NCBI GenBank assembly: GCA_007694165.1
Contig: RECE01000307.1
Coordinates: 1 to 64,000 of the forward strand
Source of the DNA: Bacteroidota bacterium
GTDB lineage: Bacteria > Bacteroidota > Bacteroidia > Bacteroidales > UBA7960
DNA: 64,000 nucleotides
Direction of reading: 5' to 3'
Below, in pieces: positions 1 to 64,000 of the stretch. The notes beneath the pieces were generated by a model. That model made no database searches, was not told the origin of the DNA, and saw only the letters and a program-made list of their open reading frames with translations. Every line of letters starts with the position of its first letter. The first letter of the stretch is position 1. The translations under genes were made by a program, and so were the position numbers.

Positions 1-1283
1 CGATCGGGGCCGGTAGATACAATATACACGGGAACCTTGACAAAGTCTTCCACGAATTTTACGAACTCTTTAAGCTCATTGGGCAGTTCATCAAAGGTTG
101 CAGATTTGCGCAGGTCTGTTTTCCAGCCTTTCAGGGTATGGTAAACCGGATCCAGCTTTTCGTCGTCATACTCAAAAGGCAGGTAGTCGATTTCCACGTT
201 GTTTTGTTTGTATGCGATGCACACTTTTATGTTGTCAAAAATGCTGAGAACGTCAGCTTTTGTCATAATCAGTTTGGTAACGCCGCTGAGCATCACCGCA
301 TATTTCAGGGCAGGCAGATCGAGCCAGCCGCAGCGGCGTGGTCGACCGGTGGTAGAGCCAAACTCATTACCTTCTTTTCTCATATCATCCCCATCCTCAC
401 AGAAGAGCTCGGTAGGAAAGGGTCCGCTTCCCACGCGGGTGCAATAGGCCTTGAAAATGCCAAAAACCTCTCCGATAGCGGAGGGGGCAATTCCCAGTCC
501 GGTAGAGGCTCCGGCTGCAACAGTATTGGAGGAGGTAACAAAAGGATAAGAACCAAAGTCAATATCGAGCAGAGAGCCTTGAGCTCCTTCAGCAAGAATC
601 CTGGTACCTTTCTCCAGCTCCTGGTTTACCAGGATTTCGGAGTCTACCAACTGTAACTTTTTTATTATCTCAATTCCTTCCAGCCATTGCTGTTCATACA
701 AATCAAAATCCATCCCTTCAGGTTTGAACCCGGAAACATCAAACCCCAGCGCTGCGGCCATGGCTTGATGATGTGCCTTATGTTTATTGTATTTTTCCAC
801 AAAACTGGGCTGCACAATATTCCCTATGCGCAAGCCTGTACGGGCAATTTTATCGGTATAAGCTGGTCCGATTCCTTTGAGGGTACTGCCTATCTTAGCA
901 TTCCCCTTGGAATGTTCAAGTGCAGCATCCAGGAGTTTATGTGAGGGAAGAATAAGGTGAGCCTTTTTAGATATCATTAACCTGGGGTGCAAATCGTCAA
1001 CAGAAATGTGGGTAGATTCGATCTCCTTTTTAAATACACAGGGATCTATCACAACACCGTTACCAATAAGATTGACAGATTCGGTGTGGAAAATTCCGGA
1101 AGGGATGGTATGCAGAACAAATTTCTCGCCTTCAAACTCCAGGGTATGACCTGCATTGGGGCCACCCTGAAAACGGGCAATCATCCTGTACCCGGGAGTT
1201 AAATAATCAACAATTTTACCTTTTCCTTCATCGCCCCACTGCAGTCCCAGGAGCACGTCAGCTTTATTTTTCCTTATTTCCAT
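1..1283 (-). CDS. purA: Adenylosuccinate synthetase (3' end cut by window edge)
   Basis: PurA joins IMP and aspartate using GTP to form adenylosuccinate, the first committed step from IMP to AMP in the cytoplasm. The reading frame was translated by hand from ATG at 1283 and stays open to base 1, giving 427 codons. The N-terminal P-loop-like motif QWGDEGKGK lies at residues 15-23, with D18 matching the catalytic Asp. GPNAGHTL follows at 42-49, with H46 as the catalytic His. The family motif TGRPRRCGWLD is near residue 306. The last visible residues VSTGPDR are the usual C-terminal signature, so only a few codons are missing and the gene is not broken. An intrinsic terminator separates it from fur upstream, so it probably has its own promoter in the roughly 130 bp before it. 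Confidence 0.95.
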   Translation of the reverse strand, partial: MEIRKNKADVLLGLQWGDEGKGKIVDYLTPGYRMIARFQGGPNAGHTLEFEGEKFVLHTIPSGIFHTESVNLIGNGVVIDPCVFKKEIESTHISVDDLHPRLMISKKAHLILPSHKLLDAALEHSKGNAKIGSTLKGIGPAYTDKIARTGLRIGNIVQPSFVEKYNKHKAHHQAMAAALGFDVSGFKPEGMDFDLYEQQWLEGIEIIKKLQLVDSEILVNQELEKGTRILAEGAQGSLLDIDFGSYPFVTSSNTVAAGASTGLGIAPSAIGEVFGIFKAYCTRVGSGPFPTELFCEDGDDMRKEGNEFGSTTGRPRRCGWLDLPALKYAVMLSGVTKLIMTKADVLSIFDNIKVCIAYKQNNVEIDYLPFEYDDEKLDPVYHTLKGWKTDLRKSATFDELPNELKEFVKFVEDFVKVPVYIVSTGPD

Positions 1284-1311
1284 CAATTGTATATATTTGA
1301 CTGATAAACAC

Positions 1312-1336
1312 AAAAAAAGCCGTTAAGCCGGCTTTT
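1312..1336 (-). terminator. Intrinsic terminator after fur
   Basis: AAAAGCCG at 1315-1322 pairs with CGGCTTTT at 1329-1336 around a 6-nt loop. Read on the minus strand the hairpin runs into seven T residues, so it ends transcripts coming from fur before purA. Confidence 0.75.
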
Positions 1337-1416
1337 ATTATTTGTGTCAAAAGTAGTTTTTTTTTGCTTAAATGGCTAACACCAAACCTGTAAAATTCAA
1401 AAATTTACATCCCAAC

Positions 1417-1896
1417 TCAGTTTTTATTTTTCTTTTCGCATTCTTTGCAAGTCCCGTAAAATGCAAGCGAACGGGTGTTGATAATAAAGCCCATCAGATT
1501 CTCAATAGAGTTTTGGATTTCCAGCAGGCGCGGATCGCAAAATTCAAGCACTTTTCCACAATCGGAGCAAATCAGGTGATCGTGCTGTCTGTATTTGTAG
1601 GACTTTTCAAATTGTGCCACATTTTTACCAAACTGATGTTTGATAACAAGGTTGCAGTTGAGCAGTAATTCGATAGTATTATAAAGAGTTGCACGGCTTA
1701 CGCGGTATTTGTTGTTTTTCATTTTGATATAAAGGGATTCTACATCAAAATGTCCCTCCGTGAGGTAAATTTCCCTTAATATGGTAAACCGTTCAGGTGT
1801 TTTCCTGTGCCCGTTATTTTCAAGGAAAGCAGCAAAGATACTTTTTACAGTTTCAATAACTTCGAAATTTTCCTTGTAATCTTTCATGTACTTCAT
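1417..1896 (-). CDS. fur: Fur-family metal-responsive transcriptional regulator
   Basis: A 159-residue DNA-binding repressor of the Fur/PerR/Zur superfamily. Residues 15-85 form the winged helix, including the recognition stretch [14 protein letters not shown]. The C-terminal dimerisation domain has the metal motif HDHLIC at 105-110 and two CxxC pairs (C110/C113 and C150/C153) that would hold structural zinc. Which metal or oxidant it senses cannot be decided from these motifs. It stands alone between the 3' end of the RelA/SpoT gene (242 bp away) and a terminator, so it is probably monocistronic. The first ATG was taken; a second Met at residue 4 is an equally possible start. Confidence 0.88.
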
Positions 1897-2138
1897 TGGA
1901 GCTGATTTTTTCGAAGTGTTTGTTCTAAAAACACTTGCAACAATAAAAAAAACTTCATCTAACTTTCTTCAACACCCTTTATTCAAATATTAAGTATAAA
2001 GCCATAAAGATATAAAAAGTTTTCTTTATTTGAAATGATTATAAATAAATAATAATCAGCGCTGATTTACAGAATATTACAAGCATGTATAAGAGTCGTT
2101 TCCGTCGGATAATAAATAGGATAATAAAACCTATTGCA

Positions 2139-4391
2139 TTACTTTCCGATTCTTGACACTTGTTTTACCCCTTTAATTCTCTTAATTTTCCCAATAAGTA
2201 CATTTAAGTGTTGGGTATCATTCACGTACAACATAACGGTACCTTCAAAAGTTCCTGCGTTGCTGTCGATATTAATGGATCGGATATTTAGGTTGTATTC
2301 GCTGGAGATAAGGCTGGTAATGTTATTGAGAATTCCCATATCATCAATTCCCTTGATTTTGATACCACTGAGAAATGCTATCGACTTGCCGGTATACCAT
2401 TTGGCTTTTACAATGCGATAGGCAAATTTTGACATCAGTTGCACGGCATTGGGGCAATTGTTGCGGTGAATTTTAATGCCTTCATTTATGGTAACAAATC
2501 CAAATACATCATCTCCCGGAATAGGATTGCAGCAAGGCGAAAGTGTATAGTCAAGGGCTTCCATACTGTCTCCTATGAGCAGTGTATCAGGCTTCTCCTT
2601 GAGTTTTTGCCTGATGGGATCGGGCTGGTCTATCGGAACAGCAGTTCTGGTGCTTTTGGAAAACGAGTTACGCAGATAACTAAAAAGCCCACCCTTGTCC
2701 TGCTCGGCGAGGTAAGCCTTCAGGTCCTTGATATCGAGCTTGTCGATGGCAAACTCATAGTACAAATCCAGGGGAGCCTGAAGTTTAAAATGGTTTACCA
2801 GCGACTGGATTTTCTCCTGGGTGTTTTCAATTTTAAGTTGCTTAAGTTTGCGGTCAAGTTTTTCTTTGCCATCTTCAGCAATTTTCTTTTTCTCTTCTTT
2901 GAGCGAAGCTTTTATCTTACCCTTGGCCCTTGCTGTAGTAACATAACTCAACCAGTCGGGTTTGGGCTTTTGCTTAACAGAGGTAATTATCTCGATCTGA
3001 TCTCCGCTTTTGAGCGGATGACTGAGGGGTACAAGTTTGTGGTTGAGCTTGGCTCCCAGGCACTGATCGCCCACTTTGCTGTGAATGCTGTAAGCAAAAT
3101 CGAGAGCTGTTGCGCCCACAGGAAGCGTGCGCAGCTCTCCTTTGGGGGTAAAAACGAAAATCTCGTCAGAAAAAAGATTCAGTTTAAAATCGTCGATAAA
3201 ATCCAGTGCATCCTTTTCAGAGGTTTTGAGTATTTCTCTGATGCGAGTGAGCCATTTGTCAATACCACTTTCCCCGGATTTAGTCTCTTTGTATTTCCAG
3301 TGTGCGGCATACCCTTTCTCGGCTACATCATCCATCCGCTTGGTTCGTATTTGCACCTCAACCCATTTACCCTGCTTGCTCATTACGGTAGTATGCAACG
3401 ATTCATACCCATTGGCTTTGGGGGTGGAAATCCAGTCGCGCAGCCTGTCGGGGTTGGGCCGGTAGATGTCGGTTACAATGGAATAAACCCGCCAGGAATC
3501 TGCTTTTTCCCTATCTTCGGGAGTATCAATAACGATACGGATGGCAAAGATATCGAATACCTCCTGAAAGGGAACCTCCTGCTTTTGCATCTTCCCCCAG
3601 ATGGAGCTGATGGATTTGGTTCGCCCCAGCACTTTGTACTGAATATCCTGCTCATCCAACGACTTTCTTATGGGGGCAATAAAATTCTCAATAAACCGGT
3701 TGCGTTCTTCTTCCGACTCAACAATTTTTCGCGAAACAGAATTGTAAATATCGGGGTCGGTATATTTAAGGGCAAGATCTTCCAGCTCACTTTTTATGGC
3801 GTGGAAACCCAGCCTGTGGGCCAGGGGAGCAAAAAGATAAAGTGTTTCATTGGCAATTTTGAGCTGTTTGCGTGGTGGCAGCGCATCCAGCGTGCGCATA
3901 TTGTGCAATCTGTCGGCCAGTTTGATCAATATTACCCTTACATCATCGGAAAGGGTAAGGAGCATTTTGCGAAAATTTTCTGCCTGCAAGGAATCGGTTT
4001 GCTCAAAAATACCCGATATTTTGGTCAACCCATCAATAATTTTTGCTACTTCTTCTCCAAAATACTCAGTGATATCAGCTATGGTATAGTCGGTATCTTC
4101 CACCACATCATGCAACAAGGAGCAAATAACACTGGTAGTCCCAAGACCAATTTCTTCCACAGATATCTGAGCCACTGCAATGGGATGGTAAATATAGGGT
4201 TCGCCACTTTTTCGACGATGCTCTTTGTGGGCCTGCAGGGCAAAATTAAAAGCCTGCCTGATTCGCTTCCTGTCTGCAAGACTGGTCCCGGGACGGCATA
4301 CAGATAATAAACTACGGTAGTGTTTAAGTATTTCCCTGCGTTCCTGTTCAAGTTCTGCTATGGATAATTTATTGCTTGTATTTTCTGACAC
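2139..4391 (-). CDS. rsh: Bifunctional (p)ppGpp synthetase/hydrolase, RelA/SpoT family
   Basis: A full-length 750-residue long RSH enzyme that makes and degrades the stringent-response alarmone (p)ppGpp. The hydrolase HD domain is intact: HDVVED at 94-99, with the supporting H69 and the RLHNMRTL segment near 171. The synthetase domain carries PKANGYESLHTTV around 334-346. The preceding DRLRDW has the basic RxKD-like character of bifunctional enzymes rather than the acidic EXDD of RelA-only enzymes. A TGS domain follows at about 405-465 and an ACT domain closes the protein at about 675-750. Intact hydrolase residues suggest a SpoT-like balance of activities. It lies upstream of fur and downstream of the polyphosphate genes on the same strand; gaps of 168 and 242 bp argue for separate transcription. 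Confidence 0.95.
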   Translation of the reverse strand: MSENTSNKLSIAELEQERREILKHYRSLLSVCRPGTSLADRKRIRQAFNFALQAHKEHRRKSGEPYIYHPIAVAQISVEEIGLGTTSVICSLLHDVVEDTDYTIADITEYFGEEVAKIIDGLTKISGIFEQTDSLQAENFRKMLLTLSDDVRVILIKLADRLHNMRTLDALPPRKQLKIANETLYLFAPLAHRLGFHAIKSELEDLALKYTDPDIYNSVSRKIVESEEERNRFIENFIAPIRKSLDEQDIQYKVLGRTKSISSIWGKMQKQEVPFQEVFDIFAIRIVIDTPEDREKADSWRVYSIVTDIYRPNPDRLRDWISTPKANGYESLHTTVMSKQGKWVEVQIRTKRMDDVAEKGYAAHWKYKETKSGESGIDKWLTRIREILKTSEKDALDFIDDFKLNLFSDEIFVFTPKGELRTLPVGATALDFAYSIHSKVGDQCLGAKLNHKLVPLSHPLKSGDQIEIITSVKQKPKPDWLSYVTTARAKGKIKASLKEEKKKIAEDGKEKLDRKLKQLKIENTQEKIQSLVNHFKLQAPLDLYYEFAIDKLDIKDLKAYLAEQDKGGLFSYLRNSFSKSTRTAVPIDQPDPIRQKLKEKPDTLLIGDSMEALDYTLSPCCNPIPGDDVFGFVTINEGIKIHRNNCPNAVQLMSKFAYRIVKAKWYTGKSIAFLSGIKIKGIDDMGILNNITSLISSEYNLNIRSINIDSNAGTFEGTVMLYVNDTQHLNVLIGKIKRIKGVKQVSRIGK

Positions 4392-4500
4392 GACCTTTTT
4401 CTGATTTTCTGATTAATGATAACTATTCTATTGCTGAATACTTTCCTGATATAAAACAACCCTGGAAATAATGGGTGTAAGGACCTGGTATTCTGTCTTA

Positions 4501-4508
4501 CAAATATA
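4501..4508 (-). promoter_or_regulatory. Candidate -7 box for the RelA/SpoT gene
   Basis: Read on the minus strand this is TATATTTG, an exact match to the Bacteroidota primary-sigma -7 form TAnnTTTG, about 110 bp before the start codon. No good TTTG is seen at the expected -33 spacing, so support is partial. Confidence 0.3.
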
Positions 4509-4559
4509 CGGGAAAAGGGGGTTTAAAGGTAGACCGGATTGACAAAGATTAACACTATT

Positions 4560-5459
4560 TCATAGCAAGGCATTGTATTCCTTGCTCTTAATTTCTTTAT
4601 ACAAGACACTTACAATACCATCACAAAGTCCAAATCTGGGTACAAGTAAGGTCTTCCCTCCGGTTTTTTTCATGATGAAATAAAATATTTCTGCAGCCGG
4701 CACTATCACATCAGCTCTGTCGGGACTAAGCCCCATATGTTCAATCCGCTCAGCAATTGAAAACTTTTGCAGATGATTCAATGCATATTCAAGATTGGTA
4801 AAGGGAAGGGTTTTATCCGGCACCCTGCCGTACAATGCGGCTATTTTGTTGATATTCCCACCGGTACCCACAGAAATCAGTTCCGGGAAGATTTTTTTGT
4901 ATCTCATCAACCAAACCTCCATCCTGGCCCATTCGGTGGGTTCTACTTTTTCGTTCAGCATTCTTACCGTTCCAATTTTAAAGGATGCTGAGTCTAGAAT
5001 AGAATCTTTTGAAATCAATGAGAGTTCAGTACTGCCTCCTCCTACATCAATATACAAAGAGTACCGGAAGTCATATTTCTCTTCAGGACTCCTGACAGCA
5101 CTGATAATTTCAGCCTCCTCAACCCCATCGATAACATGGATTTTTATATTACTTTCCTGCTCTACCCTTTGAATTATCTCATCACTGTTTTCCACTTCGC
5201 GCATGGCCGAAGTAGCACAAGCCCTGAATGACAAAGGCTCTGTTACATCAATAAGCAATCTGAAGGCTTTCATTGTTTTCACCAGTTTTTCTGTGTTCGG
5301 ATCAGAAATCCTGTTCCTGACAAAAGCATCCTCCCCAAGCCTGAGGGGCACCCTCATCAGGGAAGCTTTCTCAATAACCATCTGCCCATCCTTTTCAAAA
5401 ACATTGGAAAAGAAAAGTCTTACCGCATTGGATCCTATATCAATAGCACTTAACAACAT
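4560..5459 (-). CDS. ppx: Ppx/GppA family exopolyphosphatase / pppGpp phosphatase
   Basis: A 299-residue short form of the Ppx/GppA family (ASKHA actin-like ATPase fold), which removes terminal phosphates from polyphosphate or converts pppGpp to ppGpp. The two phosphate-binding loops are clear: AIDIGSNAVRLFF at residues 5-17 and YIDVGGGSTELSL near 137-149. SVGTGGNINKIA follows in the second lobe. The C-terminal HD-like extension of E. coli Ppx is absent, as in many Bacteroidota proteins. Its start codon touches the stop codon of ppk1 (no gap), so the two are almost certainly co-transcribed and act on the same polymer. Confidence 0.9.
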   Translation of the reverse strand: MLLSAIDIGSNAVRLFFSNVFEKDGQMVIEKASLMRVPLRLGEDAFVRNRISDPNTEKLVKTMKAFRLLIDVTEPLSFRACATSAMREVENSDEIIQRVEQESNIKIHVIDGVEEAEIISAVRSPEEKYDFRYSLYIDVGGGSTELSLISKDSILDSASFKIGTVRMLNEKVEPTEWARMEVWLMRYKKIFPELISVGTGGNINKIAALYGRVPDKTLPFTNLEYALNHLQKFSIAERIEHMGLSPDRADVIVPAAEIFYFIMKKTGGKTLLVPRFGLCDGIVSVLYKEIKSKEYNALL

Positions 5460-7526
5460 CTATTGTTCTTTGACAGGAAGATTATAAAAAACAGATTTAA
5501 AATAGTTGTAAATCTCAACCTGTGAACGCACAAGCTCCTCCTCCACAAGAGCAGTTTTGTATGTATTGAGGTTGTCTTTTCCCAGGTATCGGGCTTTCAC
5601 ATTGTCTTTCCATTGTATGTCAAGCATGGTCTGGATTTCAGTTTGCAAGTCCTTGTCCCATACAGGTACACCTACCTCGATGCGATGGTCAAGATTGCGC
5701 GACATCAGGTCAGCAGAAGAGAGGTAATACAAAGGTTTGCCGTCATTATGAAACACGAATATTCTGGAGTGTTCCAGGTACCGGTCAACAATACTTACCG
5801 CCTCAATATTTTCACTTTTGTTCTTCACCCCGGGCACCAGCACACATATACCCCTGATTATGAGCCGGAATTTCACTCCGGCTTTGGATGCAGCATAAAT
5901 TTTCTTTACAAGCGACTCATCCACAAGCGAATTAAGCTTCATCACCACCTCTGCATGTTTCCCTTTGCGTGCATTGGCCATTTCCTTGTTTATCATCTGC
6001 GTCACAAACTGCCGGGTTTTAAACGGGGATAAGATTAGATTTTTAAAGGTAAAGGGTACATGATAGCTAACTTCAAAAAGCCGAAAGACCTGCTCTACCT
6101 CAGTTGTAATTTTAGGGTTACTGGTTAGAAGACTTGTATCCACATATATCTGACTGGTAGTTTCATTAAAATTACCGGTACCGATATTGGCATAAAGTAC
6201 TTTTTGGGAGCCTTCCTTTCTTTCAATGAGAATCAACTTGGAGTGAACCTTCATTCCAGCTTTGCCATGAATGATTTCCACACCCTCTTCCAGCAGCTTT
6301 TCTGACCAGTAAATATTGGCTTGTTCATCAAAACGGGCCTGCAATTCAAGGTAAACAGTAACATCTTTCCCGTTTCTGGCTGCATTGATTAGTGCATTGA
6401 CAACCTTTGAGTCTTTGGCCACCCGGTACAGGGTCATTTTTACGGATTTCACCCTGGGGTCGATAGATGCTTCGCGCAACAAGTCAACGATGTATTGAAA
6501 AGACTGATAAGGGAAGTGGAGCATGATGTCCTTTTGCTTTATGGCCGCAAGGATACTTTTGCAGCCCGACAGGTCTTTATGAGGCAAAGGAGGGGCTGGT
6601 GAATATTCATATTGTGGTCCACCTACATTGGGGAACTTCATAAAGTCCTTGAAATTGTGGTATCTCCCTCCCTTCATTGTATTATCCTTGCCCGATATTT
6701 TGAGCCTATCCATTATCATCTTGAGCATGCCATGGGGGATTTCACCATCGTAAACAAACCTTACCGGACGCCCTCTCTTCCTTTGCTTAAGGCTTTCACT
6801 CATGCGTTCCATCAAACTTTTGGAAACATCATTGTCAATTTCCATTTCGGCATCCCGGGTAATTTTTATGGTATAGGCATTAAACTCATCATAATCGAAC
6901 ACCGAAAAAATGTCAGCAAGATTAAAGCGTATCACATCATCAAGCAATATGATGTAATTCCTATCCTCCTTTTTAGGTAAGATTAAGAAGCGTGATATCA
7001 CTGAAGTAGGAACTTTGATAAGCGCATGATTTTCCTTGATGCTGTTATCCTTTTTTTTCAGCTGCACGGCAAGATATATGGACTTGTCTTTCAGGGAGGT
7101 AGTTCGCTTCAGTTTTTTCATCATGATGGGAAACAAGTTGGCCCTTACATGGTCGCGAAAGTACTGGCGCACAAAACTACCCTGATCATCGGTAAGCTGC
7201 TTTTCGTTAATAATGAAAATATTCTCTCTTTCCAGTTCACTGAGGAGCTGATCATAAATCTTAAGAAACCTCTGGTTATGAGCGTAATCTGTTTTGGTGA
7301 TATGGCCAAGAATTTTTGCCGGGGATTCCTTCAATGAGCTTTCAGCATCAGGCATGTCGACCAGCCGCCGCCAGGTAGCAACTCTTACCCTGAAAAATTC
7401 ATCCAGGTTATTGGAAAAAATTCCCAGAAACCGTATTCTCTCAATAAGAGGAACCCGGTTATCAGCAGCCTCCTGCAGTACTCTTTCATTAAATGAAAGC
7501 CAACTTATTTCACGGTTAATTATCAA
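5460..7526 (-). CDS. ppk1: Polyphosphate kinase 1
   Basis: A 688-residue enzyme, the usual PPK1 length, that reversibly makes inorganic polyphosphate from ATP. It opens with the conserved N-terminal motif EISWLSFNERVLQEA. The catalytic phospholipase-D-like half contains HGKAGMKVHSKLILIE, in which H428 corresponds to the phosphorylated His, and then GTGNFNETTSQIYVDTSL. The second HxK-type half includes the RYLEHSRIFVFHNDG segment near the C-terminus. It is the first gene of a two-gene unit with ppx and lies 351 bp from sixA, so synthesis and hydrolysis of polyphosphate are encoded together. Confidence 0.96.
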   Translation of the reverse strand: MIINREISWLSFNERVLQEAADNRVPLIERIRFLGIFSNNLDEFFRVRVATWRRLVDMPDAESSLKESPAKILGHITKTDYAHNQRFLKIYDQLLSELERENIFIINEKQLTDDQGSFVRQYFRDHVRANLFPIMMKKLKRTTSLKDKSIYLAVQLKKKDNSIKENHALIKVPTSVISRFLILPKKEDRNYIILLDDVIRFNLADIFSVFDYDEFNAYTIKITRDAEMEIDNDVSKSLMERMSESLKQRKRGRPVRFVYDGEIPHGMLKMIMDRLKISGKDNTMKGGRYHNFKDFMKFPNVGGPQYEYSPAPPLPHKDLSGCKSILAAIKQKDIMLHFPYQSFQYIVDLLREASIDPRVKSVKMTLYRVAKDSKVVNALINAARNGKDVTVYLELQARFDEQANIYWSEKLLEEGVEIIHGKAGMKVHSKLILIERKEGSQKVLYANIGTGNFNETTSQIYVDTSLLTSNPKITTEVEQVFRLFEVSYHVPFTFKNLILSPFKTRQFVTQMINKEMANARKGKHAEVVMKLNSLVDESLVKKIYAASKAGVKFRLIIRGICVLVPGVKNKSENIEAVSIVDRYLEHSRIFVFHNDGKPLYYLSSADLMSRNLDHRIEVGVPVWDKDLQTEIQTMLDIQWKDNVKARYLGKDNLNTYKTALVEEELVRSQVEIYNYFKSVFYNLPVKEQ

Positions 7527-7877
7527 GGTTTTCGTTATTTATCTGTGTATAATTTGATTAAAACGGTCAGATAGTCTGCCCCGCAAATACGTTAAAAATA
7601 AGCATGGTCGGCTATTCCTTCACTTTTATGATACTTATGCTTACATCGTTTTTGTAAGAAAACAGCAAGCGATGTTATACTCCAAAACCCATCCTCTGTA
7701 AATACAAAATTTACCAACATCAACATTGAGCTTATATTAATATATCCCGACTAAGAAAACTGAAACCATTATAAAAAAATGCAAATAAAATCCTGCTTTC
7801 TTGTTTGCTGAAAGTTAATTTTTAAACGTTTGATTTTTGGCAAAACCAATATTCCAATCAATACAACATTGCAGGAA
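7527..7877. other. Intergenic gap, ppk1-sixA
   Basis: 351 bp of AT-rich sequence between the ppk1 start and the sixA stop. It should hold the ppk1-ppx promoter, but no exact TAnnTTTG box, hairpin terminator, RNA gene or credible small gene was recognised. Confidence 0.6.
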
Positions 7878-8369
7878 TTATAAAGTTTTGGGAGTAACGA
7901 CAAAGGAGATTTCTCTTGGGGCAATAAAAGCTTCTGCCCAGCTTGAAGTATCAAATCTGATACATACAACGCCGGTGGTTGGTAAATAGTCTGTTTTGTC
8001 AACGAGAAAAACATTGGCAAGGTTGGTCATGTCGGGGTTATGCCCTACCAGCATAACCTCCTTAAGATTATCATCAAGTCCTGCTATCAGGCTTTCCATT
8101 GCTTCGGGGCCGGAAAAATAGAGGCTTCTTTCAATGTGTATTTTATCAACCGGATAATTTATTTTTTCTGCTATAATCCCCGCTGTTTCAAAGGCCCTTT
8201 GCGCATGACTGGAAATGATAAGATCGGGTTTTACGTTTTTTTCTTTCAAAAAAAGGGCAACCTTACGGGTACGCCTGATTCCTTTTTCCAGCAGAGGCCT
8301 TTCATAGTCCTGATGCGACATGTCTTCCCAGGAAGACTTACCGTGGCGAACAAGATAAAGTGTTTTCAT
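7878..8369 (-). CDS. sixA: SixA-type phosphohistidine phosphatase
   Basis: A 163-residue member of the histidine phosphatase superfamily. The catalytic motif LVRHGKSSW is at the very N-terminus (H9 would be the phospho-acceptor) and the second conserved His is in VGHNPDM. The small size, immediate N-terminal RHG and lack of other domains match SixA, which removes phosphate from histidine residues of phosphorelay or phosphotransfer proteins. The physiological substrate cannot be told from the sequence. It is upstream of and co-directional with ppk1-ppx, a phosphate-related neighbourhood, but 351 bp away and so probably separately transcribed. Confidence 0.85.
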   Translation of the reverse strand: MKTLYLVRHGKSSWEDMSHQDYERPLLEKGIRRTRKVALFLKEKNVKPDLIISSHAQRAFETAGIIAEKINYPVDKIHIERSLYFSGPEAMESLIAGLDDNLKEVMLVGHNPDMTNLANVFLVDKTDYLPTTGVVCIRFDTSSWAEAFIAPREISFVVTPKTL

Positions 8370-8608
8370 AATGGATTCAATTGGAATAGGCCATAAAAAT
8401 GCTGAATATTTTGCACATTTCCAAAGAAAAAATCAACAATATTATATTTATTGACAGTGGAGTCAGGCAAAAAATGAGAGATCGCTCTTCGCGACCTATG
8501 ATATATGTTGTATTCTGCTGTTAATGTGATTTTTAAATTTTGTGTTTAAAAGGCATTTTGATTGCTATCGGAAATAAAACCAAATATCGTACATGGGTTG
8601 CTTTATAT

Positions 8609-8637
8609 AAAAAAAGGCCCCTTGCTAAAGGAGCCTT
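8609..8637 (-). terminator. Intrinsic terminator after glyA
   Basis: Stem arms at 8614-8623 and 8628-8637 (five pairs, one C-A mismatch, four pairs) enclose a GCTA loop. On the minus strand the hairpin is followed by seven T residues, 25 bp past the glyA stop. Confidence 0.7.
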
Positions 8638-8661
8638 CTGAAATTTTTCAGGGTTCATGTG

Positions 8662-9942
8662 CTACCATGCAAAGAGCGGAAACTGTCCCATAAGGTCATT
8701 TACCTTTTTTCTTACTCCGGCAATCACCTCTTCATTGTCAATATTACTGATTACTTCGTCGATAAAGTCAACAATCTTAACAACATCATCTTCTTTCAAT
8801 CCTCTTGTTGTAACAGCAGGTGTACCAATGCGGATTCCTGAAGTCTGGAAAGGAGAGCGGCTATCGAAAGGAACCATGTTTTTATTGATGGTAATATCTG
8901 CCAGTACCAGGGTATTTTCAACCTTTTTGCCAGTAATTTCAGGAAATTTGGATCTCAGGTCGATAAGCATCAGGTGGTTTTCTGTACCATTGCTGGTAAC
9001 ATGGTAACCTTTGCTGATGAATGCTTTGGCCATGGCCTGTGCATTTTTCATCACCTGCTTTCCGTAATCCTTAAAGGATGGATGAAGTGCTTCACCAAAA
9101 GCCACCGCTTTGGCTGCAATTACATGCTCCAGGGGGCCACCCTGGGTTCCGGGAAATACTGCTGAATCAAGCACTTGCGACAGCATTTTTATTTGTCCTT
9201 TGGGAGTTTTCAATCCCCAGGGGTTTTCAATGTCGCGTCCAATAAGTATCAATCCTCCACGCGGCCCTCTGAGGGTTTTATGGGTGGTGGTGGTAACAAA
9301 ATGGCAATGGGGCAGCGGATCGTTGAGCAATTTGGCTGCAATAAGACCAGCAGGGTGAGCAATATCAGCCATGAGCACAGCACCCACCTTGTCAGCAATT
9401 TCTCTCATGCGGGCATAATTCCAATCGCGCGGATAGGCAGAAGCTCCGGCAACAATCATTTTGGGTTTTTCTGCCAGGGCTGTTTTTTCCATGTGATCAT
9501 AATCAATCTGTCCGTCACTTTCTTTCACTTCGTAAGCTACGGGATTGTAGAGGATGCCAGAAAGATTCACAGGAGCACCATGAGAAAGGTGTCCTCCATG
9601 GCTCAAATCAAGGCCCATGAATGTATCTCCGGGCTTGAGGCAGGCAAGAAAAACAGCAGCATTGGCCTGGGCACCACTATGGGGCTGAACATTGGCCCAT
9701 TCGGCACCAAAAAGTTCTTTTGCGCGATCGATGGCCAGCTGTTCTGTCTGGTCAACAATCTGGCAACCGCCATAATAACGTTTGCCCGGGTAGCCTTCGG
9801 CGTATTTGTTGGTCAGTACACTGCCCATTGCCTCCATTACCTGTTCACTTACAAAGTTTTCGGAAGCAATTAGCTCAACACCGTGCATCTGACGCTGTTT
9901 TTCCTGTTCAATCAGGTCAAAAATCTTTTGATCTCTTTCCAT
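8662..9942 (-). CDS. glyA: Serine hydroxymethyltransferase
   Basis: A 426-residue PLP enzyme that interconverts serine and glycine and charges tetrahydrofolate with a one-carbon unit. Conserved blocks include [12 protein letters not shown] (21-32), [15 protein letters not shown] (45-59), the HGGHLSHG substrate region (115-122) and the PLP-lysine motif [11 protein letters not shown], with K222 as the Schiff-base lysine. Length and motifs are those of a complete enzyme. It is monocistronic: its own terminator follows and a divergent peptidase gene lies 275 bp upstream. Confidence 0.97.
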
Positions 9943-10001
9943 AAATGTTTCAGAATTTTATTTTTTTTAAACAATTGAAAAATAAGCAGTTAAATTAGCC
10001 G

Positions 10002-10009
10002 CAAAAATA
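10002..10009 (-). promoter_or_regulatory. Candidate -7 box for glyA
   Basis: The minus strand reads TATTTTTG, matching TAnnTTTG, about 60 bp before the glyA start. A TTTG lies upstream at 10034-10037, a 24-nt spacer and slightly longer than usual. Confidence 0.35.
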
Positions 10010-10217
10010 GCAATATTTTCTGAATGGGAGCTTCAAACCCTCTCATTATTCTTAAAATCTTATTGTGCAATTCTTCTTTCGCGTTCATTATCATTATGTA
10101 AATCATCCAGATGTCTGCAGCAGGGATGAGCACAATTTTTCCAAAATAAACAGGATTTTATTTTACTGTTACTATATTTACCGCCGGAAAACATAATCAC
10201 CCTAAACATTCTATAAT

Positions 10218-12818
10218 ATGACAAAAAAGCATTTGTTTTTTATTTTTGCATTGACCCTTGTCTTCAAGTCCATGGCCGGAGACAAACTGGTAATCTCACA
10301 ATGGCTTAAGACTTCTTCCCATGAAGTGGCCCTGCCTGTTTTTCATGATCTGAAAAACACCAAAGGGAAGACATTTGAGATGCGCAACCTGCTTGAATTT
10401 GACCATGTGAATCTGAGCAATCATTTTCCGGTGGAAGGCAAAGTTCTCACCTCTGCAAACGAAACATTGTTGCAATGGCAGTCTGATTTTACCGATTCCA
10501 ACGGATATATTTTCATCGACGGAGAATCGGAAACAAAACACCCCCGCGTGGCTTATCTGGCAGTCTATATTGAGACAGACAGGTTTATCAAAACCACCCT
10601 GGAAATAAAAAGCCCTCACACTGTAAGGGCATGGTTAAACGGAGAACATATCGGCACCAAAGCTACTACCGAAACGGAAGAAAATACAGTAGGCAAGGTA
10701 AGCAAGGATCTGAAACTGGAGAGAGGCAAGCACCTGCTGGTTATCAAAACCCTCAAACCCGCAGATGCTCCCCTGGACTGGAAAATTATGGCCAACCTGG
10801 AAATCAAAGATCCATGGCAGCTTACGGATGTAAATATTTCTCTTTCTCCAAAAACCAGGAAAAACATTGATCACATTCTTGAAGGGGTTAAAACCACTAG
10901 CATTCAACCCTCTCATGATGGAAAATATTATTCTGTAAATTACAGCCGTGCCCTGCCCGCCGACCAAACCGAGCGCTGGACAGAAATCAGACGTACAGAC
11001 GACCGCAAACTGATGCACAGCTTCCGCCATGCAAGAATTGGTCAGTTGCAATGGCTTCCCAACACCAACAGAATCTCCTATACGCACACAAGGAGTAGCA
11101 AAGCAACCCTTTTTCTTCATGACATTGAAAGTGGTGCAATAACTGAGCTAATGGATGAGATGGAAAACTTCAGCGGGTATCGCTGGGCACCCAATGAGGA
11201 ATTTATCATTTACACCCTCAGAGAGGAAGGAAGCAGTATCACTGAAGATGTCCGCCAGGTATTGGGCATGCAAGATCGCCAGGCACATTTCAGACACCGA
11301 AGTTTCTTGTATCATTTTGATTTATCAAGCGGATATCACCAACGCCTCACTTTTGGCAATCTTACCACTTCGCTGCAAGACATCAGCCCCGACAGCAAGA
11401 GGATTTTGTTCAGTCAAAGCTTCCCTTACTATACCCAAAGTCCCTTTTCAAAGCAAAACATGTTTATTCTTACCCTGGCTGACCAAGCCGTGGATACGCT
11501 CTGGATCGATGAAATAAGGGGAGTAAGTGCACAATTTTCCCCTGACGGACGATTTTTGCTTGCCACCGGCGGCCCGTCAGCCTTTGGAGGCATCGGAGAA
11601 AATGTACCTGAAGGAGTAACCGTAAATAACTACGACACCCAGGCTTACATTTATGATTTGCAAACCGCAGAGGTCAAGCCCATTACCCGTGATTTTCATC
11701 CTTCGGTAAATTCCGTAACCTGGCACAAACCCGACAACATGATTTACCTGCTTACCACCGATGAGGACTTCAGACGCCTGTACCGCTATGATGTTCGGCG
11801 GGAAAGAATAGAGAAGGTAGAACTAAATTCCGATTACATATCTTCAGCCAGCTTTGCAGACAATGCCCGCATGGCGATTGTTTCGGCATCACAAACCAAT
11901 GCACCATCGAGCCATTTTGCTGTAAATCTGCGCAACATGCGCACTACCGTGCTGGAGAACACCGAAGCTGAGATATACCGCCATGTGGAATTCGGAGAAA
12001 TCAAAAACTGGAATTTCGCTACTTCTGCAGGACAGGAGATCAAAGGACGGGTATACTATCCGCCGGATTTTGACAGCGAAAACTCCTACCCTGTCATTGT
12101 GTATTATTATGCAGGAACCACACCCGTGGGCCGCACCTTCGGAGGCAGGTACCCCTTTAACCTTTGGGCAGGCAGCGGTTATATTGTTTATGTATTTCAA
12201 CCCAGCGGGGCCACCGGATTCGGGCAGGAGTTTTCGGCTGCACACGTCAACAACTGGGGGATTACAGTGGCAGATGAAATCATTGAAGGAACCAAAAAGT
12301 TTCTGGAGGCACACTCTTATGCGAATGCAGAAAGAGTGGGTTGTGCAGGCGCTTCTTATGGAGGTTTTATGACCATGCTGCTGATGACACGTACCGATAT
12401 TTTTGCCACGGCCATTTCTCATGCAGGTATCAGCAATATTACCAGTTACTGGGGAGATGGTTTCTGGGGATATGCCTACAGTTCTGAAGCTTCTGCCGGA
12501 AGTTATCCATGGAATAATAAAGAACTCTACGTTGAACAAAGTCCGATTTTCCATGCCGACAAGATCACCACTCCTCTGCTGCTTCTTACGGGTGACAGCG
12601 ACACCAATGTACCTCCCGGAGAGAGCGTGCAGCTCTATACAGCGTTGAAAATCCTTGACAGGCCTGTTGAGCTGGTGATGATCAAAGGAGAAGATCACCA
12701 TATCGTTACTTCTTCCAAAAGAAAACAATGGCACAATGTTATCATGGCGTGGTGGGACAAACACCTAAAAGATCAGCCTCAGTGGTGGGAAGAGCAGTTT
12801 CCGGAAAGAAATTATTAA
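10218..12818 (+). CDS. Secreted S9 family prolyl oligopeptidase (dipeptidyl-peptidase-like)
   Basis: An 866-residue exported serine peptidase. Residues 1-20 form a signal peptide (lysines, a hydrophobic run, then SMA). Residues 30-200 look like a beta-sandwich with sugar-binding-type character. The middle third has repeated SPDxxRI/LL blades of a beta-propeller (for example DISPDSKRILF and QFSPDGRFLLATGG). The C-terminal third is an alpha/beta hydrolase with GASYGGFM (nucleophile S713), GDSDTNVPP (D795) and GEDHH (H827), which complete a catalytic triad spaced as in DPP-IV. It probably trims proline-containing peptides in the periplasm or at the surface. There is no T9SS sorting domain or lipobox. 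It stands alone between divergent glyA and the skp gene. Confidence 0.9.
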   Translation: MTKKHLFFIFALTLVFKSMAGDKLVISQWLKTSSHEVALPVFHDLKNTKGKTFEMRNLLEFDHVNLSNHFPVEGKVLTSANETLLQWQSDFTDSNGYIFIDGESETKHPRVAYLAVYIETDRFIKTTLEIKSPHTVRAWLNGEHIGTKATTETEENTVGKVSKDLKLERGKHLLVIKTLKPADAPLDWKIMANLEIKDPWQLTDVNISLSPKTRKNIDHILEGVKTTSIQPSHDGKYYSVNYSRALPADQTERWTEIRRTDDRKLMHSFRHARIGQLQWLPNTNRISYTHTRSSKATLFLHDIESGAITELMDEMENFSGYRWAPNEEFIIYTLREEGSSITEDVRQVLGMQDRQAHFRHRSFLYHFDLSSGYHQRLTFGNLTTSLQDISPDSKRILFSQSFPYYTQSPFSKQNMFILTLADQAVDTLWIDEIRGVSAQFSPDGRFLLATGGPSAFGGIGENVPEGVTVNNYDTQAYIYDLQTAEVKPITRDFHPSVNSVTWHKPDNMIYLLTTDEDFRRLYRYDVRRERIEKVELNSDYISSASFADNARMAIVSASQTNAPSSHFAVNLRNMRTTVLENTEAEIYRHVEFGEIKNWNFATSAGQEIKGRVYYPPDFDSENSYPVIVYYYAGTTPVGRTFGGRYPFNLWAGSGYIVYVFQPSGATGFGQEFSAAHVNNWGITVADEIIEGTKKFLEAHSYANAERVGCAGASYGGFMTMLLMTRTDIFATAISHAGISNITSYWGDGFWGYAYSSEASAGSYPWNNKELYVEQSPIFHADKITTPLLLLTGDSDTNVPPGESVQLYTALKILDRPVELVMIKGEDHHIVTSSKRKQWHNVIMAWWDKHLKDQPQWWEEQFPERNY

Positions 12819-12984
12819 GCACTCTGCACGGCTGGCTGCTTACTTATAAAATATTGAAATAAACCTGCAGGGCAGGTAATAAAAGACCCGCTCTGTCGTT
12901 GTTAGTGCGATGCTCTTATTTTCTCAGTATCAAAACTTTAGTTTTAAATGCTGTTAAAAGGAGTTTAAATTCGTTTTTAATTTT

Positions 12985-12992
12985 TATATTTG
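12985..12992 (+). promoter_or_regulatory. Candidate -7 box for the skp gene
   Basis: TATATTTG is an exact TAnnTTTG match 109 bp upstream of the chosen skp start. A TTTA at 12964-12967 could be a poor -33 element, at a 17-nt spacing. Confidence 0.4.
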
Positions 12993-13100
12993 CCCCCTGA
13001 AAAAAATAAGGCATGATTATTGAAATTGCTGCAATTGTTAAAACGTTCTGATTTTCAAAATTTTCAGATTGAACAAATATCTAACTCAAAAAAAACAACA

Positions 13101-13610
13101 ATGAAAAACATCTTTCGGATTTCTTTATTAGTGGTATTCCTTCTGGGCATGAATGCGAATGTATTCTCTCAGGTAAAACTCGGCCACATTAATACCAATG
13201 AGCTTCTCCAGCAAATGCCCGGTCGTGAAACAGCTACCAAGGAACTGGAAAAATATGCCGGTGAGCTGGAATCTACCTTTACTGCTATGCAAAGAGAATT
13301 TCAAACCAAGTACCAGGATTATCTTGAAAAGCAGGAAACCTTTTCTCAACTTATCCGTCAGTCTAAAGAAAGGGAACTTGAAAGTCTGCAGCAAAGAATT
13401 ATGGAATTCCAGGAATCAGCCCAGGAAGATCTGATGCAAAAAGAAAATCAACTTCTAAGGCCAATCATCGAAAAGGCAAGAAAAGCCATCGAAGATGTAG
13501 CTCGTGAAAACGGATTCACTTATGTTTTTGATACCAGTATGGGCGTCTTGCTTTATTCAGAGCCTTCTGACAATATCATGGACAAAGTAAAAGCCAAAAT
13601 TGGTATCTAA
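13101..13610 (+). CDS. skp: Skp/OmpH family periplasmic chaperone
   Basis: A 169-residue outer-membrane protein chaperone that holds unfolded beta-barrel proteins in the periplasm. The reading frame is open from 13020, but the ATG at 13101 is chosen because it begins a normal signal peptide (MKNIFRISLLVVFLLGMNA, cleaved near SQ). The mature part starts with the family pattern VKLGHINTNELLQQMPG. It then has a long Glu/Gln/Lys-rich helical coiled-coil stretch (about residues 45-130) and ends with the conserved GFTYVFDTS...VLLYSEPSDNIMDKV block. It is single, with its own terminator. A supply of such chaperone fits the many barrel proteins (SusC, PorP/SprF) in this genome. Confidence 0.92.
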   Translation: MKNIFRISLLVVFLLGMNANVFSQVKLGHINTNELLQQMPGRETATKELEKYAGELESTFTAMQREFQTKYQDYLEKQETFSQLIRQSKERELESLQQRIMEFQESAQEDLMQKENQLLRPIIEKARKAIEDVARENGFTYVFDTSMGVLLYSEPSDNIMDKVKAKIGI

Positions 13611-13631
13611 CATTTGCTTTAAGCCAAACTC

Positions 13632-13667
13632 AAAAAAAAAGCTGCTCATATGGGCAGCTTTTTTTTT
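13632..13667 (+). terminator. Intrinsic terminator after skp
   Basis: GCTGCTC at 13641-13647 pairs with GGGCAGC (one T-G wobble) around ATAT, extended by A/T runs on both sides. It ends in nine Ts on the plus strand and could also work in reverse. Confidence 0.85.
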
Positions 13668-13738
13668 GAACATTATTTTGCAGGCCGGGTTTATGCATCA
13701 CGAATTGTATTATTCTCAATAAACTAAATACGGATATT

Positions 13739-13945
13739 ATGAAAGCAAACATGGGATCAATTGACAAAACTATACGGGTACTCATCGCCATTGCGGTAGG
13801 TATTCTTATTTATACAAATGTAATTAACGGCACACCAGCCATTGTGGCAGGAATACTTTCCATTGTATTTGTGCTAACCAGTATGGTAAGCTTCTGTCCG
13901 TTGTATACGATTTTCGGAATCAAGACCTGCAAAACCCGAAACTAA
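13739..13945 (+). CDS. YgaP-like small membrane protein (DUF2892)
   Basis: A 68-residue protein with two hydrophobic segments (about 12-32 and 36-52) joined by a short polar turn. It has the family pattern NMGSIDKTIRVLIAI near the start and SFCPLYTIFGIKTCKT at the end. This is the stand-alone form of the membrane domain found at the C-terminus of the rhodanese YgaP. The paired cysteines C53 and C63 are typical. No biochemical role can be assigned. It follows the skp terminator and faces the carbonic anhydrase gene. Confidence 0.8.
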   Translation: MKANMGSIDKTIRVLIAIAVGILIYTNVINGTPAIVAGILSIVFVLTSMVSFCPLYTIFGIKTCKTRN

Positions 13946-13984
13946 AAACCAGTTTACCAATTCTTAAGAGTAATGGCAAATGGG

Positions 13985-14512
13985 CTATTCCTCCTTACCT
14001 TCCTTGTACCATCCGGCATATTTAATATAGTTATTGGAAATGCGATCGAGCAGATGCCCGGTTAGTTCCTGGTTGATATCTTTGATCTTTTTGGCCGGAA
14101 CGCCCGCATACACACTCCCGGGTTCAATCACTGTATTCTCAAGAACTACAGAGCCGGCGGCAATAACCGAGTTGCTGCCCACCACTGCATTGTCCATAAT
14201 AACAGCACTCATCCCAACCAGCACATTGTCCTCAATAGTACAACCATGAACAATGGCATTATGGGCAATAGAAACATTATTGCCAATAGTAGTAGGAGCT
14301 GTTTCGTAGGTACAGTGAATAATGGCGCCATCCTGAATATTCACCTTATTTCCGATACGGATGAAGTGGACATCACCACGCACTACGGCATTGAACCACA
14401 CGCTGCACTGATCGCCCATGATAACATCACCAATAACTGTTGCATTCTCTGCCAGGTAACAATCTTTTCCAAACTTTGGGGTAAAACCCCTTATTGATTT
14501 TATTAGTGCCAT
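13985..14512 (-). CDS. Gamma-carbonic anhydrase-like hexapeptide-repeat protein
   Basis: A 175-residue left-handed beta-helix protein of the YrdA/PaaY/CaiE group, probably a zinc enzyme hydrating CO2, although many relatives show little activity. Hexapeptide repeats run from about residue 20 to 140 (ATVIGDVIMGD, SVWFNAVVRGDV, IGNKVNIQDGAIIHC and so on). The three zinc ligands are in place: H66, H84 and H89, with the diagnostic H-x4-H spacing in SIAHNAIVHGC. The C-terminal helix closes the trimer. It is convergent with the DUF2892 gene (about 40 bp) and divergent from the queuosine transporter. Confidence 0.88.
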   Translation of the reverse strand: MALIKSIRGFTPKFGKDCYLAENATVIGDVIMGDQCSVWFNAVVRGDVHFIRIGNKVNIQDGAIIHCTYETAPTTIGNNVSIAHNAIVHGCTIEDNVLVGMSAVIMDNAVVGSNSVIAAGSVVLENTVIEPGSVYAGVPAKKIKDINQELTGHLLDRISNNYIKYAGWYKEGKEE

Positions 14513-14628
14513 ATATTCGGGATATTAAAGATTAAGAAAAACCGGGAAAGCATAAACTTTCTTTTTATTCAACATTTCAGTTACCACCTTGTTTAGTGAT
14601 TTTATATGAATAATCAAACCATCTGTTC

Positions 14629-15378
14629 ATGTTGATAAGCAAGCTCAAAAATACAGCTTTTAACCGTGATGCACTATTCCTGATACTAAGCAGTGTTTTT
14701 ATCACTGCACTGGTGTTGGGCAATCTTATCGGCACCACCAAATTCATTCATTTATTTACGCTGAATCTTCCTGACTGGTTGCTGCCCATTGTACCCTCGC
14801 TGGTACGTGAAGGAAATCAGTATTCGATGATTGTTCCCGCCGGGTTAATTGCTTTCCCTGCCACTTTCCTTGCAACGGATCTGGTATCGGAGTTGTTTGG
14901 CCGGCGCAAAGCGCAGTTGCTGGTTTGGGTTGGATTTGGTGTAAATTGCTTTATGCTGGCTTTGATGGTAATCAATTTCCACCTTCCCAATGCCGAAGGA
15001 GTAAGTGCAGGACTACATCTATTTGATGGCATTTACGGATATATGATTGGAAACACCATTGCCAGCATGATCGCTTACCTTACTGCTCAGACGATAGATG
15101 TGCGCCTGTTTCACTTCTGGAAGAAAAAAACACAAGGGCGCCATTTGTGGTTGAGAAACAATGCGTCAACCATGGTGAGCCAGCTGGTAGATTCCACAGC
15201 CATTATTAGCATCCTTTACTTTTCTGGCAACCTGGGAGACAGTGTCATTGGGTTTTCAGCGCTGTTTGTCCTTATTATCAACAGCTACATTTTCAAGTTT
15301 TTTGCAGCCCTGCTCGATACACCCATAGTGTATGCAGCTGTGGCATGGCTTAAAAACTTTGATGAAGATGCTTTATAA
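14629..15378 (+). CDS. yhhQ: Queuosine precursor transporter (YhhQ/VUT family)
   Basis: A 249-residue integral inner-membrane protein, the normal size for the ECF-like queuosine precursor (preQ0/preQ1) importer. About six hydrophobic segments are visible. Family signatures are the early [21 protein letters not shown], the [22 protein letters not shown] block (residues about 70-91) and the late [16 protein letters not shown] helix with its conserved DS pair. Its last six bases overlap the end of sucB on the opposite strand. No other queuosine gene is nearby. Confidence 0.9.
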
Positions 15379-16701
15379 TCCCAGCAATATTTCTTCCGGA
15401 TCTTTGCCCTGAAACAGCATAGCTACAGGATTTTCAAGAAACTTTTTCACCTGCACCAGGAATCCAACGGATTCCTTACCGTCAATGATTCTGTGGTCAT
15501 AGGATAAAGCAAGGTACATGATGGGCCGTATTTCCACTTTGCCATCAATGGCCACAGGCCTGTCTACAATATTGTGCATGCCCAGAATGGCGCTTTGCGG
15601 TGGATTAATAATCGGGGTAGAAAGCATCGAACCAAACACCCCTCCGTTGGTAATGCTGAAAGTACCTCCGGTTAGCTCTTCGATGGTTATTTTGTTGTCG
15701 CGGGCTTTTTTGGCCAGATTGCCTATCTCTTGTTCCAGTTCAAACAGGCTTTTGCTATGCGCATCCCTTATTACCGGCACCATCAGCCCCTTGGGTGTGC
15801 TCACTGCAATACCGATATCTGCATAATCGTGAATGACAATGTGCCCGTCATCAATTTGCCCATTGACCTGAGGAAATGAGGGAATACTTGAGGTGACAGC
15901 CTTGACAAAAAATGACATAAAGCCCGGCTTGATGCCATATTTTTCCTGGAATTTGTCTTTGAATTTATTGCGCAAATTCATTACTGCCGTCATATCCACT
16001 TCATTAAATGTAGTGAGCATAGCAGTATCGTTTTTCACTGCCACCAACCGTTCGGCAATTTTGCGGCGCAGCGCGGTCATTTTGATTTTTTCAACCTCTC
16101 TGCTGCCTTTCCACGTAATGCTTTCCTGCGCAGGGGCAGCTTGCTGTTCATTGCCCTTTTTGCCAGCCAGTTGCCCGATGGCCACCAAAAGATCTTTTTT
16201 GGTTATCCGCTTGTTTTCCGGATTGCGGGTTATATCATCAATGCTTAAATTCAGCTCGTCGAGCATTTTGCTCGCCTGCGGGCTAAAGGTAAAGTCGTCG
16301 GTGGTGTCTGTTTTCTTTTTCTCTTCAGGCCGTAAAGAAGCAGTTTCAACTGCGTCACTGGATGCTGCGTTCTCCTGTTTCTTGTCTGTATCGCCGGCTT
16401 TTTCTTCTTTTTGCAGCTTTGCAGCATTGTCTTTGTCACCGGCGGGCTCACTGCTTTGGGGCTTCTCTGCAGAGGTGTCAATTTGACCTATCACCTTGCC
16501 GGGCTCAACAGTACTGCCTTCATCAATGATAATTTTCAGAATGCCTGCACCATCGGCATTGATGGTAAGGGTGGCTTTGTCTGAATCTATTTCAGCAATT
16601 TCCTGATCTTTCTCAATATAATCACCATCGGCAGCAAGCCATTTGGCCAGCTCAACCTGTGTTATGGATTCTCCTGCTTCCGGTACTCTTATATCAATCA
16701 T
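15373..16701 (-). CDS. sucB: 2-oxoglutarate dehydrogenase E2, dihydrolipoyl succinyltransferase
   Basis: A 442-residue E2 core enzyme that moves the succinyl group from lipoate to CoA in the TCA cycle. The N-terminal lipoyl domain (1-76) has the attachment site EIDSDKATL with K42. A charged, Ala/Lys/Glu-rich linker leads to a peripheral-subunit-binding domain at about 146-182 ([15 protein letters not shown]...[10 protein letters not shown]). The catalytic domain ends with SYDHRIIDG, giving the active-site H403 and D407. It lies downstream of sucA on the same strand with a 110-bp repeat-filled gap, so they may form an operon. E3 is not in the window. Confidence 0.95.
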
Positions 16702-16708
16702 TTTTGTT

Positions 16709-16813
16709 GGGTTAATGGGTTAATGAGTTATTGGGTTTATGGGTTATCGGGTTATTGGAGCGAAGCGCAGATCCCGCGACTGAAAGGATGCGGGATTGGG
16801 TTATTGGGTTATT
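16709..16813. repeat. Degenerate GGGTTAT tandem repeat with palindromic insert
   Basis: Degenerate copies of a 7-8 base unit (GGGTTAAT, GGGTTTAT, GGGTTATC, GGGTTATT) occupy 16709-16757 and resume at 16797-16813. Between them, ATCCCGC (16771-16777) and GCGGGAT (16790-16796) form an inverted repeat with a 12-nt loop. The repeat touches the sucA stop codon and fills the sucA-sucB gap. Confidence 0.75.
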
Positions 16814-19610
16814 ACATTGTATTAAATTGGTTGAGGTGGCTGATACAAAGTTGCTTGCATTCACGGCAAACATTTTCGCAGTTGCAATCTTCAAATGCTT
16901 TTTCTACAATCTTGTCTTGCTGTATGGCATGAAACTTACTCGAACCACTTGCCGGACTTCCACTGGGCGGTCTTGCAATCACACCGGGATCAAGGAAATG
17001 CATATAATCATTGATAAAGTACCATGCGCCCATATTTTTAGGTTCTTCCTGCACCCAAAGCCAACGCCTGGCATTAGCGTATTTCATCTCTGCAGCCTGA
17101 ATTTCTTTCAGTGGGAATGGATAAAACTGTTCAATACGGATAATTGCCGTGTTGTGGAGATTATGCTTGTGGCGGTATTCGTCAAGTTCGTAATAGATTT
17201 TACCACTGCAGAATATCACTCTTTCCACAAATTCAGGGTCCGCGCCCGCATCATCAATTACACTTTGAAAAGCACCTGAAGCCAATTCTTCCAGGGAAGA
17301 AGTACACCTGGGATGGCGCAACAAACTCTTGGGAGTAAAAACTACCAGGGGCTTTCTGAAATTTCTTTTCATTTGCCTGCGCAAAAGATGATAAAAATTG
17401 GCAGGAGTAGTGCAGTTGGCAACCTGAATGTTATTTTCGGCACAACTGGCAAGGAATCTCTCCATACGTGCACTGGAATGCTCGGGCCCCTGCCCTTCAA
17501 ATCCATGTGGCAAGAGCAGTACCAGCCCATTCATCACTCTCCATTTTTCCTCTGCACTGGTAATAAACTGATCAATAATAATTTGCGCTCCATTGACAAA
17601 ATCCCCAAACTGTGCCTCCCAGATTACGAGGCTGCGCGGACTTGCCATGGCATAACCGTATTCAAAGCCCATCACACCATATTCCGAGAGTAGCGAATTG
17701 TATATTTCGAATCTTCCCTGTTCGTCTGAGATATTATTTAATGGAATATACCCGGCGGCTGTATCTTCGGCAATAAGCACGGCATGGCGATGAGAAAAAG
17801 TACCCCTGGCCACATCCTGCCCTGAGAATCTCACATCAAATCCCTCCTTCAAAAGCGAGGCATAAGCCAGCAGTTCGCCCATGGCCCAATCCAGTTTTTG
17901 CCCTTCTTCCAGCATCTTCCCGCGCTCTTGCATCAAGCGAATGGTTTTCCTGAAAAACGACATGCTTTTGGGCAGACTACACATGTTCTCCCCCAATATT
18001 TTCAAGGTTTGAATGTCTGTTCTTGTGTCTGCTCCATCAAAAATCTGCAACTGGTCGGGTTTTAAGAAACCTTCCCATGTTTGTTCAAGAAAAGGGTCTA
18101 TACTTCCTTTTACAATTTTTTGAGCTTCGACCAGCTCTTTATCCAGGGTTTCATTAAAGGATTCGCGCAATTGTTTGGCATCTTCCTCTGATATGGATCC
18201 TTCAGCAACCAGTTTTTCGATATATATGGTTGCGGGATCGGGATGTTTTTCGATTATTTTATAAAGAATGGGCTGAGTAAACCGGGGTTCATCGCTCTCA
18301 TTATGTCCATATTTTCGATAAGACAGCAAATCGATAAACACATCACGCTGAAATTTCTGTCTGAATTGCATAGCCAGCCCGATGGTATAAACCACTGCTT
18401 CCACATCATCGCCATTAACATGAAATACGGGCGACTGAATGGTTTTGGCTACATCAGTACAATAGGTGCTGCTGCGGGCATCCAGGTAATTGGTAGTAAA
18501 CCCCAACTGGTTATTGATGATCAAGTGTATAGTCCCTCCCGTTTTATAGGCAGGAAGCTGCGACATTTGTATTACTTCATAAACAATCCCCTGTCCGGCA
18601 ATAGAGGCATCGCCATGTATCAAAATAGGAGCCACTTTCTGGTAATCGCTCATGTATTTCTGATCAGCCTTGGCCCTGGCGATGCCTTGCACCACGGGAT
18701 TTACAGCTTCGAGGTGACTGGGATTGGGGGATATACTCAGATTAATGGTTTCGCCAGCGCTGGTTTGGGTTTCAAGGGTGCAGCCCAGATGGTATTTTAC
18801 ATCGCCCAGAAGTCCCTCATCTTCATAAGCATTGCTTTGAAATTCGCTGAAAATTCTGCGGTAAGGTTTTTTCAATATATTGGCAAGTACGTTGAGTCGG
18901 CCCCGGTGGGCCATGCCGATAACATATTCCCTGATGCCCATACCGGCGCCCAGTTCAATGACCGAGTCAAGCGCCGGAATAAGGGTTTCACAACCTTCAA
19001 GAGAAAATCGTTTTTGCCCCGGAAACCGCATTCTTACAAAATGTTCAAAACCTACTGCTTCAGTAAGCTTCTTTAGTATCTGTCGTTTGGTTTGGGTTTC
19101 AAATTTTGGCAAATTGCGGGAGGTTTCCATTTTATTTTTCAACCACTCCACGATTTCCGGGCTGCGAATAAACATAAATTCAGCACCTACGCCAAGGCAA
19201 TAGGTAGTCTGCAGATGGTCAATAATTTTGCGAAGAGTGGTTTTGCCAATTCCTATTTCATTACCTGCCAAAAAAGAGTTATCCAAATCTTCATCGGTAA
19301 GCCCGAAATTAGAGTGATCCAATGTAGGAGAATATCTTCTGCGTGTCCGAACCGGGTTGGTTTTTGTAAAAAGGTGACCACGTTCACGATAGGCATTTAT
19401 CAGGTCGATAACATTAAATTCATTCCTGAGTACCCTGGATTCTTTTTCAGAGAGATTGTCGGTGTCGGGATATTTGGTAAGAGCAAAATCAAATCCCTGG
19501 AAAAAATTTTGCCAGTCAGCACTTACACTTTCGGGATCCGAAAGGTAGGCTTTGTATAGAGATTCTATGGTCTGAGGTTCGGCATTGCCCAGATAGGAGA
19601 ATTTTTCCAT
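16812..19610 (-). CDS. sucA: 2-oxoglutarate dehydrogenase E1 component
   Basis: A 932-residue thiamine-diphosphate enzyme that decarboxylates 2-oxoglutarate and passes succinyl to SucB. The N-terminal E2-binding segment (FSYLGNAEPQTIESLYKAYL) is followed by the E1 core with GMAHRGRLNVL, the ThDP/Mg site HGDASIAGQG...NNQLGFTT, and LLSYRKYGHNESDEPRFTQP. The C-terminal transketolase-like part has GQDVARGTFSHRH and HGFEGQGPEHSSARMERFL. An odd feature is the extreme C-terminus: beyond the usual end at KIVEKAF there is a tail of about 25 residues with five cysteines (CNCENVCRECKQLC), abutting the repeat that separates it from sucB. Confidence 0.96.
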   Translation of the reverse strand: MEKFSYLGNAEPQTIESLYKAYLSDPESVSADWQNFFQGFDFALTKYPDTDNLSEKESRVLRNEFNVIDLINAYRERGHLFTKTNPVRTRRRYSPTLDHSNFGLTDEDLDNSFLAGNEIGIGKTTLRKIIDHLQTTYCLGVGAEFMFIRSPEIVEWLKNKMETSRNLPKFETQTKRQILKKLTEAVGFEHFVRMRFPGQKRFSLEGCETLIPALDSVIELGAGMGIREYVIGMAHRGRLNVLANILKKPYRRIFSEFQSNAYEDEGLLGDVKYHLGCTLETQTSAGETINLSISPNPSHLEAVNPVVQGIARAKADQKYMSDYQKVAPILIHGDASIAGQGIVYEVIQMSQLPAYKTGGTIHLIINNQLGFTTNYLDARSSTYCTDVAKTIQSPVFHVNGDDVEAVVYTIGLAMQFRQKFQRDVFIDLLSYRKYGHNESDEPRFTQPILYKIIEKHPDPATIYIEKLVAEGSISEEDAKQLRESFNETLDKELVEAQKIVKGSIDPFLEQTWEGFLKPDQLQIFDGADTRTDIQTLKILGENMCSLPKSMSFFRKTIRLMQERGKMLEEGQKLDWAMGELLAYASLLKEGFDVRFSGQDVARGTFSHRHAVLIAEDTAAGYIPLNNISDEQGRFEIYNSLLSEYGVMGFEYGYAMASPRSLVIWEAQFGDFVNGAQIIIDQFITSAEEKWRVMNGLVLLLPHGFEGQGPEHSSARMERFLASCAENNIQVANCTTPANFYHLLRRQMKRNFRKPLVVFTPKSLLRHPRCTSSLEELASGAFQSVIDDAGADPEFVERVIFCSGKIYYELDEYRHKHNLHNTAIIRIEQFYPFPLKEIQAAEMKYANARRWLWVQEEPKNMGAWYFINDYMHFLDPGVIARPPSGSPASGSSKFHAIQQDKIVEKAFEDCNCENVCRECKQLCISHLNQFNTM

Positions 19611-19642
19611 TGTGTTGTGTTTACTACAGGCTTAGTTGTATA

Positions 19643-19650
19643 CAAAAATA
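19643..19650 (-). promoter_or_regulatory. Candidate -7 box for sucA
   Basis: The minus strand reads TATTTTTG (TAnnTTTG), 33 bp before the sucA start. No TTTG at the ideal -33 spacing is visible. Confidence 0.3.
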
Positions 19651-20277
19651 ACATTATTATTGTTTGATGTGTGCTTTGGCAAAGGTAAAATACCAAAAGC
19701 TACCGTTTAATAAATCGCACATAAAAAATACAGCGTTACACGCTCTCCTTTCAACCCTCACGGCAACCACCCTTAATACGCAGTATATTATGATTCATAA
19801 CTAATCAGAAGGGTTTTTGTTTGGTAAATCGGAATATATTCTGCAACAATACTTGTTTAGGGTCCCGGCCAGTTTCACTCCCTATCCTTGCAGTATCGCT
19901 ATTTTCCCTTGGTAATGGCACCAGAAGGGCAACTTTAAGATACAAACACAGCAATAATGAATCTTTTAATTTTCCTTTTAAATGACTATCAAATGCAGAC
20001 AAATATCCCTGTTTTAAAAAAGAAATTTAATTTAGTTTGAAATTATATACATTAATTATTAATTTTGATTAACCAATACCAAACTACAAAAGAACAGATA
20101 GTATGATATATTCTTTTACAAACCACCTACCTCCAGATTTTGGAAAACTTTTTTTTCAACACCCACGAAACATCATTTTAAATCGCCCTAACATTCCAAT
20201 AATTATACATAATTAGTTTTTTGCAAGATAAAACATTCGCAAACTCAAGGATTGCAACGTTTTTTTGTGAATTTTTT

Positions 20278-20309
20278 TTTGTTTAATTAGCATATGTATT
20301 ATAAATTTA
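20278..20309 (+). promoter_or_regulatory. Candidate promoter of the 2094-residue adhesin gene
   Basis: TTTG at 20278-20281, a 20-nt spacer, then TAAATTTA at 20302-20309. This matches the Bacteroidota -33/-7 layout with only the last -7 base off. It predicts an A-rich leader of about 120 nt before the ATG at 20440. Confidence 0.4.
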
Positions 20310-20439
20310 GCGATTCAAAAGAACTAACAAACAATATGTCTAACTAAAAAGGGAGGTTTATGACTAAAAATGGCTAAACACAAACCAAAATTGTTATTGA
20401 TTTAATAAATCAACACTAAACTAAACTAAAATTAAAACT

Positions 20440-23400
20440 ATGAAGAGAATTACATTATTACTAAGCGTATTCCTATGGGTTTTTGCCGTAACCGGGCAAA
20501 GCTTTGAAATGGATCCGCAGGATTATGAGAAAATGCAACAAATCAATCTTGCTGAGCGTGAAGCTGCAAAACACTCTTTTGAACAAACCAAAAGGAGCAC
20601 TGCCATTCCTGCCCAGAAGGATATATTTACTGACTACGGCAAGGGATTAACCTATCCCGGAAACATAAATGTGATAATTGTTTCACCTGATGTTGCCGGT
20701 ACAGAACCCTTACGGGCTGCTTTAGACGGATATTCATTCATTACAGCAACTTCTTTTCCCCCGGCCAATCTTCCCAGTTTGAGCGTGGCGGATTTGGCAC
20801 CTTATGATGTCCTGATAACCTTCAATAACAACCAATGGCTGGCAGCAGGTGGCATTTCACCCGCTGCAGTAGGAGACATTTTTGCTGCTTACATCGACCA
20901 GGGAGGTCTGGTTGTTGAAAACTCTTATCTCATGGACTATCCAGGTCTTTGGGCTATTGGAGGCAACTATTTAAGTGGTAACTATTCTGCCTTTACCGTG
21001 GCTACCACCGATTTTCAAGGAAGCTTCACTTTGGGCACCATTCTGGAAGCAGGCCATCCCCTGCTTACTGATGTTAACTCTTTGGCCATTGCCAGCGGGT
21101 TAATTCAGGACAACCAGGCAGCCACAGGTGCTACAGCCATTGCTCAATGGGATAACGGACAACTCCTCCTGGCAGCCAAACCCAATCTGGTATCCATGAA
21201 TCTTTTACCTTTGGCCACCGGCGCCTTCAACTTTACTGGCGACGGAGTTACTCTTTATGCCAACTCTGCAGCATGGTTGATGATGAACCTTGCAGATCCT
21301 GACGCACCAGCTGCTCCCACCGCATTAACTGCTACTGCTGCTGATTTGGGTGTACTGGAAGTCGCTCTTGCATGGACCAACCCTTCTGAAACATTTGACG
21401 GTGGCACCCTTACTGAACTTACTGAAGTAAGAGTACTTCGCAATGGAGAACTTATTCACACGGTTACTACTCCCACAATCGGAGGTGCAGTAACTTATAC
21501 GGATGATGACATTACCGCTGCCGGAACATACAGCTATTCTGTTTACGGTGTAAACACCGACGGTGAAGGCCCTGCTGCATCTGTTTCTGTATATGTAGGC
21601 GAAGACGTACCTGCTGCACCGGAAGATGTAACCCTTGTTGCCCAGGGCAATGACGGCCATGTAAGCTGGACTGCTCCAACCGAAGGTTTGAACGGTGGCT
21701 ACATCAGTGGCACTGACCTTACCTATACCTTGGTTCGTATGCCCGGAGCCGTTGAGGTGGCAACCGATATAACCGCTGTTGAATTCACCGACACTACTGT
21801 TCCCGGAATCGGAAACTATTATTATACCGTAACTGTTAGCAATGCTATTGGTGAAGGTGGTTTTGCCGCATCTAATGTAGTACTGCTGGGTGCTGAAGGC
21901 ATTTTGCTCTATGAAACTTTTGACTATGAAATTGGAACCATTCCTCCCGGCTGGACTGTTGAGGCAGAACTTGATCCCGACGGAAATAACGCGGGTGATG
22001 GTATGGTCAACTGGGCTGTAAGAAACTTTTCTACCGCCGGTGGTACTGCACCCCAGATGAGATTCACCTGGAATCCACGCTTCGAAGGGATGTCAAGACT
22101 CATTACAGGTCCTATTGACACTGACGGAAATTCAGAACTCAGACTTAGGTTCAACCAGTTCCTCAGCAACTTCTCCGCAGTAACCAACACATTGGCTGTC
22201 AGGGTATCTTTTGATGGTGGTGACACATGGACAGATCTATGGACACATGCCATCGTAGGTAACATCCCTGCACAAGTAGCAGAACTTTACATTGATGTTC
22301 CTGCCGGTAAATCTACCATGCACCTTGCCTGGGAATTTAACGGTGATGCCTACCAGATTAACAACTGGGATCTGGACAATATTATTCTTGAGCCTGTTCT
22401 TGAAAATGATCTTGTTGCTCTTTCTATTAGCGGTAACACTACCCCGTCTGAAGGCATTGAAAACATGTATACCATTGCTGTTCAAAACGCAGGTACTGCC
22501 ACGCAAAGTGACTACACTGTAAAACTGATGAAAGAAGGTGGTGTGGAGATAGCATCTGTAGCAGGTACCGCCATTGAATTTGGCGAAACCCTTACCTATG
22601 AACTGCCATGGACTCCCGCTCCCGGTGAACCCGGTCCAACATACCTTTATGGTTATGTTGACTTTGCAGCAGATGAATTGCCAGGCAACAACCAGACTGC
22701 CAACCTTAACGTGGTTGTTCAACCCGGCGACATCATCGTTATAACCATTGGTACAGGTACCAACTACCCCAATGTAAGGATGCCTTTCGACTTTTTCTGG
22801 AGAAACAGCCTTATCCAGTCCCTTTACTATCCCGATGAAATTGGTATGGGCGGTGGCGTTATCACAGGTGTACAATACACCAATAACTTTGTTACTGACC
22901 TGCCTCAGAAAGATATCCGAATCTGGATTGGTGAAACCGAACTTGATGACCTTGCAGGTGGATGGGTAGATCCTACTTCTCTGCAACTGGTATTTGATGG
23001 CGCTGTTAACTTCCCTTCGGGTGAAAACAACATTTTCATCAACTTCGATGACATTTATATTTATACAGGTGGTAACCTTGTTGTTTATACCCAAAAAGTC
23101 TGGGAACAGGATTACTATAGTTCTAATGACCGTTTCTATGGCACAGAAGATCCGGGTTCCAATCGTACCCGACGTGTAGCTGCCGATGGAACAGCAGGAC
23201 TTGACCCCATGACCCCAACGGGTGGAGCTGCCAGCAACTGGCACCCCAATACCTCTCTTTATTTCTCTACCGCAGGTCTTGGAGCATTGGAAGGTACTGT
23301 AACTGACGGAACAGACCCAGTTGAAGGAGTTTTGGTAAGAGTATTAGGCACCATGGCTACAACTCATACTGATGCAGATGGATTTTATGAATTCCCTTAT

Positions 23401-26400
23401 CTGCTTCCTGAAACTTACAACATCGAATTCAGCAAGTTTGGTTATGAAACCAACGTTGTAACCGGTGTCGTAATTGAAGAGGATGAAACTACCGTTCAGG
23501 ATGCTGTTATCGAGGCCATTCCTCAGTTTACTGTAACAGGTATTGTGGAAGGCAACGACGGTATATTGCAGGAAGGCGCAATGGTATCCCTTACGGGCTA
23601 TGACGTCTATACGGCTATGACCGAAGCTGATGGTTCTTTCGAAATTGAAGATGTATTCGAAGGCCCCTATACCCTAACTGTTGTTGCAGCAGGCTACGAA
23701 CTCTATGTAGACGAAACCGTTGAAGTAGATGGAGCAGACCTTGACCTGGGCACTATCACTGTTATTGAAGTTATCGTTCCCCCGGCAAACCTGCAAGTAG
23801 ATGTTGACGGACAAGACGAAGGCAATGCATTGCTTACCTGGTCAGATGTAGCAGAAAGAGAATTCCGCTATGATGATGGTACAGCAACCGGTCAGCTGGG
23901 TTCCGGAGGAGGAACTCTTAACACTGTTTTAGGCTCAGCACACCGCAAAGATGCTGTTCTTCAAGAAATGTCATGGTACCTCACTGCAGAAGGTGGTCCT
24001 CACAATACCGTAAAAGTTTGGGTATTTGGTCTGGATGCCAACGGAAATCCCAATCCGCAGGATGTATTGTATCAAATGGCAGGAGTACCCAACACCGATT
24101 TGCAGTGGAATACTTACGAATTCACTACTCCGGTTGAAGCATCCAATGGTTTCCTCATCGGACTTTCTTATGCAGGATTCTTAGGTATTGGAACTGATGC
24201 AGGTACCAGCACCGACTGGCCCTTCATGCCCAACAGCAACTTCTTTGTAGCCAATTACACTACGGGTCAATTTGCTGCTATCGAAGGTCTTGGCGCTTTC
24301 CCATTCAACTTCCTTATCCGTGCCTTTGGTGTGGACAACGGAGCCATTGACTTCGGCAAAGAGTATGCTGATCATGGCAATGCCGGCATGCAGGATGTTA
24401 CTTATAGCAAACTGCCAGAACCTGTTGTAACCGGATTCCCCATCTACAACAACCACAACAGTATTGCCAGCAAGGCATTTACCGGATACAATGTATTCCT
24501 TGATGGTGACCAGGTAGCAACCGAAATCACTGAAATGGAATACCTGTTTGAAGATCTGGATGAAGGCACTTATACTGCAGGTGTTCAGTCTGTTTACACT
24601 ACCGGTACTTCTGATATCATCACGGTTGATTTCCAAATGGTATTTGGCGTTCCCGCTACCTTTACAGTTACTACCAATTCAGGTGACAGCCCCGAAGGTG
24701 CGCATGTATTACTTACCAACCAGGATCACGATCAGTATGTTTACGAACACACTGTAGGAGCCGATGGTGTAGCACACTTCGAAACTGTTCGCAAAGGAAT
24801 GTACACCCTGCATGTCACTCATGAGCTCTTCCACGATTATATAGTAGAGAACATCGATATTCAGGATGAATTTGCATATACTGCCGAACTTGTGGAAATC
24901 ATTGTTGCTCCTTACGGACTCATGGTTGAAACAGAAGGTTTGGACGAAGGTGATGCACATTTCAGCTGGAACAATGTTATGGGCTGGAGCGAAAGCTTCG
25001 AAGGCGGAGTTCTTCCTGTAGGTTGGGATCAAATTATAACCAATACCGGCAGCCAGGCAGGATTTACTTCCACATGGCATATTACCGGTACAGTTGCACT
25101 TACAACCCCGATCGTACCCCAGGATGGAGACTATCAGGCATTCATGATGTGGAGTTATAACCATCAGGACGAATGGTTGATTACACCAGAGTTTACTGCT
25201 CCTATGGGCGACCTGGTATTCTGGTACAACGGAACCAACGGTTCTGTGAATCAAGACAACTACTATGTCAAAGCTTCTACAGATGGTGGAGACACCTGGA
25301 GTATCCTATGGAATGCCAGCGACCTGCCTGCCGGAGCAAATGCATATGCTACTCCAGCTGTTATTGACCTTTCTGCATACGCAGGTCAGGATATCCATAT
25401 TGCATGGAATAACGTTGACGGACCCGGCAACGACGGTTTGTGGTATGCATGGGCAATTGACAATATCTCGGTAGGTGGTGAAAAAATCGACGTTAGAGAC
25501 CTGATGGTATTTTCCAATCCACAGGAAGGTAACAACGATGCTGCCCGCGACGGAAAATTTGTCAAGCCTGTTACCATTGACGACATGAACTACAACTTTG
25601 CGCAAAAAGCCTTTGTGGGATACAATGTGTTCCTCAACGGTGCAGAGGTAGCTTCAGAAGTAACAACTACTGAGCATATGTTTACCGACCTGCCCCATGG
25701 CACACACACTGCCGGCGTTCAGTCTGTTTACACTTCAGGAGTTTCTGAAATCATGACCATTGACTTTGATATTGAGATTGAGATGCCAGAATTTGCCCGT
25801 GCACAAATCATTCACAACTCTGCAGACCTCGCGGCTTCAGAAGTGGATATTTTTGTCAATGGTGAAATCTTTGTTGAAGGTCTGGCTTTCAGAAATGCAA
25901 CTCCATTTGTTGATGTACCCGCAGAGGTTGAGCTAACCTTAGACGTTGCTCCTGCCAATGCTGGCATAGAAGCATCTGTGTTTAATTTCACAGTAACCTT
26001 TGATGCTGATGAAACTTATGTAATCGTTGCCAATGGTATTGTCAGTGCTACAGGTTATGATCCGGCTCCAGCCTTTACAGTTTATCCATTTGCACCTGCC
26101 CGTGAAGCAGCACTTAACGCAGATCAAACAGATTTGCTGGTGTTCCATGGTGCTACCGACGCTCCTGAAGTGAGTGTTTGGGCAATGGGTGGTGAAAGTG
26201 CTTTATTCAACTTTGAATATGGCGAGTTTGCCGGATATCTCTCGCTGCCAACTGCTGATTACGTATTAGAAGTTCGCACTGCTGATGGTGAAACTGTGGT
26301 TGCTTCCTATCAAGCTCCACTTGCAACACTTGAGTTAGATGGTGCTGCACTTACCGTTGTAGCCAGTGGATTCCTCAATCCTGACAACAACAGTAACGGC

Positions 26401-26724
26401 CCTGCTTTCGGATTATGGGTGGCTACAAATATTGGTGGGGCATTGATTCAACTACCCTTATTCACCAATATAAATGACCTTACAGGCGAATTTACTGATA
26501 TCAGTTTGTTCCCCAACCCTGTCAGAAATATGGTGAATCTTGTAAGCACTCAGGAAATGCAACAAGTCAGAGTATTTGACATAAGCGGTAGAGTCGTATA
26601 CAGCAATATCATTAACAGTGAAGAATACCAGATCAATACAGAACACCTAGAAAGTGGAATGTACTTTGTTCGAATTACTACTGCTAAAGGTATCTTCACC
26701 GGCAAACTGCAAGTTCAGAAATAA
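20440..26724 (+). CDS. Giant multi-domain T9SS-secreted adhesin (type A sorting domain)
   Basis: A 2094-residue surface or extracellular protein. In order: signal peptide (1-19); an alpha/beta domain at about 70-280 reminiscent of class-I amidotransferase-like folds; two fibronectin-III-like domains (about 288-484); a cleaved-adhesin-type beta-sandwich (about 488-654, ETFDYEIGTIPPGW); a CARDB-like domain (about 656-763); an unnamed module of about 180 residues; two carboxypeptidase-regulatory-like domains (about 948-1110); a further sandwich; a second cleaved-adhesin domain (about 1516-1680); two DUF4397-like domains (about 1785-2010); and a type A T9SS sorting domain (LFPNPVRNMVNL...SGMYFVRI). 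No catalytic motif was found. Binding to a polymer or host/particle surface is inferred. A 57-residue segment around AFTGYNVFLDG (24474) recurs at 25608. It is flanked by its own promoter candidate and terminator. Confidence 0.85.
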   Translation: MKRITLLLSVFLWVFAVTGQSFEMDPQDYEKMQQINLAEREAAKHSFEQTKRSTAIPAQKDIFTDYGKGLTYPGNINVIIVSPDVAGTEPLRAALDGYSFITATSFPPANLPSLSVADLAPYDVLITFNNNQWLAAGGISPAAVGDIFAAYIDQGGLVVENSYLMDYPGLWAIGGNYLSGNYSAFTVATTDFQGSFTLGTILEAGHPLLTDVNSLAIASGLIQDNQAATGATAIAQWDNGQLLLAAKPNLVSMNLLPLATGAFNFTGDGVTLYANSAAWLMMNLADPDAPAAPTALTATAADLGVLEVALAWTNPSETFDGGTLTELTEVRVLRNGELIHTVTTPTIGGAVTYTDDDITAAGTYSYSVYGVNTDGEGPAASVSVYVGEDVPAAPEDVTLVAQGNDGHVSWTAPTEGLNGGYISGTDLTYTLVRMPGAVEVATDITAVEFTDTTVPGIGNYYYTVTVSNAIGEGGFAASNVVLLGAEGILLYETFDYEIGTIPPGWTVEAELDPDGNNAGDGMVNWAVRNFSTAGGTAPQMRFTWNPRFEGMSRLITGPIDTDGNSELRLRFNQFLSNFSAVTNTLAVRVSFDGGDTWTDLWTHAIVGNIPAQVAELYIDVPAGKSTMHLAWEFNGDAYQINNWDLDNIILEPVLENDLVALSISGNTTPSEGIENMYTIAVQNAGTATQSDYTVKLMKEGGVEIASVAGTAIEFGETLTYELPWTPAPGEPGPTYLYGYVDFAADELPGNNQTANLNVVVQPGDIIVITIGTGTNYPNVRMPFDFFWRNSLIQSLYYPDEIGMGGGVITGVQYTNNFVTDLPQKDIRIWIGETELDDLAGGWVDPTSLQLVFDGAVNFPSGENNIFINFDDIYIYTGGNLVVYTQKVWEQDYYSSNDRFYGTEDPGSNRTRRVAADGTAGLDPMTPTGGAASNWHPNTSLYFSTAGLGALEGTVTDGTDPVEGVLVRVLGTMATTHTDADGFYEFPYLLPETYNIEFSKFGYETNVVTGVVIEEDETTVQDAVIEAIPQFTVTGIVEGNDGILQEGAMVSLTGYDVYTAMTEADGSFEIEDVFEGPYTLTVVAAGYELYVDETVEVDGADLDLGTITVIEVIVPPANLQVDVDGQDEGNALLTWSDVAEREFRYDDGTATGQLGSGGGTLNTVLGSAHRKDAVLQEMSWYLTAEGGPHNTVKVWVFGLDANGNPNPQDVLYQMAGVPNTDLQWNTYEFTTPVEASNGFLIGLSYAGFLGIGTDAGTSTDWPFMPNSNFFVANYTTGQFAAIEGLGAFPFNFLIRAFGVDNGAIDFGKEYADHGNAGMQDVTYSKLPEPVVTGFPIYNNHNSIASKAFTGYNVFLDGDQVATEITEMEYLFEDLDEGTYTAGVQSVYTTGTSDIITVDFQMVFGVPATFTVTTNSGDSPEGAHVLLTNQDHDQYVYEHTVGADGVAHFETVRKGMYTLHVTHELFHDYIVENIDIQDEFAYTAELVEIIVAPYGLMVETEGLDEGDAHFSWNNVMGWSESFEGGVLPVGWDQIITNTGSQAGFTSTWHITGTVALTTPIVPQDGDYQAFMMWSYNHQDEWLITPEFTAPMGDLVFWYNGTNGSVNQDNYYVKASTDGGDTWSILWNASDLPAGANAYATPAVIDLSAYAGQDIHIAWNNVDGPGNDGLWYAWAIDNISVGGEKIDVRDLMVFSNPQEGNNDAARDGKFVKPVTIDDMNYNFAQKAFVGYNVFLNGAEVASEVTTTEHMFTDLPHGTHTAGVQSVYTSGVSEIMTIDFDIEIEMPEFARAQIIHNSADLAASEVDIFVNGEIFVEGLAFRNATPFVDVPAEVELTLDVAPANAGIEASVFNFTVTFDADETYVIVANGIVSATGYDPAPAFTVYPFAPAREAALNADQTDLLVFHGATDAPEVSVWAMGGESALFNFEYGEFAGYLSLPTADYVLEVRTADGETVVASYQAPLATLELDGAALTVVASGFLNPDNNSNGPAFGLWVATNIGGALIQLPLFTNINDLTGEFTDISLFPNPVRNMVNLVSTQEMQQVRVFDISGRVVYSNIINSEEYQINTEHLESGMYFVRITTAKGIFTGKLQVQK

Positions 26725-26753
26725 TCTGATTATTTCTCTGAATATACTCACTG

Positions 26754-26787
26754 AAAAAGAGAGGCCCGTCGGGCCTCTCTTTTTTTT
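26754..26787 (+). terminator. Intrinsic terminator after the 2094-residue adhesin
   Basis: GAGAGGCCC (26759-26767) and GGGCCTCTC (26771-26779) form a perfect 9-bp stem with a GTC loop, followed by eight Ts. Confidence 0.92.
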
Positions 26788-27209
26788 GTGCTGTTTATTA
26801 AGGTTTAGCCCGGGCCGGAACTGTAGTCCGGGCCGGACGGGTGCGGCATAGATGCTTTATACATTGCTGGTGAGGGTATGACTTCAAGTCATGCCCTCAC
26901 TAAAATGGTGGAAGTACAATGTTAAAAGTAGTTTGGGCAAAGTGCATTAAATAGTGGCGGGGTCACTGGAAGTGGCCCCGTCTCGAGCTTCATTGATGGG
27001 ACAAAAGCAACTTTTGCAGTTGCAAAACGCCATCATTTCATATATTTATTGTAATTTTATTTTGCAATTTTTCTCTTTTCGATCAGATATCCGACAGCAA
27101 GAATTTTCGTTTTCCCAATTAGGATTAACCATATATGTTATATTCTGTTTTCTTTCAAAACGCTGTTATCATAAATTCAAAATTCATTTCAAACCCAAAC
27201 CGGAAAATC
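26788..27209. other. Intergenic region with REP-like palindromes
   Basis: About 420 bp. The first half carries three short palindromes (listed separately); the second half is AT-rich and should hold the promoter and leader of the protease gene at 27210. No exact TAnnTTTG was found there. Confidence 0.6.
26809..26980. repeat. Cluster of REP-like GC-rich palindromes
   Basis: CCGGGCCGGA occurs twice (26810-26819 and 26828-26837), the second inside the palindrome GTCCGGGCCGGAC (26826-26838). A 14-bp hairpin with a TCA loop and one G-T pair spans 26870-26900. A 10-bp hairpin with a GGA loop and one G-T pair spans 26958-26980. GC content and folding differ sharply from the AT-rich surroundings. 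No transposase (RAYT) gene is adjacent. Confidence 0.6.
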
Positions 27210-30200
27210 ATGAAAAGAATCTACACAAAACTAATTCTGTGGAGTGGACTGATGATCTTCACTCTGTCAACCCTTGATGCGCAAATAAACCAGGGAGGCA
27301 TACCCCTGGGTTTGCAGCCAAAATTCAAATCCCATCTGAGCATACCCCAAACGGCGATGATGAAGGAAGTAGATGTCCAAAAGCTCAGAGAGGAGGACAA
27401 AATCATGGACACCATCAGGGACATTCCCTTTCGTTTCGGTGAAAACCTCTATGTAAGTCTCAACCCGGAAAACTCCGGCACCTGGGATTATCTGGAGGAT
27501 GGAAGCAGAATATGGCGGTTATCAGTTCTCAGCAAGGGAGCCGTTTCCATCAACCTTACATTCGACCAATACCATCTTCCTCCCGAAGCCAGGTTATTTG
27601 TCTATACTCCTGACGGGAATCAGGTAATCGGAGCCTTTACCCATCACAACAACCAGGATGATGGATATTTTGCCACTACCCTTCTTCCCGGCGATGAGGT
27701 GATTATAGAATATTCTGAGCCTGCCGATGTCGCTTTCAAAGGCGAAATCAACCTTTGGCAGGTTACCCATGGTTACAGGGGCCCTGGTGAATATTTCGCC
27801 AAAGGGTTTGGGGATGCAGGAGCCTGCAACATCAACGTGGCCTGCCCCGAAAGTGCCGGATGGGAAGATCAGATCCGCTCATCAGCCATGTTGGTAACTG
27901 GTGGAAATGGCTTTTGCTCAGGCTCATTGATCAATAATACCGAAAACGATGGTACACCCTATTTTCTTTCTGCCAACCACTGCTACCGCAACCCCTCAAC
28001 GGTAGTTTTCTGGTTTAACTGGCAAAGTGAAACCTGCGCCAATCCACCCACAATACCTCCCCATGACGCCATGTCGGGTGCAACAGACAAGGCACGCCAT
28101 GCCGCTTCTGACTTCTGGCTCATGGAGTTCAACCAACCTATCCCCGAAGAGTATAACGTGTATTTCTCGGGCTGGAACCGTAGCCTGGCAGCAACCATCG
28201 ATGGCGTTGTGGTGGGCATTCATCATCCACGTGCCGACATCAAAAAATTCAGCTGGGCTGACGGAGGTGTGCAGGCGGCATCTTACCTGGGAGCTCCCGG
28301 ATCAGGCACCAGCCACTGGCGCGTAGGGCCATGGAGCGGAGGCACTACCACCGAGCCGGGTTCTTCGGGATCTCCTATTTACGATCCCCAGGGCAGAATC
28401 CTGGGTCAACTGCACGGAGGCTATGCAGCATGCGGAAATCTTGACCCTGACTGGTACGGACGCATTGGCACATCATGGACCGGTGGAGGAACAGACGCAA
28501 CCCGTCTGAGCACCTGGCTCGATCCCAACAATACCGGAGTGGAAGCCATCTTTGGCTTTGACCCCATACTGGATGCTGCCGAACCCGAAGCCCCGGCGGC
28601 AATTGCAGATCTCAACATTGTGGCCGGCGATCAGGGTGCTCTATCGGCTGCACTTGCATGGACCAACCCATCCCTGACCTTTGAAGGGGAAACGCTAACC
28701 CAATTGGATACAATTAAAATATTCAGGGCTGGTGAGCTCATCCACACCATCCTGGAACCAGTAATTGGTGCAGAATTGCAATACACCGACAACGACATTA
28801 CCGAAGCCGGCAATTATACCTATACCTTGCGGGCATACAATGCGTTCGGCTCCAGTCCTCCCGCCAATTTCACCTTATATATCGGTCCCGATGTACCGGC
28901 GGCAGTGAGTAACATTGAACTGATTGATCTGGACAACGAAGGTTTTCTAACCTGGGATGCCCCCCAGGAAGGACTCAATGGCGGCTATTTTCTCCCTGCC
29001 TCCATTACTGAATACCAGATTACCCGTAACCCCGATGGCGCTGAGTTTACAATCGATGCTCCCCAGACAGAATTTCTTGACCAGACCTTGCCGGGCATTG
29101 GATTCTACTCCTACACGATTGTGGCAGTTAATGATGTTGGCGAAGGGGGTTCAGCTACTTCAAATGAGGTATTGCTCGCCGCTGAGGGTGCCGTATTTAT
29201 GTTTAACGGCACAGTGACCACTTGTGAGGGAACCTTCTTTGATTCGGGAGGTCCCGATAGCGACTATCAAAACAACGAAAATTTAACCCTTACCTTCTTT
29301 CCGGAAACGGAAGGGGCGAAAATCAACATGCAGTTCACCAGTTTCAACACAGAGTCAAATTATGACTTTCTCTATGTGTATGATGGAGATGAAGCGATTG
29401 AAAGCTACCTGTTGGGCCAGTTTTCCGGGGTTGGAGTACCGCCCTTGCTCGCAGACATCACCTCAACTCATGTTACAGGAGCCCTCACCTTCCGCTTTAC
29501 CTCCGACTTTAGCGTAACACGTCCGGGGTGGCAGGCCAATATTTCCTGTTTTATCCCTTCCGATGATGACCTTTCTGCCTCTGCCATAACCGGTAACACC
29601 ACACCATCTGTTGGGATAGAGTCTGTATATACCATTACAATCAACAACCTGGGCTTTGTAGAACAGGATACCTATTTGGTAAGACTGATTACCGATGGTG
29701 ACGAGATTCTTGCATCTGTTCCCGGCCAACTGATTCAACCAGGGCAACAACTGACCTTTCCGTTGGCATGGACACCCAACCAAAGTCATGAAGGAAACAT
29801 GACCCTTTACGGGGAAGTAATGCTGGAAGGAGATGCCAATCCAGGCAATAATATCACTTCGCCTCTGCATATCAATGTTTTGCCGGAAGGAATTCAGGCA
29901 ATTACCATTGGGACAGGAAATGAGTTACCCGCCTACAGGATACCTTTTGATTTTTACTGGCGCAACAGCCTTGCCCAAACCATCTATTACGAAGAAGAAA
30001 TCCAGATCAGTGAAGGGTTGATTACAGGGATTGCCTTTTATAACAATTTTGCCACCAACCTGCCGGGAAAAGAAATCCGGATTTATATGCAAAATACCGA
30101 ACTGGAAGAAATGACAGCTGGATTTGTTTCTGTTTCGGATGATAATCTGGTTTTCCAGGGAACAGTTGACTTCCCTTCCGGAGAAAATAACATCTTTATC

Positions 30201-31709
30201 CCTCTGGATGTTGCCTTCAATTATGAAGGGGGCAATCTGCTGCTGACCACCAACCGGATGTTTGAGCAAACCTGGTTTACAGTAAATGAAAAGTTTTATG
30301 TTACTTCCACACCCGCTTATCCCAACCGTACGATACAGTTCAATTCTGATGGGGTAACCATTGACCCGGAAAACCCGCCCACTACCGGAACCATCACCTA
30401 TAGAAATGCACACGCCAACACTACGCTGTATTTTGACGCTGGTTTTGAACCCGAAGATCACACTGTAACCTTCAATGTGGATATGAGCAATGTCCCTTAT
30501 TTGATTTTTGACGGAGACACTGACCATCTCTACATTACCGGAAGCATGCACGACTGGGAAGAACCAGGCAGCAATCCTCCCCATCAATTAATGCAACCTC
30601 ATGCAGAAGATGAAAACATCTATTCCATCACTTTACAACTACAGGCTGGCATGCACGAATACAAGTATTTCATCAACGCAGGATGGGATAATGGAGAATG
30701 GGCAGGAGAGCCCAACAGAACCGTCGAGGTGACAGCAGAGATGACAGTAAACGATGAATTTGCTGTTTTAGAACCCGGAGACCAGCCCTGGCAATATGCA
30801 TGGATACAGTTTATCCATACCGTGGCAGACGCAGAAAACATGGTTATTACCCTCAACGAAAAACCTTTCATCGCTGACCTGCCCTTCCGGTATGCAACGG
30901 AGTATATACCCATTCCGGCAGGGCATGACTTTCTGCTTGAAATAACCGGTAGCGACAAATATTCAGGAAAGACCATCCATGCTGAAAGTGTAAATTTTGA
31001 CCCGGAAGAAACAGGGGTAGCAATAGTGAGTGGGTTGTTGTCAGATGCGCACAACCCCTACATGCCTCTCGCTATAGCATTCCACGAAGGGCGAATGGAA
31101 GCCACTGCGCCCGATAATACCGACATACTGGTATTCCATGGGTCAACAGATGCCCCGGAGGTTAGTGTATGGATGGAAGAGCAGGAAGTGCCGCTCTTCT
31201 CCTTTGAATACGGTGACTTTTCGGGGTATTATGATCTGCCCACTGCTGATTATCTGTTGTATGTGCAGCCAGAGGGAGGAGCAGAAGTTATTTACCTTGC
31301 ACCCCTGGAAACACTAAATCTTCAGGGTGATGCTCTTGTGGTAGTTGCTTCAGGATTTTACGAACCGCAAAACAATCAGGACGGACCCGCTTTCGGATTG
31401 TGGGTTGCCTTACCACAAGGGGGTGCGATGGCAGAGTTAGCCATTTTAACCAGTGTAAGTGAAAATATGCTACCGTCGGGAGACATCAGATTGCATCCCA
31501 ATCCGGCCAGGGACTACGTAAGGATTACATCGGGCAGTCTTATGAGAGAGTTGAAGATTTTCGACATGAATGGCAGGATCCGTATCCATGCAAAACCTTC
31601 TTCAACAGAGTACATTCTCGACACGAAAGAATTTCCGTCTGGCATATTTTTTATCCAGGCAATTTCTGATCATGGATTCAGTGTTGAAAAGCTGATTATA
31701 AAACAATAG
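27210..31709 (+). CDS. T9SS-secreted trypsin-like serine protease with FN3, CUB and carbohydrate-binding-like modules
   Basis: The frame is open from 27135, but ATG at 27210 is chosen because it starts a clean signal peptide (MKRIYTKLILWSGLMIFTLS). The product is 1499 residues. A lysyl-endopeptidase-like trypsin domain (about 220-450) has FLSANHCY (H257), ASDFWLMEF (D301) and GSSGSPIYD (S386), a complete catalytic triad. It is followed by two FN3-like domains (about 470-660), a CUB domain (about 663-780), a CARDB-like domain, the same unnamed module as in the 20440 protein (about 895-1077), a starch-binding/E-set-like domain (about 1083-1187, YITGSMHDWEE), two DUF4397-like domains and a type A T9SS sorting domain (LHPNPARDYVRI). 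It is probably an extracellular endopeptidase; substrate unknown. Confidence 0.88.
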   Translation: MKRIYTKLILWSGLMIFTLSTLDAQINQGGIPLGLQPKFKSHLSIPQTAMMKEVDVQKLREEDKIMDTIRDIPFRFGENLYVSLNPENSGTWDYLEDGSRIWRLSVLSKGAVSINLTFDQYHLPPEARLFVYTPDGNQVIGAFTHHNNQDDGYFATTLLPGDEVIIEYSEPADVAFKGEINLWQVTHGYRGPGEYFAKGFGDAGACNINVACPESAGWEDQIRSSAMLVTGGNGFCSGSLINNTENDGTPYFLSANHCYRNPSTVVFWFNWQSETCANPPTIPPHDAMSGATDKARHAASDFWLMEFNQPIPEEYNVYFSGWNRSLAATIDGVVVGIHHPRADIKKFSWADGGVQAASYLGAPGSGTSHWRVGPWSGGTTTEPGSSGSPIYDPQGRILGQLHGGYAACGNLDPDWYGRIGTSWTGGGTDATRLSTWLDPNNTGVEAIFGFDPILDAAEPEAPAAIADLNIVAGDQGALSAALAWTNPSLTFEGETLTQLDTIKIFRAGELIHTILEPVIGAELQYTDNDITEAGNYTYTLRAYNAFGSSPPANFTLYIGPDVPAAVSNIELIDLDNEGFLTWDAPQEGLNGGYFLPASITEYQITRNPDGAEFTIDAPQTEFLDQTLPGIGFYSYTIVAVNDVGEGGSATSNEVLLAAEGAVFMFNGTVTTCEGTFFDSGGPDSDYQNNENLTLTFFPETEGAKINMQFTSFNTESNYDFLYVYDGDEAIESYLLGQFSGVGVPPLLADITSTHVTGALTFRFTSDFSVTRPGWQANISCFIPSDDDLSASAITGNTTPSVGIESVYTITINNLGFVEQDTYLVRLITDGDEILASVPGQLIQPGQQLTFPLAWTPNQSHEGNMTLYGEVMLEGDANPGNNITSPLHINVLPEGIQAITIGTGNELPAYRIPFDFYWRNSLAQTIYYEEEIQISEGLITGIAFYNNFATNLPGKEIRIYMQNTELEEMTAGFVSVSDDNLVFQGTVDFPSGENNIFIPLDVAFNYEGGNLLLTTNRMFEQTWFTVNEKFYVTSTPAYPNRTIQFNSDGVTIDPENPPTTGTITYRNAHANTTLYFDAGFEPEDHTVTFNVDMSNVPYLIFDGDTDHLYITGSMHDWEEPGSNPPHQLMQPHAEDENIYSITLQLQAGMHEYKYFINAGWDNGEWAGEPNRTVEVTAEMTVNDEFAVLEPGDQPWQYAWIQFIHTVADAENMVITLNEKPFIADLPFRYATEYIPIPAGHDFLLEITGSDKYSGKTIHAESVNFDPEETGVAIVSGLLSDAHNPYMPLAIAFHEGRMEATAPDNTDILVFHGSTDAPEVSVWMEEQEVPLFSFEYGDFSGYYDLPTADYLLYVQPEGGAEVIYLAPLETLNLQGDALVVVASGFYEPQNNQDGPAFGLWVALPQGGAMAELAILTSVSENMLPSGDIRLHPNPARDYVRITSGSLMRELKIFDMNGRIRIHAKPSSTEYILDTKEFPSGIFFIQAISDHGFSVEKLIIKQ

Positions 31710-31736
31710 AAATACGATCATTTTACCCACCCATCT

Positions 31737-31766
31737 AAAAAAGGCGCATGATTGCGCCTTTTTTTT
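31737..31766 (+). terminator. Intrinsic terminator after the protease gene
   Basis: GGCGCA (31743-31748) pairs with TGCGCC (31753-31758) around TGAT, lengthened by six A-T pairs, and ends in eight Ts. Confidence 0.9.
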
Positions 31767-31856
31767 GTTTTCATCCCCAATGACGGCCCTTTTCACCCCG
31801 AAAAAAAACAGGTAAAAACAACCGGTAGAAATATGCATATTTTACGCGAAAATATC

Positions 31857-31896
31857 AGGAGTTTACGCTGTTGTATTAAGGGTTTAAGGAGTTTAC
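31857..31896 (+). repeat. 10-bp direct repeat AGGAGTTTAC, candidate operator
   Basis: AGGAGTTTAC occurs at 31857-31866 and again at 31887-31896, exactly 30 bp apart (close to three helical turns). One copy lies just upstream of the candidate -33 element and the other overlaps the -7 box, the geometry of an operator or activator site. Confidence 0.45.
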
Positions 31897-31901
31897 TTTT
31901 G
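31870..31901 (+). promoter_or_regulatory. Candidate promoter of the giant PKD-protein operon
   Basis: GTTG (31870-31873, 3 of 4 to TTTG), a 20-nt spacer, then TACTTTTG (31894-31901), an exact TAnnTTTG. Transcription would start near 31908, about 100 nt before the first gene. Confidence 0.5.
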
Positions 31902-32010
31902 TTATGTATGGTGATAATACAGACTAACAACACCATGAAAATCAAATATTTCAGCCAAACTTTAAGAAAGTTACAACAAAAAAACAAAATAGCCACATAT
32001 CCGAAATCAG

Positions 32011-35000
32011 ATGAAGAAGTTTTTTACTTTTACAATTCTGCTTCTGCTTATTTTGAGCTTCCGCCCGGGCAAAATACAGGCCCAGACGGATACGGAGTTT
32101 TGGTTTGCGGTGCCCAAATTAACTGAGGGACATGGCTGGGCCGGCCGTAAATTCTATTTTCGTTTTGCCAACCTGAACCTGGCTAACACTATTACCATCT
32201 CAATGCCGGCTAACCCTGCTTTTGAGCCTATTGTTGCAAACCTTGCCCCCAATGAGGCAGCCACTGTGGAAGTAACAGATCTTATTCTTCAGCTCTGGTC
32301 AACCAATCCCAACCAGATATATAACCGGGGGATACTCATTCAGGCAACCAACTATACTACCGCTTATTTTGAAGTGGGAACACATTTCAACCCTGACATT
32401 TTCGCTCTCAAGGGAAGAAACTCCCTGGGCACTGATTTCTATGTGCCTTTTCAGGATCGCTTCCACAACGGAGACATGTACAATCCCCGCCCATATTCGG
32501 GCATCTACATTGTCGCCACCCAGGACATGACCACTGTTACCATAACCCCTACCAACAATGTTTTTCCCGGACGACCCGCAGGTTTACCATTTGATACCAT
32601 TTTGAATAGGGGACAAACCATTGGCATTGTTCCTGAAGATTATGCCAACACCGGAACTCTTGCACAAAACCGGCTGGGAGGAACCCGTGTAGAATCAGAT
32701 AAACCCATAGCAATAACCACCAGCGATGACTCTGTAAACTCTTCAGTACCCAATGGATGGGGAGGTTGTCGGGATCTCATCGGAGATCAACTGGTTCCGG
32801 TATCCATTATCGGCACAGAATATATTGCCATGAAAGGCCGCATCGGAGTAGGTGGAGCAAACAATATGCAGGAATTCTTTTATGTTCTGGGAACACAAAA
32901 CGATACCCAGGTATTCATTGATGGGGTTTTAGAAGCGATCATCCAGCCGGGAGAACAGTTAAGATGGAGGTTTACCCAGCAAAACCATCACATTGAAACA
33001 TCTGAGAAAGCTTATGTATATCATGTGGCAGGTTTTGGCTGCGAAATGGGTGGAGCAGTTTTACCCCCTATTAATGTGTGCACAGGTAGTACAAAAGTTT
33101 CTTTTACCCGCTCCAAAGGAGAGAGTTTTTTCCTGAATATCCTTGTGAGAGCCGGAGCCCAGGATGGATTTATTTTTAACGGAGATGGCCCCAACACGGT
33201 AATCAAGGCCAGCGACTTTGAAGTCGTTCCCGGCACCACCAACTGGCTGGCTGCCGAATACGAGATGACACAGGCACAGGTGCCGGTAGGAGTTGCAAGC
33301 CTGATAGAGAATACCAAGGATGTCTTTCACCTGGGAATCATCAATGGAGGGCCCGGCTCCGGAACCATGTACGGCTATTTCTCTGACTTTAACGAACTCA
33401 ATATCAAAGCCAATATTTCGGGCGCCGGCTCTGGGCACAGAGCTTGTTTCGGAGATCCAGTTCAGCTCATTGCCCAGGGAGGCGTTAATTACCAATGGTA
33501 TCCTCCCGATTTTCTTGACGACCCTACAAGTGCCACCCCCATTGCTCTTCCTGAGACTTCCATTAAATATACAGTAACGGTGAGTGGTGCCTGCAAAATG
33601 AAAGACTCCACCAGTGTATTTATCACCCTTTACGGTCCGGCCATGGCAGCCTTCACCATTGATGAAGCCGAAGGTTGTTCGCCATTTGACCTGAACGTAA
33701 TCAACGAATCGTACGGTATATCCAACTATTCCTGGCGCATGGGTGATGGAACCGTTTATACTACAGGGGCCGAAGAATTTAACCATACTTATATCAACAA
33801 CACCGATGAGCCAATAATCCGGGAGCTGATGCTGGTGGGCAGATATTCCATGTGTCGCGACACGATGCTTACCCACATTACCGTTTACCCTGAAGTGGAG
33901 GCAGATGTTCAGGCAGATATTGTAAGTGGATGTGCACCACTGACCGTGAACTTTGACAACGATTCACGGGGCGCAGAAACGTATCACTGGAAATTTGGCG
34001 ACAATGCATCTTCTACCCAAAAGGAGCCTCAACATGTATTCCACAACTTCACCAATCAGGTAATCACCTATTACGTGGAAATGAGTGCAATTTCCAAATG
34101 GGGATGCACCTCAGACACCATTATTCCCATAACGGTAAAACCCTATATTGAGGCGGGCTTTAACTTTGACCCGCCTGTTCATTGCAGTCCTTACGATACG
34201 GAATTCAGCAATACTTCTTTTGGCGCCACTTCAAACCTTTGGAGTTTTGACGGAGGAGCCAATTTCGAAGCAATTGACCAGGCACAGTTCATCCAGACCT
34301 TTGAAAACAATGGTACAACTCCTGAAACATTTGAAATATGGCTGGTAACAGAAAATGATTTTGGATGTATCAGCACTTTAGAAAAAACACTTACGGTAAA
34401 TCCAAAAATCACTGCCAACTTCAGCACCACTGTTGTGGAAGGATGTAACCCGCTGCTGGTGGAGTTTAACAACCTTTCCAACGAGGTAGCAACCCAGTTT
34501 CTGTGGGAATTTGACCATCAGGCGGGGACCTCCTCTGAACAAAATCCGGAAATTTTGTTTGAGAACGCCGACCTGAATGAAAGCGCTGTTTATAATGTCA
34601 GACTCACCGCAACATCCAATGAATTTTGCCAGGATGTGATTGAAAAACAGATAACAGTATATCCAAGAATTGAAGCAGGCTTTACCTTCGAATACACATC
34701 TTACTGCACCCCCCAGGAAGTTACCTTCCTCAACACCAGTGTGGGAGGTGAGGATTTCCTGTGGGATTTCGGTGACGGGAATACTGTTGAAAGCTCAGGC
34801 GATGATATTTCTCATCAGTTCGTTAATACCACAGACAGCGATATCATCTATCCTGTGACCCTATACATTGAGAATGCCAGCGGCTGCCGTGACTCCATTG
34901 TCAGGAATATAACCATTTACCCGCAAATAGCGGCTGACTTTGACATGGTGACATCGGGATGTCATCCCCTGGAGGTGACCTTTGAAAATCATTCTATTGG

Positions 35001-37797
35001 AGCTTCCAACTATTTGTGGAGCTTTGGCGATGGTGGAACTTCTCACCAGCAAACTCCGTCACGGATTTTCACCAACACCAGCCACCTGGAAAGCAAGACC
35101 TACACGGTATCACTGAAAGCCGAATCACAGTTTGGATGCATCCATACCATGGTAAAAGAAATAACGGTACATCCAAAGCCCATGGCTTCTTATGCAATGT
35201 CTGATACTTACGGATGTGCCCCTCTGCTTGCGCACTTTACTCCCAATTCTGTTGGTGCCAATCTGTATCACTGGAATTTCGGCGATGGTACCAACGAAAC
35301 CACCAGCACAGGAAATGTTGCTCACACCTATTATAACAACAACAATGGAGCTGCAAATTATACAAGCAGGCTGATTGCAGAAAATCAGTTTGGCTGTAAG
35401 GATACCATTGAAAAAAGCATTCAGGTCTATCCTGAGATTACTGCGGGCATAACGCTATCAGACATCAGCGGCTGCCATCCCCTGGAGATAGAAATTCTGA
35501 ATACTTCTCAGGGAGCATCAGCCGACACACCGTTCTTCTGGAATTTTGGAGATGGCAACCATTCAACAAGTCAGGAAACAACACAGGCCTATACATTTGA
35601 GAACTTCAGCCATACCCAAACCAGGGATTTTACCATCCGCCTCAGGGCAGAATCTTCGTATGGTTGTAAAGATTCAACCCAAACCACTGTTACTGTATTC
35701 CCAAAACCGGCGGCAGCTTTCGCTCCATTGGTAACTGAAGGGTGTTCACCACTGCCAGTCACCTTCAGCGACTCTTCCATCGGGGCCCTTGAATACAGCT
35801 GGCATTTTGGAGATGGAAATGTTTCCTCTCAAACCGGCAATGCTCAGCACACTTTTCACCAGCCACACGATATGGGCATTGGTGTTTTCCCCATAGGTCT
35901 CACCATCGAGAACCAGCACGGCTGCACCGACTCTACCTATAGCCAGGTAACTGTCTTTCCTGAAATTACAGCAGAATTTGAAGCCATTACAGAGGGGTGT
36001 CACCCTCTGCAGGTAAGCTTCACCAATTTATCCCTGGGAGAACATACACGCAACTGGACTTTTGGAGAGGGATCTACCTCGGGGCATGAAAACCCCGAAT
36101 ACTTCTTCACCAATGAAAGCTATACCGACATCAAGAACTATACGGTCAGTCTTCTCAATTCATCTGTTTATGGATGTGAAGCACAAACCAGCCAAATCAT
36201 AACTGTATTCCCCAAGCCCATGTCTGCCTTTTCGGTAAACCTGGATGAAGGATGTTCGCCATTTCTTGTAGAAATAGAGAACCTTTCCATCGGAGGTGAT
36301 GAGTTTGAGTGGAACCTTGGAGGTCAAAGCAGCAATGAACACCAGCCTGTATTTGAACATACATTCTCCAACTTACAGGAAATACCTTTGCAATACCTGC
36401 TCAACCTTAAAACCATCAATGAATATGGTTGCTGGAGGGAGTCTTTTCAGCAGGTAAAGGTATACCCAGAAGTGGTAGCCGGTTTCAGTGCAGACAATGT
36501 GCTCATGAAAGGGTGCAACCCATTGCCTCTTTCCTTCATCAACCAGTCTGAAAGAGCCCATCAATACAGCTGGGACTTTGCTGATGGCAATTCTTCCGTA
36601 ATGCCCGAGCCGAACAATACCTTTTACACGCCTGGCACTCAGGAGACCACTTACGACATCCGGTTGCTTGCGACATCCGTTTATGGTTGCCAGGACAGCA
36701 TTTTGCGCCAGGCAAAGGTTTATCCGGTGCCTGTGGCAGACTTTTTCCTCAACCCCTATGCGCAAACTTACCCCAGCAAAAGCATCCGGGCCAATAATCT
36801 CAGTGCTCCCGGAAACTGGAACTTTACCTGGAACATGGGAGATGGCACCATTCTTCATTCAGGCAACTGGGAAACCATCGAACATGAATACACCTGGCCT
36901 GCAGGAGATTACGCAACAAAGTATTACAATGTAAGCCTGAAAGCGGCAAATGATTTTTGCCATGACAGCCTTAGCCAGACCATAGTGGTTCACGCACCTT
37001 TTCCTGAGGTAGGATTCGAGCCGGCAGCTGAAGGATGTCCACCCATGGAGGTTCGATTCAAGAATGAATCTCAATATGGGCTTGAATATTTCTGGGATTT
37101 CGACGATGGCAATTTTTCTCATCTTGAAAATCCGGTACATACTTTTTACGAGTCCGGCATTTACCATGTTAAACTTCTTGTAAGCGGTGAAGGTGGCATT
37201 GATTCAACCTACCAGCAAATCACTGTTTTTGAAATGCCAAAGGCGAACTTCAGGGTATCTCCCGAAGTGGTTCAACTTCCCTATGAATCAGTAAGAATGA
37301 TCAATCTTTCGAGCCTGGCTGCTTATTATGAATGGCACATGGGAGATGGCAGTGTTTATTACGATTTTGAACCGGAGCACAAATACGAACAACCGGGAGA
37401 ATATGACATCCGCCTGAGAGTAGGCACCAACACATTTCCCCAGTGCTTTGATGAAATAACCAAGGAAAGTGCTGCTAAGGCTGAGCAGGAATGTCAGATA
37501 ATTTTTCCGGATGCATTTACGCCCAACACCAGCGGTCCGGGAGATGGAACTTACATTATCAATGATCCGGCAAACCATGTTTTTTACCCCATTCACACGG
37601 GCATCAAGGATTACCAGCTGGTCATTTACAACCGGTGGGGTGAATTTCTTTTCAGAAGCACTGACATCAATATTGGCTGGGATGGTTATTACCGCGGCAA
37701 ATTATCATCCATGGATGTTTACGTCTGGAAGGTAAAAGCCACCTGCCACAGCGGCAAGGAGATCGAAAAAGCAGGAGATGTAACATTGTATCGTTAA
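32011..37797 (+). CDS. Giant PKD-repeat surface protein 1 (IgGFc-binding-like N-terminus, type B T9SS domain)
   Basis: A 1928-residue exported protein. After the signal peptide (1-24), residues about 27-465 resemble the N-terminal domain of IgGFc-binding proteins (TDTEFWFAVPKL...; repeated SDKPIAITTSDDS-type beta strands). An Ig-like domain follows at about 467-548. Fifteen PKD-type domains then run from about 549 to 1820, most with the pattern GC-x-P...NxSxGAxxYxWxFGDG and a second Cys before the terminal strand, so one disulfide per domain is likely. The last 100 residues are a type B, gliding-motility-associated C-terminal domain (FPDAFTPN...YNRWGEFLF...GWDGYYRGK). It is the first gene of a five-gene unit, 47 bp before a PorP/SprF gene. 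It is probably an adhesin or surface filament exported by the T9SS; the ligand is unknown. Confidence 0.88.
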   Translation: MKKFFTFTILLLLILSFRPGKIQAQTDTEFWFAVPKLTEGHGWAGRKFYFRFANLNLANTITISMPANPAFEPIVANLAPNEAATVEVTDLILQLWSTNPNQIYNRGILIQATNYTTAYFEVGTHFNPDIFALKGRNSLGTDFYVPFQDRFHNGDMYNPRPYSGIYIVATQDMTTVTITPTNNVFPGRPAGLPFDTILNRGQTIGIVPEDYANTGTLAQNRLGGTRVESDKPIAITTSDDSVNSSVPNGWGGCRDLIGDQLVPVSIIGTEYIAMKGRIGVGGANNMQEFFYVLGTQNDTQVFIDGVLEAIIQPGEQLRWRFTQQNHHIETSEKAYVYHVAGFGCEMGGAVLPPINVCTGSTKVSFTRSKGESFFLNILVRAGAQDGFIFNGDGPNTVIKASDFEVVPGTTNWLAAEYEMTQAQVPVGVASLIENTKDVFHLGIINGGPGSGTMYGYFSDFNELNIKANISGAGSGHRACFGDPVQLIAQGGVNYQWYPPDFLDDPTSATPIALPETSIKYTVTVSGACKMKDSTSVFITLYGPAMAAFTIDEAEGCSPFDLNVINESYGISNYSWRMGDGTVYTTGAEEFNHTYINNTDEPIIRELMLVGRYSMCRDTMLTHITVYPEVEADVQADIVSGCAPLTVNFDNDSRGAETYHWKFGDNASSTQKEPQHVFHNFTNQVITYYVEMSAISKWGCTSDTIIPITVKPYIEAGFNFDPPVHCSPYDTEFSNTSFGATSNLWSFDGGANFEAIDQAQFIQTFENNGTTPETFEIWLVTENDFGCISTLEKTLTVNPKITANFSTTVVEGCNPLLVEFNNLSNEVATQFLWEFDHQAGTSSEQNPEILFENADLNESAVYNVRLTATSNEFCQDVIEKQITVYPRIEAGFTFEYTSYCTPQEVTFLNTSVGGEDFLWDFGDGNTVESSGDDISHQFVNTTDSDIIYPVTLYIENASGCRDSIVRNITIYPQIAADFDMVTSGCHPLEVTFENHSIGASNYLWSFGDGGTSHQQTPSRIFTNTSHLESKTYTVSLKAESQFGCIHTMVKEITVHPKPMASYAMSDTYGCAPLLAHFTPNSVGANLYHWNFGDGTNETTSTGNVAHTYYNNNNGAANYTSRLIAENQFGCKDTIEKSIQVYPEITAGITLSDISGCHPLEIEILNTSQGASADTPFFWNFGDGNHSTSQETTQAYTFENFSHTQTRDFTIRLRAESSYGCKDSTQTTVTVFPKPAAAFAPLVTEGCSPLPVTFSDSSIGALEYSWHFGDGNVSSQTGNAQHTFHQPHDMGIGVFPIGLTIENQHGCTDSTYSQVTVFPEITAEFEAITEGCHPLQVSFTNLSLGEHTRNWTFGEGSTSGHENPEYFFTNESYTDIKNYTVSLLNSSVYGCEAQTSQIITVFPKPMSAFSVNLDEGCSPFLVEIENLSIGGDEFEWNLGGQSSNEHQPVFEHTFSNLQEIPLQYLLNLKTINEYGCWRESFQQVKVYPEVVAGFSADNVLMKGCNPLPLSFINQSERAHQYSWDFADGNSSVMPEPNNTFYTPGTQETTYDIRLLATSVYGCQDSILRQAKVYPVPVADFFLNPYAQTYPSKSIRANNLSAPGNWNFTWNMGDGTILHSGNWETIEHEYTWPAGDYATKYYNVSLKAANDFCHDSLSQTIVVHAPFPEVGFEPAAEGCPPMEVRFKNESQYGLEYFWDFDDGNFSHLENPVHTFYESGIYHVKLLVSGEGGIDSTYQQITVFEMPKANFRVSPEVVQLPYESVRMINLSSLAAYYEWHMGDGSVYYDFEPEHKYEQPGEYDIRLRVGTNTFPQCFDEITKESAAKAEQECQIIFPDAFTPNTSGPGDGTYIINDPANHVFYPIHTGIKDYQLVIYNRWGEFLFRSTDINIGWDGYYRGKLSSMDVYVWKVKATCHSGKEIEKAGDVTLYR

Positions 37798-37844
37798 CCG
37801 GCATCGAAGCAGGACAAAAAAATTAACAACTAAAATATATACCC

Positions 37845-38888
37845 ATGAAAAGAGCAATACCAAAATACGGCACAAAGGGGTTCATACCAGTTTGGGTATG
37901 CATCGTGCTTTTGTGCGCAGGCTCTTTCAGTTTGCGGGCACAGGCACCCCAGTTTTCGCAGTTTTATGCGGCACCGCTTTACCTGGCACCTTCCTTTGCC
38001 GGATCTACCGATGGTAGTCGACTTGTGTTAAACTATCGCAATCAATGGCCGCAATTACCAGGGGCTTTTGTAACCTATGCCTTCTCCTTCGATCATTATT
38101 TTCACAACTATCGCAGTGGAGTTGGAATCCTCATGTTTCGCGATCAGGCAGGTACCGGCCGTTTGGCAACTACTCACGGCGGTCTTGTTTACTCTTACAA
38201 TTTTAAGATTGACCAGAACTGGACCCTCAGACCCGGCATGCAGTTTATGTATGCACAGCGTACAGTAGATTTTCACCGCCATACTTTTGGCGATCAGATT
38301 ACTCTCGATGAAATCCTTCCCACTACCATGGTGCCAAATCCTCTGGAAAGAGTAGGATATTTTGATGCCTCCTCCTCAATGCTGGCTTACAGTCGCAACA
38401 TTTGGGCCGGACTTGCCGTGGATCATATGATGCAGCCCAACCAGTCCATGACCCAGGAAGAAAGCAGAATTCCAATGAAGTTTTCTCTCTTTGGAGGTTA
38501 CAGATACTATTTTGGAGGGAGCTACTCCCAGCAGGTTCAGGAAAGCATTTCACTGGCCATGATATACAAAAACCAGGGCAAATTTAACCAGCTGGATGCC
38601 GGTGTATACTGGTCTCGCGATCCCATTTCATTAGGATTGCTCTATAGAGGCATTCCCTTTTTCAACAACCATGTGCATGGCATATTCAATAACGATGCAC
38701 TGGTATTAATGGGAGGATTAAGAACCAACAACATGCGCATAGGGTATAGCTATGACTTCACCATCAGCCGCCTGATCAACTCTACTGGCGGGGCGCACGA
38801 AATCTCCATCATCTATCAGTTTAACCAGGGTGCACCTTCCAAACGACAAGGATCAATACCTTGTCCTGATGCACAAATGTACTGGTAA
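37845..38888 (+). CDS. PorP/SprF family outer-membrane protein 1
   Basis: A 347-residue predicted beta-barrel. The signal peptide extends to about residue 33 (LLCAGSFSLRAQA). The mature start has the family signature PQFSQFYAAPLYLAPSFAG, then LVLNYRNQWPQLPG, and the C-terminal RIGYSYDFTISRL...GGAHEISI strands. In Flavobacterium johnsoniae the relative SprF is needed for secretion of the giant adhesin SprB, which has a type B sorting domain; sprF-like genes typically sit beside their substrate genes, as here. It lies between giant proteins 1 and 2 and next to a close paralogue. By inference it receives, shuttles or anchors one or more of the three giant proteins. Confidence 0.93.
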   Translation: MKRAIPKYGTKGFIPVWVCIVLLCAGSFSLRAQAPQFSQFYAAPLYLAPSFAGSTDGSRLVLNYRNQWPQLPGAFVTYAFSFDHYFHNYRSGVGILMFRDQAGTGRLATTHGGLVYSYNFKIDQNWTLRPGMQFMYAQRTVDFHRHTFGDQITLDEILPTTMVPNPLERVGYFDASSSMLAYSRNIWAGLAVDHMMQPNQSMTQEESRIPMKFSLFGGYRYYFGGSYSQQVQESISLAMIYKNQGKFNQLDAGVYWSRDPISLGLLYRGIPFFNNHVHGIFNNDALVLMGGLRTNNMRIGYSYDFTISRLINSTGGAHEISIIYQFNQGAPSKRQGSIPCPDAQMYW

Positions 38889-39012
38889 CAGCAAATAAAT
38901 TGCACTTTACTCCTGTTCCGTTTACCCCTGATGGCTGCTGAAAAATGGCCGTTCGGGGTTTTAACATCCTTAACCTTTTTTTGGAAAACGGGAGTTTTTT
39001 CCTGTTTTTTCA

Positions 39013-39020
39013 TAACTTTG
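39013..39020 (+). promoter_or_regulatory. Candidate internal -7 box before the second PorP/SprF gene
   Basis: TAACTTTG matches TAnnTTTG, 73 bp before ATG 39093, in the largest gap (204 bp) of the five-gene unit. The -33 element is poor, with TTTG at 38980 too far upstream. Confidence 0.3.
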
Positions 39021-39092
39021 CGAAAAATAAAACCAAACCAACACCTTTAACATATTTACAAACAAAACATTCAGACTAACCGGGAGTAAGGT

Positions 39093-40226
39093 ATGTTCGT
39101 CAACAATTACCCAAATCACCATGATGTCAAAGTTTTTTATTGGGAGAGGATTTTACCGCAAAGGGTTACAACTGAAAGTTTCCTGTACGGTGAAAAACAT
39201 GCTTCACCGGTTCGGCATGCCCTGACTTTCTCCCTGTATCTTAGTTTGTTTTTCTTCCTGTGTATCCATTCACCTGTAAAAAGCCAGGACACCCAGTTCT
39301 CGCAGTTTTATGCTGCCCCATTGCATCTTGCCCCTTCTTTTGCCGGCTCCTCGGGCGGCAGCAGGCTCGTATTAAACTACCGCAACCAATGGCCTCAGAT
39401 TCCGGGAACCTTCGTAGCGTATTCTTTCTCCTTTGACCATTACTTTCCCAGGTATCGAAGCGGACTGGGGGTGATCCTGTTTCGGGATCAGGCAGGGAGT
39501 GGAAATCTGGCCCTTACACGCGGAGGACTCAATTACTCCTACAACTTCAGGATCACGCCCAATTGGACAGTAAGACCGGGAATTCAATTTGTTTACGAGC
39601 AACGAACCATAGACTTCTTTCGGCTGATATTCGAAGACCAGATTGCACCGGATGGCTCCATTGGCCCATCCAACAGCATGGTAAATCCCATCGAAAGAAT
39701 CAGTTATTTCGATGCAGCTTCCTCTGTAATTGCCTATTCGGAAAATATGTGGGGCGGCATTGCCATTGCCAATATGATGATGCCTAACCAATCCATGACC
39801 AGTGACGAAATCAGCCGCATCCCCATTCGCACTTCCATTTTTGGAGGCTACCGAATTAACTACGGTGGGGCTTTTGCCGATCAGGAAGCCGAAAGTTTAT
39901 CTTTTGCCATGCACTACAAAAACCAGGGCAAATTCAATCAGTTCGACATCGGGACCTACTGGACCAAAAACCCCGTATTCATTGGTCTGATCTACAGGGG
40001 AATTCCGGTATTTAACAATCCTGCCAATGGTTTTCTGAACAACGATGCTTTAATATTTATGGGAGGTGTCCGCACAGAGAACCTCCGCATCGGCTACAGT
40101 TATGATTTTACCATCAGCAGACTGGTGAACAACACAGGAGGAGCACACGAGATTTCCATCATATACGAATTCAACCAGCAAATCCCCAGGGGAGGCAGAC
40201 AACGGCCGCCTCTTTGGGGAATGTAA
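39093..40226 (+). CDS. PorP/SprF family outer-membrane protein 2
   Basis: A 377-residue paralogue of the preceding gene; most positions in the mature region are identical (QFSQFYAAPLHLAPSFAG, NYRNQWPQIPG, FRDQAGSG, YSYNFRI). The signal-peptide hydrophobic stretch is at about residues 43-65, so the chosen ATG gives an unusually long, polar n-region. No later in-frame ATG precedes the hydrophobic core, so either this start or a non-ATG start is used. The C-terminus has the same IGYSYDFTISRL...GGAHEISIIYEFNQ ending. It lies 130 bp before the 3905-residue giant, which may be its main substrate. Confidence 0.92.
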   Translation: MFVNNYPNHHDVKVFYWERILPQRVTTESFLYGEKHASPVRHALTFSLYLSLFFFLCIHSPVKSQDTQFSQFYAAPLHLAPSFAGSSGGSRLVLNYRNQWPQIPGTFVAYSFSFDHYFPRYRSGLGVILFRDQAGSGNLALTRGGLNYSYNFRITPNWTVRPGIQFVYEQRTIDFFRLIFEDQIAPDGSIGPSNSMVNPIERISYFDAASSVIAYSENMWGGIAIANMMMPNQSMTSDEISRIPIRTSIFGGYRINYGGAFADQEAESLSFAMHYKNQGKFNQFDIGTYWTKNPVFIGLIYRGIPVFNNPANGFLNNDALIFMGGVRTENLRIGYSYDFTISRLVNNTGGAHEISIIYEFNQQIPRGGRQRPPLWGM

Positions 40227-40356
40227 GATACAGAGCAAAAAGCCCACATCCGGGAGATCATAAAGGAAAAGAGTTCCACCGGGCTTTCAGCATCCTTTTA
40301 CATACAAGCCGCTATTTTTTGAAAAGCGTGAAAAGGATTGAGAAATTTGATACGCA

Positions 40357-43300
40357 ATGAAGGCAGAGAGAGCAAAATATATCCCTCAAAAAAGCCATCC
40401 TTTTTATCAGGAAAAGGAGAAAGAGAAAGATCTGCTGCGAATTTGCACAAATATTCTTTCGAAACTTGTTTTAATTTCCACCTCGCTTTATCTGTTTGGC
40501 TTAATGTATCCTGTTAAGGGATTTTCGCAAATTACCAACAACTGTCAGGTGGTATTTGAGATAGACCTGACCGCATCACCTGACGCACAATGGGATTCGC
40601 CCGAAGATGTGATTCCCGGGGATCCATGCTGCGGAATGCCCGACTATTTCGATTGCTTCGAAATTGTAGTGGAGCTGCATGAAGATGCGCTTGCTTTTGA
40701 GGTGGAATTCAAAAGCGTAATTGGAGAACTCTACTATATCATAAACTGCGAGGGCATCTCGCAGACAATGCCTGCTGACAGGAAAGTGAGAGTGTGTACA
40801 GAGGGCACTTCAGCTCCCGTTTCCCTGGTTTTTTGCAGACCGGGCAGCCCGGTTCTCAGCTTTATGGTAAAATCGCTCCCATCCGGAATTGATATTGATT
40901 TTGCCCCCCTCCCCTCTCTTTGTATGGATGATGACCCATTGCCTTTGACTGGCGCAGTTCCCGCAGGAGGAGAATACTTTATCGGAAATGACAGTGAACC
41001 GTCTGAATCCTTTGACCCATCGTTCTACGAACCGGGAGATTATGTAATAACCTACCAATTAAGGGATGAAGATACCGGCTGTCTTGGTCTTGCGCACCAG
41101 ATAATAACGGTTCATCCCCTTCCTGAGTTAAGCTGTGCAGACTTTTCTCTATGTCACGATTCAGCTCCCGTCACGCTGGCTGCCATGCAGGATCAACTGC
41201 CGCCAGGGGGTACTTTCATTATAGAAGGCACAGCTATTACCGAATTCGACCCGCAGCATTTTGGGCCGGGAGTATTTCAGGCTGAGTATTTTTACACTTC
41301 TGCAGAAACGGGTTGCAGTGCGGTATGTTCCTTTCAGATTACCCTGCATGGCTTGCCTGAAGTTGAACAAAACGAAATAAGCCTTTGCGATTACACCGGC
41401 GAAGGATTTGTTGAAAACATCAACCTGACGGATTACCATTCCTTTATCAGCAGTGCTGATAACATCCAGTTTGCCTGGTTTTATGATGAGGATATGGAGT
41501 TGCCGGTAACTCAACCCGAAATCATTTCCATTGCAGATGAAGATGCGCTTTGGGTCCTCATAACCCACACCCCCTCAGGTTGCGCAACGCTGGAAGAAAT
41601 CGTTTTCCATGTTCAAACCATGACCCCGGAAAACCAGGTGGCAGAAGTGTGCGAACAATCCACTGACGGGGCGCTTGAGCTATACAATGTAGACCTTAAC
41701 TCTTACAACAGCCTTTTTTATCCATCTTCACCCTACGTAAGCTATGAATGGTTCTGGGACGAGGCTTTACAAAACCCGGTAACGCTTCCTATTCCTATTC
41801 TCAGTGGTTCATCGCACACGTTCTGGATTTCCATTACTGACGGAGAATGCTCAGCTTCTGCCCGCCTCATCCTGACAGTGCACCCACTGCCTGAAATCAA
41901 TTGTCATCCCGCAGAATTCATGCTTTGTCAGCATTCCGAAACCATCGACCTTTACGAAACTTTCAGCCAGCTCCCCACAGAAGGCTTTTTCACCCTCAAC
42001 GGGTTAATTGTCTCTGAGTTTACCCCCCTTGAGCCCGGCACATTTTCACTGGTGTTTACCTTTGAAGATGCAGCCACTGGTTGTGCAAGTCAGTGCAATA
42101 TAACCATCGAGGTAGTGGCATTGCCCGAAGCCGGTGATGTATCTGTTTCTCTTTGCGATGAATCCGGAACAGGGCAGCTGGACAACATCAACCTGACCCT
42201 CTATGAACCACAGATCAACCCCAACGACAACATCACTTTCACATGGTATTTCGATCCTGATTTACAGAATGAAGTACCCAACCCCGAAAGTACTTCCATT
42301 GAGGATGGATACATTTTTTACGTAAAAACAGAAGACCCCAACTCCTGCTTCAATACTGCCACCGTTGATTTTACGGTAATCGACACCCACATTCCTGACA
42401 AGACCATTGACCTTTGCGATGCATCGGATGATGATTCCCAGCAGGTCTTTGATCTGGACCTGGATACTTTTAACAACGAAATTTATCCCGACGACCCCGG
42501 GGTAAGCTACACCTGGTTTGAAGATGCAGAAATGACCCTGGAGATTACAGATCCTGTGTCTGTTGTGAACCATTTGACTGATTTCTGGGTAGAGGTGAGC
42601 ATTGACGAATGCGTAACCACGGCAAAAATCACCTTCAGGGTGAATTCCCTTCCTGAGGTGAATTGCATGGGAATGATTCCGGATTTTTGCAGCAACGATG
42701 CCCCCTTCGATCTCTATTCGCTTGAGGTTTCTCCCCCGGGGGGCGTTTTCTCAGGAGCAGGAGTCAACGTTCAGGGCTTTTTCAATCCGGGCAACGCCGG
42801 AGAAGGGACACATACCCTGACTTACACCTGGACCAGCCCCGACACCCAATGCAGCAATTCCTGCACATTTACAGTTACCGTGCTGCCGCATCCCGAAACA
42901 GAAAATATTGAAATTGATCTTTGCCAGAGCGGCGGACAGGCAAATGTTGATTTGTTTGAATATACTTCTGACATCACCGGCGAAACGGATGTTACCTTTG
43001 CGTTTTATGAAGACGCAGCTTTAACTGTTCCCGTTGCATCACCGGAAAATCATACCGTATCAGATGGCGACATCATCTACGTTGAGGTGAGTAACGAGGA
43101 TTGTTTCAGCATTGCCACCATTACCTTTTCCGTAATGGACAACCTTGGATTATTGTCTCCAACCCTCGATTTCTGTGATGAATCAGGCACCGGATTATTG
43201 CAGATCTACGACACAGATCTCAACAATTTCAACAACAGCATCTACCCCGTGCAGCAAGGTGTGGAATACCAATGGTACAGCGATGCCGGCTATGAGAACG

Positions 43301-46300
43301 AGGTCGACGAAAATGTGCCCGTAATCAACCACGGAGACTTCTGGTATGTGACTGTCAGTTTTGACGGATGCTTAGAGGAGTCTTTTGCTGAGTTTGAAAT
43401 TCTTCCGGTGCCGGAACTTACCTGCCATATTTTGCCGGACATCTGTGAGAATGCAGAACCTTTGGAGCTGACAACATTTGCCTCCCCTGAAGGAGGAACC
43501 TTTTCGGGTGCCGGGGTTAGTGAAAATACCTTTGACCCAACGGGAATCGAACCCGGAGCCCACACCATTATGTATTCCTATGAAGAAGTTGGAACCTGCA
43601 CCGCTACCTGCGAACTGCAAATTACGGTATTGCCTGTAACGCCTGTGGTTTGCCCCGATACGCTGTATTTTTGCAGTGCAGCGGGAATGCAATTGCTGGA
43701 TGCCTCAAGCCCTGCAGGGGGTATATACCAAGGGTTTGGTGTTTCTGAAGATAACGGAAATTATTACTTTGAGCCCAACGGCCCCGATACCGGGGTGGGA
43801 GAATATATTCTTACTTACACATTTGAGAAAGATGGATGCACAGACATCTGCACCTTTGTGGCCAGCGTTCAGGATATTATAGATGTAAGTTGTGAGGGGG
43901 ACCAGTTTGTATGTATAGATTCCGGCATTCTGGTGCTTGACGATTTGTGTCCCAACCCCGGAGTGTTTTCGGGCACAGGAGTATCATTCAATGCCGATGA
44001 AGAATACTGGGAGTTTGACCCAGCCATTGCTGGCGAAGGCGATCATGCCATACTCCATATCTTTACCCATCCGGTAACAGGACTGGAATATAACTGCAAC
44101 TTTACCGTTACGGTTTACCCCTTGCCAATGATGGATTGCAGCGGACAGCCTGCCAGCTTTTGCACCAATGAGGGACCTTTGACAATGGAAGAAGTTTTCT
44201 CTCCCCTGCCCTCCGGTGGAGTCTATTTCATTAATGGTACAGAAACAGAACTATTTGACACAACAGAGGCCGGAGATTTTGAAATTACCTACCAGTTTAC
44301 CGACGAGATTACCCTTTGCAGCAACACCTGCACCTTCAGCATCACCATTCACCCCCTCCCTGATGCCAATGATTCTGTTGTGGAAATTTGTCATGATGAA
44401 AATGAAATTGTCATAAACCTGCTTGACTACAACGATCACATCAACCCGGAACCGGATATCGCATTCGCATGGTTTCACAACCCGGAATTGTCTGATGAGG
44501 TTGTAAACCCCGGAAGTGCACTCATAGAAGACGGGGATACCATTTATGTGCAGGTTACCGACGAAGAGGGTTGCTCAAACATTGCCAGTTTGAGCTTTGT
44601 GGTGGTCAATATTGCCCCTGTAGACACCACCATCGAGCTATGTGACGCCTCTGCGGACAATGCGTTGCAGGTATACAACATCCAGCTCGCCGACTACAAT
44701 GAGACCCTTTACCCCTATCAACCAGGGATTTCCTATCAGTGGTTTACAGACTCATCTCTGGGTGAGGCCTATGAAATTGAGATAGCGGATATCATAAGCG
44801 ATGGCGATGAACTTTATTTTGTCATCCATTATGATGAATGCACCTTTGCTTTTGTCATTCTTTTCACCATTCATCCATTGCCCGAAATTTCATGCAATGA
44901 TATTACCGTTTGCGACTATGCGGATGCAACAGACCTTTCTATGCTGGTTTCGCACGAGGGTGGTATTTTTGAAAGCCCCTGGGTGTCAGGAAGCATCTTT
45001 GATGTGGATGCAGCCGGCCCGGGAACCCACGCAGTTCTTTACACCTATTCCGACAGCAATGGTTGTGTTTCAACCTGCGAATTGCAAGTGAAAGTTTTCG
45101 CACCGGAAGGCTTTGCCTGCCCCGAAGAAGTGCTCCTTTGCCTGAACGATGGACTGACGGAGCTCAATTATGCTGCCCCTCCCGGAGGAAGTTACAGCGG
45201 ACCGGGAGTTTCCCAGAATGAAGGAATCTGGTATTTCAACCCCCTGGTGGCAGGGACAGGCAGCCATATGCTCACCTATACCTATGAAGAAACGGAAGCA
45301 GGTTGCATCCACAGCTGCACTTTCACGATTACGGTAAAAGCACTGCCTGGTATTGAATGCCCTGCGGACATGAGTGTTTGTGAAAATGACGAAGATATCA
45401 TCCTGAGTCAGTTGCCCCACTTTCCCCAGGGAGGAACTTTTGAAGGGATGTTTGTATCCTTTGAAAACGATCAGTACATCTTCAATACCCAACTGGCAGG
45501 CACTGAATTCTACGAAATCACCTACCATTACTTTGATGAAGAATCAGGGTGTGGAAATGCCTGTTCGTTCATCATAAAAGTTACCCCTCTGCCATCAGTG
45601 GTATGGGATGAAAATCTGAACTTCTGCTCCAATGACGGAATACTGGAACTGGAAATTGCTCAGCCCTCAGGAGGGATATATTCCGGAAATTATGTTGTGG
45701 ATGGACAATGGTTTGACTTTGGTGCGGCTGGCATTGGTCACCATGACATCACCTATACCTACACCAATACACAGGGATGCACCACAACTGCCGACACAGT
45801 CATTACCGTAAATGATGCGCCCGTTGTATATGCAGGTGAAGATATGTTCTTCCCCACCTGCACCGCCGTATCGTTGCAAGGTGCGGCAACCAATGGTACC
45901 CTGCCCTATGCTTATCAATGGCGTCCTTCAGCATTGCTTGATAACCCTCAAATTGCCAATCCTCAAACCTATACCCTGGGCAGCAATACCACATTCGTTC
46001 TCAAGGTTACCGATGCCAATGGTTGCCAGGATTCAGATGTGATGCAGATATGGATAGAAAACGGTCAATATGTTGATTTGCTGCCCTTCGAGCCTGTATG
46101 CCAGAACGAACCACCATTTCCTTTGGAGGGAGGACTCCCTTTGGATGGCATGTACTACATCAATGACAGTTCTATTCCGGCAACTACATTTGATCCTATG
46201 CAGGAAGGAGCTGGCGAACACACCATTTACTATATCTTTTCGGAACAGGAAGGCTGTTATGCCACAGCTGAAAGACAGATAATCGTTTACCCACTCCCTG

Positions 46301-49300
46301 ATATTCAGTGGGGCGGAGAAGAGTTTTGTGCCTTTTCCGGCTTACGGCCCATCACCCAGGCCTATCCTGAAGGAGGATTTTTCGCCGGGGACTACCTGAC
46401 AGGGAGCTCTTTTGACACCAATGCTTCGGGAACAGGCGAATTTCCCGTTTCATACAATTATACTGATACATTCGGTTGCAGTGCATCGGTGGATGCGCAG
46501 GTTATCGTTCATGCATTGCCCCATACTTTTGCCGGCGACGATCAGGTTATAACAACAGGAAATTACACTACCATCCAGGCCGCGAATCCCGGAGAGAGCA
46601 ACTATGATTATTTCTGGACCCCGCAGGTTTTTCTTGTATCTCCCCTTGAGCAAACCACCTTCACACGTGAGCTTTTGTTCAGCCAGGTTTTTTCGTTAAT
46701 CATCACTGACAGACAAACCGGCTGCACCGATGATGACGAAATGGTAGTTTTGGTAGAAGGGGGAGAACTGGAATTTGTGTATACTTTCGCGTCCCCCTCC
46801 AAAATATGCGATGGAGATACAACCATACTGAAGACACTGGTCAGCGGAGGCAAGCCCCCCTATCGCTATTTCTGGTATGAGGAAGACCCGCAGGAAAATC
46901 CTTCCGCCATGCATATCAACGATGATACAACAGAAAGAAATTTCAGTGTCTCACCCGGCACTTCACAAACCTATTACCTCAAAGCAACTGACTTCGAGGA
47001 CAACAACATTTTCAGAAACGTAAACATAACGGTAAACCCTTTACCCGAAATCAACCTCCCTCCCATAGAGCCTCTTTGCTTCAACACCCAGATAAACCTG
47101 GAAGAGCTGGTTGAATTCCCGGCAGGAGGTGTTTTTTTCTTTGAAGATGATGAAGGAGACTGGACCCACCCCCCATACGACCCTTATCCTGAGGTCAATA
47201 CAGGCAGCCTGGGAACCGGCACACATACCCTTGTGTACGAATATACCGACACCAACGGATGCAGCAACTTCGCAACCATTGACTTTACGGTGATTGATGT
47301 CTATGCATCATTTTCCATCAGTCAGCCCGACATTTGCCAACCCCATATCATCACCATCGTAAACGAGTCAGTGGGTGCAGAAGGATACCTCTGGGATTTT
47401 GATGAAAACCCGGAAAACACTCCGGAAGATATGGCCGATATTTTGTTTGAACATATTTTCCCGGTCTCTGATACAGCCATGGAATATACGGTTGTTCTTA
47501 CGATGGAACATGCACAATGCCCGGATACATTCTCGCAGACCATCAGCATTGACCCACGGCCCCAACCGGCATTTGCTTCCCATGAAGCAGGGTGTGGACC
47601 GCTTACCATTGATTTTCAAAACCAGTCAACCCATACCAATGATATTCTTCTGTATTTCTGGGAGTTTGGAGACGGCACTTCCTCTGTTATGGAAAACCCG
47701 TCCAAAACTTTCCACAACCATTCGGATGAAGACAAGGAGTATATCGTAAGCCTGACAATAGTCGCTCAAAATTACCAGTGTTTCTATTCCTATGAAGAGC
47801 AGGTTCTTGTATATCCCGAAATCTCTGCCGGATTTACAGTCACTCCCGGCAGTTCCTGCAGCCCTGCGACTATCACGATTATTGACCAGGCATTGCATGC
47901 GGAATGGTACTTCTGGGAGCTGGGCGATGGCTCCGAAATTCTGGTTCCCGCAGCAGAGTTTACTTCTCCTTTCACCCATGACTACATCAATACCGGGAAC
48001 CAACCGGACACTTTGCTGCTGAAGCAAACCCTCTGGATTGAGCGGGAAAACGAAATACAATGCATACAGGAATATGAGGAGGAGCTGGTGATTCTGCCGG
48101 AACATACCGCTGTAATTTTGGCCAACGGCGAGCAGATGGAAAATGAGCAGCTACTGGAGGGGTGCTCCCCATTCGCCCTTGACCTGCTCTCGGAAGAAAC
48201 TGCCTCCATCCTGGGCCGGACCTGGCATTTTGGAGATGGCACGAGCTCAACATTACAGAACCCGCAACATATCTTTACCAATGACACGCAAGAGGCCATA
48301 GAGTTTACATTGTCTTTGCAAACCATTTCTCAATGGGGTTGTCAGGATGAAATGCAGATTACGGTCAGGGTATTACCTGCCGTTGCCTCCTCCTTCAGCT
48401 TTTCACCCCATACAGCATGCAGCCCTGCCGAAATAAACTTTATCAGTACCTCCACCGGCATTACCCCCCTGGGCTTCGCATGGGATTTTGGCAATGGACT
48501 GGGAAGCACAGAGGAGCACCCTGAGGCAACTTTTTCCCACGAGGAACCCTCTGCTGTTACTTACACAATTGGACTGCTGGTAACCGACGAAAACGGATGC
48601 ACAGACACATCCTCATCCCAGCTTGTGGTGCATCCCGGCGTCACGGCAAATATCTCCACCGAGCCGGTAGCCAATGAAAACCATATTGTGGAAGGTTGTG
48701 CTACTCTGACGGTCCATTTCTCGGCAGCCCAGTCTGTCAATGCGCAAACTTTCCTGTGGGATTTTGATGATGGAAACTCTTCTTCCCACCAGGAAATCAC
48801 CCATACATTTGAAAATCCGGGTCAATACGAAGTAACCCTGGTTACGGGTTCAGGCGGATTTTGCCAGGATACAAAAACCATTACCATACTTGTGCATGGA
48901 GCAGCAGACAGCCGGTTTGCCATTTCGTCCACTGCAGGGTGCAGCCCTTTGGAAGGAGAAATCGAATACCTTTTCACACCGGATGCAACCGTAGATTATT
49001 ACTGGGATATGGAAGGGACTGGCGATTTTGAAGGATTTGATGCAGCAACACTCCCTGCATCGCAGATCTGGATCAATACAGGAGAACAACCTCATTCCCT
49101 GACCATGGCATTCAGAAGCATAACTGCAGCGGGATGCATCTCCGAAACCACCAGGCAAATCACTGTTTACCCGCAGGTATCAGCACAGATTTCTACTTCA
49201 GATGATTATGAGATTGTTCCGGGCGAGCCTCTGGAAGGCTGCTCCCCCTTTACCGTTGGCTTGTCAGCAGAACAATCGGAAGGAGCATCTTCCTTTCACT

Positions 49301-52074
49301 GGAATTTTGGGGATGAAACCACGAGCACCCTGCAAAATCCTGTACACACTTTTTTCAGCGAGGGAATGGCTGCAGCAAAAGAGTACCAGGTGGTGCTTTG
49401 GGCAGAATCAGACTGGGGGTGTTATGCCAGCGACAGCATTACCATAACAGCCCAACCGACACCGACAGCCTATTTTGAGACAGATTTTCCCGAAGGATGC
49501 TCCCCGCACACCATTTCATTTGACAACCAGTCGGACGGTGCCACGCATTTCAACTGGAATTTCGGAGATGGAAACATTTCAGCAGAGACCCATCCCACGC
49601 ACACCTACAGCCTGGAGCAGGGAGAAGCTCAACAGACATATACCGTAACGCTGGAAGCCATCCATGGAAGTGGGTGCAGTAGTTTTTTCCAGCAGGAAGT
49701 ATTGGTCCTGCCTCCTTTGTCTGCAACTTTCACCGCCAATCCGGCGGCAGGGTGTCATCCATTCACCGTAGAATTTTCACGTACTGAAAATCCGGGCCTG
49801 GAAAATGCAACCTATTTCTGGAATTACGGAGACGGAAACACCTCCTCTACTGCAGAAACAATGCACAGCCATACTTTTAACCATCTTAATGAGGAAGAAC
49901 AAACTTTCCAGGTTTCGCTAACGGTAACCTACCAGGACATCTGCAACGTTGTGCATGAGCAAGAGGTGGTGGTTTTCCCGCAGCCTGAAGCGCTCTTCAG
50001 CATTTCTCAACAAACAGGATGTGCCCCCCTGGAAATTATGGCCGAAAATCTTTCCATCCCGGGCATGGTGTATACCTGGGATTTTGGAGATGGAACGGAA
50101 CCCATGGAAACAGACGAAAGCATTGTGAACCACATCTACTACAATCCTTCCGATGTACCGGCAATCTTTCCTTTGACCCTCACGGTGCTGTCGGAGGATG
50201 AGTGCACCCATTCAATCACACGCAACATCACGGTATATCCTGAAACAAGCGCGTTCTTCACCGCGACGCCTCAGGAAGGTTGCCATCCCATGGAAGTTAC
50301 CTTTGACAACCAATCTGTAGGCGCAGTTAGTTATCTGTGGGATTTCGGAGACGGAGCCCAATCCACGGAAGAGCATCCTGTTCATACTTTTACCAACCAT
50401 CAGGCAGATCAGCCCGAAGAATATATCGTAACACTCAGCATCCAGTCTGCATATGGATGTGAAACCCTGCACAGCGACACCCTTGTGGTGGCACCCTCAC
50501 CCATGGCCGGCATACAATTGTCTGAACAAACAGGTTGTGCACCTTTCAGTCCTGAGATTACCGGCACATCACAAAATGCCATTGCGTACCATTGGGATTT
50601 TGGAGATGGCAACACATCCGATGAAGAACAACCGCAACAAACCTGGCACAATGATACTGACCAGACCCTCACCTTTGCCATGACCCTGACGGTCGAAAAT
50701 GCATCCGGATGCAGCCACACCACCACCAAAAATATTACGGTACACCCGCAGGTTACGGCAGGATTTACCACCGATGACGGACTGCCGGAAGGTTGCTCTC
50801 CCATGGAAGTGCGATTTGTAAATCAAAGCCAGGGAGCAGTAAGTTACCTGTGGGATTTTGGCAACGGACAAACTTCCCAGGCTGCCAATCCCATGCAGAC
50901 TTTTACCAACAACCATGAATTCCCTGTGACTTATCCTGTAAAACTTATCTCCGCATCTGCGGCAGGGTGCAAGGATACCCTTATCCGAACAATCACGGTA
51001 TATCCTATGCCCACAGCGGGATTTTCCGTAAATCCAAAACAGCAAACCTATCCTGCTGCTACCATTGCCATTACCAACCATCATCCGGGTCAGACAGGCT
51101 TGTACCACTGGGATTTTGGCGACGGCAATACCTCTGATACTGAAGCAGCAGAATTTACCCACACCTACACATGGGATGACGGTGAATACAACACCCAATC
51201 CTACACCATCACCCAGCGTGTTTACAACGATTACTGCCAGCAGGAGGCCACGGCCACGGCCATCATCAACAGCCCTGTCCCTTTAGCAGACTTTGATGGC
51301 GAGATGAAAGGGTGCGCCCCCCATACCATTACCTTCAACAATCAATCGTTGTATGCTCATACTTACAAATGGGATTTTGGGGATGGCAGCATTTCTCATC
51401 ATGAAAACCCGGAATACACCTATCACCAGCCCGGCATCCGTGACGTAACACTGATTGCCATTGGTGATGGCGGAAGAGACACCCTTACAAGCACTGTGGA
51501 GGTATTTCCCACTCCCGTGGCAGATTTTCAGATTGCTTCCAACCTGGTATATGTCCCACTGGAACCGGTCAGTATCACCAACCTTTCTGTGGATGCCTCT
51601 TCGTGGTACTGGGAGTTTGGCGATGGAGGAACTTCAGTGGAGTTTGAACCCGAATACCGTTTCCAGGAGCCCGGGCTTTACAGCATTAGTCTTACCGCCT
51701 ACACCCATACCGAACCGGTTTGTACCGACACCAAAGTACAGGAAAACGCCGTTCGTGCCGAAGAGGCCTGCATGGTGGTTTTCCCCACGGCCTTTGCCCC
51801 AAACAAAACCAGCAGTTCGGGAGGCAGCTATATTCCCGGCGCATCCAACCGTGAAGTTTTCTACCCCGTACACAAGGGAGTGGAAGAGTACAGACTGGAA
51901 ATTTACAACCGCTGGGGTGAGTTGATTTTCGTCAGTGAAGATCCGCTGGTAGGCTGGGATGGATACATACGCGGCCGCCTGATGGAAATGGGGGTGTACA
52001 TATGGAAAGTGGAAGTACAATGCAATACGGGCCGAAGAATCAACAAAGCAGGAGACGTTACACTCATCAGATAA
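40357..52074 (+). CDS. Giant surface protein 2, 3905 residues, mixed Ig-like and PKD repeats, type B T9SS domain
   Basis: An exported protein of over 400 kDa, the largest in the window. The N-terminus has a long polar stretch and then a hydrophobic segment (about 36-55) ending near GFSQ. Residues about 185-2310 are built from about 26 modules of roughly 75-90 residues in three classes. Class A is Cys-rich (PxGGxFxGxGVxxxxFDP...GCxxxCxFxVxVxPLP). Class B is LCDxSxxGxLxxxNLxxYxxxINP...FxWYxDxxLxxxV...DGDxxYVxV. Class C is a few PKD-like copies. Seventeen PKD domains follow (about 2314-3800), each usually starting GCxP and containing WDFGDG, then a type B sorting domain (FPTAFAPN...YNRWGELIF...GWDGYIRGR). 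The frame is open throughout with no frameshift. The next giant gene begins 13 bp later. It is probably an extended adhesive fibre; the ligand is unknown. Confidence 0.87.
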   Translation: MKAERAKYIPQKSHPFYQEKEKEKDLLRICTNILSKLVLISTSLYLFGLMYPVKGFSQITNNCQVVFEIDLTASPDAQWDSPEDVIPGDPCCGMPDYFDCFEIVVELHEDALAFEVEFKSVIGELYYIINCEGISQTMPADRKVRVCTEGTSAPVSLVFCRPGSPVLSFMVKSLPSGIDIDFAPLPSLCMDDDPLPLTGAVPAGGEYFIGNDSEPSESFDPSFYEPGDYVITYQLRDEDTGCLGLAHQIITVHPLPELSCADFSLCHDSAPVTLAAMQDQLPPGGTFIIEGTAITEFDPQHFGPGVFQAEYFYTSAETGCSAVCSFQITLHGLPEVEQNEISLCDYTGEGFVENINLTDYHSFISSADNIQFAWFYDEDMELPVTQPEIISIADEDALWVLITHTPSGCATLEEIVFHVQTMTPENQVAEVCEQSTDGALELYNVDLNSYNSLFYPSSPYVSYEWFWDEALQNPVTLPIPILSGSSHTFWISITDGECSASARLILTVHPLPEINCHPAEFMLCQHSETIDLYETFSQLPTEGFFTLNGLIVSEFTPLEPGTFSLVFTFEDAATGCASQCNITIEVVALPEAGDVSVSLCDESGTGQLDNINLTLYEPQINPNDNITFTWYFDPDLQNEVPNPESTSIEDGYIFYVKTEDPNSCFNTATVDFTVIDTHIPDKTIDLCDASDDDSQQVFDLDLDTFNNEIYPDDPGVSYTWFEDAEMTLEITDPVSVVNHLTDFWVEVSIDECVTTAKITFRVNSLPEVNCMGMIPDFCSNDAPFDLYSLEVSPPGGVFSGAGVNVQGFFNPGNAGEGTHTLTYTWTSPDTQCSNSCTFTVTVLPHPETENIEIDLCQSGGQANVDLFEYTSDITGETDVTFAFYEDAALTVPVASPENHTVSDGDIIYVEVSNEDCFSIATITFSVMDNLGLLSPTLDFCDESGTGLLQIYDTDLNNFNNSIYPVQQGVEYQWYSDAGYENEVDENVPVINHGDFWYVTVSFDGCLEESFAEFEILPVPELTCHILPDICENAEPLELTTFASPEGGTFSGAGVSENTFDPTGIEPGAHTIMYSYEEVGTCTATCELQITVLPVTPVVCPDTLYFCSAAGMQLLDASSPAGGIYQGFGVSEDNGNYYFEPNGPDTGVGEYILTYTFEKDGCTDICTFVASVQDIIDVSCEGDQFVCIDSGILVLDDLCPNPGVFSGTGVSFNADEEYWEFDPAIAGEGDHAILHIFTHPVTGLEYNCNFTVTVYPLPMMDCSGQPASFCTNEGPLTMEEVFSPLPSGGVYFINGTETELFDTTEAGDFEITYQFTDEITLCSNTCTFSITIHPLPDANDSVVEICHDENEIVINLLDYNDHINPEPDIAFAWFHNPELSDEVVNPGSALIEDGDTIYVQVTDEEGCSNIASLSFVVVNIAPVDTTIELCDASADNALQVYNIQLADYNETLYPYQPGISYQWFTDSSLGEAYEIEIADIISDGDELYFVIHYDECTFAFVILFTIHPLPEISCNDITVCDYADATDLSMLVSHEGGIFESPWVSGSIFDVDAAGPGTHAVLYTYSDSNGCVSTCELQVKVFAPEGFACPEEVLLCLNDGLTELNYAAPPGGSYSGPGVSQNEGIWYFNPLVAGTGSHMLTYTYEETEAGCIHSCTFTITVKALPGIECPADMSVCENDEDIILSQLPHFPQGGTFEGMFVSFENDQYIFNTQLAGTEFYEITYHYFDEESGCGNACSFIIKVTPLPSVVWDENLNFCSNDGILELEIAQPSGGIYSGNYVVDGQWFDFGAAGIGHHDITYTYTNTQGCTTTADTVITVNDAPVVYAGEDMFFPTCTAVSLQGAATNGTLPYAYQWRPSALLDNPQIANPQTYTLGSNTTFVLKVTDANGCQDSDVMQIWIENGQYVDLLPFEPVCQNEPPFPLEGGLPLDGMYYINDSSIPATTFDPMQEGAGEHTIYYIFSEQEGCYATAERQIIVYPLPDIQWGGEEFCAFSGLRPITQAYPEGGFFAGDYLTGSSFDTNASGTGEFPVSYNYTDTFGCSASVDAQVIVHALPHTFAGDDQVITTGNYTTIQAANPGESNYDYFWTPQVFLVSPLEQTTFTRELLFSQVFSLIITDRQTGCTDDDEMVVLVEGGELEFVYTFASPSKICDGDTTILKTLVSGGKPPYRYFWYEEDPQENPSAMHINDDTTERNFSVSPGTSQTYYLKATDFEDNNIFRNVNITVNPLPEINLPPIEPLCFNTQINLEELVEFPAGGVFFFEDDEGDWTHPPYDPYPEVNTGSLGTGTHTLVYEYTDTNGCSNFATIDFTVIDVYASFSISQPDICQPHIITIVNESVGAEGYLWDFDENPENTPEDMADILFEHIFPVSDTAMEYTVVLTMEHAQCPDTFSQTISIDPRPQPAFASHEAGCGPLTIDFQNQSTHTNDILLYFWEFGDGTSSVMENPSKTFHNHSDEDKEYIVSLTIVAQNYQCFYSYEEQVLVYPEISAGFTVTPGSSCSPATITIIDQALHAEWYFWELGDGSEILVPAAEFTSPFTHDYINTGNQPDTLLLKQTLWIERENEIQCIQEYEEELVILPEHTAVILANGEQMENEQLLEGCSPFALDLLSEETASILGRTWHFGDGTSSTLQNPQHIFTNDTQEAIEFTLSLQTISQWGCQDEMQITVRVLPAVASSFSFSPHTACSPAEINFISTSTGITPLGFAWDFGNGLGSTEEHPEATFSHEEPSAVTYTIGLLVTDENGCTDTSSSQLVVHPGVTANISTEPVANENHIVEGCATLTVHFSAAQSVNAQTFLWDFDDGNSSSHQEITHTFENPGQYEVTLVTGSGGFCQDTKTITILVHGAADSRFAISSTAGCSPLEGEIEYLFTPDATVDYYWDMEGTGDFEGFDAATLPASQIWINTGEQPHSLTMAFRSITAAGCISETTRQITVYPQVSAQISTSDDYEIVPGEPLEGCSPFTVGLSAEQSEGASSFHWNFGDETTSTLQNPVHTFFSEGMAAAKEYQVVLWAESDWGCYASDSITITAQPTPTAYFETDFPEGCSPHTISFDNQSDGATHFNWNFGDGNISAETHPTHTYSLEQGEAQQTYTVTLEAIHGSGCSSFFQQEVLVLPPLSATFTANPAAGCHPFTVEFSRTENPGLENATYFWNYGDGNTSSTAETMHSHTFNHLNEEEQTFQVSLTVTYQDICNVVHEQEVVVFPQPEALFSISQQTGCAPLEIMAENLSIPGMVYTWDFGDGTEPMETDESIVNHIYYNPSDVPAIFPLTLTVLSEDECTHSITRNITVYPETSAFFTATPQEGCHPMEVTFDNQSVGAVSYLWDFGDGAQSTEEHPVHTFTNHQADQPEEYIVTLSIQSAYGCETLHSDTLVVAPSPMAGIQLSEQTGCAPFSPEITGTSQNAIAYHWDFGDGNTSDEEQPQQTWHNDTDQTLTFAMTLTVENASGCSHTTTKNITVHPQVTAGFTTDDGLPEGCSPMEVRFVNQSQGAVSYLWDFGNGQTSQAANPMQTFTNNHEFPVTYPVKLISASAAGCKDTLIRTITVYPMPTAGFSVNPKQQTYPAATIAITNHHPGQTGLYHWDFGDGNTSDTEAAEFTHTYTWDDGEYNTQSYTITQRVYNDYCQQEATATAIINSPVPLADFDGEMKGCAPHTITFNNQSLYAHTYKWDFGDGSISHHENPEYTYHQPGIRDVTLIAIGDGGRDTLTSTVEVFPTPVADFQIASNLVYVPLEPVSITNLSVDASSWYWEFGDGGTSVEFEPEYRFQEPGLYSISLTAYTHTEPVCTDTKVQENAVRAEEACMVVFPTAFAPNKTSSSGGSYIPGASNREVFYPVHKGVEEYRLEIYNRWGELIFVSEDPLVGWDGYIRGRLMEMGVYIWKVEVQCNTGRRINKAGDVTLIR

Positions 52075-52087
52075 AAACAGGAACAGA

Positions 52088-55000
52088 ATGAGAAACACCG
52101 GAATCACAATATCTGTCATACTTTTCATCACCCTTTGGTTTGGGCAGTTGCCCCTATTGGCTGCAGAAAGGGATGCAACCCGTGTTTCAGAAAAAATGAG
52201 CCGGGAGACCCCCCTGATGGCCTTATTCACTATCGGTCAGGCATCAGGCTGTACTCCTCTTGAAATAACCCTGCACAATCATTCAGTCGGCGCCACCCAT
52301 TTTTTGTGGGATTTCGGCGATGAAAATACTTCAGCCACCAATGCAATAAGTTTTACCCACAGCTGGACGACCGACGACGATACTCCCGAAACCTTCACCA
52401 TTACCCTCACAGCATTTCATGGCGAATTGTCAGACACACATACCGCCACCATTACCGTTTATCCCATGCCGGAGACTTCCATTATCATCCCGGATGAATG
52501 GATCACAGGTTGCGCCCCTCATACCGTAACGTTTTCACAGCAATCGGTTCTTGCCCATCAATTTCTCTGGGATTTTGGTGACGGAACCACCTCCACCCTC
52601 CCCGAACCAGAACATACTTTTACCAACAACAGCGATGATTTGCAATCCTTTGAAGTGATGCTGACTGCGGTCTACACAACCCCCAACGGACAGGTATGCC
52701 AGGTGAAAGATTCTGTTGTCATTGCGGTAAAGCCCTTGCTCAAAGCATCATTTACTCATACCCCGGCAGCAGGGTGCTCTTCACTTGCGCTTGACATCAC
52801 CAATACATCGCAGGGTGCCACTACCAACACATGGAACTTCAACGACGGCAATGAACCTTTCATCAACAACGAACCCTCTTTCAGTTATCCGCTTACCAAT
52901 AGCACCGAAACAGACAAGACCTTCACCGTGGAGCTAACCACCCAAAACAGCCTGGGTTGCACAGACCAGTTCAGCCGTGAAGTCACTGTTTTCGCCCTGC
53001 CCAACGCCGAATTTGAACCATCCGACACCTTTGCCTGCTCTCCGGCCTTTATTAATTTCACCAACCTCTCCACAGGTGCGACCCAGTGGCAGTGGGATTT
53101 TGACAATGGCACCGGGGCTTCCGTTTTTGAGCCGCAACAGGTGGGATTTGTGCAACCGCAACAGGGTGAAGAAGCTGTTTTTAATGTGAGCCTTCTGGCC
53201 ACCTCAAACAAAGGATGCCAGCAAACACATACAAGGCCCATCACCATCGCCCCGTCTCCGACTGCAGGATTCAGCCTTTCCCAACCATCGATTTGTGCAG
53301 TGAACGGTTCGGCAACGGCAACCTTCAGCAATACTGCTGCCCATGCACAACAGGTCCAGTGGCAGGCAACCAACAACCTGGACGATGAAGTGATGGAGTG
53401 GGAAAACACTTCAGAAGATTTTGAGTATATTTTTGAAAATCCCTACAACGAACCCATAGTTTTCACCATCACCCAGACCGCCATCAATGAATTTGGCTGC
53501 ACGGCAATGAAAGAGAGACAGCTAACCCTGCGCCCCGGAATCCTTGCAGAAATTGAACCGGTTGCGTCGGGTTGCCATCCGCATCCGGTCAGCTTTCACC
53601 ATAACACGCCCGGCGCGACCTCTTATGTCTGGGAGTTAAGCGACGGGACCACGTTTGCCGGAGAAAACCCGGAAAGGACTTTTCATAACAGCGGCCACAC
53701 CGGGGTTCAGCAGCATTTTGCTCAGCTGACCGTACAATCGGAACATGGCTGCACCCATGACACCATTGTATATTTTGATGTGTATCCACGCCCCAAAGCA
53801 CTGTTCAGCCTTCCGGTACAACAGACATGTGCCCCTGCCGAACTGGAAATAACCGATGCAAGCATTACAACCGGAGAGCATCTTTATGCCTGGAATTTCG
53901 GACAAGACACTGACACCCTTATGCCACCGGGAAACATCCAATGGTCTTTTGACCACTCCGAAACAAATCCGGTCCTGCAGGAAATATCCCTTACCGTGAG
54001 CAATGAATGGGGTTGCATCCAGACTTTTACCGGAGCTCTCACCCTGTTCCCCCGTGTAAGTGCAGATTTTACCGTTTCCGATACCCTGGGCTGCCATCCC
54101 CTGGAGATAACCCTGACCAATCAATCCACAGGCGCCGATGCCCATATCCCGTTTTCATGGAATTACGGCAACGGTGCATCCTTCAATACGGATGAAGAGC
54201 ACAACCGTACTTTCCTCAATTCCTACGCGGATGAACAGGAAATTTACACTGTTGTACTGGAAGCCACCTCGGTGCATGGCTGTACAGATCAGGCTACCCA
54301 AAACATTTATGTTTCCCCCCGCCCCCAGGCTTTCTACGAAACCTCTGACACTTCAGGATGCGCACCGCTGCTGGTGGAATTTCAGCACCCTGCCGGAGGG
54401 AATGAACTTACCTGGCTCTGGACATTTGACGAGGGTGAAACCTCAACCGAAGCAGGAAATGTGAGCTATGAGTACTTAGTCCCTGCCGGCGAGACACCTC
54501 AGGTTTTTGAAACGTCATTGCTACTGACCAACAGCTGGGGGTGCAGTCATAGCCATGAACAAAGCATCACTGTTTATCCTGAAGCAGAAGCGGCTTTCAG
54601 CAACATCCAGTCAGGTTGCCATCCCCTGGAAGTGTCATTTACCAGTGCGAGTGTAGGTGTATCACAATGGCAGTGGGATTTCGGTAACGGAAGTATATCT
54701 GAGCAGGAAAACCCGGACCAGACCTTTTTCAACCCTTCCAACGAATCCAGCGCTGAATTTATCGTATCGCTTCTGGCCATTTCACCATGGGGATGCGAGG
54801 ATACTGCTTTTGATACCCTGACGGTGTTTCCCCGCCCAAAAGTGGCCTATGAAATGACCCCCCGCAATGGCTGCAGCCCTTTGAACGTTACCTTTGAAAA
54901 CCAAACCGAAGGGGCAACTGATTTTTTGTGGGATTTTGGCAACGGAACCTCCACCACCGGCGAACCTCTGTTTGAAAGAGGATTTGAAAACCTATCCAGC

Positions 55001-56425
55001 CAACCGGACACCTTCCTCATTACGCTCAAAGGAACCAACGCCTATCAGTGCAGTACATTTTCAGAAAAATCCCTTGTGGTTTACCCCGAAGTCACAGCAG
55101 ATTTTTCCACTTCCACTGACACCTGGCAGGGATGCAGTCCGCTCCATCTGAGCTTTATCAATGCGTCGGAGCAGGCCCATGAGTATTTGTGGCATTTCGG
55201 TGAACAGGAGGTATCCGATGAAGAAAACCCCGCATGGACTTTCGTTTCCGATGGTGAACCCGAAACCCTGGTCAGAGTATTGCTTGAGGCCTTTTCCCTT
55301 TATGGATGCGTTGATTCCATGGCACGGGAAGTAACGGTCTTTCCCCAACCGGTAGCCGACTTTGAAGCCCTCCCCCACCAGCAGTATTATCCGGACCGCA
55401 CGGTGTTTGTTACCAATTACTCGTCGCCAGGCGACTGGATTTTTTTATGGGACATGGGAGATGGCAGCTCCTTCGAAACCCACAGCAACGAACCCTTCCC
55501 CCATACCTATGCATGGGAGGAGGAAACTGACTCAACGCAACGTTTTACCATTCATCTGGAAGTAGCGGGTGAACATTGTACCGACAATATGCAGCAAGAA
55601 GTCTCCATTTTGCTGGAGGGGCCTGTTGCCCAGTTTGGTCCTGAAGCACAGGGATGCCCGCCCCTGGAGGTGCAGTTCAACAACCAAAGCCAGTTTGCCC
55701 GCACCTGGCACTGGGACTTTGGCGATGGGAACACCTCCGCAGAAGAAAACCCCTCACACGTTTTTGAATACCCGGGCGAATATGAAGTTACCCTAACCGT
55801 TACCGGAGAATCGGGAACAAGCGAAACCTCCCTGACCATCACTGTTTTTCAACCTCCCAACGCCAGCTTCAGGGTAGAACCTGAAATAATTGTTCTTCCC
55901 GACGACTGGGCGCAAATGATCAACCTCACCGCATTGGGGCACACCTTTGAATGGGATTTCGGCGACGGCAATTTCTCCACAGAAGAAGAACCCCTGCACT
56001 ATTACAATGAACCAGGCCAGTTTATCATTGAACTCACAGCCGGAAACAACACCGACCCCCAATGTTTTGACACCACCACCCGGGAGATACAGGTAACCAC
56101 AACGGAAACTGAAAACCCATGTTATATGTATTTTCCCAATGCATTCACCCCCAACCCCACAGGCACCGGCGGTGGCACCTATAAGCAGGGCGACCCGGCC
56201 AATGATGTTTTCCATCCCAGGCACAATGGGATTGCAGAGTATCGTCTGGAGATTTTCAACCGCTGGGGCGAAAAGATTTTTGAAAGCACCGATATTCATA
56301 TCGGATGGGATGGGTATGTAAGAGGAAAACTTTCTGCCATGGGGGTTTACATCTACCAGGTAACCGCCCGCTGCGAAAACGGCACAGAGATAGAGGATTC
56401 AGGGGATGTGACGCTGGTGAGGTAG
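52088..56425 (+). CDS. Giant PKD-repeat surface protein 3 (type B T9SS domain)
   Basis: A 1445-residue exported protein starting 13 bp after the 3905-residue gene, so the two are translated from one message. The signal peptide (1-26, ending LLAA) leads almost directly into fifteen PKD-type domains (about 38-1340). Most have GC-x-P at the first strand, WDFGDG or WDFGNG in the turn, and a second Cys near the end. The type B sorting domain at about 1344-1445 reads FPNAFTPN...FNRWGEKIF...GWDGYVRGK. It has no separate N-terminal effector domain, unlike giant proteins 1 and 2, which suggests a spacer or structural partner role. No plus-strand terminator is visible after it; the next genes are convergent. 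Confidence 0.88.
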   Translation: MRNTGITISVILFITLWFGQLPLLAAERDATRVSEKMSRETPLMALFTIGQASGCTPLEITLHNHSVGATHFLWDFGDENTSATNAISFTHSWTTDDDTPETFTITLTAFHGELSDTHTATITVYPMPETSIIIPDEWITGCAPHTVTFSQQSVLAHQFLWDFGDGTTSTLPEPEHTFTNNSDDLQSFEVMLTAVYTTPNGQVCQVKDSVVIAVKPLLKASFTHTPAAGCSSLALDITNTSQGATTNTWNFNDGNEPFINNEPSFSYPLTNSTETDKTFTVELTTQNSLGCTDQFSREVTVFALPNAEFEPSDTFACSPAFINFTNLSTGATQWQWDFDNGTGASVFEPQQVGFVQPQQGEEAVFNVSLLATSNKGCQQTHTRPITIAPSPTAGFSLSQPSICAVNGSATATFSNTAAHAQQVQWQATNNLDDEVMEWENTSEDFEYIFENPYNEPIVFTITQTAINEFGCTAMKERQLTLRPGILAEIEPVASGCHPHPVSFHHNTPGATSYVWELSDGTTFAGENPERTFHNSGHTGVQQHFAQLTVQSEHGCTHDTIVYFDVYPRPKALFSLPVQQTCAPAELEITDASITTGEHLYAWNFGQDTDTLMPPGNIQWSFDHSETNPVLQEISLTVSNEWGCIQTFTGALTLFPRVSADFTVSDTLGCHPLEITLTNQSTGADAHIPFSWNYGNGASFNTDEEHNRTFLNSYADEQEIYTVVLEATSVHGCTDQATQNIYVSPRPQAFYETSDTSGCAPLLVEFQHPAGGNELTWLWTFDEGETSTEAGNVSYEYLVPAGETPQVFETSLLLTNSWGCSHSHEQSITVYPEAEAAFSNIQSGCHPLEVSFTSASVGVSQWQWDFGNGSISEQENPDQTFFNPSNESSAEFIVSLLAISPWGCEDTAFDTLTVFPRPKVAYEMTPRNGCSPLNVTFENQTEGATDFLWDFGNGTSTTGEPLFERGFENLSSQPDTFLITLKGTNAYQCSTFSEKSLVVYPEVTADFSTSTDTWQGCSPLHLSFINASEQAHEYLWHFGEQEVSDEENPAWTFVSDGEPETLVRVLLEAFSLYGCVDSMAREVTVFPQPVADFEALPHQQYYPDRTVFVTNYSSPGDWIFLWDMGDGSSFETHSNEPFPHTYAWEEETDSTQRFTIHLEVAGEHCTDNMQQEVSILLEGPVAQFGPEAQGCPPLEVQFNNQSQFARTWHWDFGDGNTSAEENPSHVFEYPGEYEVTLTVTGESGTSETSLTITVFQPPNASFRVEPEIIVLPDDWAQMINLTALGHTFEWDFGDGNFSTEEEPLHYYNEPGQFIIELTAGNNTDPQCFDTTTREIQVTTTETENPCYMYFPNAFTPNPTGTGGGTYKQGDPANDVFHPRHNGIAEYRLEIFNRWGEKIFESTDIHIGWDGYVRGKLSAMGVYIYQVTARCENGTEIEDSGDVTLVR

Positions 56426-56438
56426 AAATCACGTGGAC

Positions 56439-56462
56439 AAAAAAAGCCTGCCGGGACAGGCT
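56439..56462 (-). terminator. Intrinsic terminator after susD
   Basis: AGCCTG (56445-56450) pairs with CAGGCT (56457-56462). Read on the minus strand the hairpin ends in seven Ts, 52 bp past the susD stop. GGACAGGCTG is repeated directly at 56454-56463 and 56478-56487. Confidence 0.65.
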
Positions 56463-56513
56463 GTTCACCAGCTATCCGGACAGGCTGCTAAAAATAAACA
56501 AAAGGATTAAGGA

Positions 56514-58127
56514 CTAATTGTAACCGGGGTTCTGAGGAAAATCACTCCAGGTGCGGTCAATCTGGGTTTGAGGAATGGGCCTTAGGTTATGAAACTCCTG
56601 AATATTGAGAGAACCTTTAGGATTATGTGCCCTGACTCTTGCCACAAGTTTACCTGTTCTTTTCAAGTCATACCATCTGTGCAGTTCTCCGGCCAGCTCT
56701 CTGCCACGCTCATCAAGAATTTCATCGATGGTGAGCTCAGCGGGAGTTATAAGGGGTATCTCCACACCCGGGAAAGCGGCACGGCTGCGCAAAACATTGA
56801 AATAGTAGGCTGCATCATCCAATTGACCGAGCATCATCAGTGCTTCAGCAGCTATCAGATAGGTTTCGCCCAAACGCATATACATGTAATCTCTCCCATG
56901 CAAAGCCTGATAAGGGTATCTGTGTTTATGAACAGTTGGTGCATACACTGTATTGATGTCTTCTATGCGAATTACCAGGTAAGGATACTTTTCTTCAATT
57001 TCTTCCCTTGACATTTCCTGAACGATTGGGTCGTTGGTAAACCATGCGGCAGTATCTCCTATTGCGGCTCCATTGGGTAAGTTGTTTTCATCATTATAGA
57101 GCCATGCCTCTTTAAAAGTAACACTGTATCGCATATCGTTGCGTATGTGCAAACCTTCTTCACGGTAATCATTGCCAAACAGTTCTGTCAACAAGTAAGG
57201 AGTTGGAAAAAAGCGGGCTTTTCCAATATGGTACATGTTATCACCCACAAGCCCTTCAATCAGCCATTGCCTGGGCCCTATAAATCTCTGGATTTGATTG
57301 GGCGGAGAATTAACTTCAGGATTATCGCCCCACTGCACTGCCCAGATTGCTTCAGCATGCCGCTGATTGAAAGGGTCAAAAACATCCTCATAACTATCCA
57401 GAAGATGGTGCCTGCCACCTTCAATAACGGCAATGGCCAAATCGGCAGCCTGCTGCCAGTTGCCTATGGTAAGGTGTACTTTGGCCAGATGATTTACCGC
57501 TGCATCATGCGTAGGACGGCCATATTGGGTTTGTTGCAGGGGCAAATACTCTGCCGCAAACTCCAGGTCACTGATAATTACCTCATAGACCTCTTCTACA
57601 GGAGAGCGTGTGGCTTCCAGTTCCACATCACGGGTTTCTTCAAGGGTTATATGCAATGCACCAAAATGCTGAACAAGTACAAAGTAAAAATGAGCGCGTA
57701 AAAACTTTGCTTCAGCCATTTTCATGTTTTTGGTATTTTCATCTATTCCATCCACTTCGGGTGCCCTGCTGATGACAGTATTGGCATTGTTAATTCCTCT
57801 GTAAAAGTTATCCCACACAAAAACGTCTGAAGATGCCCTGAGGAGGTTTGAGGGGTTCAGACCACTTCCATAATCATTCCAGTGAGGATTGTAGGTTTGC
57901 CCTTCAGTGAAAAGATCGGTACCATAAAGGGTCATCAAAAACCCATTTTGCTGGCCGTAATACAAACGCAGGGGAACATATGTGGCGATAAGGGCTTCAT
58001 CAAGCCCCTGAACTGTTGAGAACTGATTGTCTGCAACCGTGTCGGTTATCATATCTTCCATTAAATCGGCACAGGAAGAAAAAAACACGACAAATAATAC
58101 AACGAGAATACTTATTTTATATTTCAT
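56514..58127 (-). CDS. SusD/RagB family outer-membrane lipoprotein
   Basis: A 537-residue substrate-binding lipoprotein that acts as the lid of a SusC channel. The frame is open further upstream to 58322, but that would overlap susC by 160 bp. ATG 58127 is chosen because it starts MKYKISILVVLFVVFFSSC, a lipoprotein signal with Cys19 for lipidation. The helical TPR-like body shows the family patterns, including AEAKFLRAHFYFVLVQHFG, LGETYLIAAEALMMLGQ and, near the end, DEILDERGRELAGELHRWYDLKRTGKL. It lies 34 bp after susC on the same strand. No glycoside hydrolase, sulfatase or peptidase accompanies the pair, so the nutrient (glycan or peptide) is unknown. Confidence 0.93.
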   Translation of the reverse strand: MKYKISILVVLFVVFFSSCADLMEDMITDTVADNQFSTVQGLDEALIATYVPLRLYYGQQNGFLMTLYGTDLFTEGQTYNPHWNDYGSGLNPSNLLRASSDVFVWDNFYRGINNANTVISRAPEVDGIDENTKNMKMAEAKFLRAHFYFVLVQHFGALHITLEETRDVELEATRSPVEEVYEVIISDLEFAAEYLPLQQTQYGRPTHDAAVNHLAKVHLTIGNWQQAADLAIAVIEGGRHHLLDSYEDVFDPFNQRHAEAIWAVQWGDNPEVNSPPNQIQRFIGPRQWLIEGLVGDNMYHIGKARFFPTPYLLTELFGNDYREEGLHIRNDMRYSVTFKEAWLYNDENNLPNGAAIGDTAAWFTNDPIVQEMSREEIEEKYPYLVIRIEDINTVYAPTVHKHRYPYQALHGRDYMYMRLGETYLIAAEALMMLGQLDDAAYYFNVLRSRAAFPGVEIPLITPAELTIDEILDERGRELAGELHRWYDLKRTGKLVARVRAHNPKGSLNIQEFHNLRPIPQTQIDRTWSDFPQNPGYN

Positions 58128-58161
58128 GATATTTATTTTATATAGTTCTTGAGAAATGATA

Positions 58162-61100
58162 TTAAAACCCAATTTCAACACCCAGCATATACGTGATATA
58201 ATTGGGCATATCGTGATTTCTGGCTCCTTCCGGATCAAGACCTTCAAAATTTGTGAAGGTAAACGGATTCTGAACCGTAGAAAAAACACGTGCCCTGGAA
58301 AGACCAAGTCTTTCAAGCGCATTGGAGGGCAGGGAGTACCCGAGGGTAATATTACGCACTCTCACATAACTTGCATCAAAATATCCCATGGGAGTAAAAT
58401 AAACATGTCCTCTTACCCTGGGCTCCGGATATTCTGTACTGGGATTATCGGGTGTATAATAGTCGATATTCAGAGAGTTCAGGTTATATCCCCGTCTCAG
58501 ATTGAGATATCCCCCCAAAGATGTGCCGCCTGCTTGACTCCAGATAGTAACTCCCTGGGCAGTATACAGCATAAAGGAAAAGTCAAAATTTCTGTAATTC
58601 ATGCGGCTGCTTAAACTTCCTGTCCATGAAGGATTCTCAGACCCCAGAATAACTCTGTCTTCTGCCCCAATGACTCCATCACCGTTTATATCCCTAACCC
58701 TGATGTCGCCGGGTGCAGCACCATATTGGGCTGCCTGTTCACGCTCTTCTTCCTGCCAGACACCCTCAAATTCATAATCAAAATGGACATTAACCGGCTG
58801 ACCAATAAACCAATTGTTTCCGGGGTCATCTTCTTTACCTCCATAAAGTTCGATAATCTCATTTCTGTTGGTGTGGAAAATCAGTGTGGTTTCCCAGTTA
58901 AACCTACCGGGTTGGGCAGCCTTTACAATTAGATTGGAAAGACTCAATTCAAACCCACGGTTTCTTGTGGAGCCAACATTTTCCAGTGTACTTGAAAAGC
59001 CCGATGTTGCAGGCAGCTGTCTCTGCATCAACAGATCGATGGTATTCTGCTGATAAAGGCCTACCGTACCCGATACCCGGTAATCGAAAAAACCGAAGTC
59101 GATACCAAAGTCCATCTGTCGTGTTCTTTCCCATCTGAGATCTGCATTGGCAAGTTCAGCATTCTGAAAACCAAACACGGATTGATCTCCAAAACTATAT
59201 CCTACACGCGACACCCTGCCCTGGGTTTGATAAGGTTGAATTCCTGTATTTCCGACATCCCCGTAGCTCAAGCGAAATTTTAATTCATTCAGGTTCGCCA
59301 GGTTCGACAGTGCTGGTTCATCTGATGCTAGCCATGCGAAAGCCATGGATGGAAAAAGCCCATATTTGTTTCCCTCCGCCAACCTGGAAGAACCATCCAG
59401 ACGTCCTGTCAGGGTAAACAAATAGCGCCCCATCAAAGAGTAGTTGGCTCTGAGCATATACGATTCAAGCACCCATTCTCTCAGCGTAGAATTTCGCGCG
59501 GTAGTTTCTTCTGCTGTTCCTATATTATAGAATCTTTGCTGTTCGAATGGCAGTCCTCTTACAGAGACGGAGTTCCCTGTGAGGTTATTGGTCTGAACAC
59601 TATACAAGCCGGTCAATCTGATGTTGTGATTCAAACCCAGCGATCTTCTGTAATCGATAATATTCTCATAGAGGATATTTCGAGTGCGCTCGTTGTTGAT
59701 AGAAGCAGTAGAATTTTGCCAGCTATGGTTGCCCCTTTCGAAGGTACTGATGTCAGGAGCAAAATTAAACCGGTAGGTGAACCCTTCGAAAGGAGTAAGT
59801 TCAGCATAAACATTGGCAATGATGCGGGTTCTGTCCCGTTGATCAATATACCAGTCTCTGTTGAGATTGAGCATGGGAAATGTCTCTCCAACGGCAAACT
59901 CTCCTCTCAGGGCTTCCTCTCCTCTTTCAGGCCAATCCAGAGGACTGCGCAGCACCAGGTCTCTGAAATTCCCTCCCCGATGTTCACGACTGGTGGATAC
60001 CTGAGCTGAAATTCCGGCCCTGAGAATACTGGTAACATTTTGGTCGAGATTCAACCTGCCAACATAACGGGTAAAATCATTGTTGTCCACAATGGCCTGA
60101 TGTTCATTGAGATTACCCGAAAGCGAATAGCGAGTACTTTCGGTTCCGCCTCTTATATTCAGCTGGTGGTTTTGCTGAAAACCTGTATTGAATGCTTCCT
60201 GCTGCCAGTTGGTATTGATTCCGTTTTGAATAGCCTCCATTTCCCAGTCCATAAAAAGATCTTCATCTGAGGTATAGGTGCCTTCTCTTCTTGCAGCATT
60301 TCTTTGCATTTCGGTGTATCTTTCAGCATCCATCAAATCAATGGTGCGTGCTATTTCCTGTAATCCTGCAGACACTGAATATTCTATGTAAGTAGCACCC
60401 ACAGGACCTCGCTGTGTTGTAATCAGGATAACTCCGTTTGCGCCTCGTGAACCGTAAATAGCTGTAGCCGATGCATCTTTGAGGATTTCAATGGATTCAA
60501 TGTCAGAAGGGTTAACAGCTGATAAATCACCTTCAATAGGGATACCATCAAGCACTATAAGCGGATCGTTGCCTGCAACAAAAGAGCGGGTTCCCCTGAT
60601 CCGAATGGTAGCTCCGGCACCAGGTCTGTAACTGTCAGCAACAACCTCCACTCCGGCAGCACGCCCCTGCAGGAGGTTTTCCACTGAATAAATCGGTTCG
60701 CTGGTAATAGTGGCCCGGTCGATAGAGGAAATGGAACCGGTAATCTCCCGTCTCTCCATACGCCCGTAACCTACTACCACTACCTCATCAAGCGCTGCCA
60801 TAGCGGGTTGCAAGGCCACATTCAACACCTGCTCCCGGTCCACTTCTACCAATGTGCTTTCGTAGCCGATAAAAGTAAATCTCAGCCTGCTCCCCGGACC
60901 CGGCACCTGGATAGAATAACTGCCGTTGCGATCTGAAACGGTTCCGCTATTGGAGCCTTCAACAACCACATTCACACCGGGCAAAGTTTCTCCACTCCTG
61001 GCATCTGTTATTACTCCTGTAACCTGAAAGGTATTTTGAGCTGAATTGCCTTGCGATAAGGCAGAACTTGCGCTTACCAGCGAAATTACCAGTAAGAACA

Positions 61101-61188
61101 TCAACGATAAACCTGTATTCCTGAAAAACAAAAGGTTATTATTTTTCAACGCGTAAGGATTACGCTTCAGATAATGCATTTTTTTCAT
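58162..61188 (-). CDS. SusC/RagA family TonB-dependent outer-membrane transporter
   Basis: A 1008-residue barrel. The signal peptide ends near residue 45 (ASSALSQ). A carboxypeptidase-regulatory-like domain (about 55-133, VTGVITDARSGETLPGVNVVVEG) leads to the SusC-type signature DEVVVVGYGRMERREITGSIS, which includes the TonB-box region. The plug domain (about 150-265) has VENLLQGRAAGVEV, RIRGTRSF and SIEILKDASATAIYGSRGANGVILITT. The rest is beta-barrel, ending in a terminal aromatic residue (VEIGF). With SusD it imports an oligomer using TonB energy. No sigma/anti-sigma or two-component regulator is adjacent; a plus-strand terminator lies in its leader. Confidence 0.95.
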   Translation of the reverse strand: MKKMHYLKRNPYALKNNNLLFFRNTGLSLMFLLVISLVSASSALSQGNSAQNTFQVTGVITDARSGETLPGVNVVVEGSNSGTVSDRNGSYSIQVPGPGSRLRFTFIGYESTLVEVDREQVLNVALQPAMAALDEVVVVGYGRMERREITGSISSIDRATITSEPIYSVENLLQGRAAGVEVVADSYRPGAGATIRIRGTRSFVAGNDPLIVLDGIPIEGDLSAVNPSDIESIEILKDASATAIYGSRGANGVILITTQRGPVGATYIEYSVSAGLQEIARTIDLMDAERYTEMQRNAARREGTYTSDEDLFMDWEMEAIQNGINTNWQQEAFNTGFQQNHQLNIRGGTESTRYSLSGNLNEHQAIVDNNDFTRYVGRLNLDQNVTSILRAGISAQVSTSREHRGGNFRDLVLRSPLDWPERGEEALRGEFAVGETFPMLNLNRDWYIDQRDRTRIIANVYAELTPFEGFTYRFNFAPDISTFERGNHSWQNSTASINNERTRNILYENIIDYRRSLGLNHNIRLTGLYSVQTNNLTGNSVSVRGLPFEQQRFYNIGTAEETTARNSTLREWVLESYMLRANYSLMGRYLFTLTGRLDGSSRLAEGNKYGLFPSMAFAWLASDEPALSNLANLNELKFRLSYGDVGNTGIQPYQTQGRVSRVGYSFGDQSVFGFQNAELANADLRWERTRQMDFGIDFGFFDYRVSGTVGLYQQNTIDLLMQRQLPATSGFSSTLENVGSTRNRGFELSLSNLIVKAAQPGRFNWETTLIFHTNRNEIIELYGGKEDDPGNNWFIGQPVNVHFDYEFEGVWQEEEREQAAQYGAAPGDIRVRDINGDGVIGAEDRVILGSENPSWTGSLSSRMNYRNFDFSFMLYTAQGVTIWSQAGGTSLGGYLNLRRGYNLNSLNIDYYTPDNPSTEYPEPRVRGHVYFTPMGYFDASYVRVRNITLGYSLPSNALERLGLSRARVFSTVQNPFTFTNFEGLDPEGARNHDMPNYITYMLGVEIGF

Positions 61189-61195
61189 AATTTTG
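61188..61195 (+). promoter_or_regulatory. Candidate plus-strand -7 box antisense to the susC start
   Basis: TAATTTTG matches TAnnTTTG on the strand opposite to susC and overlaps its start codon. The -33 region is poor. It would start a transcript near 61202 that reaches the terminator ending at 61322. Confidence 0.25.
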
Positions 61196-61201
61196 TTTTT
61201 G

Positions 61202-61322
61202 TTTTAGGTGAATGATTTTTAAAGCAATCCAATGAGTTTTAGACCTCGTGCTTTAATTTGAAACTGAAAAATCTGAAACATTTTTTACATTGGGAGAATG
61301 GCCGTTCTCCCAATTTTTTTTT
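61202..61322 (+). ncRNA. Possible antisense small RNA over the susC leader
   Basis: This is an inference from two signals on the plus strand: a TAnnTTTG box at 61188-61195 and a strong intrinsic terminator at 61289-61322. Together they would give an RNA of about 120 nt complementary to the susC 5' leader. Cis-antisense sRNAs in this position are known repressors of susC-like genes in Bacteroides (the DonS type). Start and length are approximate. Confidence 0.35.
61289..61322 (+). terminator. Plus-strand intrinsic terminator in the susC leader
   Basis: TTGGGAGAA (61290-61298) pairs perfectly with TTCTCCCAA (61305-61313) around TGGCCG, with one more A-T pair, followed by nine Ts on the plus strand. 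On the minus strand no T run follows. Flanking genes are all on the minus strand, so it serves no annotated gene. Confidence 0.75.
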
Positions 61323-61533
61323 GCATAAGTATAAGGGATTTTTAGGTGAATAAATTGATAGAACTTTCGGTTATTATGCCTGCATTGCTAAGTGTTCTTA
61401 AGAATACAAAACCTCTGCTAAGGTAAAAATCAACAGACAAGAAATTATTAACTTAATCTTATGTTTAAATTAATTGTTTTTTACCTTGAGCAAGGAACCA
61501 GGTTTCCAGCTGACTCTTAATGCTATTATAATG

Positions 61534-62298
61534 TTAAGCACTCATGGCCAAATCAAGAACCTTATCTTTGTCATAATGGCTCATCAGATCGCTGTAACTT
61601 TTGAATTTCAAGGTTTCGTGTTTCAGGGATTCCGTGTTGAGTACCACTCCCTGAAAACGGCCCAAAGAGCATGAGCCGCTGTTGATATAGGTCTTTTTGT
61701 TGTTCAGATAGTAGGTTTTATGGGCTTCTATTTTATGGGTATGTCCCAGCAAAACCACATCGTGGCTTTTAAGCAAACGAAGCGCATGTGTAAGATACTT
61801 TATGGAATCGTACTTTTTGGGAATCTTATTGATGGCTTCATGCATTTCAAATATTTTACGATAGGCTTTAAATATCCAATCCATTTGAATTCCCCACCGT
61901 AAAAGGTTGAATCCAAACGTTTGTACTCTTTGACCCAGCAATTTGCCATTCATAAAATCGGCAGCATGTCCGTGCTCGATATAAATACTTTTCCCATTAC
62001 TGTTTTCAAAACTTACACTATCACTGCCAAATGGGCAAAGGGCATCATGATTTCCTTTTAAATAAATTACATCCGGGTTATGCAACAGGTAATCCACAAG
62101 GCTGGAATTGGTATCACAGATTTCATCAAAAGCGTATTTATAGAGTTCAAATACATCTCCGTTGAGGATGATTTTATCTATCTGTTCTTCGTATTTGACT
62201 CTCTGCAAAGCATTCATAAACTCCTCAGCTTTCCAGCCAAAAGTTGAGAAACAATCATTATTGCCAATATGCAGGTCGGATACAATAAGTAAGTTCAT
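61534..62298 (-). CDS. Calcineurin-like metallophosphoesterase (LpxH-like)
   Basis: A 254-residue two-metal phosphoesterase. All five metal-binding blocks are present in order: SDLHIG (D8, H10), LNGDVFE, KGNHDA, EHGHAAD and LLGHTHKIE. The size and the insertion between the fourth and fifth blocks resemble UDP-2,3-diacylglucosamine pyrophosphatases (LpxH) and their uncharacterised relatives. LpxH itself is one possibility, but the sequence does not settle the substrate. The gene starts 12 bp after the glycosyltransferase gene ends, so the two form one transcription unit, which points to a lipid or glycolipid substrate. Confidence 0.85.
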   Translation of the reverse strand: MNLLIVSDLHIGNNDCFSTFGWKAEEFMNALQRVKYEEQIDKIILNGDVFELYKYAFDEICDTNSSLVDYLLHNPDVIYLKGNHDALCPFGSDSVSFENSNGKSIYIEHGHAADFMNGKLLGQRVQTFGFNLLRWGIQMDWIFKAYRKIFEMHEAINKIPKKYDSIKYLTHALRLLKSHDVVLLGHTHKIEAHKTYYLNNKKTYINSGSCSLGRFQGVVLNTESLKHETLKFKSYSDLMSHYDKDKVLDLAMSA

Positions 62299-62310
62299 TA
62301 TGCAGCGTTT

Positions 62311-63447
62311 TTAATGTGTAACCAGGTAATTGGAAACCAAGGGTGTTCCATTGACCAATTGTTGACGATCAATGTTGCTTTTATAGAGGTTGTAAATGTG
62401 AGGATTGTAAATCAACTCATTGATACGGGTAGTGAGATGACCAATATTCTTCTCATAAATCCCCATGGTATTGTCGCAAACAAAATCTTTGTTGCCCTTT
62501 TCCTGCTCCCATATATAATCGTTGATAACGGGAATCTTACCCGACATGAGAACTTCCATAAAGGTGCTCGCACCACATTTTGTCACCACCGCATCAGCAA
62601 TATTGATCAACTCATACACAAAATCCACATACCCAAAGATTTTCAGCGCATCGAAGTTGTACCTGCTTTTAAACTTCCATGCTTTTTTATACAATTCCTG
62701 GTTATTACCGCACACAATAGCCACTTCGGCAGCAGGGCTGTTTTTCAGAACGCTTTTAAGTATTTTTTTTCCTTTGGGAATACCATCTGCTCCTCCCAGA
62801 ATAAGGATCAGCCTTTTATTGGGTTCAAAACCCAGGTTTACCTTCATAACCTGCGAAAGCAAAGGAGGCAAGGGACGGGTAAATTTTTCATCCAGGATAA
62901 AAGGAAAAACCCTGATGTTAACGGCGGGGATTTTCTTTTTTACACAATAGTTTTTCACCCTTTCAGAAAATACGATAAATTCAGGCTCCTTATGCAGAAA
63001 CCAGATGGGGTGGGCTGTATAGGGATCGGTAACCACCACCTTTACCGGAGTATCCGGCATATATTGCTTTACTATTTGCATTACGGGCCTGATGAGGAAA
63101 AAATGAAATACAACGATCTTCTCCGGTTTATGAGAAAGTATTTGCTTCCTTAAATGGGGTTTGATATAAAAACTGAGCAAAACAGAGGTAAGAAAAGCCA
63201 CAAGGGGTATCTTATGGAAAGCATACAATGTTTCAAATACCCAAACGGCTTTGGACTGTGATTGGCGATAACCGTCTTCAACAATAGTTTTTACCCCTTT
63301 GCTGACACCTGCAAAACCATCAAGCAATGTAACTTTGGCTTTATCACCGTAGCGCGAATGGATATAATTGGCGAGGGAACGGGCCGGGGCGAGATGTCCC
63401 CCTCCGGTTTTTAGATACAGGAAAAGATGTTTCTTTTGCATATCCAC
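62311..63447 (-). CDS. GT28-type glycosyltransferase, MGDG synthase/UgtP-like
   Basis: A 378-residue GT-B fold enzyme of the group that glycosylates diacylglycerol (monogalactosyldiacylglycerol synthase, processive UgtP) and is related to MurG. The N-terminal half has the acceptor-side loop KTGGGHLAPARSLA (residues 13-26). The C-terminal half has LILILGGADGIPKGKK, a CGNN turn, GYVDFVYELINIADAVVTKCGASTFMEVLMSGKIPVI and a nucleotide-sugar-binding WEQEKGN. It probably makes a glycolipid at the inner membrane; donor and acceptor are not certain. It lies between a related gene fragment upstream (91 bp) and the metallophosphoesterase downstream (12 bp). Confidence 0.85.
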   Translation of the reverse strand: MDMQKKHLFLYLKTGGGHLAPARSLANYIHSRYGDKAKVTLLDGFAGVSKGVKTIVEDGYRQSQSKAVWVFETLYAFHKIPLVAFLTSVLLSFYIKPHLRKQILSHKPEKIVVFHFFLIRPVMQIVKQYMPDTPVKVVVTDPYTAHPIWFLHKEPEFIVFSERVKNYCVKKKIPAVNIRVFPFILDEKFTRPLPPLLSQVMKVNLGFEPNKRLILILGGADGIPKGKKILKSVLKNSPAAEVAIVCGNNQELYKKAWKFKSRYNFDALKIFGYVDFVYELINIADAVVTKCGASTFMEVLMSGKIPVINDYIWEQEKGNKDFVCDNTMGIYEKNIGHLTTRINELIYNPHIYNLYKSNIDRQQLVNGTPLVSNYLVTH

Positions 63448-63538
63448 GTTTATTAGAGGTTATGCAATATTACGCTTTCAATGTTAATGAAATTTAAAAT
63501 TGGCATTATCATTAAGTGAAGTATACGTAACTTTTATA

Positions 63539-64000
63539 TTACCGGATAAGTTCATCATCTCTTCTCACCTCTCCTTTGAGCAGTACATCTGTAATATTAT
63601 AAACCCCCTTTTTACGTGCTTTCAGAAAACCCGACCAGGCAGCTTCGGCCAGCCGACCCTTCCGGAGCATATCAAAAAGCCATTGGTCAGCAAATTCCGG
63701 TGACTCCTGTTTTATTCCCGCCTGAATTTCCTTAAGCCATTTTTTATTGGCCCTTTCCTGTGCCCCGATGGGAGGACTCATCACCACCGGAATACCCAGG
63801 GCGGTATAAAATGACAGTTCACTGGGTTTGGTCCACAGGATATCGGTATGCCTGACAATTTCATTAAACTTCTTATAGTAGCCGGCAAAGGTTTTATCAT
63901 AAATGACATGAATATGGGTGGAGCACACCTCTTCTTTCACATCCAGAAAATAATCATTCACCTCTTCCCTGGTGCCAGCCACAAGGTAAAGATTCATTTC
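63539..64000 (-). CDS. Glycosyltransferase-like protein, C-terminal part (5' end outside window)
   Basis: The frame is open to the window edge, so at least 153 C-terminal residues are seen; the Met at 63997 is not necessarily the start. Visible features are a Rossmann-like strand with YLVAGTREEVNDYF, then RHTDILWTKPSELSFYTALGIPVVMSPPIGAQE, which resembles the donor-binding loop of GT-B enzymes of the MurG/GT28 type, and a helical tail. Only a tentative family call is possible. It is co-directional with the GT28-type gene and 91 bp upstream of it, so it may belong to the same glycolipid unit. Confidence 0.55.
   Translation of the reverse strand, partial: EMNLYLVAGTREEVNDYFLDVKEEVCSTHIHVIYDKTFAGYYKKFNEIVRHTDILWTKPSELSFYTALGIPVVMSPPIGAQERANKKWLKEIQAGIKQESPEFADQWLFDMLRKGRLAEAAWSGFLKARKKGVYNITDVLLKGEVRRDDELIR

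Follow-up and report, generated by a model that had tools for sequence, protein, structure and literature searches.

Does a susCD locus that stands apart from any sigma/anti-sigma pair carry its own antisense RNA gene? The question is raised by a window of 64,000 nucleotides (64 kb) of Bacteroidota DNA, where the leader of a susC homologue faces, on the other strand, a hairpin followed by a run of Ts. An adjacent ECF sigma/FecR anti-sigma pair is the usual context of DonS-like RNAs, and not a strict definition of them. In the accessible parts of PMC7366714, DonS is placed in a family of 78–128-nt cis-antisense RNAs that lower the expression of susC homologues, and TAnnTTTG at −7 is given as the sigma-ABfr consensus, with no −33 element identified in Flavobacterium johnsoniae. 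According to excerpts of PMC10994844, the B. thetaiotaomicron annotation includes 32 PUL-associated antisense RNAs, some correlating negatively and others positively with their PULs, and the portion of PMC11697453 available to us states that it is not known how DonS acts.

From comparative sequence evidence, we consider it probable that the window holds a short (~120 nt) DonS-like cis-antisense RNA gene that represses susC and is detached from the usual sigma/anti-sigma/STN system.

The susCD locus and the predicted antisense unit

The preliminary description of the window placed every gene from 56.5 to 64 kb on the minus strand and reported sigma/anti-sigma pairs as absent. The orientation was borne out for the main genes, which encode SusD, SusC, a metallophosphoesterase, an MGDG-synthase-like glycosyltransferase and a DUF6938 protein (Table 1). 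The absence extends to the whole of the 75-kb contig C133 to which the window belongs, with neither FecR nor Sigma70_r4_2 among the matches listed; the same was found for contig C231 of genome G010, only 11.8 kb long, which carries the one close orthologue found. Residues 1–300 of the window SusC gave no STN match at E ≤ 0.001, the only families matched being Plug and CarboxypepD_reg. Contamination of the genome is estimated at 8.3%, and the host of the contig is therefore uncertain. Two very large repeat proteins adjoin susCD on the plus strand (40357–52074, 3905 residues; 52088–56425, 1445 residues), with repeats that look PKD-like.

Table 1. Features of the susCD locus and of the predicted antisense unit
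Feature	Position	Strand	Remarks
susD homologue	56514..58322	−	longest ORF; true start probably further in
susC homologue	58162..61188	−	CarboxypepD_reg and Plug domains in residues 1–300
Antisense −7 promoter box TAATTTTG (sense CAAAATTA, then TG)	61188..61195	+	overlaps susC ATG
Predicted antisense RNA, about 120 nt	61200..61322	+	predicted from box and terminator
Terminator hairpin ATTGGGAGAA-TGGCCG-TTCTCCCAAT	61289..61314	+	10 perfect pairs
T9 tract of terminator	61314..61322	+	directly 3' of hairpin

Both elements that had been described opposite the leader, a perfect 10-bp hairpin with nine Ts along the plus strand and a TAnnTTTG match about 100 bp before it, are present, so that the leader has, as sequence elements, an antisense-strand promoter and terminator of its own. 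The segment 61289–61322 has the features of an intrinsic terminator, namely a GC-containing stem, a T-run directly after it and a single polarity. Folding adds a U.G pair to the hairpin, giving 11 pairs and a GGCC apical loop; the almost symmetric stem folds as well when read on the sense strand. Box and hairpin are separated on the plus strand by an AT-rich spacer of 93 nt. The 5' end of the predicted RNA was set a few bases past the box, and the 120-nt RNA folds at −25.7 kcal/mol (z −2.0, with 8 of 200 shuffles as stable). On reading the sequence, no −33 TTTG element was seen 5' of the antisense box. In none of the six leaders checked (the window, G010 and four others) does a sense TAnnTTTG occur within 300 nt upstream of the ATG.

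Counted alone, neither element stands out. TAnnTTTG occurs 60 times in the 64-kb window against 51.4 expected, so the motif by itself is not significant, and the nine terminator-like sites between 56 and 64 kb are at chance level (8.1 expected from shuffles), although the hairpin of the leader has the most pairs among them. Box and hairpin rise above chance because of their conservation in an orthologue and of a survey of SusC leaders, both given below.

An imperfect direct repeat, TTTTAGGTGAAT, flanks the hairpin at 61202–61218 and 61340–61356. Read on the sense strand (ACCTAAAA), each copy lies 13 nt before an ATG, that of susC in one case and an upstream one in the other.

Conservation in an orthologue

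Among the matches listed in a search of 59 genomes, its own included, the best match outside the gene itself was the SusC of G010 (72% identical), followed by one at 39%. In a search of 393 genomes of the order, in which G010 is absent from the matches listed, the best other SusC among them was L064 (43%).

The leaders of the single pair formed by the window and G010 were compared segment by segment, as identical columns against the mean of shuffles that keep base composition only. The 150 nt upstream are 53% identical (shuffled 51%). The A-tract and hairpin then agree in 33 of 34 columns (97%; shuffled 42%), the segment from hairpin to box drops to 54% (48%), and the box with the first codons, ATGAAAAAAA, rises to 15 of 17 (88%; 60%), its two differing columns being the free nn of TAnnTTTG. 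Identity is again 50% (48%) over susC codons 4–45, and 70% (48%) for the CDS. All 26 positions of the hairpin are identical, with a T-run of 8 in G010 against T9 in the window, while the gene upstream of susC differs, encoding a metallophosphoesterase in the window and a Por_Secre_tail protein in G010. Since the surrounding leader lies near shuffle level and box and terminator are kept, what the leader retains is the two elements expected of a putative antisense transcription unit, and the comparative evidence for this predicted unit is strong. The conservation of CAAAnnTATGAAAAAAA could also reflect translation of susC.

The preliminary description had proposed an antisense sRNA and had suggested that close relatives be checked for the hairpin. 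The one close orthologue, G010, keeps it; L064, classed as non-STN by its short N-terminal extension, has neither the exact box nor an antisense terminator. The hairpin is non-repetitive, occurring at one place in its own genome and in 2 of 147 genomes, its own included. Within genome_contigs, a set from which the window's genome may be left out, the exact match is a single contig, REDJ01000121.1, from a Bacteroidetes MAG.

Survey of SusC leaders

Leaders were gathered from the window's own genome and its relatives (100 places among the matches listed for SusC in the 59 genomes) and, across the order, from loci with an STN domain, PF07660 (78 places among the matches listed, 18 loci counted in, mostly full-length frames). 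The compilation used 155 of 160 entries, leaving out L015, L017, L029, L044 and L137; also not in it are L006 (the same gene as L031), L018, L019, L020, L024 and L033. The query was CAAAnnTATG on the sense strand at an in-frame ATG, equivalent to antisense TAnnTTTG on the start codon; start codons of the surveyed leaders are partly guesses, and the position of L175 is uncertain.

The exact box lies on an in-frame ATG in 49 of 105 STN-type leaders (29 of the 105 classed by an N-terminal extension of at least 270 nt, not by Pfam) against 3 of 124 non-STN leaders (Fisher p 9e-17, ignoring kinship among sequences that are related and not independent). The three are the window, G010 and L169, in which the box sits on a later in-frame ATG that is probably not the start. 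It is absent in exact form from 56 of the 105 STN leaders; tolerating one mismatch, at any in-frame ATG, raises the counts to 64 of 105 and 14 of 124. At the first in-frame ATG the box stands in 41 STN leaders, against 20 CAAAnnTA matches at the other 179 offsets together. The box survey as a whole goes without L172 and L216, which have no ATG, and without two non-STN entries that a narrower start limit removed. No enrichment of a −33 element was found in the STN leader set.

A terminator was called where a hairpin with a T-run lay within 160 nt and folded at −8 kcal/mol or better; these thresholds were of our own setting. Among the 49 STN leaders with the box, 42 have an antisense terminator and 2 a sense one, where dinucleotide shuffles lead one to expect 6.15; the remaining 7 have none by these settings. 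STN leaders without the exact box have it less often (17 of 56 antisense, 0 sense, 5.3 expected), and 10 of these 17 carry a one-mismatch box at the first or second ATG. Over all 105 STN leaders, terminators are thus antisense in 59 and sense in 2. Among non-STN leaders the numbers are 6 of 124 antisense, window and G010 included, and 9 sense (7.9 expected), and only the window and G010 combine exact box and terminator. Within STN leaders the two elements co-occur with Fisher p 7e-9, again ignoring kinship. The estimated RNA length in the 42 STN leaders is 64–142 nt (median 93.5), and from box to T-run the estimate is 121 nt in the window and 130 nt in G010.

The gene upstream on the same strand is FecR in all 15 STN leaders checked, those in which the box is present and the upstream sequence runs to 900 nt or more, and it ends 81–221 nt before the susC ATG. 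Among STN-type SusC genes that have FecR upstream, this layout of box and terminator is widespread in the leaders.

Some further features of these leaders were recorded. Upstream of the antisense terminator, no more than 65 nt away, 17 of 59 STN leaders carry GCCTATG (e.g. L090, L098, L196, L240 and L260; shuffled mean 0.01, maximum 1). Relaxed to RCYTATG, the motif is found in 22 of 59 leaders, of which 21 have an ATG there that opens a frame of only 1–6 codons. It may mark a leader peptide or form part of a sense promoter. The window has the variant ACTTATG at 61324–61330 on the minus strand, opening a 13-codon frame (61326–61285) that runs through the hairpin and ends with TAA just after it. 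L007, an STN-type SusC gene with FecR adjoining on contig C382 of the window's own genome, has a start region, AAACAAAATTATGAAAAAAA, nearly as in the window; its antisense hairpin has a weak T-run.

Relation of the window SusC to STN-type proteins

The window SusC has a long stretch before its signal sequence, with a hydrophobic core that begins at residue 26 (23 in G010). The median start is residue 23 in STN leaders with the box (n=49) and residue 6 in the other non-STN SusC (n=81, the N-terminus having been measured in 81 of 121), of which 15 of 81 start at 15 or more. Since the value for L064 is likewise 22 when its first ATG is taken as the start, the long pre-signal region is only a hint of a link to STN-type SusC. 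In a tree of 46 SusC, the window and G010 fall into a group of 13 rows, 7 of them STN and 6 non-STN (SH-aLRT 99), which is compatible with loss of STN and falls short of showing it. It would fit these data that the window susC descended from an STN-type gene, losing the STN domain and the regulators and keeping the antisense unit; it could instead have gained the unit by acquisition.

Terminator model and RNA family searches

A terminator model trained without the window ranked the hairpin first in the 64 kb (29.0 bits, against 18.6 for the next site). The covariance model R1 was built from 31 of the 42 STN-leader terminators. In two genomes, from each of which only 150 first-look candidates were scored, R1 reached up to 31.6 bits at other sites; the resulting list lacks the window hairpin. 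As R1 is not family-specific, we rejected it as proof of family membership; it supports a good terminator only.

Rfam gave zero matches at the gathering threshold in the 64-kb window. The leader itself had 16 sub-threshold matches, the best being PyrR at 23.1 bits (gathering 54), with neither GibS nor FopS among them; 20 STN leaders gave one sub-threshold GibS match. GibS was above cut-off in none of 16 surveyed genomes, with weak matches in 7, and in 1 of 393 genomes, G209, which is probably Bacteroides-like because it passes that cut-off. Among the six STN genes of G209, exact boxes stand at L273 and L274, each with an A-run and hairpin upstream when read by eye (the script gave only the L274 hairpin); the L274 frame has 874 residues and may not be SusC.

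Proposed mechanism and alternative explanations

Transcription, pairing and repression by the antisense RNA are all inferred from the sequence, as follows. RNA polymerase carrying the primary sigma factor of Bacteroidota would initiate at the TAnnTTTG box on the susC start codon, copy the complement of the leader for ~120 nt and stop at the hairpin and T9, yielding an RNA that spans the mRNA leader from ~12 nt before the ATG to position −134. Pairing with the leader would most likely lower uninduced susCD expression by blocking initiation and exposing the leader to RNase, and collision of transcription may contribute. With the antisense promoter lying across the start codon, polymerases on the sense strand would have to pass over it; strong sense transcription should then silence the antisense RNA, which would produce a threshold switch.

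The antisense sRNA proposed earlier gains support from sequence comparison, since box and terminator form two conserved islands that match the STN-leader layout in position and polarity. The same elements could have other uses. The terminator might merely stop spurious antisense transcription from an AT-rich start and so shield the region upstream, or the unit might act by polymerase collision, the RNA having no role in either case. Weak or pervasive antisense transcription has indeed been reported for B. thetaiotaomicron and Flavobacterium in the accessible parts of PMC7366714 and PMC9723704. We regard this as unlikely: a precise box and a terminator that are conserved jointly and concentrated in one SusC class point to a dedicated unit, and action by an RNA is favoured because the terminator would end antisense transcription inside the leader. 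Somewhat less likely still is that the hairpin serves the sense strand, as a structure or protein site at the 5' end of the susC mRNA or as a DNA operator. Its near-symmetric stem, its place near the top of the leader and its full identity in G010 would all suit such a role; the T-run, however, is on the antisense side in both orthologues, terminators of STN leaders almost always face the same way, and the box is conserved alongside the hairpin.

It is also conceivable that the unit is a relic that no longer matters, a leftover in a locus that has lost its sigma/anti-sigma genes and its STN domain. The contigs, with no FecR or sigma factor among the matches listed, the N-terminus without an STN match and the long pre-signal region like that of STN-type SusC are what a relic would leave. 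Near-perfect retention of box and terminator, while their surroundings diverged to near shuffle level, makes this very improbable.

Relation to known systems and significance

The predicted unit resembles DonS of Bacteroides fragilis and its relatives, likewise antisense to a susC homologue, a likeness by description for a unit predicted from sequence. As far as PMC7366714 was accessible, it shares with them a sigma-ABfr-type −7 box and an intrinsic terminator, and its predicted length of about 121 nt (130 nt in G010) stands beside the 78–128 nt reported. Unlike them, it has no adjacent sigma/anti-sigma pair listed and faces a SusC without an STN match. The surveyed STN-type units share with the window the ATG register of the box, similar hairpins and an antisense terminator about 70–150 nt upstream; L165 even has the GGCC loop closed by U.G. 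They differ in following directly after FecR in all cases checked and in lying in STN-type genes, whereas the window gene has neither. GibS and FopS, small Bacteroidota RNAs, also end at an intrinsic terminator (for FopS, in the accessible text of PMC11697453), as predicted in the window; the window differs in its lack of an Rfam match at the gathering threshold. The unit is thus of a known kind, a PUL antisense RNA, and its orphan setting is a variant. No description of the fixed overlap of box and susC ATG was found in the literature searched, of which parts only were accessible; Cao et al. 2016 may contain one.

It is a tentative generalisation, for which the chances are slightly below even, that a separable cassette, made of an antisense promoter in the susC start codon and a terminator at the top of the leader, marks many Bacteroidota SusC genes, persists on orphan susCD pairs and can alone set basal expression. 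PUL antisense RNAs are already known from gut Bacteroides. The fixed geometry, in which the box overlaps the susC ATG and the terminator stands towards the top of the leader, is a sequence rule by which candidates can be found in unstudied genomes. It also suggests a way in which transcription of one strand could shut out that of the other, and the orphan example sets the predicted antisense layer apart from sigma/anti-sigma signalling.
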